A stretch of 64,000 bases of DNA from Branchiostoma floridae (Eukaryota; Chordata; Leptocardii; Amphioxiformes; Branchiostomatidae): the NCBI RefSeq assembly GCF_000003815.2, contig NC_049980.1:11400192-11464191 (forward strand), in the 5' to 3' direction. Position 1 is the first letter of the stretch. The number at the start of each line of letters is the position of its first letter. Below, one piece after another: positions 1-64,000 of the stretch. The translations under genes and the position numbers were made by a program. The notes beneath the pieces are model-generated. The model searched no databases and was not told the origin of the DNA. It worked only from the letters and a program-made list of their open reading frames with translations.

Positions 1-1798
1 TACTGAGTTCACCAAAACGAGTTGTAAAGTTCGATCGGAGTGTTTTAGGCGAGTTGCATCGACTCATCCATGGTAACGTGAACAACTAGCGGCTCCTAGG
101 TTAATTGATATCACTACGAATCTTGCTATGTTCACTAAAAAGGCCGCAAGTTTGTTTTGTAGTTCTTTAATACTATCGTACTGTTTCAGCAGCAAAATTT
201 CCGCAAAGATAACTAAAGCTAAAGTTACTGGCACAAAGTTTCATAAATCATTCTGATATGTAAAGATAGCTTATCTTTCATACTTATGAACTGAACGGTA
301 GACATGAGCCGGGACAAAATTGTAGTCATACTTTAATTAATGAAAAATAATCTACTGAGTCTCACGAAAATATGCGGCGCTCTCCCCCACACAAGTGTCA
401 TGTGTTGTTATTGTGTGTGCATATTGGGGAGGGGGTAACTAGTGTGATGCAGAAAGTGACGAGCCGTGTGTACTTCAAACTATGTAGGAATTATGCCGCC
501 TTCATCTACGTTACTTTTACCACATCGTACCTGTCACCAATAAACAGTCACCCTGTCGACACTGACCTATAAACTGAAATCAGATGGCGCTCGCCTGCCA
601 TCTTATGATCCTAGCTATTCTTCACTGCCATCTCTCAATGGATTCAAAATTCCAGAAGATAAAATATCTTGACCTAAAAACTTGAATACTGCCCTTATGG
701 GTCATTCAATTCATAAAACTCAATCACCACGAGACAGCCATATTGTACTCTGTTGAAACGCCCTGGCTTGGAGAAATCAGTGGCCAGTTGTCCTGTGGTT
801 CGGTTTCATCCTCCCTTGTGATACACACACAACATGTCGCATCTCATCGATGGACTAGAGAGTGATAAAATATTCATCCGTTAGGTTTGTGTTTCCTGGA
901 ACATGAGGCGTTAGCTGTAGGCCGTGAGGAAGGCACGGGAGCGGCGATTGCCGGAGGGATTAGCGGGGTCGGTGCGGGGTTAATTGAGCGGGTGGGAGAG
1001 ATTTACCGGTCTGTCCGGGGATTTAGGAGGGGGGAGGGGGTGATCATCACACAGGGCTTACGTGACCGAAAAAGGGTCTACAAGAAAAAAAAGAAGAAAT
1101 TTGGAGAAAAATACCGAGTAAAGACAAACGCAGACTTACTTTTTGATATCCATGTTTGAGATGTAGTATTTCAAAAAGAGCTATCTACCATTGAAAATAC
1201 TCAGAACACTATCCAAATCGGAAGTTCCACTGCAGTATCCTAGGAAGCCGCCAGGGGGCCCATGATCAAACTTAACCTTTTTTTCCTGAACCTGAAAAGA
1301 CAAAGACATACCAATTTTTGGTCGCTTGAAAGTGTTAAATATGCACTCAAAATCACTCAATAACGTGCTATATGCTAAAGCAACAGGGCGGTACGATTCC
1401 CACCCTTACTGCAATTATTGTTCTCACGGCCGTAATGGTAATTATGCAGTCCTCTGCAAATGGTCCAAATCTAGGCTAGTCCCACTGTCGCATAAAATTC
1501 ATACAAAAACCCACCTGTGGTTCCAGAGTCTACCCACACGACACCGTTAATCACCTCCGGTGAGAGTTTATATTTTCTCCCGTGTTAATTTGTGGGAATA
1601 ATAACTTTAGAGGTTTCGACTGATTTCCATTAATGTTTGTATCTCCATAAGTCTGGGCCCTAGGAAGAAATAATCAACATTCGACATTCGGAAAGATATT
1701 TCCACACCCATTTCAAGACACAGTTTTTGCAAGAAATGGGATATTGTGCAAGGAAAATCTGATACAATTCTGACCGAGAGAAAGATACCATGACAGCC
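1..1798. other. no gene recognised; non-coding DNA
   Basis: I see no exon with credible splice sites or recognisable protein here. A G-rich patch around 930-1045 leaves a 90-codon open frame (887-1159) whose composition, Gly/Arg then poly-Lys from an A-rich run, looks accidental. No tRNA or rRNA was recognised. Confidence 0.5.
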
Positions 1799-1966
1799 TC
1801 TAACCCTAACCCTAACCCTAACCCTAACACTAACACTAACCCTAACCCTAACCCTAACCCTAACCCTAACCCTAACCCTAACACTAACACTAACACTAAC
1901 ACTAACACTAACCCTAACCCTAACCCTAACACTACCCCTAACACTAACCCTGAACCTAAACCTAAC
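1799..1966 (-). repeat. interstitial telomere-like repeat (TTAGGG)n with TTAGTG variants
   Basis: About 28 hexamers of CCCTAA on the plus strand (TTAGGG on the minus strand), interrupted by blocks of the variant CACTAA and degenerating at the right end (CTGAAC, CTAAAC). TTAGGG is the telomere repeat of most deuterostomes. The array is flanked on both sides by unrelated complex DNA, so it is an internal array, not a chromosome end. Six divides by three, so it reads open in several frames on both strands; those frames are not genes. Confidence 0.92.
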
Positions 1967-4113
1967 ATATGCACGACTAGTCCAATAAAGACTGTCCGCA
2001 GTTTGTAATTGTACGACGATCACACTACAAATGCCACCGGGTCGTTAGGAAGGAATACTAGTATTACAAATGTGTCACCGTACCAAGAAGTAGACTTGAC
2101 TATTTATAAGTTATCTTCCAGATTTAGGAATGTTTAAAAAGTTTGTTATCCTTACAAGCTAAGGCGACATGCAGGCAGGTTGTTCCAGTTCACTAGATTT
2201 TATATCAATAGCTTTATGCTGTGTTCCCTGATAAAACTAGTCTTCCCGTAGGTTCCCACGTACGATATATAGCTCCTCGTTAATGTACGAAGCTATTAGG
2301 CAGACCACCCTTAAGTGTGATCAATTGGGACCTGGAGTTTATATACTGAATCACAAGCGTTTTACTACTTATGATTCATAGGGTGGGAGCTAATTAACGG
2401 GTTTTTGGAGTTGTCGTAAAGCACAAATAATGCGTCTACATTTGCTACATTCCAGAAGCTCATATAAGAGATGAATGCCACATTTATCATAATATTTTTT
2501 GTTCTAGAGAGGCTGAAGTATCAAAGATTTAAGAACCAACTTCTTACAATATGTCATAGCGAAGAAGATGCCATGTTCAGAAAAGCTCTATAGCTCTATA
2601 TACAACATATACGGGAATGACAGGACATTGGTGTCCCTGTTAAGTCAACGTAATTCAAAACATAGAAAAAGGAGTCACCCATAATCTATGAACAAAAATA
2701 ACGTTGAAAATTAGATGAAAATTCTTGATTTTAGAAAGCCATTGCAAGCCATAGAAGAATAATGACGTTTTTTCAGCGTTACGACTGAGCTATTGGTGGC
2801 AACCTTAAACTGTTGCTACTTGGAGATAAAGTTTTATCGGCATTTTCTGTGATGTAACCTGCATTACATTGCTACTATCCAACCCCTCGGAAAATCTCTC
2901 TCAAAGAGGTTGCAAAGTCCATGGCTCTATGTGGCTGTCCTGAAGCCTTTTGATCTGAATGATTACTATACAACTGTTGTACTGGGCAAAGTTGTTCTTG
3001 ACCTAGACAAATTGGTACCTGGCGATCTTTTAATAAATTTCTACCAGGCTAAATCTGTTCCTATCCGAGCTGTGGTAGTTAATATGGGATTACGTTTACT
3101 CCAAAGTAGAAAGTAATCTTGGCTGCTCTCACCCAAAAGTTTCGTCTCTGATGTTTATCACCTGTGTCTCCGATTCTGGCATGCTCGACCGCAGGGGATC
3201 TACACATGAGACGCTGGAGGGATATTAAAGCTTTGAGTGATGATATCTATAGCACATTTCGCCTACAAAAGAATACGGGTAGTGGTTAGGAACACAAAAA
3301 AGATCAACCTAACATAAATTCATTACCGTCGATGGTCCTTTGTATTTTACAGAAAACTTGAGAGAGAAAAATACCTCCGGGCATTGTTTATGACTGCCAA
3401 GCCCATTAGATCAAACTGATGCTGTATATCCTGACATTTCCTTCACGTGTAATGAAACCTTTATGTTGCAGTTGTTTTTGTGGCTGACTCGTTAAGTATA
3501 GTCCCATATGGCCAACGATCAAGGAACAACATTTTTATCGGAGGTAGGAACGCAGGTGCTTTTACGTTGCAAGATATCCCAAGGCGAACAGCCTCTGGGA
3601 AAAACTATATTTGGAGATGTACGATATTCTATAAGCCAGTATGCTGAGGAAATGTTTATCGCAATTCTCTCTCCTTTTTCTGCAAGTGAGTGTAGTGTGT
3701 TCAAAAGGAAAGTTTCTTCCGATGATGGTAGAAAAAGATTCGTGACGTAAGCTGGATTGAAGCTCAAAATAAGTCAACAGCTAAACCGGATATCATCATC
3801 GTAGTCTCCTTTGATGGAACGGTAATCACTCTAGAATGACTTCATTTCTTCTCTCACGCTTTGCCTTTCGCTGTACCCTATCAAAGAGGACTGCAGATCG
3901 GAATGTATGCGGTCATTATGTATACAATAATTTTGAAGCTACAACTTCTCTTATATTTGTGGAAGATTCACAGATAAAATTCGGATGAGCGGTCGGTTTA
4001 CTGCATGCATGTATCGATCTCTTGAAAACCCTATTCCCCGACGAACGTCTCTTGCAGCATCAAGAAAGGACAATGTTTAGTTCCACATATCATGCATTGT
4101 CACACATTAACAC
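1967..4113. other. no gene recognised; non-coding DNA
   Basis: Only short open frames occur (for example 2910-3116 and 3508-3750). They match no family I know and lack clear splice signals or a signal peptide. Around 2900-3290 several short stretches have protein-like composition, which could be a decayed transposon gene, but I cannot name it. Confidence 0.4.
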
Positions 4114-4408
4114 TCCTGTCACACATTCCCAGGACTTTGCTCCCGACCAGTCTCCAACCAAGGTCAGTGCTGGGTTGGCAATAGCTTGGTGTCCAATATT
4201 AGCTCCACTTTGCTCCTGAATGTCGATCGCATCCAAAGACTTTCCCGATTTTGGTTTTTCAAATACATAGAAGGCTGGCGCAGGCAGATTTCAAAGACTA
4301 GTAGACAACCTGGCCGACTGACCTCCAACCGTAATATGACCTTGCTCATGACTAACTCCAAGCCACTGTCTGTAGAAGGTCGGGAGGCCATGGTCGGGTA
4401 TGTGACAG
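4114..4408. mobile_element. MITE, CCTGTCACACA family, copy 1
   Basis: The left end reads TCCTGTCACACATTCC and the right end TATGTGACAGA, giving imperfect terminal inverted repeats about 295 bp apart. The interior contains motifs shared with the copies at 7411-7695 and 32517-32779: a CTGGGTTGG..TAGCTTGG block near the left end and an AGAAGGTCGGGAGGCCATGG block near the right end. No transposase is encoded, so the element is non-autonomous. The superfamily cannot be assigned from this window alone. Confidence 0.7.
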
Positions 4409-4537
4409 AAACTTAAGTAGACAACCGCCTCCACGCTATACTCACGCACGGATCCATCAAAACGTTCTAGGTTACTTATGATTCATTCACACCCTTGTAG
4501 TGCATAGTAGTACATGCATAGGGCTTGATTTCTTGCT

Positions 4538-4769
4538 GTTTCAGTAGCAGGGTAAATTTACTGAGAGGGTTGCTAGCCTTTCTGATTTAACGTGCCCGAG
4601 GCACCTCCCCGAACATGGAACACACATTTTACGTCCCTTCTGAAAGACGATGCAGCTCCAACCGGGATGTTTGCACCCAAGGATCCCCGGACTTGACAGA
4701 ATCTCTCAGATACTTTGGAACCAGGAGCTCAAGTATTTGTAGCTACCAGTTGAGCCACAAGGACATCCC
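4538..4769 (-). mobile_element. tRNA-headed SINE, copy 1
   Basis: On the minus strand the element begins GGGATGTCCTTGTGGCTC and contains GTGGCTCAACTGGTAGC, a good RNA polymerase III A box (4742-4758), followed about 35 nt later by a degenerate B box (GGTTCCAAA). Its 3' part contains the block GACGTAAAA..GGAGGTGCCTCG and ends in CCCTGCTACTGAAAC. Head, tail and both ends match the copy at 43394-43604, which defines the boundaries. The tail block is also shared with the 5S-headed SINE at 42290-42510. Confidence 0.8.
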
Positions 4770-5129
4770 AGGCAACTTATGATAAAAAGAAAAATCTCAC
4801 TCAGGAAGTCCGATACACATCTTCCTTTTATTCACAGGTTTACTAGGTCCTCCATCTGTCCTACTGGACAGGACGCAGCTGTCATAACGTTATACTTAGT
4901 TCACTTCAAGTATAAGAGATAAATCTACTTGAGCGACTGAAGTTTCTGCCAAACGATCCGCTCAAGACAATAAGATCAGTAAAATCATTGCACTCTGTGA
5001 CACATGGCAAGCTCATATCACCAATTCTCAATCGTTACTTTTGTCCATAGCGTATAGATTACATTCTACATTTATATGTTATAGTGTACAATGAAAGTCG
5101 AAGGACGAATCTAGAGAGTACGCCTTTTG

Positions 5130-5368
5130 CATTCTCCTACGCAGGCCCTCGCCTGTGGCCCATACAATATACCTTGGATAATCTCTGCTACACCGGACTG
5201 AGGCTTCTACTTTTGTGGGCTTGGGCTCTAACCAACTGTCAGCCAATCAGAAACGCCCAAAAGTTTTCTTTAGGTAAAACTGCTTCTCTGATTGGCTGAC
5301 AACTCAGCCTCGGTTGAGCAGAGCCTATCACGCATGTAGGCAGATGGCAGGTTCTGCGTAGGGGAATG
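5130..5368. mobile_element. MITE-like inverted-repeat element, about 240 bp
   Basis: The ends are CATTCTCCTACGCAG on the left and CTGCGTAGGGGAATG on the right. A second, inner pair of arms surrounds the centre (GTCAGCCAATCAGA at 5238-5251 and TCTGATTGGCTGAC at 5288-5301), so much of the element can fold back. The inner arms contain CCAAT-box sequence in both orientations. It encodes nothing recognisable. Confidence 0.7.
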
Positions 5369-6268
5369 TTTCCGCGAAAATGACATACAAGACAATTTGG
5401 ACTCCCGGATTATTGATATCGCTTTGTTTCAGAGTGGTTCGCCATCCAAGAAAGTCCACAGGTGATCCTCATCCCAACAATATTATCATCACACTCGCTG
5501 CTACTTTAACAACCAATTTACAGTAAGTGTGTGTCGGTATGCCACAGAGCTTCATCTACTTAATGGTCTCTAAAGTACAACCGTCTGCTTTGTTATATTA
5601 CACAGGAGCCAAAAGGCGTTATCCGTCACGCTATGCCAGTCCAGTGTAAAACTCTCTCAGCTGGATTGGGAAACATTCCTGGTTAAGAAACAGACTGTGG
5701 CCGTGGATCACCGGATGTCATTCTTGTTCAGGTTTCATCTGTGAAAAACATCAGATTTATGAGTCAAAACTTACTTTTTTGCTTTAATAGTGTTTGTTGC
5801 ACAAGTGATGACCATTACCATAAAGATAATAATGATACGCAAGAAGGATGATAATGATAGGCTATAGTCGCTATACCAGTTATATCGCATCAAGTAGTGT
5901 AATGAACACGAGGGAACTTGATCAATACATAATAGTTAGAACATCATAAAAAAAATTTACGTACCAGCCAACCGACCAACAGTCTTAACCAAAAACGTAT
6001 CACAAACTTATGCTGCTCTCCACTATAATGAAACTTGCGACATACCTAAGAACACATTTCAATTTTTATCGAAGAGCTTTCCCTTTGATATGTCAATCTT
6101 CGATCATTCTTTCAGAGATCAGATCGCTGACTCCAGTTCACACACAGCAACTCTCCAGTAACGAGTTCATCTCATATATATGACCTCCGGCTATACCACG
6201 ATTCCAATGAAATCTAAGATGTGTTAATGATGCGAATTTCGTGACAATCTATTCTAAAGCCCTTATCC

Positions 6269-6360
6269 ATTGGGTCAAGGCCTGCAAATCATTTACTGTC
6301 AACTTCTTGTAGTTTCCAACGTTAACAAACACCATCAGATGACAGGCCTTTTGACCCAAT
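6269..6360. repeat. short inverted repeat (92 bp)
   Basis: ATTGGGTCAAGGCCTG at 6269-6284 is mirrored by CAGGCCTTTTGACCCAAT at 6343-6360, with a two-base length difference in the arm. This is probably a tiny MITE; no coding content. Confidence 0.65.
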
Positions 6361-7410
6361 AAATATTATACATCTTTTGTTAGTAGACTGATGCTGACAT
6401 GAAGTAGATTGATAAAGATGTAGGTTTTTTTTTCATAACTACAAAGAAATCCGATCGAGATTTTTGGCAGCACATATCTTTCTTTCTTCCATTCATGCGT
6501 ACAATATAGTTCTGAGTTCTGACACAAGTGTGGTCAACTTACATAATGCTGTTCCAGAAATCTTCGTATCGTCGGCCAGAGACGCTCAAACTTTGCTGCC
6601 ACCTCATTTTCCAGCTGCGACTCCTCTTCGGTCCTCTGGAATAAGAGAAGACATGGAATGTTTGTCAATTGTGACAATTGTGTGTGTCAAATGTTAGCTC
6701 TTTATTTACAAGCAGAGACATAACAATATATAAGATATGCAGTTACGCAAACAACTGGATATGACTTTACTTTGGAAACGGTCAGACATTTCAGACAACA
6801 ATATGGTATCTTTCGTCAGTTACACTAACTGATCACATTTTCAATATCTTCTCCTTTTCTTCATCCTGAACAGTACATGCATCTTTGCGTCGATACGAGT
6901 CAGTTGCAAACTTTTATCAAAGCAGCCAGACTCTACTTTTTGTACAAATGTGCAAATAGAAATCACCAAAAGTAGTCTAAGTTATTGGAACGCCGTTGGT
7001 AAGTATCCTCAGGGGGCCGACAGTCTTTTAAAAAAAGCCTCTAATGTTCACAGAACAAGGCAGAAATTAAAAGTAATTGATCCATATGCTTTACATGTAG
7101 CTAAAGGATACGTTTCCGTCACAGGTCGCGGGCGGGCAATCCAAACCAGACCGCAATCAAGATAGAATCTCACGGCTTTAATGACACCGAGACATCATGG
7201 CTCCAGTCTTTATCTTACAAACAGTCATAACACTTCAATCGATGGGAATTAATCGAGGGGGGGGGGGGTGATGTTCGTCAATCAAAGTCAGTCGGCGTTT
7301 TATTTTCCAGTCTCATCTCCTAAAAGTCTAGATTTTGCGTCAATAAACTACCGTTCGACAAGTACAAGTGCGGAGATGTACATTTGCAACATGCTAAATT
7401 ATGCATATGA

Positions 7411-7695
7411 TAAAGCCCCTGTCAAATTTGGTCGACCATGTTCTCCCGACCTTCTCCAGACCATGGTTAGGAATCGGGCAATATCATCTGTGGTTGACAG
7501 TTAGTCGGCGAAGATACCTACTGGTCTTTAAAGGTAGACTGGGCCAGTCAACTGTAAATTCCGTAAAGCCATAGTCTTCTTAGATGCGTAAAGCCATAGT
7601 CTTCTCCACGCTACCCCCAACCCAGCGCCTACCTTGGTCGGGGAGTGGTCAGGAACAAAGTCGTGAGAAGGTCCTGAATGTGTGACAGGGGCTTA
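7411..7695. mobile_element. MITE, CCCTGTCACACA family, copy 2 (both ends present)
   Basis: The left end is TAAAGCCCCTGTCAAA and the right end TGTGACAGGGGCTTA, the clearest terminal inverted repeats of the family. The left interior carries CGACCTTCTCCAGACCATG, found again at 30190 and, in reverse, near 32735; the right interior carries the complement of the CTGGGTTGG block seen at 4160 and 32540. A short direct duplication (GTAAAGCCATAGTCTTCT twice, near 7563 and 7588) sits in the middle. A poly-G run lies just upstream (7258-7268). Confidence 0.8.
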
Positions 7696-10600
7696 CGGCA
7701 AACCTTTCAGACCTGTACACGTTTACTTTCTCGGTCGATACAACGAAAATTATGATGCACAATTGTATTGCTTGACTTGTGACTTGTGTGGGAAGTACAA
7801 ATTGGAGCATTGTTTCAAGTTCATTACAACCCCATCGATCATTTACGGATCCTGATCAATTAACACATGCAACAGCTGAATAGCCACCGACTCCCGGTAG
7901 GTAACAATACACGGTTGAAGTCACAAAATAATCTTCGCCCTGGCGCCAGACATGGTGAGGTGGACGGTCAATGGGTTAATGCGCATCAAACATAGTTAGG
8001 TAGAAGTAGTTGGGTGCGGTTTTGCGTGATGGTATCATCTTCCATGTTGTCTAGAGCCACATGAGTTTTTCTATGGTTGTACGGAGGTGGAGGAAATTTG
8101 AGTTAGTGAGTGGCGTTTATGAAAGGAAAACACTGAGTTTCCGTATGGTATACTCAAAAGGTATAGATTGTGTAAAGATTGGCTAACAGTTCTTAGTAGA
8201 ATAGTTTATTTTTCCACTAGTCACTATTGTTATCTTGCAACGTCTGCACATTTTATACACTGCAATTAGCCCTTTGGCAAGATAAAACGTGCAGATAGAA
8301 CTCACTTCTGATTTCGGCAAACGTCTATTTGTAAATGATATCGTTTAGATTTAAAACGTACAGGCATAAAAGAGTAGGTGACCAAAACATACCCGTATAT
8401 GGCCTTGTGGATACTCGCAAAAAGTCGCAGGTGGTCCACAATAACCATTGATCTTTCTTACCGGCAATTAGCGCCCGGTAATGTGTTCCACTATAGCGCC
8501 TCTCAGCGGAGAAATTCGTCCGTTAAATTCGTTGGTAGTAAACTCACGACCTTGCGGCAGGCGAGCGCCTATCAGTTATGGCCTATCATCTGCTGTGGGG
8601 TAGTGTGCTCAACAGCTAGCTCCCCCCTAGGACGCAACATTTACCGTACATGGGAGCCCCATCGGGACACCGGGGATTTTATCATATAAAGTGATTTCAA
8701 ATCCTGATGAACGGTTGGTGCATACCGCTGAGTGTGTCTCTTCGGGTTAGGCAGTGGGCGAACAGTTATGTGCTTTGGTAGTAAATTTTATATTTTGTAT
8801 CATAATGCCCTGATGCGCTGCTGATTTGGACAGGTTAATAAAAAGGCCCGTTAAAATAATAGCTGGAGTATGATATACTAAGGTAGCGGGTCTATTTCAC
8901 TAACGTATCCCGAGGTATTGCTTTTGGAGTGTCTGTTTATCTGACTGTGTGTGTGTGTGTGTTTTCATGCTTATTCTCCAATGCTAGGCACGTTGGGGCA
9001 CTGACAGGAAGTTAGGCAAATGGTCCCAGAAAGGTATTCGAGTAAGTTATCAAAGGTTATCTCCTTTCCTGTTTTTAATATCCTGTTGTATGTTGCCTTT
9101 TAGGAGCCAGTTGGAAGATGCGTAGACAGAGTAGACAGCGAGGAAATGCACCATAATGATTAAAGTAAAAAAAAAGATCACAAAAACTCATATTTGACAT
9201 GGAATGAGGTCTTCAATTTCTTGTTTTTCTTTTGATTAAATTCTTTCTTAATCAATCTCACAACTCAAATTGTTGGTGTACGTGAGCCAAGGGTCACGAA
9301 TCTCCTTCGCGAAAGAATACGATAAAAAAGGTGTACTATTTCCTCAATTGCAGATCTGCTATCGTGTCGTTCATTTTGACTGGTGTCTTTACTGCCGTGT
9401 GGTTCGTGCCCCGAAAAGGTTGACAAGGCAAAATCGTCACGTAAGTGCGATGAAAACGGCAATAATTTGTACTACTTTTGATGACAGCACCTGACAGGAC
9501 ACATGGACATAGGCCATTGGATTCTGCCATTTTACAAACATCTCTTAAATACTTACGTGCTTGTCTACCAATGGCGAATGTCTTATGTCACGGAAATACC
9601 ATCCATGCAGCAGTTTGGGCCTTTTGCACAGAAAATGTTCGTCCAAACATATGGTAATGACATTTTGATGGACCAAACTTGATGCAAATAATTTCAAGGC
9701 ACGTGAAAGGCAACTGATCCTGTTATTTCGTATTCACTTCATAGACTTATTGTCTGACGGAAGTTTGATCGCAGTCAGTACAATTATTCTTTACTGCCGT
9801 AAAAGAGAAAGTAAAAAATGAAATAGGGTTAGAATAAATGTGCACCTTTTGTTTTGATCATCACGGACGAGTTGCCCGAACCAGGTCCACTATCTCCTTC
9901 CAGACATCTCTTTTGTTTCAAGTTTGAGAAAAAATCTTTTGCACATAGAAATCGGTTCAAATTGCATGAGATGGCCAAATAGTTATCTACCCTACATATT
10001 CTCTGGAGATTGTCAGACATAAGTCCGCAAAAGATGCCAATGTTGCTTTGTTTGGCTCATTAGAAATTTAACGTTAGTTGTAAAGAAAGGGCATGTCTCT
10101 GCCTAATTTGTTTTTCAACACTGAATAACCTCACACACCCCAAGACGCTTTAATCAAAAGGGTTCGCTCCGTCAATTTCCATCTAAGCATCCATCTATTG
10201 AGAAGAAAGCCCGACGTTCCATTGCCTTCTGGCATTTCCCTACATGGTACACTCAGGCAGAGTGTTATTTGTGCTGTCAGAATCAAGGTAAGAACAATTC
10301 GTTAGACATGGCGCCTAGCCTCGTATGAAAAGATTCATTGCTTTTTTCGGTTCATGAGTAAATGCTCTATTTTATATTGCTCTTGTTTACAGTGTTAAAT
10401 GTCAACCCTGGTTGGCAAAGTCAAACACAGGTACTCCGAACTGCCAAAGGAATCTAAATCATTGAGGATCACCTTTTCTCTCAAACGGGACGGGGCCGAT
10501 ATTGACTTCCAACGACCTTTGATGCATTGCTGACGTCACATGAGTATAAAGTCACGTGTTCAGAATGATTTGGTTAGGCAGCTGAGGGGGACTTAGTGAT

Positions 10601-11385
10601 TCAGTTGGAAATTCTGTTGAGTCCAAAATTGCAGTTGGAGAGTAGTTTATTTCTTCGCAGTAGCCAATTGACCGTTTGCATGACTAATTAGGACTTTCAG
10701 AAGCTCGAGGGTAGTTACACATTTTGCTTTGAGGCGCAGCTGAAACTCGCCTGAAAGCTCATTCTCCCTAGCATCTCAAGACGCCTAAGATTAAACAGCG
10801 GTAGAATGTTCTTTTTATCTGCATCGATACAGCATCTACGACGGTGATGTGCCCAAGTGGAACTTCGCAGATTTGTGGTTGATGAAGCCTTACAGGAAAC
10901 ATCGTTCCAATAAAGATTACCCATGCCCATGGTGTAGAAAAAGAATTTAATCCTAAGTTTAATGTCTTTCTGGTCTCAGTTTCTTAAAATCTGGCGTAAA
11001 CTTTATGGTGCAGATGGCAAAACAAATGTAAAGGTCCTTGAAAGATAAATATCAAGACTTCGCTTCGAAATTGCGAACATACAATATCTTATCTTGATCA
11101 TTTACTTCCTGTCCTTAATAGCATACTGCAAAATAAAACAGTTGGGGAGTAAATGACATATTGTTGGCCCGTTAGCATTCAAATATTTACATTTAAAATC
11201 CAAGCGAATCGAAGCCCGTTGCTACAGTAAACAAGACATTGCTGCTAGTTTTACATTTACTTTCTTGTGTCGTAGCATTTAAAACTGAAGATTCTTATTT
11301 ATAACTTTGAATAGAAACTGCAAATTCTACTCTCTTTAACGTATTTCAATGTTATCAACTTCTAAATATACGCAATCGTGTGAGA
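7696..11385. other. no gene recognised; non-coding DNA
   Basis: A short (TG)n microsatellite lies at 8946-8962. The 103-codon frame at 8378-8689 has no recognisable domain and no convincing splice sites. Small frames at 9265-9530 and 10715-10930 overlap on both strands and look random. Nothing else supported. Confidence 0.4.
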
Positions 11386-11669
11386 AACGATGTGAAGATA
11401 TTTACGGACGTTTGCGAAAAAAGATGTGAAGATATTTACAGACGCTTACGGAAAAGATATGAAGATATTTACAGACGCGTACGGAAAAGATGTGAAGATA
11501 TTTACGGAAAAGATGTGAAGATATTTACAGAAAAGATGTGAAGATATTTACAGAAAAGATGTAAAGATATTTACAGACGTACGCTTACGGAAAAGATGTG
11601 AAGATATTTACAGAAAAGACGTGAAGATATTTACAGAAGCTTACGGAAAAGATGTGAAGATATTTACAC
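11386..11669. repeat. tandem repeat of GATGTGAAGATATTTACAG units
   Basis: About eleven units built on AAAAGATGTGAAGATATTTAC, alternating between a short form of about 23 bp and a longer form of about 34 bp that adds AGACGCTTACGG. The mixed unit length suggests a higher-order array formed by slippage and unequal exchange. No protein frame runs through it. Confidence 0.9.
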
Positions 11670-11762
11670 ATCGTTAGGGATACCCAATATGTAACGTTAG
11701 AGATATTTTGGGACATTTACGGACACGCAATCGTACGAAAAAATATGCACACACCTTAGTCT

Positions 11763-12071
11763 TTGGAGGCCACTGCATCGGCTCCGGGTTCCACTTGGGA
11801 GGCCACTGCAACGGCGCCATGTTCTCGTTGGGTGGAGGCCATACTCTTCGCTCCCGCAACTATAGAGGCGAAGAAGTAAAAAAAAAGTCATGTTCAAAGT
11901 ATTTTCAAAGTTCAATACAACTAAAGACGCAGCCTAGAAGTAAAAAAAAGTCATGTTCAAAGTATTTTCAAAGTTCAGTGTAACTATAGACGCAAAGAAG
12001 TAAGAAAAGGTCAAGTTCAAAGTATTTTCAAAGTTCAGTCACAACTGTTTTTTTTGGAGGGGGGGGGGGGT
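11763..12071. repeat. two further short tandem arrays plus poly-G run
   Basis: At 11765-11850 a GGAGGCCACTGCA unit of about 37 bp is repeated two to three times. At 11858-12046 a 60-64 bp unit containing TCATGTTCAAAGTATTTTCA is present three times with few differences. A T-run followed by a G-run closes the block (12049-12070). The three arrays are unrelated in sequence. Confidence 0.85.
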
Positions 12072-12989
12072 ACAATAACTCGGCCTTGTCCTTTTAGAAT
12101 ACTTTACATCTTATGAGACGTTTCGTATGGTTCCAAAAGTATCGCAGGGCGCAGGCAACGTTGGAGTGGCTGTAATCTTTTCGCCTTTCAATTTTGAAAG
12201 GTCCCGTCTGACTGTAGTTATTCTCTGTCTGAATGAAACATCATTTGTCCGTGAAAATGTATGGTCAGCATTTGCTTTAGTAAAGTTTAGTGTAACGCTA
12301 TAGGATGAGTCAGTTTGTCATCTTCGGTACGTTTGCCGCTGACGGCTCTTTCTATGCATTCGTTACAAATCGACACACTGTTGCAGCATATCATCATCAT
12401 CATTATCATCATCTTTTGTGTTAACTTTGAATAAATGTCACTCTAACATCTGCTAGAGCATAGCTACATTACAAATTGTCGCAGAGGAACATTGTTACTC
12501 GCCCTCTGGCCCCAAGTATGTATGGACCTACAGAAGAACCAGAATCTTCTATATGTGTATACACAGACGTTCCTTCATGTTATAAGTATTCATACAGGTA
12601 AGGGTCTATAGGGCATGAAATACTGCATGCGCTACAGAGAAGTGCTTAGAACTGTCTAATTTTCAGTTGCGCTCTGCAGTGAGCAAAGTTAGAATGCGGG
12701 CTGACCCCTAGCCCTAAAAGCAGAGAGAGAGCAGCACAGGTGATTACCAGTGTGCGAAAGAATTTGTCATAGCTTCTGTAGGTCTAAACGTGTGAGAGAC
12801 GAAACACATTTCGTTTTCCAATTGTTAATTTAACCATGGCTAAAGAAACAAGTCACCACGACCAACCCCAACATACCTATATTCACGGACAAACTGAAAG
12901 CCGCTCTAAGTCTAAGAAGCCAAACTTGTCAAGATAAACACTCGTATTTGAATTATTCTCTCGTATGGATTATGTCAATAACTATCCTA
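12072..12989. other. no gene recognised; small CAT microsatellite
   Basis: A (CATCAT)n microsatellite lies at about 12390-12416. I found no exon or RNA gene. Confidence 0.4.
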
Positions 12990-13696
12990 TGTCATATGTT
13001 TCTTATGCCTCTACTACATGTACGTATATCAAGTTTATGCACTTACAACCAACCTACAGGCATTACCTTTCGATATCTCTAACACCGTTGAGACGTTGAT
13101 TGACTAATTTGTGTTTTCACAAATATCTAGTATCGATATGTAACGTTACGGACTTCTTTCTTCAATTGATTTTAGAGTAGAAGAATAAACGTCACTTAAG
13201 TTAGAATAGCGGTTTTTTACAATGCCAACCGATGCTCAGCTATGCTCTACTCGAAAAGTGTGCAATTTAGCCTGTGGCTACGGTATACTTTTCTTAGCTG
13301 ATCTTGATAAACCAATCGTTTTTAACCGATTTCCGTGCTGTCAACAAGAGACTAGCCAAAAAGGCGGGAAAAAGTTCCACCTCGTTTATTTTCTGGTTTC
13401 TGATTGGTTACCATGCACGTGATCCGCCCGTGATAGAAGCGTGGCAAAGATTGATGTTGCAACATCCCCGTCACCAGGGCCAAAATAAGTTAAAGCTCTG
13501 TTCCTGGAGTCCAGCATAAATCGGTATTTATTCATCCCGCTGGGTTTGGCTTCTAATTCGGCAGACACGCCTCGAGCACCCAAGAACCTCACCTCAAGAA
13601 CCCACCTCACCTATCGAAAATTCCTTCTTGGGAGAGTGGATCAAATAAGTCTGTACGGATATGCAGATATGTACTGTTCAGTACAAACGGGTCTAA

Positions 13697-13880
13697 CTAA
13701 ATACCGAAAACAACCGAAAACAACCGAAAACAACCGAAAACAACCGAAAACAACTTTCACTAAATACCGAAAACAACCGAAAACAACTTTCACTAAATAC
13801 CGAAAACAACTTTCACTAATTACCGAAAACAACCGAAAACAACTTTCACTAAATACTGAAAACAACTCGACACAACCATA
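13697..13880 (+). repeat. CCGAAAACAA tandem block (left)
   Basis: Units of CCGAAAACAA alternate with the spacer CTTTCACTAAATA. The block opens with GGTCTAACTAAATACCG, which matches the inverted counterpart of the right block (GGTCTCACTAAATACCG on the minus strand). Confidence 0.9.
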
Positions 13881-14149
13881 AACAACAGACAATAATTTCA
13901 GTGGGCTATTATCTAATAATTTTGACTTTATTTTGGACAGGAGTTAGGCTACGATGGATTTATTTGTTTGACGACCCCTGTTATTAATACAATATTAGTA
14001 ATAATAAAGTCAACGATCTCCTTTGCCTGTTCGAATATATTAATGTTCGCATTCAGATTCACGGACCCTGTACGTTATAAACGGGGACTGCTTGGTCAAC
14101 TCGCAAACTCAACAATGGATATCTATATTACTTGGCATCTATTGTGTAA

Positions 14150-14243
14150 CTCCAAGCAGAGGTAACAGTAGGAGCGGGTTGTAGTATTGGCCACAACAAG
14201 AAATAGCAGTCACTGCTATCCCCCGACGAAATCTCTGCTTGGA
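14150..14243. repeat. short inverted repeat (94 bp)
   Basis: CTCCAAGCAGAG at 14150-14161 is mirrored by TCTCTGCTTGGA at 14232-14243, and an inner near-palindrome ATAGCAGTCACTGCTAT sits near 14202. Probably a small MITE nested in the larger foldback element. Confidence 0.6.
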
Positions 14244-14707
14244 AAATAGGTTTGCTTATTAATTACTGCTGGGAAATTCTGCTGCCTATTTAGCTAATGT
14301 GTACTACCTTTTTTTTTCTAGCAACCAAAACAATCTAATATATTTCTTGCTCAATTATAACGCATTTCCGCTGCCACAACAAATCGATTTAAACAGAAAA
14401 ACCGCAAACGTGTATTACCACAGAGGCCCCAAATTAAACTATTAAGTGATCAAAATATGGATTTTGCTTTACACCATAAAACAGCGTGTGATCGATGGAA
14501 AGGTGTTTTCACCGGCTACATCCCCTTTGCTGAAAGAATCCTTCCTTCAGAATCACTCCATTCTCTCCCTCGGCCGTGGAGAAAATAATTCAAGAGAGAG
14601 TTACCAGTAGATGAAGATAAAATAGACATTGTTGTTGTTTACGAGTTGTTTTCTGGCTTTTTTGGGTACTGATAGGTTGTTCGTGATTGCTTTCACATTT
14701 TTTAGGT

Positions 14708-14812
14708 GGCTTCGAGTTGTTTTCGGTATTTACCGAGTTGTTTTCGGTTGTTTTCGGTATATTTCAAGTTGTTTTCGGTTGTTTTCGGTTGTTTTCGGTA
14801 TTTAGTGAGACC
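14708..14812 (-). repeat. TTGTTTTCGG tandem block (right)
   Basis: This is the inverted counterpart of 13697-13880: repeats of GTTGTTTTCGG ending in TATTTAGTGAGACCGGTAC. Together the two blocks could form a long hairpin with a loop of about 830 bases. Confidence 0.9.
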
Positions 14813-15040
14813 GGTACAAACATGGTGTGTTTGCTTCTTGCACTAACGTTATATGCGGTTTACGCATATAGTAACAAGTTCGTACATATTGATACCAGTT
14901 ATTTGTGAAAACACAAATAAGTCCATCATCATCTCATCAGTGTTGGAGATATCGAAAGTTAATGCCTGTAGGTTGGTTGCATGTGCAAAGACTTGATATA
15001 ACTTTACGTACATAGTCATAGGAAGCATGTAACGTTATAT

Positions 15041-18000
15041 AAGCAACACAAACATTGACCTACACGGCTACTAATGGAAAAGCACATCTGTCGGCGTTCT
15101 AAATGCCTGGCTTCTGGCATTAAGCAGCCTGGATACAATCAAAATATATCACTGGTGACACTCATATTTTTGACAGTTATTCTGCGGGATGTTCTTTGTG
15201 CTGTTACATTGACAAACGATAATGACCAGATGTTCAACCTGCAAATTAAACGAAAACGCTCTGTATGTACATGGTATTGTACGAGTATCAAATACAAAGT
15301 CATGCATAGAACGTGATTTTGGTTTAATTGTCAGACCTATAGGATCTGGACTCAGCTAAAATATTCTCGTGGTTATAAAGTAACGTTATGAATAGCAGAT
15401 TCAATAACATACAGTTTGCTACACTGTTATGATGACGCTTGTGCGACCGATAGCTTAAGGCAACGTTAAACCTAATGCTTCACAACTCCATTTTAGACAA
15501 GTTTCACGTTGATTTTTTCCTATGGGTTTGTTGATGTAGATTGTGCTGATTGGGGCGGTTTTAAATATCTTGCAAAACTGGTAAAACGTCCTATCTTGAT
15601 CTAATGTAATCTAAAGTTTCTTTCAGAGATGAAAATGCATGCCACTTGCAGTGAGATTGCCATTCGCAGTGATTAGATATATCTGATAGAGTGAAGTACT
15701 TTTTACCTTGCATTCTTCGTTCCCTTCCAGACACAGCGATCTTGCGGCCTGTGAAAAATAAGCAACAACAAGCTACAGTGACAAGCGGTAATTTTTCTGA
15801 TAAATGAACTGGGGTCGCTGTAAAATTAAAACAGCCTTCAGCTAGATTAGTTAGGATTTGTGAAAAGCTACATGGAAATCGAAATTTAGCATGGCTTATC
15901 CGCTTGATTGTCCGTAGTAAAAGAAAACCTTATTCTGGTAAAGCGTACAATGTAGCTAGCCCACACAGCATGTCAAACATTGTAGTATCTCACTAATTTT
16001 GGTTTGTTTATAGGTTGGCTTTTAATTTATGTGTTCGATTACCTCATATGATGCTGCAAATGCTAGCATCTCTTGCATTATGTGTCCATGTAACTTAAAC
16101 AAAAAGTCTTCCCATTTCGTCTTAAACCAACACGATAGCTGTCGACTTGTAGAACAAACAACAGCTTTTGTCACAGACCGATGTCTTCCAAAAAACTTAT
16201 AAATGACTTTGTCAGCTGGATAGTCGCCAAAGTGGAAAATTTGTTGGGAGATGGAGAGTGAAGACCACGCCACTGGCGATCATCCCCGACCGCCTGTCAG
16301 CAGACAAACCGCACGAACATGCCGCTGTAAGGCCTGCGGAAACCAGTGGAACGATCAGTCATATCCTCCATTAGGCCAGCGACAGCCCATCATCACCAAC
16401 ATGTGTCCAGTGCCAAGAAAAACGTGCTTCAGGGTTAGACTCACTCGCCTTCCACCGGATGATTAGGCAGCGATCGATTTTGAAAGCGTGTTAGTTGTGC
16501 TGATAGGGTTTATTTCTGTCGGACTAATGGTGGAAGACTATTACCAGAAGTTATAAACCATCGGGATGTCTCGCAGTGAAAAATACTTAAGTATCGCCTT
16601 TATCAGGAGCTTTGGGTTTACGCCAGGACGTTTTATCCTATTAGCCCTGCAAATCATGTTCTTCACGACAGAATTTTAACTAAGAAGAGGCATAATTGTC
16701 AAGTTCAATGTCCTAACATCTTTGACGCTACACTTGTTTTTATCGATCAGCCTAGGAGCGCACTATTTTGACCAACTGACGCACATCGAGGACAGCTAGA
16801 TATATGTTAAGACAGCTCAAGCGATCATAAAGAACATAAAGAATATCATCAAAGATCTATCATTATATCATCATCTCCATCGTGTATGCAAAGTCGTAAA
16901 GGGGTAAATTTGCGTGTTAGGGGAATCGCATCAATCTAAAAAAAAACTACTCCCTCACATAGGAAAGAAATAGTACCAGAAGACGCTTTTACGTACGGCG
17001 CGTGACCGATGACGACCACGAAGGGTTTGACGGGCATAAGATGAGATATGAGATGAGTTCTATATATTTCATCCTGTACCGAACAGGACTGGTGAGTATT
17101 TCATTCCCACAGAGACTGGCAGTGTGACACCCTTCGAGGACGATGAACTACAGATAATAGTCGTTTTATACACTGTATACCTAGCGTTCTCCTAGATCCT
17201 GGAAGAACCACTATATTCGTAAAATAAAGTTTGTTTTCGTAGTTGAGAGAGATGTTGTCTCTACGTACACTCTCCACTTCTACACTAGGCATAGACTGTG
17301 AGGTACTGATGATGTTGCCGGTGATAGTGGTGATGTGGCGGTTCAACAAGTTATCAACTTGGTGTCCTCTCACATAAAAAGCTCCACACCCCAGCTTACT
17401 TGGTGTCTACTGTCCCGCATCTGCCGCGAGGATAAAGTAAGCGAAAGCTAACGTTGTTAGTTGTTGGTGTTCCTCTGTTTATCAAAGAGTGATGCAGTGG
17501 AAAATGTGGCACTAGTTATTTACAACAGCACACATTATGAGGCCGAAGTAAAAGATTTGTTAAGATATTTTTCACAATTTCTTCAAGCTTCTTCTTTAAC
17601 CAGAAAAATTGTGATAAAGCTACATTTCTTCCAAAATCAGAAAACGCAATCGTCATTGAAAGCCTGATAAGTCAATTTCCTATAAATTACGTTAAACATT
17701 ATAGATAGAATAGACATTCTTTTTACCTTTTTTTGTCAACGTTAATATATAACATATAGGTGTGTTCCTTTCCATATAACCGTTGGGCATTAGTTTTCAA
17801 ATAAAAAAATATACCGTTTTTTAGCATCATAAATTTATATTGCTTTATACCCGCTATGTACATGGAAAGTATGCTCAATCTGGTTTCCTATCAAGGTATC
17901 GCTTTGACAACATTTAGCTGTGCAGAAAGAGATGAACGTTATCCAACAAATAAAACATTCTACATTGTAATTGCATAGGATACGGTTATAATTCCTAAGC

Positions 18001-19483
18001 TGTGGAGTCTTGTGCAAGTGCTAACTAACAATAGCACTGGACTCGCAAAGAGTAGCCGTACGATACGTGATTGAGGAAGGCAATGGGAGATTATCCGGTA
18101 TTGATTACCCCTAATTACCACTAAACGAGCTAATTCAAACAGTAATCCATCTTTCGGAGCTGATTTATCCAATTAAATGCTCTGTTAGGGTTTTCAATTG
18201 AGTGCCTGGTCCTCGTATATTTGTCAGCTTACGGGAATTAGATGATGCTGTTCAGTGCTCTAAAAAGCTCAAATGCAGTTCGCTTACAAAGTCCTTTGTA
18301 GTGCGAGTGCGTGTTAACGATATTCTAACGATTGCGGGCATAATACATTTCTTGCTATGGCTTACATCGACTCCGATTCCTTTAAAGGTTAAAAACGGTG
18401 TTTGGTCTTTCTTGGTCCATGCAAAGTGGGCTGAAATTGAAATGATCTGATGTAGTAGAGAGACGTATCTTTCGGGATACACTTCAACTGGAAAGAAATG
18501 TCTTGTTCGAAACGATTTCAGACTGGCAAGGCAATCTGTAAATAAGGCATAAAGAGCGTCTTGAAGTGCAAGGGCCATGGTCTGCCATGCATATGTTCGT
18601 AGTTATAGTTGCTACGTATCGTCAAATCTGGCACAGACCAAAAACAAAATGACACCGTTTCTCTTCTTTTTTTTCCACACTTTTGGTTTCTTGTTGAACA
18701 AAAAGCATTTGCTTTGTCATCTGATACCACAATAAAAGAATGTACTCAAAGAACGTAGATAAAATCGTTGACTGGAATTGAGCGCATACAATTTTGGCCA
18801 AAATTTGAAAAGAAATCAGAATTATTTACCAATGTTCTTGAAGATAATCTAGTGGTATACACGGAGAGAAGAATCACATTTTGAAGGAGAAATGTGCCAA
18901 AGTACGGCGACCGCTCATGTCGAAAATGGTAAAACTCATCACGGATTGCGTCTGGTTTAATACCATTGCGATTGATTTTTCTACCATTAAATATTAATAT
19001 TTTGTAATCAGACGCAACAGGTACCCCGTGGCATTGACGCTCCACCATCGCCATCGCCTTCACGCATCCACTGTGTCTAGGAGACAGGCGTTTTGGGTTT
19101 GCAGATAATTATCCATGATCACACACATGCGGTAAAACATTGGATGAAAATATTACCTACAACAGTACGATTGGCACATTTTGACGACATATAACAGAAA
19201 ATCAACCTCAGTACGTTTAGATAAAAGGAAAGAAGTCTTAAAGAATAACACTTATTTCTGCTAAGGACTCGATCATAAACATCGTACGATTGTCGTACTA
19301 TCGCACACCGGTCATGGGGGTATTCTTATAATAGCCGTGCAGCTGCCTTGCAAAATCTAGCTGTCCTGACTTAGATTCTTGCCAGCGGTTGGCTCGGTCA
19401 CAGCTTGCTTGAAAATTCTACATCAAAATCCTACGACGACCTAGAAATAATGTGACCGCGCCGTAAAGATTCGTAAAACTTAC
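15041..19483. other. no gene confirmed; a few protein-like fragments
   Basis: Minus-strand frames at 16022-16273 (83 codons), 18252-18578 (108 codons) and 18746-19063 (105 codons) have fairly natural amino-acid composition but no motif I recognise and no clear exon boundaries. They could be exons downstream of the signal-peptide exon at 19484-19549, relics of transposon genes, or chance. I assign no function. Confidence 0.3.
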
Positions 19484-19549
19484 CGCAAAGGAAACGCAAA
19501 CAGCAACAAGTAGGCAGAGGACGGACAGAAGGAGAGAGAACCTCGGCAT
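19484..19549 (-). CDS. candidate first exon encoding a signal peptide
   Basis: Minus-strand ATG at 19549 opens a 22-residue frame: basic start (MPRF), a long Leu/Val/Cys core and a small-residue end (VSFA), the textbook layout of a signal peptide. It is followed at once by a GTAAGT splice donor (19483-19478) at a codon boundary. I did not find the next exon with confidence. An open frame continues upstream to 19714, but the better start is the ATG directly before the hydrophobic core. The protein would be secreted or a type I membrane protein of unknown kind. Confidence 0.4.
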
Positions 19550-20187
19550 CTTCTGGTCACTGAGGCCTCGGCAACAAACGTTCAGTCGTTCAGGCGGAGT
19601 CGCAACCGCCGCTGTTCGTCGGGTCTGCGGCCACTTGGATATGGTGGAATAACGCGGATCAGTACCATTTATTACATATTCTTTCCCAGGAGGGTATGGT
19701 GGGGGTGTTCTCAACTGATTAGCATAATGAGCCTCTGAATCGTGCTTGACACGCCCACTCGAGACGCGGGGGTGTAGAACATGTTGTCAAACGTACCCCA
19801 ATCACCGGACGCAATTAGCAACTTCTAGGCGTCAAGGTGGTCCAATCCAGTCATTGGCATTGGCGATAATTCTGGCACATACTGTCGCGTACACTCTACT
19901 TGTCGTATCTTCATAAAATCTGACCCGTTTTTAGCGCAAAATGTTGTTATATCAATCTACATATCAACAGCATTTTTTGCTGTTATGGTTAACGTTATTT
20001 GTCTAAAGATAAGATAACGTGAAACTGGTATCATCATAAGAGGTAATCGTTCACCTTTGTCTGGCAACTTGAGATAACGTATCCCTTACGATCGGTGCAT
20101 TTCGACATGACCGCATAAAAGAACAGCTAAAACGACGTCAACCAGTTGAAATTGTTGGTAGTAAACAATGATTGCAGCGGCGGGATG

Positions 20188-20595
20188 TTATTGCAGGATT
20201 TTCCTACAACTACTGCAGGATGTTCCTTCAACTACTGCAGGGTGCACCTACAACTACTGCAGGATGTTCCTACAACTACTGCAGGGTGTTCCTACAACTA
20301 CTGCAGGATGTTCCTACAACTACTGCAGGGTGTTCCTACAACCACTGCAGGATGTTCCTACAACTACTGCAGGATGTTCCTACAACTACTGCAGGATGTT
20401 CCTACAACTACTGCAGGATGTTCGTACTATTATTGCAGAATGTTCCTACAACTACTGCAGGATGTTCGTACTATTATTGCAGAATGTTCCTACTGTTATT
20501 GCAGGATGTTCCTACAACCACTGCAAAATGTTCTTAGCTAGAACTACTGTGGGAGGTTCTTACAGCAACTGCGGGATGTCCTTACAACTGCAGAT
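20188..20595 (+). repeat. 22-bp tandem repeat array
   Basis: About 18 copies of TACAACTACTGCAGGATGTT-type units (22 bp), with A/G variation at one site and increasing divergence to the right. Each unit carries the palindrome CTGCAG. Because 22 is not a multiple of three and the unit has no stop in any forward frame, all three plus frames are open; these are not genes. Confidence 0.92.
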
Positions 20596-21099
20596 GCCGA
20601 AGCCAATGGACGACGATGCCAAGTGAATAGTTATGGTTAGTATCAACAGCCGCAGGAGGTAGGATTATGTTTGGAACATTTATATCTGCGATGCTATTGG
20701 ATGGACATGGTGACGTCAGAATGACGCACTTATGCGATCAAGCAGGTGAAGCTAAAAAGATGTCTGCCACTCATCATAAAACATGATGCTTTAACATAAG
20801 GAAAATTATTCTAATTGCAATGTCTCTAATAAGTGCTGCTCAAGCGTGCTAACTGTCATTCTTTGTCTAAACCAAAGTGTTAGAATTCGAACATGATATT
20901 TGATAAATCATCAGCTGTCATAGTTGTCAACCATCTACATTTGATATTAACCATTGGCTTACCAACTGCTGTATACAGCTATAATATGGTAACTGCTGCA
21001 AGAAAATGACCAATATGTTTTGAATGAGAAGGAGAGATTCGAGCATGTTCCGTAGATGTAGTCTTTAAGCAAGACTACATTTATCTTCTTTTCTTTCAG

Positions 21100-21165
21100 G
21101 TGAAGGAGATACAAGCCCGCCTTCAGATTGATGACCTAACATCCGAATCTCTGTTCTGGCCATGA
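21100..21165 (+). CDS. possible terminal coding exon
   Basis: A pyrimidine-rich acceptor (TTCTTTTCTTTCAG) precedes a 21-codon frame starting VKEIQARLQIDDL and ending at TGA (21163-21165). The helical, charged composition is protein-like, but no partner exon was found, so this could be chance. Confidence 0.2.
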   Translation: MKEIQARLQIDDLTSESLFWP

Positions 21166-24100
21166 CAAAGGCTTGCGGTTCGCGTTACACCGTTCGGCCT
21201 AAGACGCTTTCAATAATTGAGCGCCGTCGAAAATCCGAGACCCCAAAAGGGAAGTGAGACACAATCGTTTTCCAATCATTTCCTCCTAAATGCGGCCCTG
21301 CAGGACATATTGGAAATTGCCTGGGCCGGCCCGAATGTCGCGAGGAAGGCACTTACTGACCTTTGTTTCAATCGCCGCTGTCCCTTGTGGTCAAAGGAGT
21401 CTTGACACCATAAAGACAACAAAGGTGTTAAAAGCAAGCCGCCTCATTGTAGAGAAGAATATAGGTTTTAACGTCCTTTCCCTTGCTCCGCTGAAAGGAT
21501 TGCTTCAATTCTTTACTACTTTATATACTGTATACCTGTACAACTGCTGGTACATCGTACCTACATTTCGTGATTTCATGATTAGCAGAATTTTATGCCA
21601 ATTATGCAAAAAAACTATACCCGGTGTTTTACCGTCTTGTTTGGCCTATTGCTACGCCTTTGGCCGGATTGGTATGGAAACCATGTTCTCCATAGCGCCT
21701 ACAGGGGAAAAGAAAAGATGAGGAAGTAGCTAATTATAACTAGCTACACATGAAACCTCCAGATCCAGCTCCCACTGCCGATGGCGCTTCGGTGTAAGTT
21801 ATTCCGGTAGGAGTACGTCGACGTCTCTGCCTCTTGAAAAATTAAACTCCTTTCTGCGACGTATTCTTTCATAATACGTCTATGAAATATTACGAATGCA
21901 AAAGCTTCCTGAAAGGTTAAGTATTGATAGAGATCTGAAAATATGTAGTACATGTATGTTAAGAATTATATAACACTTTGAAATTCGCTAATAAGATGGA
22001 ACTGTAACTAAAAGAGAATAATCGATTTTTCCAATGAGGTTGTATTTTAACGACAAGTCACATGTAAGTTGTTGAGGTTACGACTAGACAATAGACTAAA
22101 GATGACACTTCCCACCAATCCTGTCATTATGAGTTTGCGTGTACAGCTGACTAGCATTTCATTTGATGTACCTTCAGGTTCGTGCCCTTTGTCTTCGTTA
22201 GTTCCTAATAGAGCGTAATTGCGTCTTTCTCGGTGTATTAATGGTCTAGATTACTTTTCCGCCTTGATCTAAGATTGCTTCTGCGAGATTGCTCTCTAGA
22301 GTCGCTGGTTTTGATTGTTTAGATTGTTTAGCGGTCGTTACAACTTCCTGTGCGAGATGAGTTGCCATCAGTGGCGTCGAAAATGTTTGGTCTTGGAATT
22401 GAACCTGACAACTTACTTTTGAGAGGCCGTTGATGATGAAACTGTTTTTGAATTATCAGCAAGAGCATATCGACTATCAAAGGTAATATATGTTACATCA
22501 GAGAGTTGAGTCATCTTCTCAGTTTTCAACTTGATGTATACATAGATATACATAGGCTCATTACTTACCTTTCTAAACAATATTGGTCTCTTACAAATTA
22601 CAGACCGATGGATATCAATAGACACCTTTAGCTAATCGTCTGGATGATGGCTTCCATATCAAAGGGACTGTATCCGATTTCCAGGGATTTGGCTAGGTTA
22701 TGACACATTTTGGATAATTGAAAAATTGTACTTGCGATGTCGTCGTATTATTTGCGCAAGCCCGCAAGATGATGCAGTCTTCCCAGACATGACAGATCAA
22801 AGCTAGAAAACAAGAGTGCGAGGCTAGCATGCCTCCATGAAATATTTCGAATTGAATTATTCTATTTGTTTATTGTGGTTCATTAATCACGCGACCATAA
22901 TGTGCCCATTGATCACTTTGTTTCAAACCATGGTGGACGCGACTAGCATATAGAATATTATATACACGACTGCAAAAATGTATACAGACCAAAAATATAA
23001 GCTCTTATGAAATAGTAACCTCTCCTCATTGACCCTATGAGCTAGAATGTCTGTAATGTCTGATTAATAACTAGTTCTATTATCACCTCTGAACTCTACT
23101 TCCTGTCACTGCAGCTAGTCTGACCAACTTCTCACTCATTTCCTGGCAGTTACTGCACTGCCGTTTTTTATTAACTGAGAACTCACAAGAACACAAACAT
23201 TCAGATTCTAAACACACCGAAAACGTAGACACAACCTTTGTATACATGAAGTCAAAACAAGTTGTCGTTGCCTTGTTTGCCATCGAGTACGCTAAGTGCG
23301 ATCAATACAGGGATTTACTATAGATTGATCACGCCAAATGAAAAAAAAAAGAGAGCTTCAAATTTCCCAGTTGGGAATTAGCCTATTCAGTTGAAAGTGA
23401 AATGGATGATTAACAAAGTAGTACCTGGACCAATCATTCGTTAGATTATTCAAGATTGTTTCTGGGAAGCAGTTTTTATAGATCGATAGTGATACCTATA
23501 TGTATTTATTGGAAAACTACGAGCATTATTTTTTTTTCATTCCTATTTAAAAAAATAAAGACAATAGTGGAGTTCAGTCGCCAACTAACAGCATTTCTTT
23601 AACATCAAATTCCATGTCTAGATGTGATTTTTATTTCATCAGGTTAAACACCATTGCCTTGTCTCCAAGCAGATGTGAGGAGGAGGTGAACAGTAAAAAA
23701 AAAATACTTAAAATGTTTCAAACAACCAGGCGTAGAACATCTAGACGATCCAAATTCATACATCTGCCGGACGATCAAAAATTTGACCGGTAGCTTTAAA
23801 AAATCGCCGAGGGGCGACGATACTGAAATAACATTCTGCACACAGTGCTCTCAGGTAAGGAATGCCTTAGGCGGAATCACATAAGAACAGCTCGCCAGTG
23901 TCAGTACCAACAAATCACGGCGTTCTCAGGACAGGACAAGCACAGCAAAATCAATAGATTTGTAATAAAAACCTGGCATGAAAATCTTTCATATTCCTGC
24001 TGGGCCAATGTAAATGTGGAAGTAAGGATTTACCACGCTTTAATAATTCTGCTGGGAGGTTACCTGGTCTTAGCCGAAATTATGACTTTCCGTTGGAAGT

Positions 24101-27100
24101 AATCAGAAGTATCAAGCGCGACCTGGCCCTGCGGCTATTCCAGCCCCAGATATCATATATTCAACATATATAAAGCTTAACACGCGTTCGTGCACAGATT
24201 GTATGTATGCGACTTTTCTTATATATAGTCTTACAGTTAGAATTCCAATTTGCAGACACCGTTTCTTGCATACTGTGTTTACAACTTGGAACGAGACCGT
24301 CAGCTATCCCTCGTGTTATGCGATAAATAAGTTATCCACTATTTAATGCTCTTACAGCTTCGCACAGACAATTTCAGGCGACAAATGCCGTGTAACAGCA
24401 ATGAAAACGTACAGCTCATAGACTTATCGGATTATACCAAGTACACAGGTCAGAGGTGACATTGAATTACAACAACACTAACGTTATAACATAGGTCCTA
24501 TGTAATTTGGTTAATGACACGTCGTGACGCACGACCTATATTTGTACGTGCGTAGGCTTACACGACTCAGTTTCTCTAGATGACGTTTGAGACCAAGCTT
24601 TCTTTAGTCATACTTTCTTGAAAAACGTCTCAGAAGAAAGATCAATCTTTACTTCTACTTAAGTGATTTGCTTCTACTATTTCTCCGTGGCGCAATGATG
24701 AATGGTAATGGTGCAAAGTAGATAATATTATTTACCAGCATTGCGGCAAGTTACGGAAGTAAGGTATACTCTAGACAACACTCTGCTGTTTTACCCGCAC
24801 AATGAACCATAGAAAACATAATATTCTAATGACTGCAACCTTTATCGTTATCGAACTTTCTATAGGTTCCCCCAATACCCTTAAATTGGGTAAATCAATA
24901 CATGTCTCACAGGAATATGTCAAGTATCAAGTGTTGACCTGATTATTGAAACAACATGAAAATGTTCGATACTTGTGGTGCAATAAGTCGGTTCGCGGTT
25001 TAAACTGTGCAAGCGCATTGTGGTACATTGTGGGCAATGTATCGATGTCCCTAACACAAAAAGGAGAAAATCTGGACAGGTATTAAGCATAACATGAAAG
25101 TTCATATGTGTTGGTAGAAGTCATTCTGGATCAAAAATGAACTTTAATTTCGAAACAAAAATGCACTTACCTAAATTTACAACAAAGTCCTAAACGGAAA
25201 CGGGGGTGCCGTAGATTGTCTAAAGCTTATGATCCATTGCTCATGCATAAAGTAATATGTTATCTCTACATTATAATTAATTTGGCGTCATTCCTTGACA
25301 TTGACTGGAGTTGGACAGTAAAAAGATTGCGTCAGTGCAATTTCTGTGTATTGAAAATGACAGTTTATCTTCGATCCCGAACATGGTGAAGAAATGGAAT
25401 GTTGACAATGACAGGTAAGGGATTTTCAACTCGCTCATGCGCAGTTCAAACCCTTAACTGGCTTATTGATGCGTCATAAAAAACTCTGACATGTAAATTT
25501 AGATCAGTTTGTGAAATCTTATTTTCAATTCTTCAAATGGTTTCCTGTGAGCCAAAATGCCTTACTGTATTGCCTCATTTATTATTCTCGGCCTTCACCC
25601 TCTAAGATTAGTGTTATGTATATCTACTTCTACATCTTGTCGTCGTTACAAATTACCCGAAGGACAGGACCCATGAAACGTGGGTTGAAAGACGCTGTAC
25701 ATCATGTCGCCTCAGGAAAGTGGAGATATGGCCCACAGGCAGCACGACAGGCCGCAGGCAGTAACGTAATTTATTTGGCATTACGTTAACATAAGAAAAT
25801 TGTAGCAGCCTTTGAGACTTCATGACTAAAGATAATAATATTTTAGATCAGTGTCAGTGTTATAAATTATTAATTTTTTTAGGTAAAAGTACTTTTTTTC
25901 GGCCGTAGAATTATGATTAGCAATCCAAAGAATTTCAAGAACAGACTCAGTGGGTTGCAAATTGTAATTTTACAACATGGCTGGCTAATTTCTCTGATAT
26001 ATCGTTCAGTCTATTTGATGACCAGTTTCTACTACTCTTAAAGCAGGCCATGGAATCTGATAGAAACAATACAGGACGACAATCCTAATCTTTGTCATGA
26101 GTTTAATATGTTATAGGAGTGAAATCAGTTGGAGAGGTGGCAGTAGCCTAACCTTGAGTGTTATTCTAGGGCTATGGATACTAGGCTGCCACAATGGTGT
26201 CACGAACACCATGATACCATGTTATGTCCAATCATTGTTTTCCTTTTCTATATCTGGCCTAAAGCAAAGACGGCAACAAAGGGAACAGTGGGCGTTGTTC
26301 CTTGATCTTCCATCTAGAAAATATATGGTGTCGTGTAGGCGTAATAGTAGTCAAAGGGCGTCTAGTGGTGAAAGGGTCCCACAAAAAGAAAACAAAGTCT
26401 GTTTCTTCAAACAGAAGCCAAATCGATGTTTTTTTTTCAGTTTGAACCCTCACACATCTTTCAAAACAACAACCAAGTTTCTTCTGTGTAAGCTGATAAT
26501 GAAGATAAATTCCGAGGTACGTTTTTACAATGGTCAACGTTTGGATTAACTAGTCCAATTTTGAGCTGAATTTTGTACACTCGGATAACTGGAAGAATCC
26601 AATTTTGTGTACCCACAAGTAGTAGATTAGAATAAGGTTTATAGCTTTTTAATGACTTTCACGGCTATTTAAATAGTAACTGTTGATTGTTCAGGCTATC
26701 AGTACTCAATAACTAGAAATCAAGAACATATACCCTGGTCAGTGCAGAAAACTGTGACTAACTGAAAACGTAACACAAAGTTGCATCGCAAACTTTGACA
26801 AAACCTATTTACATGTACGTCCCTGTTCAACATCGCGGATTGTAAACCATATCAACGTTGGTCATCTGACCGTTTAGTTCCCACGCACGTCTTTCCGAAT
26901 AATGTTTGTTAAAATTCTACCAGTTCGGAATGTCAGCGACTTCAATCCGATATGAAATCAAATTTAGAAAAAAATGCCAACAACCTCTGTATCAACTTGG
27001 AATATCAACATATCCAAAGGATTGACTCCTAAACCATTTCTGCAAATGCTAAGCATGTCATATGCATGTGGAAAGAAAATGTGCGGCCTAAAACGTCTTC

Positions 27101-29655
27101 TACTTTCATGACATTTTGGCAAGGTCGGTTTGTAATTTTAGAATTGACATCAATCGTTTATGAATTTCATATATGTTACAGATGAAATATTCCTCACACA
27201 AGTTCTATAAATAAAAGTTTATAAATCGTATCCTTAAGTAGCTCAGGCAGGTAAGGGTCAATCTAGATTTGGCAGTGAACAGTAAAGGTGTACTGTGAAG
27301 CCCAGAGTTTCATAAAGCGGCGCGACCACAAGGAAAGAGAAGACAGATGTTCCAATAAGAAGCTACAAGCCAAGTAGATTGAGCAAGACTAGCAGTGGTC
27401 ATTACCAGAATCAATCAATCAATCTAATTGCCCAGCACACCTTTGGGGTGGACTTGATCGTTTAAAAGTAAGGCTTTAATCTTCAATCCAAAACAACTGC
27501 CTCGAGAAAAGTTCTCGAAATTAGGAAATGAACATTACGAGTTGCCTCCAGGATTCTCTTGGTTCTTTTATCCTCGTAAGTCGTGCCAATTTGCACCTTA
27601 TTTGCTGTCTTGTCAGCGATATCTCAATCATCTCTCTTCCCGCAGCGTTGCGACGGCATCAGAACGAAACGTTAGTTGCAATCGGGAAAAATTACACAAA
27701 AGACAGACTTCCATGCTTTCAACAGACTGTACAATTCGGAGTCCAGAACACTAAACATTACTCAGTACATTCAAACATACATTGAGACTAACTGACATCG
27801 TAAAGTTTTGGAAAAGTTTATACAGTACGCCTATCTTAATTTGGCAACCTGTTGCAAAAAGCAACAATTCCAGACTAAGACCCCGCAAACTAAGATTCCG
27901 GAGTAGGCTTTCAAGTTTTGCCCAGAACCATGCTGTCTTAAGCCTCATAATATACGTCGACTGCTTCGCTGACGCAGTCATCTAATCTGGAACGACTTTT
28001 CTTACTTCATACTCTTCAACTAAGCATTGTAATTGACAGCTCCGATCGTTTACAGCTCTATGAATGTGTCTGCATGTGATAATTGTGCGTTTTAGACATC
28101 TTGTATCCAATTATTTCATATCTCCCTCCATATACCCTGCTGTTGAACGAAGTGAATCGCGCCACAGTTAATGTTGCCTGTCGGTGTTCATGTAGCATCA
28201 CATAATTGACAAGAAATGGTTTCTGACGTCAATATCCGCAATATATCATGCAGGCTGGTTTTAGGAATTATGTTATATTAGGTGGTCAATTTGGATGAAC
28301 ACATCATAAAATTGATCTACCCACAGAAAATCAATGGATATCAAGTCATGTACGTAATAAACCAATCATTGCTACCATATGAACACCAACGCATATTAAA
28401 ATCGGATTAAGCTACAGATCACTCATTAATTCATTTCTTTATCAGTATCAATGTTAATTGTTTTCATTATGATATTTGACCTGTAAAATATCTTGTTACA
28501 AGTCGGTTTATCTTGACTTGAAAATTGTCGTCACAAACGTTTTTGCTGCCTATTCTACGTTTAATTTAAGGATACAAGACAGTCTGGTGGGCATACAGCA
28601 GCATCGTTAAAGCCTGGTCAAAGTAAGACCCGATACCGTTGAAGTCAATACTTAACGTAATGCCTAACGCAATATGGCTCTTACAAATGTAGTTGCAAGA
28701 GGAAAAGACGTTATATTAGATCGACGAAAAACTACTTGTTTTAAAGATGAAGGAAACCCTCATTTTCTCAATACATATTAAAACTGCTGAAGAAGTCACA
28801 ACTTCGGGAGTCGATAAGATCTGGTCTATGTGGACAGATGGTCACTACAGACAGGATTGTTCATGCCTGCATCAATAGAAATCCAATATATCATGTGCCC
28901 AAAAGCGGTCACATTGGCCAGGCGGTCCTAGTATAGAGACCTGACTGTACTGAGTAACTCTGACCAATGTCTACTACATGTACTACCAAACAGATTATTG
29001 GAGCACGCCAATATGAGTACCAATTTATTGAGAGCCTGAACACCCTCCCTGTATGTTCATGCTGCGTTTACAAACCACACAGGATAGTGTACGTATCATT
29101 AGGTCAGTATAACATTGATGGGACCCATGAGCAGCTGGTAAGACAGAGTCACACATGAATCATACACGGTTCCTAGCCCATCCCTCCACCAGAGAGGTAA
29201 TTTACAAGGTACCGCACACTAGATCATCCGGAAGAAGACGAACATCAATTCTCGGACTCTCGCCGTAAAAGGATTTATCAGTGCGGAAAGAGGTCTACTG
29301 GGCATCGACGCCCATCTCAACACCTGCCGCCTAGCCTATTTATGACGCAACATCCGGTCCCATGATACAATGAATTACGTCCCCGGTGATTTACAGAGGA
29401 ACAAGGATCCTCAACAGGAACTCTGCTTTGGGACATGATAGTGCCTAAACGATGTCAAAAACCGCCCATGCGCTTCAAGAATAAAACGGAGCGGTTTACA
29501 TGGGTTAGCAAGAATTCTCCTTAGACCTAGAGTAAGTGTGGAGACATGGTAGGGGGTTGATTGCTGTAAAAGTAATGGTGGGCTGATTGTTTATCTCTTG
29601 TGACCACTGGGTGATGATCCGAATCTTTGTTGAACACTGTTTCGGTAGGGAATAC
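21166..29655. other. no gene recognised; non-coding DNA
   Basis: About 8.5 kb without a recognisable exon, RNA gene or long repeat. The longest frames (21290-21721, 26097-26549) overlap frames on the other strand or lack any domain. Composition is AT-rich with many scattered stops, as expected for intergenic DNA or a long intron. Confidence 0.4.
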
Positions 29656-29729
29656 TGCAGTGGCAAAGGTGCTAAACATATTAATGGTGTTTTAACATCA
29701 TTAAGATGTTCAGCACCTTTGCCGCTGCA
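29656..29729. repeat. 74-nt near-perfect hairpin
   Basis: The arms TGCAGTGGCAAAGGTGCT.. and ..AGCACCTTTGCCGCTGCA pair along about 34-36 positions with roughly four mismatches and a loop of about one to three bases. The size and shape resemble a microRNA precursor, but a very short loop is atypical, and a minimal MITE consisting of its two inverted ends is equally likely. Confidence 0.75.
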
Positions 29730-29755
29730 ATAAAAAGGGTTCACCAAATGTTAAG

Positions 29756-30067
29756 ATAGAGATTACGATCAGGCAAAATCGCTGTTTCTATCGATAAAGA
29801 TTGTGATCATAATCTCTGTAGACAGGGGTTGCATTCAGACAGATCAGGGTATTTTAGAGTGGCCTTCCATTTATAAATTCTGAGTTTCAAGTCAGATTGA
29901 TCTAAAATGACATAGATTAAAGTTAAAAAGTTCTGTCTTTAGATTTTCATTTTAATACCTCAGTTGGAAATTCTCTTTCGATAGATTCGCCACTTGCACT
30001 GGCAGAAATGCTGATTGCGATCTCTACCGAAAAAAAATCGGCGATTCTTCCAGATAACAATCTCTAC
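29756..30067. mobile_element. MITE, TAGAGATTACGATC family, copy 1
   Basis: The left end ATAGAGATTACGATCAGGC is mirrored, with divergence, at the right end (minus strand TAGAGATTGTTATCTGG). Each end is followed by an AATCGC block, and extra internal copies lie near 29815 and 30015. A smaller relative lies at 37769-37895. Non-coding. Confidence 0.55.
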
Positions 30068-30147
30068 CCGGGTTCACGCCTATCAGGAGGTGATTGTTTT
30101 AATCATTAAGTTTTTAATCTTAATCCAATCAAAACCCTCACAAATGT

Positions 30148-30275
30148 AAGCCCATGTCACACACAACGGCCAAGGCTTCTCGACCTTCTCCAGACCATGA
30201 GTTGGGAGTTAGCCGTGAGCGAGGTCATCAGTGGTCGGAGAGGCTACCTGCTGGTTTTCGATAGTCCTCTACGCT
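30148..30275. mobile_element. MITE, CCCTGTCACACA family, partial copy
   Basis: Begins TAAGCCCATGTCACACACA and contains CGACCTTCTCCAGACCATG followed by GGTCATCAGTGGTCGG and GGCTACCTGCTGG, colinear with the left half of the copy at 7411-7695. The right half is missing. Confidence 0.65.
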
Positions 30276-30433
30276 AGTTATAATTTTGAAAACGGAGTCA
30301 GGAAAATTCTTTTTGGATGCCATCATATGAATAAATTCATAGGATAGGTCCTACCAAACCAGTTTAGGCATTGATTGTCGTTGCAAAGCATACGGAAAGC
30401 CCTGTATGTGCGGCAGCAGCTTAGAAGTTAACC

Positions 30434-30796
30434 ATGGAATTTAGGGTTGACGAAGGCCAAGGAGCATGTCAGCTTACAGTGAAGCTTCCATTGAAATGTC
30501 GTACATTCAATCCTAATCTGACAAATCATTTCATCGGGTACAATTGTGATGGTATCTGGGTCTCTTTTAGGTCCCATCCCAAAAATGGACCCATTAACTA
30601 TCAAGGACGCCAAGGAACAGTTATTCAACCATATCCACCCTATCAGTCACTTTTGTCAGTCCCAAATCATGGAAGGCCCGTAAAACCTCCCATGTCACGA
30701 CAGCTTTTAACAGCTCTTATAGTGGAAGAAATACTCGGAAGTACGAGCGTTCACATGGGCTTTACAATGATGAACGTCTCCCATTCACCAAATTGA
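30434..30796 (+). CDS. unrecognised 120-codon open frame
   Basis: A single uninterrupted frame from ATG to TGA. The translation contains no signal peptide, transmembrane segment or motif I recognise, and its sequence (a Pro-rich middle near residues 60-85) gives no clue to function. It lies between MITE copies and may be chance or a relic. Confidence 0.15.
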   Translation: MEFRVDEGQGACQLTVKLPLKCRTFNPNLTNHFIGYNCDGIWVSFRSHPKNGPINYQGRQGTVIQPYPPYQSLLSVPNHGRPVKPPMSRQLLTALIVEEILGSTSVHMGFTMMNVSHSPN

Positions 30797-31114
30797 CTTA
30801 AATATATTAGTCACTTTGCGATGTTATACTATGTGTGAAGTACTGATAGTGGGCACTTATGTTGACAAAAGTTTGGAACCCACACAAAAGATTGATTTAT
30901 ACACAGTAATACATCTCAATGTTGAGATGGTCCACTTCTGTGGAAGTAGTTAACTCCTGGGACAAATCTCTTTACCTGCAAAGCTGATTCATCTAAGCTG
31001 ATACTACACCAACTTAAACATACCAAAGCTATGGTTTTGCATATTATGTTTTTAAACAGCATCTTCACCCTCCGTGAGTAGATTCGTTAGGTTGGTACGT
31101 ACCTCAACGAAAAA

Positions 31115-31308
31115 AGAGACTCTTTTTTCCACAACCGTTTCTTACTCACACCAATTGCAACGTTTCGGTGACCATCTATCACCTTCTTCGGGGCAATTCT
31201 GACTGAGATGCAGTGCAATGTGAACCAGTCAGAATTGCCCTGAAGAAGGTGACAGACGGTCACCGAAATGTTGGTGTGAATAAAGCAATCGTTGTGTAAA
31301 AAGTCTCT
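31115..31308. mobile_element. long hairpin element with CTGAAGAAGG..CCGAAA arms
   Basis: The left arm (31115-31205) and right arm (31226-31308) are inverted copies with a 20-base loop. On the plus strand the right arm reads CCTGAAGAAGGTGACAGACG then GTCACCGAAATGTT; the left arm, read on the minus strand, keeps the version CCGAAACGTT. Inside each arm a smaller hairpin (GGTGAC..GTCACC) can form. Such CTGAAGAAGG..CCGAAACGTT tails are, as I recall, frequent at the ends of retroelements in many animals, including Penelope-like elements; here two tails face each other. Confidence 0.7.
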
Positions 31309-32069
31309 TAATTCAGATCTTCACCCTGTGAGGCATCTGCGACACCAAGCTTCTTATTAGGAGATGCTATTTAAGATATATTTCTTATGATAAGAAATAA
31401 ATGAAAGAATCATGCAAAATAGAATACCATAGTATTCTCTTTTACTATAATGGTACTTACAGTACACCAATATGGTGATATGCTTATTGGCGGTATGAAT
31501 GTTTTATTGTCTGTCAGCTTTTCAAACGGAATAAATAATTTCACTAAATGTTAATACTTTTGTCTTTGATCTCTCTGTGTATGGTAAAATGTATGGGACA
31601 ATACCAACATGTCAAAAAACAATTTTGAGGTTTATACAACAGTCAACAACACAACATACACATATACAGATACTGCCATCATTGCACTAAACATTATTAA
31701 ATGCAAAAATGAAAACACATATTGGTATAATTCAATATCTTTACCATAACTCTAGGGTAAAATCAACGCTTATCGATTCTGAATGGTAAATATAAATTAC
31801 ACATTAACCACTCTCAGACAATCATAAAAGGTAATATTGATTATTAGATTTTCTTTGGAAATCCTCAAAATAAAGACATCAACTGAGAAGATTTGGATCG
31901 ATAAACCAATACTTTAAAATGCACTCTTACATGTGTCATTGCCATTGGAGTGCCCGTATCATTTACAGGTCATACAAAGAAATTTGATAATGATACTTAC
32001 CTACTCAAAATGAGCACAAAATATGCTTTTTTAAAGAAGAAGTCAGACAAAGTGTAGAAACCTAAATAC

Positions 32070-35000
32070 TTAAGTAACTATTTTTGTGTCATCTTGAGTT
32101 TGATCTTGATTGACAAGTAGACCTTTTTGTGTATTTTTGTGTCCTTGTTCCGACTCCTCCTTGGCCCACTCCTGTACTGTGCCCCTCCCCATCAGGAGAA
32201 ATGTAAGAGTCCCAAAGGCATAGATGCCCCCTGCTATGTAAAACACTTTCTGCCATTGAAGTTTCCGAGATGGCCAGGTTTTCTGTAAAAAATGATGCAA
32301 AAGATGCGTCTGAATGATGAATAAAATGAAAAATAAATTCTTATGTATCTATTTATATATGTATGAATAAACCATTCTAAAAACTGAGATGTTGATGACA
32401 TTTCTGGAAATATATAGTAGCAGTTGTAGTTGATGATCTATCATAATTCATACACCTATCATAGAGGAAGATATATTGTGTGATCATCTTCAAATTCTAT
32501 GCTATTCTATGACTGCGCTCCTGACAAAGTTGGTGTTGGGTTGGGAGTAGCTTGGAACCCATCCTATTTTAGCTTCAGTTCATTCGTATGCACCCAAGCA
32601 GAATATGAATGTCCTGACTATTATCTTTCCAAATCCATAGTCGACCGAGGAGCAGACATCTTTCAATGACTTGTTGGTAATCTCACTGACTAACTCTGAA
32701 CCACAGTCGTTCATGACTAACTACCGACCATGGTCCGGAGAGGGTTGGTATTACTAAGCAAACAGCTATGCGTGACAGACAGTTTAATCAAGGTTCCTTA
32801 CAGCATGTTTGGTGAGAAAGCCCACCACTGCAGGCCCAGCAAACCCGGGGACTGTTGCGATACAGTTGGTGATGCCCATCAGCACACCTGCATGCCTGTG
32901 GGGGTTGGGGGAAGAAAAGGCCAACAAAAGGGCATTGACAATCACATTGGTCACTCTAAAGCTGGTTGACTGTCTGATGATAGAAACGGTCGTTGACAGT
33001 GAGACAATGGCTTAAGATAGTGCACATGAACATGTCTGTGCTAAATTTGTCCCCATAAGGAATTGATATTTCAAAAGTTTGTTAAGTGGCAGTATAGAAA
33101 TGAAATTGGCACATTGGCATTCTGTATCTGTCACCTGTTGCTTGTGTGACTCATTCACTTCATTAACGAAGATATAAGTATGTGTTGGTTATGTTATCTC
33201 GTTCATCTTTAGACACATCACAACTTGAAAAGGGAAATTTGCAAAAGAATAGTTGATATCATCAGAAATGGTGATTACATTGCTGGCCTCTCCATTAGCA
33301 TCTGTTGTATACATAATGGCATTTTCTCAAAAGGTAAGCACAAGTTTTTTTTTTCCAATTCAAGCGATTTCTGGTGATGCAATAAAGCAATATGAAGAGG
33401 CAAAAATTGAAAAATGTGTGGCAGTCCTATCATACTGATGATATTGCTGCTTTTCCATATTGATCTGTGGGAGGGGGTTCGACCCCAGGGTCAGTTCCAG
33501 CTCACACATGTTGTAAGGGGTTATATTCGTCATTTCAGATGCTGACGTAAAGCCGTTGACCCCGTGTATGAGGGAGCTTCAGGCATTAGCCTCAGGCACT
33601 AATTGTGAAGAGAATGGGTGGCCTGCTTTGCTTGAATAAAGATGTAAGCTGTAGAGAGGCCACATTGCACTACTAGCTTCTTAAAAAGCATCATACTTCG
33701 ACTCAAATGTGTTCAGAAATTAAAAGAAGAAGTTCCATTATAATATTTTCAAAATCCCCTGGTTTTCTGATCTCTTTAGGCTTTGCCATTGTGGTTATAG
33801 CTATTACCATCGTTGAATGCAGCACATCTTTGTTCTAATATATTGTCGATAACTCCAACATATGTTTCAGCACCTTGGAGAGCACTGGTCTGGTGTTGTT
33901 TCCTGTCTCTTGATTTTCAAAGTTTTCTTATATCGATCAAAACCCCAGAGAGCATGATTGTTATCTCTCCTGCAGCAGTTATTGGAGGGTGACCATTACA
34001 GCCCACACGCCCATCAGGGTGACTGACACAGAACCTAAGGAAGAGACCCTGAGTACGTCACTGCTGTCTAATACGCCATCAACTTGATGTTATACATACA
34101 TCACCATTTGGATGCCCAAGAGTCACCCTAGGATCCACAAGTGATTCTTTGATGCTGGAACAGATACCTGTTCACTGTTCTATTGTTTCTCAGAAACTAG
34201 TCATTCAGGAAAGCCCAGCTGACCATGCTATGACTCATAGAAAATAGCCTATATTCATTGGTTGATTTTGTAATGATCATTAACAAACCAGTGCTCCCAT
34301 AGAGGGTGTGATTGTCCCTGATGTTAATCCCTCTTATAATTCCTATGCTATCATAAACAAATTTAATTTGCTGCCATACAGTAAAATTAAGAATGGTAGA
34401 TATGAATATTCAAGGCTAAATCTAATTTTAAATAAATCATTTTCATAGCAAACCTGGTTAAAAGGCACATGTATAACAACCATCAATGCCAAATTCCAGA
34501 ACTGATGTACCTTGTAGTCATCAGAATGAAAAATTAAAGTGGGCCAGCTTGTGTAGTATCATACCAATTGCCTTTATAAGAAGCACTTAAGAAGGAATGA
34601 TGTCATGGATTAAGGGGTAAAATCCTTGCAAATTACACATGTCAAAGGACAACGGTTTAAAGATGCTAATTTCTCCCCATCTGACTGAGGAACAGCAGAG
34701 GCTAATGAAACAGTGGAAGTGCAGTAATCATTATGAGGATTCCTGTGGGGTTGGTGGCACATATGGCCCGCCATACTGGGTAATGAGCAGGGATTTAGAT
34801 GGGATTATCTGCTTCTAAGAAAGTGTTAAGCCTCATCAGCGTCCAATAGACATGTAGTGTTAGTAATATCTAGCATGTTCTTTCCTGTACGAGGTTCAGC
34901 TATGACGTAAAATTTCAGATCATGTTATAGCAGATGCAACACTGTTCCTGAGTATTTTCTCAATGCTTGTTCTATAGCTTCAACCTTTCTGTTATGTGAT

Positions 35001-38000
35001 GTTATGCATATGTAGCATATTGTATTACTGTACTAACTGTTACAAGAATTAAGTTGTATTTTGCAGAGAGAATATCCTCTACTCTTTCTAAGCTGATCAA
35101 AAACCATCAAGAGCAAAGCTGTTACTGTAGTTGTTATATGGCATCGGAGAATAAGGAATAAAGTAAGGAGGGAATAGAACAAAATCATCATGTTGGATTC
35201 TCTAACGGAATTAAAGCACATTCTTGTTTGATCCTTGAAAGGACCACAGTAATTCATGAGATTCCACCTGGGATGTGTACATAAAGCTACAAAAGAAAGG
35301 TGGGATGAAGGAACAGCTAGATAGGTGGGAACTCATTTGTGTGGGTGATCTGATTGATAAGCATGATGATTAAAGGACACTCACACTTCAGACAACTTTT
35401 ACTATCGTCGCTCAAAAGTTGAGCCAGCTTTAGTATATTGTAAAAACACATCAAAGTGCTTTTGAGTTATTGGATGTGCACTGGTGCATTCAGGGTATTT
35501 TGGAACTCAGCTCAGGCTTTCAAACTTAAAACTTTATTATAGATATATATCAGTACAATCATTGCATATGTAATTTTGTATACTATGATAAACTATAAAT
35601 TTCATTTAAAGATACAAATGATGTACAAATAAAGCAGCAAAATGTACAAACCTAACCCCGACACTAACGCAAGAAACATACTGTGAATTTGTTTATTTTT
35701 GTGGGGATTGAATTTTGACGGGGAACTACAGACGATGATGAGTGAGTGAGTGTGGATGTAAAGGTTTTTCTATATTCCTGTAAGTCCATCCAAAGCAGTA
35801 CTGCAGCACATGTACAAGAACACAATTATTCATGGTGTGATAATTTGGCGGTCGTCATCATTTTGCAGTGAAGCGGCCCCATAAATTTGTAATACTATGA
35901 AATGTTTGCAGATTTCTAGTACCTGGGTGCGATGTCTAGGTGGTTGATCTGGAAGCCTGACATGCCCAGCCCACTGGAGGCGATCCCCACGGTGAGGAAC
36001 AGCACTCCCAGGTACTGCTGGTGACAGCTCACATACCCGGCCAGCACCAGGAAAACACCTTGTAGCAGCATACCTGTCATATAAGGGAGAGATATACCAA
36101 ATGTTACTTTAAATTTCCAGTTGACAAATATCACCTCATTCGATGCTTTCAAAGAGCCACCTTGGGAAATTGCAAGACTGTATTTATCTAATTCATCTAA
36201 TTATAAAATGTGGGGAAACAATCATTATGGTTACCAATATGGACACATTACATAATTTGCATAGGAAGACACTACCTAATTCTGCCAAAATGTATTGTAC
36301 TTGGTAAAACCCTATCCCTTGCTTCTTTTTTCCTAGTGTACTGCCTATAGTTGAACAGACTTTGGATACAGCAATGCACATAGCAGTTAGCTTAAGAACT
36401 GCAGCTAGCCTATTGCTCTTTGAACCATACAATATTAAAGGGGTTTATTGTGGCAGTCTCAATAAAGGATTGTTTGTAAGGACAATTCAAGTTTCTTAGC
36501 AACATCTTGCTGTCAAAAGCTGAGGGTATGAATCATCACACACAGCTCAGGCAGCAGACAGAACAAGAACTGAATGACATAAGATATGGACCCAACATAA
36601 TCCAAACTTGGAGATGTACAATGTTATTGAGTCTAAGCAGACAGTTGAAACACAGAAATACATTGTACAATTCAAAGATATACATGACATTGTAAGATTC
36701 ACCTCTAAAGAAACATGCACTTCCAACCATATGACATTCAATAAATAAAATGTTGATTTGACCTTCAGCTTACCCAAACTGTTGAATAGCTTCCTGACAG
36801 CTGCTGTGCTGAGCAGCTGCTGTTCCCTGAGCTTGTCAGCCAGCTGCCCTCCCAACACCTGTACCAGCCACATGCACAGGTATGGCAGGGCTGACAGGAA
36901 ACCATCCTAGTCATTACAAAAAAATGATATATGTTCATATATTCATCAAAGCTATATACATATAAATTGTGATAGTTGCAAACAATGATGACAGATACTG
37001 TGATTTGTTTGGTTCCATGGGTTAAAATGGAAAGGACACTCAGGTTTTTGCTGTGATTTAGAATAAACACCTGCAAACATTTCAAGATATACAGTCAGTT
37101 CATTTTTGTTCCTGTGCATGATTTTATTTCTACCAGATGATTTTCACACCTGATTCTGTGTCAATTGCCAGTCTCCGTCGGTATGTAACATAAATAACAC
37201 AAATTTATCATGTTGGGTTGCTTTCTGTGCCTTTTTAACATGGACTTTTAGTATTGAATATACTTTGTAATTAGATACTATTATGAATGAATTTTTATGG
37301 AACACTGTTGTGAGACCAGATAGAAAGAGTTAAACACCTGTGTGAGATCAAATAGCAGTATTTCCTTCATGTAAGTTGGGAGGTTGGTGGAGAGGGTGTA
37401 TGTTCCCCAGTTGAAGCAGATGTGTGTGATGATGAGGCCCCACACCGGCACAGAAGTGGCAAAGGACAGCCAAGGGGTAGAGGTAGTCTACAACAGAAAA
37501 AAAATCAATTGTTGGGAAACATGTCACAATGTTAAATGAGTTTAATCCTGCAGATCATGACACATTGTCTGAATGTCCAATTTAGAAGTATTTCATCATC
37601 ATCATCGGTCAACGTGCTTACACACAATGGGGTTATACTGCCCCTTATATTGCACCGGGTGGTTTGCGGTGAATCACCAACTCCCATCAGAAGGATTTGC
37701 ACCAATGCACACCGCACTTGTGGGGGTTCTTTAACGTGCCTAATTTACTAAATTTTATTCAATGCATATGTCACAGTAAAGATTACGATCCAGGACAATT
37801 GCCGATTGTCCTAGGACAGATCGCAATGAGAGTTGGTCCTAGGACAGGCTGCAATCGGGATCTGTCCTAGGACAATCGGCGATTCTACTGTGACACATAC
37901 ATGTAGTCATGATGCTTTGACAAATCTTGTCACTGTTACAGTAATTGTTAAACTAAGTCACAGACAGGTGAGTGCATAAAGATCTTACCTTAGATAATGA

Positions 38001-41000
38001 AGTCCCTTCCCTGAGCAGTGATTGCTCAATATACTCCCTCTCTATATGAGAGATTCTGGGATGGTCTCTGGGAGAGTTATACACTAGGAACATCCATGCA
38101 ACAAACCACAGACAGCCAAGAGTACCTGGGTCAGGATGCAAATATTATGAACAAAAAGGGTTATACACACCTAATATCTATACTGTCTATTCCTGGCAAT
38201 TATGAAATACCTCATTTCATTGCCTCACGGTGCAATATAAATGATTCTTTTAAAGAAGGGCAATCGTTTTTACACATTAAACGTATTTTCATTAACAACT
38301 AGTATTCAAAACTTGGACTGAGCAAAGCAATTTGGACTAATCCTTGTTGCCATTCACAGTTTAGAATTAGTGGACATATCTGATATTCTGTGTTTCACAA
38401 TGGACCCTAAGTCTAGTGGGGTCTTTATACTTTAATATCAAAAAATCAAATAATATTGGGACCTATTCCAAACATTGCAAACTTTAGCAGAAGATTTTTT
38501 AACTATCTTAAAACTTTTTAAATGTTATTAAACTTAATCTTAAGTTGTTCTAAACAGTCTTCAAGATGCTTTGAATACATCTTGAGACTCTTAAAGTTAC
38601 CTTCAAGATGCTTTAAAAGGATCACAAGAACTTTATACAGATCTCGAGAAACTTTGAAAAATCTCAAGATACTTTGACTTCTCAAAGATTCTTCTTGAGA
38701 TTTTTCCAAAGTGGTTCAATCTATATATATCGAAATGTTTTTTTTTCCATAATCGTTCTTACCAAATGCATAGAAGACCACAGGCCATCCAAAATGTTGA
38801 CACATAATGCCTGACACAGGGAGGGCCAGCATTATGCCAAGGTTTCCACCTGAAATTGTGACAATTACAACATGTAACATACATGTATCCATCATTTTCA
38901 GTTTCTGTTCATTGAAGACTTCAACTTCACTGAAGACACTAATCTATGAAACAAAAGACTAAAATTGTAAATGATTTAGCATTTAGACCATTAATTTAGC
39001 ACGTACAACTATAGAAAGGTAGCACTGTCTGTACCTGATAGTGAAATAGTTACCAGCTTGCTTCTCTCTATGGGAGGTGCCCAACTCCTCCACATGGCAT
39101 GCATGGCTGGGAACAGAACACCCTACAGGTATGGGGGGGCAGGTAATTTTAATTGGGGGACAAGATTGTTTTTGTATAGTGTCAAAACTCTGTTTTCTGT
39201 GGGTTAGGTCAAGGAAGTTTAATATATACAACTTCCTTGGTTAGGTAAAACAAATTTGCTTTTGGAAGTAATACTGAGAGTCTGAAATTCCTACACATGC
39301 TCAAAGAAACAGTCATAATTTTAGATAAGAGTTCAACTAGTACAACATTAAGAACTTTTCCAAGATGTGATTGATAATTGTATGGCCATGCTAGATACCT
39401 TGACAATTTATCAGCCTTATGTGTTATAATTATATCAAATATTGTCTTTGCCTTTTTTTGCCAAGTCTGTTTTACAGTAACTGCAATGTGACTCTTTGAC
39501 AAAAAATTGTATAAATCTGACTATCATATAGTATATAAATACATGGAACAAAATTTAATGGTATTTTCACATCCTCACAGAACCATGAATCTGACCTCTG
39601 CCAGCCCTTCGGCCACTCGGACAGCAATGAGCAGCCATGTGGCTGTCCGTGCTGCAAGGGGTGTCAGCAGGGTGAAGACAGCTGTGAACAGGATCCCCAG
39701 CCCAAATACCAGCTTCCCTCCGAACCGACCTGCAGGAAAACAAACAGGCCAACTGGTATACAGTATACTCAGGTTCTTGAAATAAGTTAATATATTGTCA
39801 TCAGTGCCTTTAGAAGAGCAAAGTTTTTTAAAGGGCAGCTATATTTCTCTCCTAATTAAAAGCAAGTTTGTAATTTTGTGTTTTATATACAGTAGGTGCC
39901 TTTCCAGGGGTTACCTAGTAGTGGCTATAATTTCTTTAATTTCTGTTAAGCCACTACTGGGGAATCATACAAAAGTTTACAACAATTTAAAAAAAAATTA
40001 ACTCCTGACCAAAACCTGCATGAAATTTCAGGTGTACAGTATAAAACTGAGAACTGATCAGTGTCTTGCCTTATCAGTGTTACCACTGTCAGCGGAAAAA
40101 AAATTAAGGACTATTACCTTGTTTGTGTATTATGAGTGTTCCCACCTCAAAGTAGCACACGTTACATGGTCATCCTTTTGTTTCTTAATCTTTTTACCAC
40201 AAACATAAAGAGTACTAGAACTCTATTGGATGTGTCACAATGTAAACTGTATCTCTGTTATATACTTTGTCTGACCCTTGCCTCTTCCCTCAATGAAAAG
40301 TGGCCTACAGGCTAATTTGAGCTTTCATGAATAAATAAAGGTTCAAACAAAACTCAGTGTTCCTGTTCTACCCTAGCTTACCTGCCAGCCAGCCTGCAGG
40401 TATCTGTGTGAAGATGTATCCATAGTAGAACGCCCCCAGGATGGTGTTCTGGGTGGTGGCATCCCAGCCAAACTCTGCTGGCTAGTCATGCGTCAAAGGC
40501 CAAAAAAAAAAGATTACCAACATTGATTCATGCCTGGTGAATGAACATTTCTTACAAATCTCTTGCTTGCAGCTTGGGGAACATAAAACTTGCAGATGGA
40601 TGAAACAAGATACCCCACAAATTCAAACTGTAAATGATGTCAAGATGTGATAGTAAACAAATACTAAGCTTATCAACCATTAATCCATCTAATGTTGACT
40701 TAAATAAACATTTACAGCTTTGATATTTTTCATCAATTCTAGCAAAAAACTTCATCTCGGTGTTCCTGTCAACAAGACTTTTTCTCAGTACTATTGACAG
40801 GAATTGTCAAAATCAGAAGCCAAAGAACCTTTCAACTCTAACCTTTGTATCCCTGAGGATGATCCTGTAGATGTTGCAAAAGTATGACCTCTTGACATTA
40901 CGGTACAAGAATGATTTAATATACTGAATGGATGCATATTGACTGAAATATAGTCCTGTCCTCCTCGTTCATACAGCCACCTCATTCCCTTTGCTCACTC

Positions 41001-42114
41001 GTTGGTTTTATTTGGCCGTTATGGTATTTAAAGGACCAGGTGTCTATATGACACCATAGATACCTCGGGGTGGGTCATGAACCCATAATTCATTATCTAA
41101 TAAAAATACTCCCACCTTCTCATCATGGGTGATGTTCACATTTTGTATGCAGTCTTCTGAGCCATTGAGAGCTGGTTGCTGGGTGTGGTTGACCATGGCA
41201 ACCAAGGCAATGGTGAGGTTGACCCTCATGGTGTACGCGTTCAGGAAGCCCAGAGTGGACATGATAGCCAGGCCATACCGACAAGACGTCCAGATTGGTA
41301 CTAAGGACACAGTGCAGATTAATTTACACCTGAACAAAAATGAACATTTTTCAAGGCCTCTGGCATTTGTATTAATCAAAATAAGCATGAGCATGCGCAG
41401 CGACAGGAACTCTGGGTATTATATGTAAAGGCCCCTGACTTATAAACAGTATTAGTTTCCACCATGATTATATCTTCCAGACATGTTTCATTTTATGTCT
41501 CTGGGGCCTTTACCTTTGACATACCCATTTTGCTGCACACTGGCGTATTAAGAATGATGAACGAGCTTATAGCACTTGACAAAACTTATTGACAGGAATC
41601 ACATACCTTCAAATACACTATCAAAGCAATACGAACATGTCCTGCAATAAGGACGTCAGTAAATCATTAACAGGAACTACTATGAAATTAGGGCAATTTT
41701 CTTTATAATCTTAGTACATAATATTTCTTGAAAGAATTTTGAATTTTCCACGTCAATGCACTGTGAATGTAACGTTGCGCCATTTGAGTTTGTCATTCTA
41801 TCTAGATCTTTATGGTTATTTCGCAACAACTATTGACAGTTTGAATGCAAAGATACTCTTACAGCCCTCCCCCCCCCCCCCCCCGACACACACACCGGTC
41901 AGCCATATTTAGAAAAAGTTGCAAATCTGCTTGCGCTTACTCAATTAAACCATTGCATTTGACAATACAAAATGCCTTAAAACGTCATATCAATGGATTG
42001 CGAGCGGTCAAGGGCAATTTTTGCCACTTTTGTGATTTGTTCTGCAGGCAAACCTTTTTCTGGAGAGCGTCTTGTCTTTTCCTTGTCCAGTAAAGGTTCA
42101 TTTTCGTCCGCCAT
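32070..42114 (-). CDS. sialin-like SLC17 family anion transporter, 12 exons, complete
   Basis: A major-facilitator membrane carrier of the SLC17 family, which moves organic anions (sialic acid, glutamate, phosphate) driven by proton or voltage gradients in lysosomes or vesicles. Exons, in order: 42054-42114, 41116-41300, 40382-40481, 39596-39729, 39035-39122, 38763-38849, 37989-38125, 37338-37487, 36774-36906, 35923-36073, 32802-32895, 32070-32282. All junctions are GT..AG and all phases match, giving 1533 bases and 510 residues, a normal length. Seen: dileucine signal ENEPLL (residues 4-9); CRYGLA then [14 protein letters not shown] in TM1; sequons at Asn58, Asn66 and Asn76 in the first luminal loop; GRFGGK; the signature [30 protein letters not shown] (His168); [10 protein letters not shown]; and a Lys/Asp/Gln-rich cytoplasmic tail. 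PAMHAMW and the dileucine signal point to sialin (SLC17A5) rather than vesicular glutamate transporters. The exact substrate cannot be read from the sequence. Confidence 0.95.
32517..32779. mobile_element. MITE, CCCTGTCACACA family, copy in SLC17 intron
   Basis: Carries CTCCTGACAAAGTTGG, then the TGGGTTGGGAGTAGCTTGG block, and at the right ACCATGGTCCGGAGAGGG followed by CGTGACAGAC, colinear with the copy at 4114-4408. Its right end stops about 22 bp inside the intron after the donor of the exon at 32802-32895. Confidence 0.65.
33465..33655 (+). mobile_element. probable SINE fragment
   Basis: Contains GGGGGTTCGACCCCAGGG, a good RNA polymerase III B box (33477-33486), then GACGTAAAGCCGTTGACCCC and GTATGAGGGAGCTTCAGGCA, and ends near CTTGAATAAAG. 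The A-box head is not clear, so this is probably a 5'-truncated tRNA-derived SINE in the large intron between exons 10 and 11 of the SLC17 gene. Confidence 0.5.
37590..37745. repeat. probable dispersed repeat in SLC17 intron
   Basis: A GC-richer block ending TGGGGGTTCTTTAACGTGCC, with a CATCATCATC run at its start. The style resembles dispersed repeats I know from invertebrate deuterostome genomes, but no second copy lies in this window, so the call rests on general resemblance. Confidence 0.3.
37769..37895. mobile_element. small MITE (127 bp), AGATTACGATC family
   Basis: Perfect 10-bp terminal inverted repeats TGTCACAGTA and TACTGTGACA. The interior contains three copies of the palindrome GTCCTAGGAC and two inverted CAATCGGC-type blocks. 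Its AAGATTACGATCCAGG start relates it to 29756-30067. It lies in the SLC17 intron between exons 7 and 8. Confidence 0.75.
38510..38710. repeat. degenerate AT-rich tandem repeat in intron
   Basis: Loose repeats of about 40 bp built on CTTGAGA..TTTGAAAG and CTTCAAGATGCTTT, lying in the SLC17 intron between exons 6 and 7. Diverged, non-coding. Confidence 0.5.
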
Positions 42115-42289
42115 ACTGTTTGACAGCTGATTGTGGTCACGTGGGCAAACAAAAGCACATGCATTTGGGCAAAGTCCACCTGTTGATGTTCTACAAGCAG
42201 ATGTGTGATTTCAGCTCAAACACTGTTAGTATATAATATCGGGTGTATTTTGCAGCCAGTAGGTACCCAAAGTGTGTGCGGTAATGAGG

Positions 42290-42510
42290 CTGTTTAACGT
42301 GGTCGAGGCACCTCCTCGAGCACGGGACCCCCGTTTAACGTCCCTCCCGGAAGACGATTTCGTGGAATTTAGCTTCGTGAGGCTACAGCAATCCGGACGT
42401 CCTTGGTTGGGGGACTCCCATCCAAGTACTGTCCGGACCGCGCGTTGCTTATATAATAACTTCCGAGATCGAGGGATCGGGTATACCAACGCGCCACGCG
42501 GGCGTAGCTT
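42290..42510 (-). mobile_element. 5S rRNA-headed SINE
   Basis: Read on the minus strand, 42510 to about 42383 is clearly derived from 5S rRNA: GATCTCGGAAGTTA, then AAGCAAC, AGTACTTGGATGGGAG (the 5S internal promoter C box) and TTGCTGTAG at the end of the head, in the right order and spacing. A 6-7 base insert (TTATAT) interrupts the head after GAAGTTA. The tail (GTCTTCCGGGAGGGACGTTA..GAGGTGCCTCG) is shared with the tRNA-headed SINEs at 4538 and 43394. It is therefore a retroposon of the SINE3 (5S-derived) kind, not a functional 5S gene, and lies 0.2-0.4 kb upstream of the SLC17 start. Confidence 0.85.
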
Positions 42511-42542
42511 AGTCATCAGCAGTTGACCCTTAAACTGCCAAA

Positions 42543-42603
42543 CCCGGATATATATCCGGCACACATATACATGTCCTGTGTGCCGCACCCGGATATATCC
42601 GGG
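42543..42603. repeat. nested palindrome
   Basis: CCCGGATATATATCCGG is itself palindromic and is mirrored by CCCGGATATATCCGGG across a CACACATAT..GTGTG spacer. It can form a cruciform. Confidence 0.7.
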
Positions 42604-42770
42604 ATAGAAATTTCCCCGAAGTAGCAACTTTAATTTGCGCGCGCGTAGCGTACGAACCCCGGAAGTTAGGGACTTCGGCCTTGTTCGGGGGGTTCTTTTT
42701 GGAGGTCAGCAGCCAACCCTGGCACTGATAGCATTTTATAGTGCTGAAACTCTGGCAGATGCCGTGACTT

Positions 42771-43010
42771 TCACTGCACTGCACTTGCGTCAAGCTTGCG
42801 TCACTGCAGGGTTCAAAAGATACTCAACGAATTTCAGAGATAAAGAACGAATTTTCTTACTTTTTGTGTATTTTGACGTCTTTAAGTCATACTTTTACGT
42901 ATTACGCAATAGTTAAGTTGTAAAACATCGGAGAAAATAACAAAACAGTGACACAGTGAACGAACCCCGCAGTGACACAAGCTTGACGCAAGTGCAGTGA
43001 GAGTGCAACT
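42771..43010. mobile_element. MITE with 40-bp inverted ends
   Basis: CTGCACTTGCGTCAAGCTTG followed by CGTCACTGCAGGGTTC on the left is mirrored at 42961-43010 (GAACCCCGCAGTGACACAAG, then CTTGACGCAAGTGCAG). The enclosed 150 bp is AT-rich and non-coding. It abuts the next MITE. Confidence 0.75.
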
Positions 43011-43018
43011 TTACGACG

Positions 43019-43170
43019 AAGCCCCTGTCACACAGTTGAAAGCTAGCGACGACGTCCCGACATTCTGCAGACAATAGTAATCGCGAGCAAGGTTGTGTGT
43101 GGTTGGGAGTTTGTTGACGAATTAACCTACTGATCTTGAAAGTCGTCTGCGTCAGTTTAGGTTGGCTGAA
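43019..43170. mobile_element. MITE, CCCTGTCACACA family, partial copy
   Basis: Starts AAGCCCCTGTCACACAGTTG, the best-preserved end of the family, followed by GGTTGGGAGTTTG. The right end was not identified, so the end coordinate is approximate. Confidence 0.5.
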
Positions 43171-43393
43171 TTTTCAGCAACAACAGTTGCAATACCCCTA
43201 GCGTCCTATCCGCTTCATTATTCATACCCAATTACATTGTTATGAGTAGACAAAAAAATCCGACTCCGGCAAACTTTTCTTGCCCCTGGAGTAACGTTAA
43301 ATCCGTTGATCACAATAACGATACTGTGTGTTACTCGTTCTTTAGTTTATCATCCTTGTATAGCATGGTGACACGTATAAATGGCAGGAAGTT

Positions 43394-43604
43394 GTTTCAG
43401 TAGCAGGGTATATTTAGGGAGGGGTTTCTAGCCCTTCCCCTTTGACGTACTCGAGGTACTACCAGGAACACGGACCCCCATTTTACGCCCCTTCCGAAAA
43501 ACGGGTGCAGCCCTAACAGAGATCTCCCAGGGACTTCCAACTATCAACTATTGATTGAGCCCAGGAGCTTACCTATGAGGCCAATTAAACTACAGGGACA
43601 TCCC
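43394..43604 (-). mobile_element. tRNA-headed SINE, copy 2
   Basis: Colinear with the copy at 4538-4769 from GGGATGTCCCTGTAG at the head (minus strand) to ACCCTGCTACTGAAAC at the tail. The A-box region is more diverged than in copy 1. Confidence 0.8.
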
Positions 43605-44744
43605 TATACAGTAGAATTAATGTAATTATAGTCTCTTAATTACGTTATCTTCAACCTTACACAAGTGTGTGGAGTGCCAATCGTGAGTGACGTATTACCC
43701 TAGAATTCACAAACTTTTGGGAGCGGTTTAACTCCTTCTCTCGGCCAACTCCCTTGCCGGGATCCCCGGCATAGAGAACTTTATAACTAGCCCATGTTGA
43801 AAATCCCGAATCAGCGCTCCCAAAATAAACACCACCGCTCTGAATGTCTGTAATGGAGACTAGCATTACCCCACTCAGGTGAAGTACTTGTCATAAAAAA
43901 ATCCTATAGGACGGACTGAGACTCAATTTAGTACATTTAGGCCATCACTGGCAAGCTAATCAACAAATAAACAGATTAATTAGTACTTGGATTATAAAGG
44001 TAATGTTGTATGGCGTATTGAGAAGATTAGGATCCTCCCATGACATACAAGACTTGCTTTTGAAATAAGCAGTAACATTTTAAAGGGTATTTTTAGTAGC
44101 TGTAAGGAACGTGCGTCAGCATACATGTCAGATTTGACATACAACCCGCTGTTCTGTCGCTTATGGTGTTGACATATCATGGCCGTTACGTGACAGAACC
44201 ACTCCTAACTTGACTTTTGTCCGATGCATGAGATGGTCTGCCAAACGTCTTATATCAATATACCTACAGACGTGCTGTCACACCTTAAAACGTATTAGTC
44301 AGCGTACAAGGGGTCCCTTGGTTCTATTTGTTTACAAAATATGTCACTTTTGATCATTGTTTATTTGCTGACAGAAAAGATTAACTTTCATAACGACTAA
44401 ATTAATACACAGAGCTGCCTTTCTCTGTGTGATATTTTTTATACGGAATATGGCAAGCCTATACATGACGTTGGCAAGAAATGTCCAACAAACATTGCAT
44501 TCAGAACTACAGGTGAGGCGAAAAATAAACAGCACCACCTATTTGCCTGCTACTTCAGAATCGACTTCCCCTTGCGTACCGTCATAAAGAATGTGGAATG
44601 TCGGCGACGCCCTTGGTACTTTGTGTACTTTGAAAGGTGTAGCCAGTGTAGAAGTGACGTCTGGCTTTGGGTGCAACTACTGAACACTCACAGAGCGAGA
44701 GAGGCCCTTCGTAATACTAGTGCTGTTATCATTTGCTGTGTAAA

Positions 44745-47700
44745 ATGGCATCGTTAAGTCTGGCGAAATTGTTGACTGTGGTCTTTCTATGGGGATTAGT
44801 CAGCGGTTCAACAACATTAACACCGACTGGCAGTACAGGTACGTAGTTGCTTTGTTTTCACTTCTAACTTCGGGTGAAACTAGCGAACACCCGCAGAGCG
44901 AGATAGGCCCTTTCTCATAGTGCTGTTATCATTTGCTGTATGAAATGGCAACGTTACGTCTAGCGAAGTTGTTGATGGTGGTCTTTCTGCCGGGACTAGT
45001 ATGCGGTACAACAACCTTAACACCGAGCGGCAGTACAGGTACATAATTTACTTTCCTTCACGCCATGGATAGAGGAAGTGAAACCTGTATAGAATCCGGA
45101 GCCTTCTGTATATGTTCCAGCGTCTTATTCTGCCAGTGTTGAGAATGTGCAGTACGTTGCACTGATGTTTTAAACCAAAAGTTGTTTTAAAGTTGCGCTA
45201 GCTATAGCTGTCCGTTAGTGGGTACAAATCTATCAATATTTTCAGTACACGAACATGTTTACTTAGTAAACAGGGGATCGGATTCGCGAAAAAACACGAG
45301 TCACCTTTGGAAGAACCTGAAAACCAACGTCCACCGGCAAAACTGAAAAAAAAGCGGAATTTTCACCATGTAAAGCATGATATTAATTCGATCTATGAAG
45401 ATCAACCCGAAACAGAGAAACATGCAACGATACATTCCTAATAATCATCTAATAATGATTGTAAAGTGCCTCTGGACTTCACGACTGCACAGCGCTGGTC
45501 TGGCTAAAGCCTGTCTGTTGAGACCTGTCGTCTATAGCGGCAGTTCGGTCCCTCGAGTGGTCGTTTTGACAGGTTTGTAGGCAGAATTTGCAAGCGCTGA
45601 AACCGCACTGCAACACAAACATCGTAACTGTAGAATGTAGAGGGGTACGTCATGTGTCAGGAATGGCAACGTTGGGACACTTTTGTCCAAGGCACGATAT
45701 ACATAATATACTATGACGTCTGGTAACGCAAACGGATGTTGTCTACTATGCTAGTACTGTCATTGAAACTGGTAAATATCATTCTAACTTCAGGTGTAAT
45801 GACAACATCTGTGGGTGAAATGACGACAGCAGTAGGTGGCACAACGACAGCAACCGGTAGCGCAACGACAGCAGCAGGTGAAATGACGACAGCAGCAGGT
45901 GGCGCAACGACAGCAGCAGGTGGAATGACGACAGCAGCAGGTGGCGCAACGACAGCAGCAGGTGGAATGACGACAGTAGTAGGTGGCACAACGACAGCAA
46001 CAGGTGGCGCAACGACAACAGAGGGTGGAATGACGACAGCAGCAGGTGGCGCAACGACAGCAGCAGGTGGCGTAACGACAGCAGCAGGTGGCACAACGAC
46101 AGCAGCAGGTGGCGCAACGATAACAGCAGGTGGCGCAACGACAGCTGCAGGTGGCGCAACGACAGCAGCAGGTGGAATGACGACAGTAGTAGGTGGCACA
46201 ACGACAGCAACAGGTGGCGCAACGACAACAGAGGGTGGAATGACGACAGCAGCAGGTGGCGCAACGACAGCAGCAGGTGGCGTAACGACAGCAGCAGGTG
46301 GCACAACGACAGCAGCAGGTGGCGCAACGATAACAGCAGGTGGCGCAACGACAGCTGCAGGTGGCGCAACGACAGCAGCAGGTGACACAACGACAGCAGC
46401 AGGTGGCGCAACGACAGCAACAGGTGGCGCGACGACAACAGAGGGTGGACTGACGACAGCAGCAGGTGGCGCAACGACAGCAACAGGTGGCGCAACGACA
46501 ACAGAGGGTGGACTGACGACAGCAGCAGGTGGACTGACGACAGCAGCAGGTGGCGCAACGACAGCAGCAGGTGGCGCAACGACAGCAGCAGGTGGCACAA
46601 CGACAGCAGCAGGTGGCGCAACGATAACAGCAGGTGGCGCAACGACAGCTGCAGGCGACGCAACGACAGCAGCAGGGGGCGCAACGACAGCAGCAGGCGA
46701 CGCAACGACAGCAGCAGGTAGCGCAACGACAGCAGCAGTGGGCGCAACGACAGCAGCAGGTGGAATGACAACTCAGCCAGGTACATTTTAGAGCACGAGA
46801 AAACTGGCTACGATTATGAACATTATAAGTAAATAGTAAATATCTTAGGTATGAATATCTATAGATAGGCGTACAAAATTTGCGGAAAAAATATCTGTCA
46901 AACACACATTACCATTACATCCGAGCTAGCAAGCCAATGGCTCCAGCAAGGGAATCAGTTACATAGCTCTTCCAAATAGGTTTTGCTAGAATTCATATCG
47001 TCCAGTGTATGCACAGAAGAGTTCAATATACAACAGCAACTGATGCTGCTACTTACTTAGCCATACATGTGTTAAAACATTTCAACAGAGTCTACCACAG
47101 ACCAAGAGGGCGTAAGCAGCTCTCCCCAGGTCGATGAGCAGACGATCATCATCATCGCGGTTGTGGTGGCGGCCTCCGTACTTGTACTGGTGCTCGCGGT
47201 GACCGGGATAATTGTGTACATGCGCCGACATAACAAGTAAGTAAGACAACGTAGATAGCTCTATATTAGCATGGGTTTCAGCCTGTGAAAGTGAACTGAC
47301 GGAACATCTCTGGCTGTGGTGAAAATATTTGGATTGAATATTTTTCCGGACTTCATGTGAGCCTGTGCTTCAAAGCAGTCATTTATTGACCCTTTAATAA
47401 ACGTTACATGAAGAGAACTTTATTGCACGATAATTGTACACGGTACAATATATGGCAACAACTTTTGCACAAAGTACAAAATAAAGGTATAGAATAACGC
47501 TTAACATCTTAGTTAACATAGCAATAAGAACTAACATCATTTTGATATAGTATTACAAAAGAGTGGGCTAATCATTAGTATCAGTATTCCTTCTAAAGTC
47601 TGGTCTCTGATAGTTTGATCTCTGATAGTAAGATCCGACTGTGACAGAATGTTGGACATAATTTTCATAAAAACCCTTAATGAATTCAAAGTTACTTTTT

Positions 47701-47841
47701 TATAAATTATATGTGCATCCTTATACATTCATATTTCTGTTCCTGTTTGTATGTAACCCATAAACACTTTTATTGATACATAATCATTTTTTCAGGAGCG
47801 CCACCTTGTCATCTTCAAACGTTGAGTTGGCCCAGCGGTGA
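44745..47841 (+). CDS. mucin-like type I membrane protein, gene A
   Basis: Exons 44745-44838, 45794-46780, 47089-47236 and 47796-47841 join in phase (1, 1, 2) to give 424 residues. Residues 1-21 are a signal peptide (LAKLLTVVFLWGLVSG). Exon 2 encodes about 46 tandem heptads of the type TTAAGGA, rich in Thr for O-glycosylation and without N-glycosylation sequons. Exon 3 encodes a short Ser/Gln stalk and a transmembrane helix (about residues 380-404, IIIIAVVVAASVLVLVLAVT) followed by MRRHNK. Exon 4 adds the 14-residue tail SATLSSSNVELAQR. It is a bottlebrush-like cell-surface glycoprotein by architecture; no enzymatic or binding domain is visible. A second, equally usable first exon lies at 44945-45038. 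I cannot match it to a named gene. Confidence 0.85.
44945..45038 (+). CDS. alternative (duplicated) signal-peptide exon of gene A
   Basis: Exactly 200 bp downstream of the first copy, 94 bp long like it, and ending in the same CAGTACAG/GTAC donor at phase 1. It encodes a signal peptide with about three quarters identity (LAKLLMVVFLPGLVCG) and the same TTLTP(T/S)GSTG stalk start. The duplication includes about 75 bp upstream of the ATG (shared GTGCTGTTATCATTTGCTGT), so each copy may have its own start of transcription. It splices in frame to the repeat exon at 45794. Confidence 0.75.
45794..46780 (+). repeat. 21-bp coding minisatellite (gene A exon 2)
   Basis: About 47 units of GCAACGACAGCAGCAGGTGG-type sequence (21 bp, seven codons). 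A ten-unit, 210-bp higher-order block starting at 45961 is repeated almost identically from 46171, and parts recur again after 46390. Because the unit is divisible by three and lacks stops on either strand, long antisense frames also appear; they are by-products. Confidence 0.95.
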
Positions 47842-49453
47842 AAGTAGATTAGCAGCAGCCGGCATCTAATTTTAGCCCGACAGTTGGAAACGTTTATAGT
47901 CTGTACAATCAAATTTATGCACATATAAATGACAATACTTTCCTCAAAATGTTGTCCAAGGCCAGCTTAGAAAACTGACCAATTCTAACTAGAACTACAT
48001 CTATTTGTGATAAAGTTCTAAAGAGATACCAGTGTTTAGCTTTTAGGACTCAAACTAGAACTATTTATTATTCTTTTGTACCTTATCTAAGTGAGTACTG
48101 TAAATGCATCTATAAAATGTTTTGGGCATTGGTGATTTTGAAATGCTTCAAATTTGGGCGAATTTTTCTTACTTCAAGTTTTTTTTTGCATGGAGATTGT
48201 TATCATCATAAAAGATGACAAAAGATTAAAAGACAGCCGTCTTAAACTTTTCATTGTATCTTTATGAAAAGACAGACAATTGTTTTCTTTGGTATACACG
48301 TGTAAGTCATAGAAGCATAAAACCAAATATCTAATCAAATGAGAAGGAGAATATTACCCAGGTATAGGTCAGTAACATTTAAAAAAAAAGCGTTGCTGCG
48401 CTTGATAAAGGCACTTGCCGCATGCGAACAAATTGTCTGTGGCAGTATCTTAGCATACATAAACTAAGAGGTATTTCTTCTGCATCAAGATTGTAAAAGA
48501 CGTCGACAGGCGATCTGATGATAGATATAACCCGGGTTATATAATGATTGCATTATCTGTAAATTCTCTGTTGACGTCGGCCTACATGGATGTTATAATT
48601 CTACTTGGCATCCTTAAGTTTGCATTTACATGTACACAATTCGCTAGGTTCATACTCACTGTTTTCAATTTAAAGAATGATCTCAGATAATGGGAGAAAA
48701 CTATGTCTTGTTCCAGAAACACCAGCACAATTTGTGGTTCAGGGTAGTTAGTAACTATAGCAATGGCATGTAGATTCGTATCTATAAATAAAGTACACAT
48801 AATCATGCCTAACTCTTGCAAGGCCATATTTCCTGTGAGCAAATACTCGATTAGTAGTCCAAGATGTTTTCTTCAAATCAATATGAGTTCGAGTAATAAT
48901 TTATACACTATTAGAATTGGTTATTGCACAAATTAAGACAGCTATTCTCGTAAGATGACTAAGTCTGATACACTCTTCGCACTCTAACAAACATGCACAT
49001 TTCCATCCTCAACATTCATATTTATATGAAAAAAATGCAGCGTTAAATGTTTCGGTAAATATGCAGAATCGTAAGCACCAGGGTAGTACGTTACTCGTTA
49101 GTGTACAGAATACAATATAATAAAGACTTTTTTCTATATCCACGGAAAGTAACAATGGCGTTATGCCTTCAATTTATATTCTACAACCGGTTAACCGTCC
49201 ATGCTTAGAGACTCAATCACAACCAATTATTTTGATTCATCAGTCCTTAAATTAAGGTGATCTGCCGCACGCACGTATACGAAGGCCCTTAGCAACGCTT
49301 AATATAATGATGTCCACAATTTGGTTGCTATGGCGATGGACGTAAGCCATCATGAAAGCACGTTGGTTGCTAATGAAATTCAATATAAATGCCTGTGGCA
49401 TTTTGGAGATCTGAAAAGGTTTTACAGAAGTAATTGGGAACCAAGCAGTAAGG
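47842..49453. other. intergenic DNA between genes A and B
   Basis: Presumed 3' untranslated region of gene A followed by spacer; candidate polyadenylation signals AATAAA occur near 48786 and 49122. No further exon recognised. Confidence 0.4.
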
Positions 49454-52158
49454 ATGTACTGGACATTATGCTGCGTTTTATCTATTGTTGCTGTGCAGAG
49501 CACAGCATTTTCTACTCCTAACCCTCCTGGACAGAACACAACATCACCTGACGCTAACGTTACCGTGGCTAACGTCATCGCTACGACGGCAACAGACGGA
49601 GAGACAATGCCGCCAGGTAAGACAAGTCTGCTCATGCTCATCTCTCATCCGTCAGCGCACCACCGTTATCTTGCAGATGTTTTTGGAAAAATACTGTAAG
49701 TTTGATTTTTACACACTTTTGATAGATAAAATCGAGTAACGTGTTCTTGACCTGTCCTTGGTGCTGAAAAGTTATCATCTGAGTACTGCATGTAATAACC
49801 TCAAAATAAATTGTATTAGTTTCTGGAATCAAGAGCTACATTCACTGTTGAATTTTTGTATTGAAAGAGTACAACTATGGGGCTTGTCCCTGGTGCTGAA
49901 AAATCATCATATGGGTACCAACTTACAGTTTCTGGATTTTTTTCTACATTGTAATGTGAGCTCTTACGTATGTGCTTTTGGGGAAAATGACAAGATTGAC
50001 TGAGCATGTGTCCAAACACTTACTCGTAGTTAATGACCATTCTTTGAATTTTGCATGTTTTCAGCATAAATCATATATTTGCATGATATGTATTTGAATA
50101 CGTTGACTTTTTATCTGTTCCAGATGTACTTACAAGTATCCTGAGTTCAGGGGCCATTGCTGGTATGTTATTGTATGAAACCCGTATTAAGACCTATGAG
50201 AAAAAAAATTTGTCTGGTTACAGTCCTGAAAAATTCTCCTTTGTTCCTTTTTTAATTGACGGTAGATTCTAACCAAAGTAATGGAATAGACACAGTTGTA
50301 CAATGTCAAAGTAAAATGCACCAGGAAAAGGGTACATTCAACAACATCATATTGTAATTATATAAATATGACTTGTATAAAATGAAAGAAATACAAGCCT
50401 TACATCAAATATTCAAAGCCGCTTTCTGCTCATAGACTGTGAAGTACAGACTGTTGAAGAACCTTTGAGTCCCTTTGTTTATCAAATTTCAGATCAGAAG
50501 TGTCATGTCGCTTGCCGGCAGTAAATCCAAGACCCTGAAATAGGGCCAGGGTCGGTAGGCTTTTGTCAGGATTGGTCGGGTAGCCGGAAACATTACTGTA
50601 TAACAAAAGTTGTCGACATTGCAAATTCTGAGATAAATAACATCAATAAAAGATCAAGTAGTATTTTCAAGAAATCCTTCAAAATATGGTAGATCTTTCT
50701 AAAATCTAATTTATCACATATTTGAATGTAAGTTTTATCAGCCCGGAGAGTATGANNNNNNNNNNNNNNNNNNNNNNNNNNNNNNNNNNNNNNNNNNNNN
50801 NNNNNNNNNNNNNNNNNNNNNNNNNNNNNNNNNNNNNNNNNNNNNNNNNNNNNNNNNNNNNNNNNNNNNNNNNNNNNNNNNNNNNNNNNNNNNNNNNNNN
50901 NNNNNNNNNNNNNNNNNNNNNNNNNNNNNNNNNNNNNNNNNNNNNNNNNNNNNNNNNNNNNNNNNNNNNNNNNNNNNNNNNNNNNNNNNNNNNNNNNNNN
51001 NNNNNNNNNNNNNNNNNNNNNNNNNNNNNNNNNNNNNNNNNNNNNNNNNNNNNNNNNNNNNNNNNNNNNNNNNNNNNNNNNNNNNNNNNNNNNNNNNNNN
51101 NNNNNNNNNNNNNNNNNNNNNNNNNNNNNNNNNNNNNNNNNNNNNNNNNNNNNNNNNNNNNNNNNNNNNNNNNNNNNNNNNNNNNNNNNNNNNNNNNNNN
51201 NNNNNNNNNNNNNNNNNNNNNNNNNNNNNNNNNNNNNNNNNNNNNNNNNNNNNNNNNNNNNNNNNNNNNNNNNNNNNNNNNNNNNNNNNNNNNNNNNNNN
51301 NNNNNNNNNNNNNNNNNNNNNNNNNNNNNNNNNNNNNNNNNNNNNNNNNNNNNNNNNNNNNNNNNNNNNNNNNNNNNNNNNNNNNNNNNNNNNNNNNNNN
51401 NNNNNNNNNNNNNNNNNNNNNNNNNNNNNNNNNNNNNNNNNNNNNNNNNNNNNNNNNNNNNNNNNNNNNNNNNNNNNNNNNNNNNNNNNNNNNNNNNNNN
51501 NNNNNNNNNNNNNNNNNNNNNGTCGGATGTATGAATTTTGATTTGGTTCAGTTCAACTTGATCAGAAGACTGATCTAAATCTTGTTGGTAAACGCTTAGT
51601 TTTGTGTACGGATAGTTATAATTCTTAAAAATGTAACATTATCACATATTCATTTCCTCAGGAATAGCGGTCGGTAGCGTGGCAGGAGTGGCGCTGATGA
51701 TTGTAGGAGTCATCGTGTGTGTCTTCATGTGTGTGACGGCGTGTACCAAGAACAGGTCAGAGGTCATCGCGTTTGAAATGAACCCTTTCTACTTATAACA
51801 AATAAGTGTTTTGTTAAAGAAAACTAAATAATGGGTTCACGCAAAGAGCGTCGCAAAAAAGATATAGAAGATTTTATCTTATTGATCATAAGAGCTTCAA
51901 TCTTTATACATGTCTGTGTGCTTGCCAGAAACCCATATATTGATATGGCAGATACATTTTATAATTTTGAGTTGTAACTGATATGAAATTGTAAGAAACG
52001 CATTTACAGTAGCTGGTCAATCGGTTTATGTATACTAGCTTGATTGACGTTTAAAGTGTACGAAATCACCTTTATGATACCTGTATTAATGAACAAATGT
52101 AATCATTTACAGGCAAGTGTCACCGAGGACGTCTGCAGTGAACTTGGGCGATGTGTAA
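49454..52158 (+). CDS. small mucin-like type I membrane protein, gene B (may lack exons in a gap)
   Basis: Exons 49454-49616, 50124-50162, 51662-51755 and 52113-52158 join in phase (1, 1, 2) to give 113 residues. Residues 1-18 form a signal peptide (CCVLSIVAVQSTA). The ectodomain is short, Thr/Pro-rich, with sequons in PGQNTTSPDANVTVAN. Exon 3 encodes the transmembrane helix (GVALMIVGVIVCVFMCVTAC). The last exon is 46 bp, the same length as in gene A, and gives the tail QVSPRTSAVNLGDV. The intron before exon 3 contains a 766-base N gap, and since both flanking junctions are phase 1, any number of phase 1-1 repeat exons could be hidden there. The real protein may therefore be longer. Confidence 0.75.
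50756..51521. other. assembly gap (766 N)
   Basis: Unknown sequence inside the gene B intron upstream of the transmembrane exon. Frames that run through it are meaningless. Confidence 0.99.
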
Positions 52159-54700
52159 CAGCATCAGCCTTCGTCACAAAAATCGTTGATTGCAAACCCT
52201 TCTGACAAGTAGTTGCAAAAACGATGGTAACATAACTCAAAACCTGTTGTTTTATCAATTGTAGTGGCCTAAATGTACATTTTTAATGTTCCATAGGGAA
52301 GTCGTAATCGTTTTTCGTTGATACCAGATTAGTACGTTCAAACATCATCAGGGCTTATATGTGGGAATATGACGGCTAGGGAGCTAAGGACACATACCAA
52401 TTAGACTTCGACTCCAACTCTTTCGGATGCACCCTGAACCCTATGCGTTTGACATACACTACTCGTATAATGGAATCTTGGTATGTCATCGATGGTAAAA
52501 ACAACAGCACATTTTGAACAGTTCAGTTATCTTATACGTATATCATTGAATTTGTGGGAAGATGTCAATGAGGCTCCCAAGAAAAGTTATGATTACCGCA
52601 TTTTATTGCTGTGCCTGTTTGTAGATAGATGCAGGTGGACAGTAGGACAATGAGAACATGAATTTGGAAGTTAAAGCATGTACCATGCAGCTGTAAAAGT
52701 GTGGCCGAGACAAAGTAAAGCAATGTTGATTATTCAGCAACTCATGAATGCACTGTTGTTTTATTTTCTTTTGCAGGGTTGTTCTATTTTTTTTGGGGGG
52801 GGGGGGGGGGTCATGCCAGTCACTTACTTATGTNNNNNNNNNNNNNNNNNNNNNNNNNNNNNNNNNNNNNNNNNNNNNNNNNNNNNNNNNNNNNNNNNNN
52901 NNNNNNNNNNNNNNNNNNNNNNNNNNNNNNNNNNNNNNNNNNNNNNNNNNNNNNNNNNNNNNNNNNNNNNNNNNNNNNNNNNNNNNNNNNNNNNNNNNNN
53001 NNNNNNNNNNNNNNNNNNNNNNNNNNNNNNNNNNNNNNNNNNNNNNNNNNNNNNNNNNNNNNNNNNNNNNNNNNNNNNNNNNNNNNNNNNNNNNNNNNNN
53101 NNNNNNNNNNNNNNNNNNNNNNNNNNNNNNNNNNNNNNNNNNNNNNNNNNNNNNNNNNNNNNNNNNNNNNNNNNNNNNNNNNNNNNNNNNNNNNNNNNNN
53201 NNNNNNNNNNNNNNNNNNNNNNNNNNNNNNNNNNNNNNNNNNNNNNNNNNNNNNNNNNNNNNNNNNNNNNNNNNNNNNNNNNNNNNNNNNNNNNNNNNNN
53301 NNNNNNNNNNNNNNNNNNNNNNNNNNNNNNNNNNNNNNNNNNNNNNNNNNNNNNNNNNNNNNNNNNNNNNNNNNNNNNNNNNNNNNNNNNNNNNNNNNNN
53401 NNNNNNNNNNNNNNNNNNNNNNNNNNNNNNNNNNNNNNNNNNNNNNNNNNNNNNNNNNNNNNNNNNNNNNNNNNNNNNNNNNNNNNNNNNNNNNNNNNNN
53501 NNNNNNNNNNNNNNNNNNNNNNNNNNNNNGGTCATTTACGTCGATGGAGGTCAGACATTTAGGTGATGATATACACCAAAAAGCCGAGTTACTCCAGCAA
53601 CTGGGTATAATTTTCGAAAGGGTCATTTAGTTGAAAAAAAAAACACCTTTGGAGATGATTGTTGATTTTTAAGCAAGTGAGGAGTTTTAAAAAGATCTGA
53701 GGAGGAGTAAGTGTCATTACTAAGGGATCAAAGATATAACGTGTTATTTGCTTAAGTTGTAGTGCCTAAATAGAAGCACACAACGACTACTGCACATCTA
53801 TGAATATTGACGTATGATTTATAGCATAGATTTTTAACCTAATAAGACTGGAGTGCATGTACTATATTCAGATACCTTAAGTTGATTTATTATCGTGACC
53901 TAAATGTAAAGCAGGTCAGCTATCTACATTCTTGAAGAGTTCATCAGTTGCATAGCTACTGCATCAGTGTATCAGTGTAATGGTGATGATATAGTGTGAC
54001 TTCCGGCAAAACTGGCAAACACGAGCTCGTATGTACGTATACGTAGTCAGTAGCGTCGGTGCACAAATCACATTTCGGGGCATTATTATTAAGTACAAAT
54101 CTTTCAATGAATGTCTACAAAAATTACTTTCCATGTGACACCACCTTTATTATTATCATATTAAACCTTAGATGAGAGAGAAAGAAAAACATTGAGCTGT
54201 GACCTAAGGTGTGCGAGTCAGCTTGCTATGCTGGCTTCTTTCTAGTTGATATACGAATGAAATCCTAATCAAACATTTTGACAATGTCTTCAAAGATTTC
54301 ATGGCACGATCCACAGCTTATCCTTGTTTTCTCTCGTCAATTAACGTTACATATTTCATTTGAAAAAAAGATGTTTACTGAAAAATAATCGGACCTTGAT
54401 GAAATTGGTAGATATTGATCAAAAGCTTTCTACTTATTTTTGATAACTATACCCCGAAATTTGAGTTGTGTGGTTTATTTTTAGCGTGAAGTCACCAACA
54501 CCTGACTTTTCGCTGTACGGTAGTGTCATAGCAACTAGGGCGGTGGTCTACAATTGTGTGAAGGTTACGACACATAAGCGTACACGTGAAAGATGTCATT
54601 AGATTGATTCATCTCTGCGGTGGGTCTAATATGGAGCTTACATATGGCGTAACTCGGGGGCAACTTTGATATTTTCCCTGCAAATGCAAATGAATGTCAT
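52159..54700. other. intergenic DNA between genes B and C, with a gap
   Basis: No exon recognised. A run of about 20 G at 52791-52810 stands just before the second gap, a likely cause of the assembly break. Confidence 0.4.
52834..53529. other. assembly gap (696 N)
   Basis: Unknown sequence in the spacer between genes B and C. Confidence 0.99.
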
Positions 54701-54874
54701 CCCATGCCATAGTTACCATCGAAGATACCGCTGTTTTTGACAAACAGATTAGTGGCCACAGGTCAACAATACGGTGGGGTTGTATGCTCAAAACATGTGA
54801 CATCCACCATTATATGTCGCCAGTCACAGTATAGGACATCGTTTGAGATAGACTCTACAGAACGAGTCTTAAAG

Positions 54875-55565
54875 ATGATGTCCTCCACGTGCACAGTGTT
54901 CATGTTGATTTGTGCGTTGTCCACTTCTAGTGCACAGTTCGGCTTCGGTACTAAGCCCCCGTCTCCATCGACGCCACTGATAGTACTCACGACCACTGTT
55001 TCCACTCCGAATTCGAAGTTGCCGACTACTTCAGCCGACCAGCTGACAACCACACAACAGGAAGAAACTACACTACCTGGGCTAACAACCGAAATCGGTA
55101 CCCCTGAAGCGGAGACTGCCACGGTTACAGCGCCTCCTGGTACTGAGAGTACCACGGACTACAGCAGTCCTTCTATACAGGGGTTACAGGCATGGGAAAT
55201 CGCTCTTATTGCAGCCGGGGCGAGTCTGGCCGGAATACTCGTCATTGCAGCAGTTGGATACGGTATCTACAAAGCATGTAGGAAACGTAAAAGGTGTGTC
55301 TACTGTATGGTACATAACATGCATTTTTTTAGTACACGCTAACGTTGTTTTGATGTGGATATTTATAATTTAGATGGCTCCAAAATGGACAAGTTACAGT
55401 TTCAGTGAGACGTTAAACCATCACAGTAACATTTTTGTCCTTGTAAGAACGAAAAAGAAAAATGAATTTTATGTACATTCCCTACTATTGCGTCCATTAA
55501 TGTTGAAATTATCCTGCAGGGCCCGAGTCGGTTCCCAGCATGAGATGGAGTCACATGGAGAATGA
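54875..55565 (+). CDS. mucin-like type I membrane protein, gene C
   Basis: Two exons, 54875-55293 and 55520-55565 (phase 2 junction), give 154 residues. Signal peptide about residues 1-21 (TVFMLICALSTSSAQ), Thr/Ser/Pro stalk to about 100, transmembrane helix about 107-132 (WEIALIAAGASLAGILVIAA), then CRKRK and a short tail ending HEMESHGE. It is a close paralogue of gene D: the motif PPGT.STT.YSSPS..GLQ.WEIALIA is shared. Unlike D, signal, stalk and helix are in one exon; TTLPG, which ends exon 1 in D, runs straight on here. The start ATG is chosen by alignment to D; a second ATG follows at once. The tail is shortened by a frameshift relative to D. An AATAAA at 56274-56279 may serve as polyadenylation signal. 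Confidence 0.85.
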
Positions 55566-56676
55566 CAGCAGAGTGGCTCCAGACAGCAGCTGTCCTCGTC
55601 TGCTTCAGGTCAATGAACTGTACAGACATCACTGAATAGTACACGATTTGAACAAAAATAAGACGGCTACTCCATGTCTGTAACATGTAATATACGTGAT
55701 GAGGGCTTTTTATATGTCGATTAGACGACGCTTTAAATCTTACGATTTAGTTGTTGTGCTATATCTTGAGTTGCTTGACATTGTTTAGTGCCATGTGATG
55801 TGACGTGTTATCTGCACGTGATTGACAGGCAGCAAGGAGCCATGGCTCAGCTGAGCACACAAACGTGTACTGTATAACGCATCAATCAGTGGGATTTTAA
55901 TCAGACACTCAAGTCCGATGACTAACGGGAGGTTAAGAGCTGGATCCCTGCCGTTATTACACGTGGGACCAGTTGAGGAAAACTTTAAAACTTACAACAC
56001 CGGTTACCGCATCACTAGTCATACGCTAACGGGCTCGTCAATGAGACGTCGCCAAAAGCTTTGCGTTCATTATTACAAGGGCAGGGTTGCTAACTTGGTG
56101 ACAGAGTATACGCAACATTATATATAGATAAATACTAGATAGATGTGACGAAGAATTAATGTAAAAATTGATCAACTTTTCTATAATCATTTATTTTCCA
56201 AATCACTGTACCTACTTTTGTGTGTCTATAGTTGTAGAAGACCATACGAAAGTACCTGTACTTTTGTTGCGACAATAAAAAGTTAGTCTTTATGTAACAA
56301 TGGGAAGACGATTTTGAATACAGCATGCGAATTTAGAGTAAAATATACCATATCGTGGCAGTTAAAGTCAGATTTCAACGCTTACAATTTATATTCATCT
56401 GACAAGGCGAGTTCTTAACATTTATTTTCGATTAAGTTTTAACTTTTTTCTAAGGAAAAAAATAATCTTGCTACTGTAGCTATAGAACCTAATCACATTC
56501 ATTTATTACAGGCAGTTGAAAAGCACTCACAGACACAGCTATGTTATATATGGCAAGCGTCTGTGCTGCCTTCAGACCGACTTTGCAGAAATATTTCCGT
56601 GGTTTCAATAGCGAGAAGACCTTTCATTGTACATCCTTGTCCCAATGGGATAAGCAAAGGTTATGTGTTAACAATC

Positions 56677-56701
56677 GTGTACATATACATATACATATAC
56701 G

Positions 56702-56779
<78 letters not shown>

Positions 56780-56870
56780 TATACACATGCACATGCACAT
56801 GCACATGCACATGCACATGCACATGCACATGCACATGCACTTGCACACGCACATGCACATGCACATGCAC

Positions 56871-56901
<31 letters not shown>

Positions 56902-56904
56902 TAC
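56677..56904. repeat. hexamer microsatellite, alternating purine-pyrimidine
   Basis: Successive blocks of (ACATAT)n, (ACACAT)n, (ACATGC)n and again (ACACAT)n. The whole 228 bp alternates purine and pyrimidine with only one break (ACTTGC near 56840). Long His/Met or Tyr/Thr open frames here are artefacts of the repeat. Confidence 0.95.
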
Positions 56905-57748
56905 TCTCTTCTTGGAAATGGCATAAATGTAGTACAGCAGGCTGTATGATTAGTTAGACTTAAAGCTGGTTTATCGAGGGCTGTAATGAATATTAAGATC
57001 TTATGTATGTTAACGTTACTTAACTTTGCGGGAGGCCCATGGCACGGATCCCAAGGCCAGGCAAACTATCCGCATCAGCGTGCAAACACGCGAGCTAAGG
57101 AGAGAGCGAACTTTAGCCTGGGAGCAAATCAACTGATAAGAAGTCCATTGTTTTGCTGACTGCAGGTGCATGCACTTTTTGAAATAGTCGCTAGATGTCT
57201 CTAGATTTTTGCGTGTATCCGTCATTGCATCCAAATCAGAGACGCGCTCACTGCTTCATACGTGTAGCTATCAGTAGACATGATATGACACGACACGATG
57301 CTCGAACATATCTTAATGAATTTCAGACTGCATGTAACTTTTTCTCTGGAAATTTTGTTTCAAAATGACATCTGTAGTTTCCATATGGACCGTGAAGAGA
57401 AATTCAAATTTGACATGCATTTCCCAGAAATTGGATATGTGCGTCATACAGGAGTTTGTATAGCTCATACGGGTTAGTTTGGACAGGCTTTATGATGATA
57501 ACGTGAAAGGGGCATTCTACAACAGATGGGAGTGATATCTTCCGGTTAATATTAATTTTAGGAAGTAATAAATGCATACTACTTCACATTATACGATAAA
57601 GCACCCATTAGCCCCACGCGCATCAAAAATGATTCAGTCTTCTAGTAGACTCCCCAATTACCCTAGCCTCTAATCAATCTAAGCCTATGGGTGAATACGT
57701 AATGTACTTGACAATGCCAGACTTAAGTTAGGTTACAATACTAATTTC

Positions 57749-57836
57749 AGGAGCGCTAAGCAAAACTCTTCTTGTTCGGTGTTCTTTGATATCTACTGAG
57801 CAATTAATTGGCCTTCTCGGTGTGCTTAGCGCTCCT
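57749..57836. mobile_element. small inverted-repeat element (88 bp)
   Basis: AGGAGCGCTAAGCA at the left is perfectly mirrored by TGCTTAGCGCTCCT at the right. Non-coding. Confidence 0.75.
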
Positions 57837-58572
57837 CAGATCATGCATTCCAAAAATATGCACGATAAACGAAGTGTCTATATGCATAGAGAATGCAAGG
57901 GTAGGGTCTGTATGGGTTTAGGGAGTGCCATGTTATTTCACAATACAGACATCGCGTAATTCACCATAAGTGGAATCCCGCAAAAGGTCGGCTGATTATG
58001 TATTAATTGATACGTTATCTATTGAAAAATAACACTCCCTTCTGGAGTGGAATGCCTTTTTAATGACCCGTCTATTCCTCGGTGTTTACGCTGTACGGCA
58101 TATACACATCGGGTTGGCTCATTAACTCTTAATCAAATGGGTGATTATATTACCTTTTAATCACAAGACAAATGCAAAGAGTATGTTTTTCTTATCAGTG
58201 TTTTTGTGTGCATGGAAATGTGTAGGCTGAGTGTGTTTGAGTGGCTTGATACAACGGAGGAAATAAATTAGATAAAGAGATGGCTAGCATTCTTCTGTAT
58301 GAACGACCATATATGTTTGATACATGTTCCTGTATATGTGTACTATGGCAACAGGATGGTGTTGTAAAAATTGTATGAAGGATATGACATCGTGCTTGTG
58401 ACAGATACCACGTGATTGATGTATGGAGAGGAGGAATACACCGCGTACACAGTCGCTGGGCAGTGATGGTGATATTTCCATTAGCAACACAAATAGATAC
58501 CGCTTCACGCCATAGTTACAGTTGAAGATATCGCTGTTTTCGACAAACACTGTGGTTACCACGGGTGAACAG

Positions 58573-58580
58573 TATAAAAG
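58573..58580 (+). promoter_or_regulatory. TATA box of gene D
   Basis: TATAAAAG, 112 bp before the chosen ATG (58685), preceded by a block conserved with gene C. At the equivalent place gene C has AATACGGTGGGG (about 54768), so the box is lost or never formed there. Confidence 0.65.
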
Positions 58581-58684
58581 GGTTGTACATCCCAGATAAA
58601 TAAGATAACGTCGGATATTCCATCTTGCTAGAGGGACAGTGCTACAAGCTGTTTAAGATGGGCACCAATCCTAGGCGTTTAAAG

Positions 58685-60112
58685 ATGGTCACGTTGACAG
58701 TTTTTGTTTTCTTGTGTGCGTTGTCTATGTCAATTTCGAGTGCACAGAGTACATTCTCTTCTCCAGCGACCGCCCAAACCATCCCTGTCGCTACCACTTT
58801 GAATTCATCAACTTCTCCGGGGCCTACAGCTGCCAACACAACTTTACCAGGTAAAGTAACGTCACCCCCTAGGTGTCCTGCATTTTTTTGTTGTTGTTTG
58901 CATCAACCTCTAGTTTTTCCTTCTGTGTGACAGTATTTCTAACAAAAAGAATCTGTTTTGAATTGTAAAAACATCAGCGATGACGGCGACCACTGTATCC
59001 TTGCCGCAATTGCCGACGTCTTCTTCTTCAGCGGAACAATCGACAAATACGCCACAGGACAAGTCTACGGCAGGAGGATCACCTACAGCACTGCTCTTGA
59101 CTACCGTACAAGATGAAAGTACAACACAGAACTCAACTACATCACAGAGTGAAACTACAACATGGGGCTCACCTACCGCACAAGATGAAAGTACAACACT
59201 GGACTCAACTACAACACAACCGACTGAAACTACAACATGGGACTCATCTACAGTACTAGATGAAAGTACCGTGGCACAGGACTCAAGTACAACACAGGAC
59301 TCAACTACAACACAGGACTCAACTACAGCAGAAGATGAGAGTACCTCAACTACAACACAAAGTAAAACCACAACATGGGACTCAACTACAACACGGAGCG
59401 AGACTACAACATCGGTCCCAACTATAACAAAGAGTGAGGCTGCAACATGGGAGTCAACTACGGCACGGCATGATGAAGCTACAACACAGGACTCAATTAC
59501 AGCTCATGAATCAACTGCAACGCCGGCTGGTACTACAGCAAGGGACTCAACTACAGCATCAAGTGGAACTACAACATGGGGTCCAACTACAACACTGGCT
59601 GAAAGAACATCACAGGGGGCAGCTACAGCACAGGCGGAAACCACTCCACATGGCGAAACTACACAACGGAAATCAACTACACCGAGTACCGAGACCGACA
59701 CAGTCACAGTTCCACCTGGTACTGCGAGTACCACGGGTTACAGTAGTCCCTCTGTGCCAGGGTTGCAGACCTGGGAGATCGCTCTTATCGCTGTGAGCGC
59801 AAGTCTGGGTGGGATACTCATCATTGCAGGCTCGGCGTTTGGTATCTACAAAGCACTTGGAAAACGTAAAAGGTGTGTCTTCTATACTTCTTACTACTTC
59901 TATGTAACTTTGTTGTATGTTTCTGTCCATGTAGATTAGTATCAAATCATATTTGCGTCACAAACGTCAAACGTAAAAAGATGCTTATGGGGTGTTTATA
60001 TATCATCTGCAGCGCCCGTGTCAGTTTCGAACATGAGATGGAATCGCAAGAAGATCAGCAGCGGAGGGCCAGCTCTGGACAGCAGCTATCCTCGCCAGCT
60101 TCAAATTACTGA
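58685..60112 (+). CDS. mucin-like type I membrane protein, gene D
   Basis: Exons 58685-58850, 58978-59872 and 60013-60112 join in phase (1, 2) to give 386 residues. Signal peptide TVFVFLCALSMSISSAQ; stalk of about 300 residues made of loose repeats of 10-13 residues (TTTWDSTT, TTQDSTT, SETTTW), very rich in Thr and Ser for O-glycosylation; transmembrane helix about 321-346 (WEIALIAVSASLGGILIIAG); then KALGKRK and the tail SARVSFEHEMESQEDQQ-RRASSGQQLSSPASNY. RRASS is a consensus site for basophilic kinases. An in-frame ATG at 58658 could add nine residues, but alignment with gene C favours 58685. A TATA box lies 112 bp upstream. No named orthologue recognised. Confidence 0.88.
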
Positions 60113-62022
60113 ACTGTCTGCAGTTCGCCCTGAAAGACAAGACAAATTGAACAAATAGTAAGATCAGATTTGTCAAGGACATGATATACCAGTGAGAGTA
60201 AATAGTTTGTAAATTTGACAATTGGATTGTTACTATTATATATAAAGTTATTCAGCATTGTTAAGTTGTCAGGAATTATGACATCTTATCTATGTTTTGA
60301 TTGACAGGCCAGTAGGACGCTCGGACTAATCCATGCGTACACATACATGTTTATCAAACAACATATCAATCACATCAGGTTTTTAATGAGAGTCTTAATT
60401 ACGATCATTAATGATACTTTGAGTGTGCATTGATTGAATCACATCCATTAAGTAGGATTAGATGAAGAAGCCAATATGAACGGAAATGACTCATTTGTAA
60501 AACCTGGAATTTGCAATGATAAGGGCTGAGATAGTACCAAATTATGTAAAGATTTGTATTCATATAACGTTACTGTTAGGTAGATAGATTGGTCGATTTG
60601 CATTAGTTGTGATAATTGAGCTATTTCTTCTGATACTGGACCCATTAAACAATATATGCAATCATTAAAACGTCTACATGTCAGCAATATGTAATGTCAA
60701 AAGCTCATCATTTGTCTTATCTTTGTAACAATGGATATTAAAGAGAAGTGGAGGGAACATTCATGGAAAATTATTCACGACGTCTATGTTGTATCACTGT
60801 TTTAAATTTGTAAAAATAGCACTGGTTACATATAGTGACATTGTTATTAATGTTCATGTACACAACTCCTATTGTTGTCCATATTTGTGGAACGCCCAAC
60901 CCAACGCATCTCAAGGCTAAGTAAACTTGCTTTGCACATCAGTATATACACACAAGCGATTGGCAGAGGGAGAACTGTAACCAATAAACAAATTAACTGA
61001 TAAAAAGTCCATTAAACACGTTGACCTGGAGGTATCTGGAGTTTCCGAAGTCCTCGCCATAGGTCTCTTGTGTAAAAAAAAAAAAAGAAGTCAAACACAA
61101 CCTGTTTAGAAATAGCCAACACTAGTATTAGATTAGAATATTGTTTATGACTGTCCATTGTCACTATGTGTATACCATGTACTTGCAATTAGCCCTCGGG
61201 CACGAACTTGCAAATAAACTTCTATTTGTTGTTTTTTTCCTTTTTTTTCAGATACTATATTACACTTTCGTGCATGCAGATGTAACTCAAAGTACATGTA
61301 TGTCAACTGATTCATTGTTGCATCTGATGACAAAACTAGATGTGATAAATGCGAACAGTTAATCCACTGGTAACTATTGAGTCCACAAAGAAACCATTAT
61401 TGTAAAGTAGCAGTAGATATGTGTATATTGTCCTTCACAACAAAGCACTGTAAATTAAATTGTGCCTGTACTTTTGAAATATGTCGCCAGATGTCGCTTC
61501 ACTAATATACACATTTCTTTTGACGTAGCTTCTTACCGCTTGACTTGCGTGAGCGACCCGGTGCAGGTACGACCAACATGAAAACAAACAGGAAGAATAT
61601 TGCATGGAGGCTCGGCCTTTTCTGAAGCAGGGCAAATATTGTTTAACAGAAGAAACCCATTAGCAATCTAGCATTGTCTCTATAAACCTTTCGGTACATC
61701 AAACAGACTATCGATGTATTTAATTGCTCACATGGAATTGTTTGACCAGGAAAAAATAAAAAATAAAGAATTAAGAAGTCGTGTCTTGATGAGCCTCACA
61801 AATCTAAATTACCGCGATCGCATTCTCGTGTGTTTATGAAATTTCAGTGTACTGTAAAGACACATTGTTCAGATGCGGATGAGGAAATAACTGGATTTCT
61901 ACAGCTGTATATGCCTATTCGTTATTGATCGGTTAAACGCCGATGAAAGAACGGAAGAACGGAAGAAGAAGTATTGACACGGTTCGAACCCCGGTCGCAG
62001 GGTTTGTTTTTCAGCTGGCGTT
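60113..62022. other. 3' region of gene D and spacer to gene E
   Basis: Contains the downstream part of duplication unit 2. Open frames here are short and unsupported. A GGTTCGAACCCC block at 61980 resembles a pol III B box, without a matching A box. Confidence 0.4.
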
Positions 62023-62030
62023 TATAAATA
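62023..62030 (+). promoter_or_regulatory. TATA box of gene E
   Basis: TATAAATA, 143 bp before the ATG at 62166, with no in-frame upstream coding. The position suits a 5' untranslated leader of about 110 bases. Confidence 0.5.
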
Positions 62031-62165
62031 TACATATGCATAGATCAGCAGAAGGTGGTGACAGAATAAATTGTCTCAAAATATGGTCGAGTGAGCAACG
62101 TACTGAATCAAGACGGCGTGTTGTCTGCTCTCGAGGAAAGAGTTTTAGGAAAGATTGGTACAACG

Positions 62166-64000
62166 ATGAAGCTTTGCGCATATTGGAAGCTACTGTTGCT
62201 GTGGTGCTCGGTTTGTAACGGGCAGACTACAACAGAAGTCACAGCACTTGCCACCACCAACGATACTACATGGAGCCTCACGTCTGGGACAACGTGGGAA
62301 CCGACAACAGAAACCATAACTGTGACGGGCATATCCACCACCGACGCAACATATGCCCCTGGCTCTAATACCTTCCCCATTCCTGCTCAAACCACCCCAA
62401 CGACAAATGTAACTGATAACGGAACGACGGATGGCAACAACACGGCCGCTACTACAACAGTTGGCACCACCAGTGATACAACGGTGGAACTGACAACCAT
62501 TCTCGATACAACGGCAAACCCAACCGAAGCTGCTACGTCCTTTCTGACCACCCCAGTCAGAAATGTAACTGACAACGGAACGACGGATGGTAACAGCACG
62601 GCCGCTGCTACAACAGTTGGCACCACCGAAAATACAACTGTTCAATTGACAGCCATTCCCGATACAACGGCAAACCTAACTGAAGCTACCACGTCCTTTA
62701 CCAATGCCGCTTCAAGTTCACCCGGGCCCAATCTTACCACCCCAGTGGCAAACGTAACTGATAACGGAACGACGTATGGTAACTATACGGTTGCTAATAC
62801 TACAACATTCGGCACCACCGATAGTACAACAGTTGAATTGCAATTGACAACCATTTCTGATACAACGGAAAACCCGACCGAAGCGACCACGTCCTTTTTC
62901 AATGCCCCTCCAAGTTCAAACGGGTTCATTCTTACCACCCCAGTAGCAAACGTAACTGATAACGGAACGACGGATAGTGACTATACCACTGACACTACCT
63001 CAGTTGATACCACCGATAATACAACTGTGGAACTGACAACCATTCCCGATACAACGGGGGAAGCAACCGAAGCGGCCACGTCCTTAACCCATGTCGCTTC
63101 AAGTCCACCCATGCTGTCCAATACAACGACAAATGCAACTGGCAACGGGACAACGGGTGGTAACAATACTGCCCCAACAACCACCATAGCAGTAGGTACC
63201 AACGACAGTACAACTTGGAGCAACACCACTAATGGTTCATTGACTACTTGGGAATCAACGTCGCCCATGATCAACACAGCGACACCTGTTGATTCTTCGG
63301 TATCAACTTTTCCGAACGAAACAACACCAACTGATTATGGGACAACGACTGGAGACATAACAAGCGCAGCTGATAATACTTCAACAACGTGGGCCTCTAC
63401 GACCGTCTTCGGTGTAACGTCAAACGAAACCACGACAGACATGTCCTACACCGACACCACATCGGACACAGAAAACACAACATCTGTCACTGACACCTGG
63501 TCTTCGGAATCAACTCTGCCGGGCGACCCAACGACAGAAGCAACTGCATATGAAACGACGGATTGGAGCACGGCAACCGAAGCCGCAGAACCTGAAACAA
63601 CATTTGACACTCCGCCAAACACCATCACAGCAGCTATGACCACAAATGTTACAACAGACACGATTATCAGCACAGCAGAAGTTAACACCGTCACTGGGGA
63701 TGGTATCACATCGGTATATACCAACGGATCTGAAACAACAGACCTACACATGACAACAGTGAACGTACCTACACCGACTCCAAATCCTGTTATGACAGCA
63801 GTGACCACAGAGATTACAACGGACACGACTGACAACACAACAGTCAGTACAACCAACGAAACTATCACGGTCCCTACTTCATATGAAACAGCAACCCCGA
63901 TTACAACACCGACTGAACCTAAAACAACATTGTCTGCTACATTTGAAACAACGCCCCCAGAAGCAACGCCTTACACACCTGAAACAACACCTTCAGAAAC
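62166..64000 (+). CDS. mucin-like secreted or membrane glycoprotein, gene E (3' end outside window)
   Basis: One uninterrupted frame of 611 codons from ATG at 62166 to the window edge, with no intron or stop. Residues 1-19 form a signal peptide (LCAYWKLLLLWCSVCNG). The rest is about one third Thr, with many Asn-X-Thr/Ser sequons. From residue 81 a module of 52-66 residues starting NVTDNGTT is repeated five times (about residues 81, 133, 196, 262 and, degenerate, 322), each including a TTVELTTI.DTT core. After about residue 340 the sequence becomes irregular Thr/Glu/Pro-rich (ETTP, TTDTT). No cysteine-rich, EGF, VWD or transmembrane domain is seen in the visible part. It is a heavily N- and O-glycosylated extracellular protein; membrane anchoring is unknown because the C-terminus is missing. 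Confidence 0.85.
   Translation, partial: MKLCAYWKLLLLWCSVCNGQTTTEVTALATTNDTTWSLTSGTTWEPTTETITVTGISTTDATYAPGSNTFPIPAQTTPTTNVTDNGTTDGNNTAATTTVGTTSDTTVELTTILDTTANPTEAATSFLTTPVRNVTDNGTTDGNSTAAATTVGTTENTTVQLTAIPDTTANLTEATTSFTNAASSSPGPNLTTPVANVTDNGTTYGNYTVANTTTFGTTDSTTVELQLTTISDTTENPTEATTSFFNAPPSSNGFILTTPVANVTDNGTTDSDYTTDTTSVDTTDNTTVELTTIPDTTGEATEAATSLTHVASSPPMLSNTTTNATGNGTTGGNNTAPTTTIAVGTNDSTTWSNTTNGSLTTWESTSPMINTATPVDSSVSTFPNETTPTDYGTTTGDITSAADNTSTTWASTTVFGVTSNETTTDMSYTDTTSDTENTTSVTDTWSSESTLPGDPTTEATAYETTDWSTATEAAEPETTFDTPPNTITAAMTTNVTTDTIISTAEVNTVTGDGITSVYTNGSETTDLHMTTVNVPTPTPNPVMTAVTTEITTDTTDNTTVSTTNETITVPTSYETATPITTPTEPKTTLSATFETTPPEATPYTPETTPSE

Follow-up and report, generated by a model that had tools for sequence, protein, structure and literature searches.

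Introduction

The closest described systems are clusters of human membrane mucins. In the available parts of the sources, MUC21 is composed of a tandem-repeat domain, a stem, a transmembrane (TM) region and a cytoplasmic tail (PMC11199685), and it shares a mucin gene cluster with MUC22 and reportedly works through steric hindrance (PMC10588101). MUC3A, MUC3B, MUC12 and MUC17 (human 7q22) are clustered in tandem and are type I membrane mucins that resemble each other in structure and contain tandem repeats, and membrane mucins are said to have acquired the SEA domain in vertebrates, both according to the accessible text of PMC9578598. The excerpt available of PMC12776774 describes "orphan" mucins, in which mucin function was gained repeatedly by in-frame repeat expansion.

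The window analyzed here is a stretch of 64,000 nucleotides from the amphioxus Branchiostoma floridae. At its right end and beyond, at least eight neighbouring genes (A to H) were found on the plus strand, about 38 kb in all. Compared by description with the accessible accounts of MUC21/MUC22 (human 6p21.3), the locus is alike in its clustered membrane mucins with repeat domain, TM helix and tail; it differs in holding at least eight genes, some of them very short, and in the Cys-rich block of G and H, and no relation in sequence was seen. Likewise, the MUC3 cluster as partially documented groups type I membrane mucins with repeats in tandem, whereas it carries SEA and the amphioxus A to D and the C-terminal parts of F, G and H are without a SEA match. 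In-frame repeat expansion is shared with the "orphan" mucins, as far as the excerpt describes them, but the amphioxus genes form a cluster with partly common anchors and a common stalk repeat. The general kind, membrane mucins with fast-changing repeat stalks, is already known and the cluster is a local set of that kind, most likely locus-specific, SEA-less membrane mucins forming a glycocalyx. Such a SEA-less cluster in an invertebrate chordate would be a handy comparison for the origin of surface mucins. No description of the locus was found in the titles and abstracts of the literature searched, and the available parts of PMC5787515 and PMC7269912 contained nothing on these genes.

Gene models of the array

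Five adjacent mucin-like genes, A to E, had been proposed in the initial annotation, and all five were confirmed by new gene models whose exons have GT/AG splice sites and open frames (all on the plus strand, in window numbering). Gene A starts with a signal peptide exon ending in phase 1 (44745..44838). Self-comparison and the gene model revealed a second copy of this exon (44945..45038), a possible alternative first exon, within a duplicated block (44657-44848 and 44860-45048, 81% identity); the copies differ at 6, 3 and 7 sites at codon positions 1, 2 and 3, with no clear third-position excess. The phase 1-1 stalk exon (45794..46780) encodes 46 Thr-rich heptads from a 21-bp repeat and has expanded by repetition, with a 238-base exact repeat at a lag of 210. 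In this array, several frames of both strands are open. A phase 1-2 TM exon (47089..47236) and a tail exon with the stop codon (47796..47841) complete the gene.

Gene B is preceded by a TATA-like element (49384..49390) and consists of exon 1 with the signal peptide and a short T/S-rich part (49454..49616), exon 2 of 39 bp (50124..50162), a TM exon ending in phase 2 (51662..51755) and a tail exon with the stop codon (52113..52158). As read, its ectodomain is hardly that of a mucin (49 aa, 28.6% T+S). Intron 2 contains an assembly gap of 766 bases (50756..51521) between phase-1 exon ends, in which a stalk exon of B could be hidden.

In gene C, signal peptide, stalk and TM helix are encoded by one exon ending in phase 2 (54875..55293), followed by a tail exon (55520..55565). 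Gene D has a TATA-like element (58573..58579), a first exon of phase 1 (58658..58850), a phase 1-2 exon for stalk and TM helix (58978..59872) and a tail exon with the stop codon (60013..60112). The C tail is shorter than the D tail, and their frames part after HEMES. The self-comparison, from which pairs within the A array or the 56660-56910 microsatellite and pairs lying wholly before 44000 had been dropped, also showed a block 5' of C (54703..54784, plus strand) with 75.6% identity to 58506-58587 5' of D.

Behind a TATA-like element (62023..62029), the signal and stalk exon of gene E (62166..64000) stays open for 611 codons up to an assembly gap (64001-65471) that begins at the window end, and the E TM helix would sit in this gap. 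Extension of the locus past position 64000 revealed further members on the same strand. From its reading frame, an exon open in phase 2 at 65870-65975 is probably the tail exon of E, and a second frame is also open there by eye. It is followed by genes F (68202-72017), G (74261-76616) and H (80612-82525).

The common design of TM helix and tail was borne out. One TM helix with a cytoplasmic tail behind a phase-2 intron was found in seven genes, by hydropathy in A to D and from the gene models in F, G and H; the membrane part of E falls in the gap. As had been proposed, A, B and D have a signal exon with a phase-1 end (that of C is not separate), and the TM exon has a phase-2 end in all four gene models A to D. 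Putative signal peptides were called from hydropathy and by eye; the 19-residue hydropathy mean exceeded 1.6 only in A and D, and the hydrophobic cores of B, C and E are shorter. Ectodomains of A to E contain 28.6-47.2% T+S, with Cys absent from all five. Stalk repeats were present in A, D and E, and by eye in F, while B and C are short and lack repeats. The last exon said to be common to A and B proved to be so in its 46-bp length, which the last coding exon of C also has, but not in sequence, since 19 of 46 bases are identical (shuffle p 0.01) and the likeness of the tail peptides is not significant (p 0.08).

The same strand and compatible phases would also suit one large mucin gene with alternative ends. 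This is highly improbable, given the separate start codons and seven TM segments, each with its own stop, and TATA-like elements precede five of the eight starts. These elements lie 51-170 bases 5' of the start codon in B, D, E, G and H (background 0.107, binomial P 0.0006; the range was set after the elements of B, D and E had been seen), and none was found in that range in A, C and F. The claim of separate, small type I surface mucin-like genes was upheld.

A scan of the window for T/S-rich stretches (30%, 60 aa) gave 15, among which 1794-1985 and 30598-30798 precede A and were not judged members. Over 50 kb upstream, a scan at 35% gave three stretches, none judged a member.

Domain and genome searches

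No named family had been recognized at the outset, and in agreement with this, Pfam gave no match above the curated cut-off for whole A to D or the C-terminal parts of F, G and H. For the same sequences, no SEA domain was found at E up to 1, and VWD and related cysteine-rich domains of gel-forming mucins were absent from the Pfam scan of A to D. The C and A anchors, searched against the PDB, returned nothing better than E 0.42. Ten window ORFs upstream of A, four of them from a minus-strand transporter, had no Pfam match at E up to 0.01, and the window had no Rfam match.

Searches of the own genome returned C and D only for the C anchor and B only for the B anchor. The H anchor found H only at E below 0.04 and missed G and B, which indicates that such searches overlook distant members. 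Four weaker matches of the H anchor (E 0.045-0.54) were rejected, as their largest ORFs were not mucin-like by eye. Viral contigs were also considered as relatives of the C anchor, and none of 18 pattern matches was a relative. The searches with B, C and H speak for anchors that would be specific to this locus.

The reading that we favour, and consider reasonably probable, is that at least eight small genes for mucin-like type I membrane proteins, probably lineage-specific, are arranged in tandem and would form an epithelial surface brush. Each gene would be read from its own start, and the signal peptide would direct the protein into the secretory pathway. The Thr/Ser-rich stalk would be O-glycosylated, and that of E also N-glycosylated, and one TM helix with a short tail would hold the protein at the cell surface. 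The stalks may then form a hydrated, non-adhesive brush, varying in height and charge among members, which would hold microbes, particles and other cells away from the epithelium.

CD43, PSGL-1 and CD34 are sialomucins. If the amphioxus proteins worked like these, for adhesion or signalling on blood-like or immune cells rather than as an epithelial barrier, they would present sugars as lectin ligands and bind the cell cortex through basic tails. Basic residues beside the helix in the short tails, the small Cys-rich block of G and H, which could bind a partner, and downstream genes with WSC domains and Tyr-rich tails are consistent with this, but by eye the tails showed no signalling motif and the Pfam scan of A to D and the C-terminal parts of F, G and H gave no match above cut-off, and we regard it as rather unlikely.

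Selection on anchors and evolution of stalks

C and D had been called obvious paralogues, and the anchor alignment agreed (dN 0.17, dS 0.87). Mismatches at codon positions 1, 2 and 3 were 7/61, 12/61 and 25/60, and the dN/dS near 0.19 shows that the C/D anchor is under purifying selection. In the D stalk repeats, third positions are the least variable (96/471 vs 132/461 and 123/464), without sign of purifying selection on the stalk. The repeats of E vary most at third positions (120/461 vs 98/464 and 68/464), in pairs that overlap and are not independent. In E, 32 N-glycosylation sequons were counted compared to 17.7 in shuffles, and none of 2000 shuffles reached 32.

A lack of protein function, with open frames that arise from the repeats or with pseudogenes in decay, might be read from the several open frames of the A array, the truncation of the C tail relative to D and the missing third-position excess in the D stalk. 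The constraint on the C/D anchor, the sequon excess in E and the long open stalk frames of E and F all argue against this, and it is very unlikely.

A stalk repeat is shared by A and H. Their stalk DNA scored 56.3 bits, which was reached by none of 400 heptad-column permutations and none of 300 synonymous recodings. A and H, with a common stalk repeat on unlike anchors, versus C and D, with a common anchor below unlike stalks, offer a testable case of separate stalk and anchor evolution. In the mucin cluster favoured here, stalks would evolve by repeat expansion and by swapping of phase 1-1 stalk exons between neighbours. A stronger version, which we regard as rather unlikely, is a modular cassette in which neighbours that differ in their anchors would swap and expand symmetric phase 1-1 stalk exons; stalk and anchor would then evolve independently, and brush height, charge and glycan type would vary between individuals.

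Comparison of anchors, TM helices and tails

The proposal that anchors are conserved while stalks turn over was half right and not supported as stated: the C/D anchors are clearly related and those of B, G and H probably so, but the A anchor is unlike the other six and a stalk repeat is common to A and H. Among 21 anchor pairs of seven genes (E was omitted, as its TM helix would be in the gap), C-D, B-H, G-H and B-G were strong (at most 2/5000 shuffles), and C-H (20/5000), D-F (24/5000) and C-G (35/5000) were weak and lost on correction. In the shuffle test, A was unlike all six remaining mucin anchors. With only four of 21 pairs strong and A matching none, a single origin of all anchors was rejected.

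Four TM exons of downstream receptor-like genes (W1 to W4) were added as comparison, giving 55 pairs. B-W3 (z 4.9) equalled B-H (z 4.8), which weakened TM similarity as proof of B/G/H kinship, and F-W2, A-W3, B-W2 and H-W1 also reached z 3.8-4.3. HMMs of B/G/H necessarily match the members from which they were built; among the other sequences W3 scored best (E 0.00028), ahead of C (0.0041). Either TM helices here often look alike, or mucin and receptor-like genes have an old common TM module. Because TM similarity is a poor guide, the probable relationship of the B, G and H anchors is also judged from where the exon boundary falls ahead of the helix and from how the tails start, both by eye (B exon 2 and G exon 3 end at the same place before the TM helix), and for G and H on the Cys block. 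In this block, 6/6 Cys are in register without gaps, with 12/33 identities; 150 of 20000 shuffles that kept Cys in place reached this score, and none of 20000 full shuffles did.

Phase 2 was rejected as a family mark, since the TM exons of W1 to W4 (4/4) share this phase, each ending at a consensus donor where the frame closes. Arg and Ser codons split after AG may favour this phase. Other donor-like matches, in other phases, occur inside the helix end of W1 and W2. From their position, W1 to W4 would be part of WSC-domain genes; two WSC ORFs were confirmed in the downstream stretch and a third was seen by eye, none of them next to W1. A tail motif was likewise rejected or weakened: among 28 tail pairs, uncorrected, C/D was clear, followed by F-G (p 0.014) and D-E (p 0.017).

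Extent of the array and gene models

The array of mucin-like genes is real, larger than first reported and of a known kind. All five plus-strand genes of the initial annotation were rebuilt as exon models with GT/AG introns, namely A (44745-47841), B (49454-52158), C (54875-55565), D (58658-60112) and E (62166 to the window end), and the Thr + Ser content of their ectodomains (stalks) was 35.4%, 28.6%, 36.5%, 47.2% and 42.2%, respectively. The hydropathy threshold for signal peptides was passed in A and D only; in B, C and E the signal peptide was a judgement by eye.

The locus was extended past 64000 by taking in 100 kb from 11463000 onward, together with 50 kb upstream, and three further genes were found on the same strand: F (68202-72017), with signal, stalk and transmembrane (TM) helix within a single 3284-base exon, G (74261-76616), with five exons, and H (80612-82525), with four. 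An assembly gap (64001-65471) begins right after the window end, and the plus-strand exon beyond it (65870-65975), which has a phase-2 open reading and, by eye, a second open frame, is probably the tail of E. Scanning of the upstream 50 kb for Thr/Ser-rich sequence gave three stretches, none judged an array member.

As claimed, all four TM exons of A-D end in phase 2, and phase 2 at the last intron was present in 7/7 genes (A-D and F-H). The phase-1 end of separate signal exons was likewise confirmed in A, B and D, and also in G and H, thus in all five genes with such an exon. TATA-like elements were located 51-170 bases 5' of the start codon in 5/8 genes (B, D, E, G and H; none in that range in A, C and F), which favoured separate genes; the P value of 0.0006 is somewhat flattering, as the range was set after the elements of B, D and E were known.

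Selection on anchors and stalks

C and D, described as paralogues, indeed have in common the membrane anchor, the tail exon and a block of upstream sequence. Their anchors showed 76.5% DNA identity over 196 bases, with 7, 12 and 25 mismatches at codon positions 1, 2 and 3, dN of 0.17 and dS of 0.87, and this substitution pattern indicates purifying selection on the C/D anchor. The tail exon of C is homologous to that of D (55514-55621 compared with 60007-60117), with a frame shift after HEMES, so C ends earlier than D. In the E repeats, codon position 3 was the most variable (120/461 vs 98/464 and 68/464, counted over overlapping pairs), and E as a whole had 32 sequons vs 17.7 in shuffles. The D stalk repeats had no third-position excess (96/471 vs 132/461 and 123/464), and therefore gave no sign of selection on that stalk.

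Relationships among anchors and stalks

When the anchors of seven genes were compared in 21 pairs, C-D, B-H, G-H and B-G stood out. Four TM exons of receptor-like genes downstream of the array (W1-W4) were used as controls; B-W3 (z 4.9) equalled the level of B-H (z 4.8), indicating that such scores are common here among TM helices from outside the array. The kinship of B, G and H was further supported by features seen by eye: B exon 2 and G exon 3 have the same end point before the helix, the tail starts with NR-QV in both B and G, and VSP near the tail start is common to B and H. The Cys block of G and H had 6/6 Cys in register and 12/33 identities, a score attained in 150/20000 shuffles with Cys held fixed. 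Shared phase 2 was ruled out as a family mark, since W1-W4 also end in phase 2 (4/4).

Genome searches retrieved only C and D with the C anchor and only B with the B anchor. The H anchor retrieved H itself and four weak matches (E 0.045-0.54), which were rejected as members on their surroundings, not mucin-like by eye; G and B were missing from the matches of this search, so anchor searches of the genome miss distant members.

The proposal of constant anchors and changing stalks did not hold in its original form. The A anchor had no match among the six remaining mucin anchors (z 4.2 with W3), and the 21-bp stalk repeat of A was present in H (59.9 bits, with a maximum of 37.4 over 200 codon shuffles). 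Over 49 codons the A/H stalk scored 56.3 bits, reached in 0/400 column permutations and 0/300 recodings. With a common stalk repeat and an unmatched A anchor, stalks and anchors did not always travel together; such separation would be possible because A, G and H have stalk exons of phase 1-1. The array therefore seems better described as a mosaic in which anchors and stalks are each shared in part.

The A stalk was probably expanded recently, given its 46 heptads with an exact repeat of 238 bases at lag 210. The first exon of A and its upstream sequence are tandemly duplicated (44657-45048, 81% identity over 192 aligned bases), and both copies retain the start codon and GT splice donor, making alternative first exons possible.

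Predicted role

No SEA domain was found in A-D (whole) or the scanned parts of F-H, and, judged from sequence, the parts of these genes are those of membrane mucins without this domain. MUC21/MUC22 are closest in design, and MUC21 is reported to act via steric hindrance (PMC10588101). A steric, hydrated brush on epithelium would be the likeliest role. An epithelial role appears plausible because lancelets have mucus-net feeding and chitinous gut membranes (PMC6109156). The main rival is an adhesion role on immune cells. In one RNA-seq study of Branchiostoma belcheri, a 'mucin-like protein 1' is listed with the genes most strongly induced by poly(I:C) (PMC5752451).

Neighbouring genes and other features

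Upstream of the array lies an SLC17 (sialin-like) transporter gene, seen as two minus-strand ORFs (35919-36200 and 41047-41418). Both matched sialin (SLC17) in the PDB sequence search (2/2 searched), and ten upstream ORFs, these two among them, had no Pfam match at E up to 0.01. Receptor-like genes lie downstream (about 118764-154867), where TM exons end in phase 2, ORFs are rich in Tyr motifs, and two ORFs carry WSC domains (PF01822) above the Pfam cut-off. Across both strands of the whole window, TAACGTTA occurred 14 times vs 1.8 expected from base composition, and a 225-base hexamer array (TACACA and related) lies between C and D (56680-56904).
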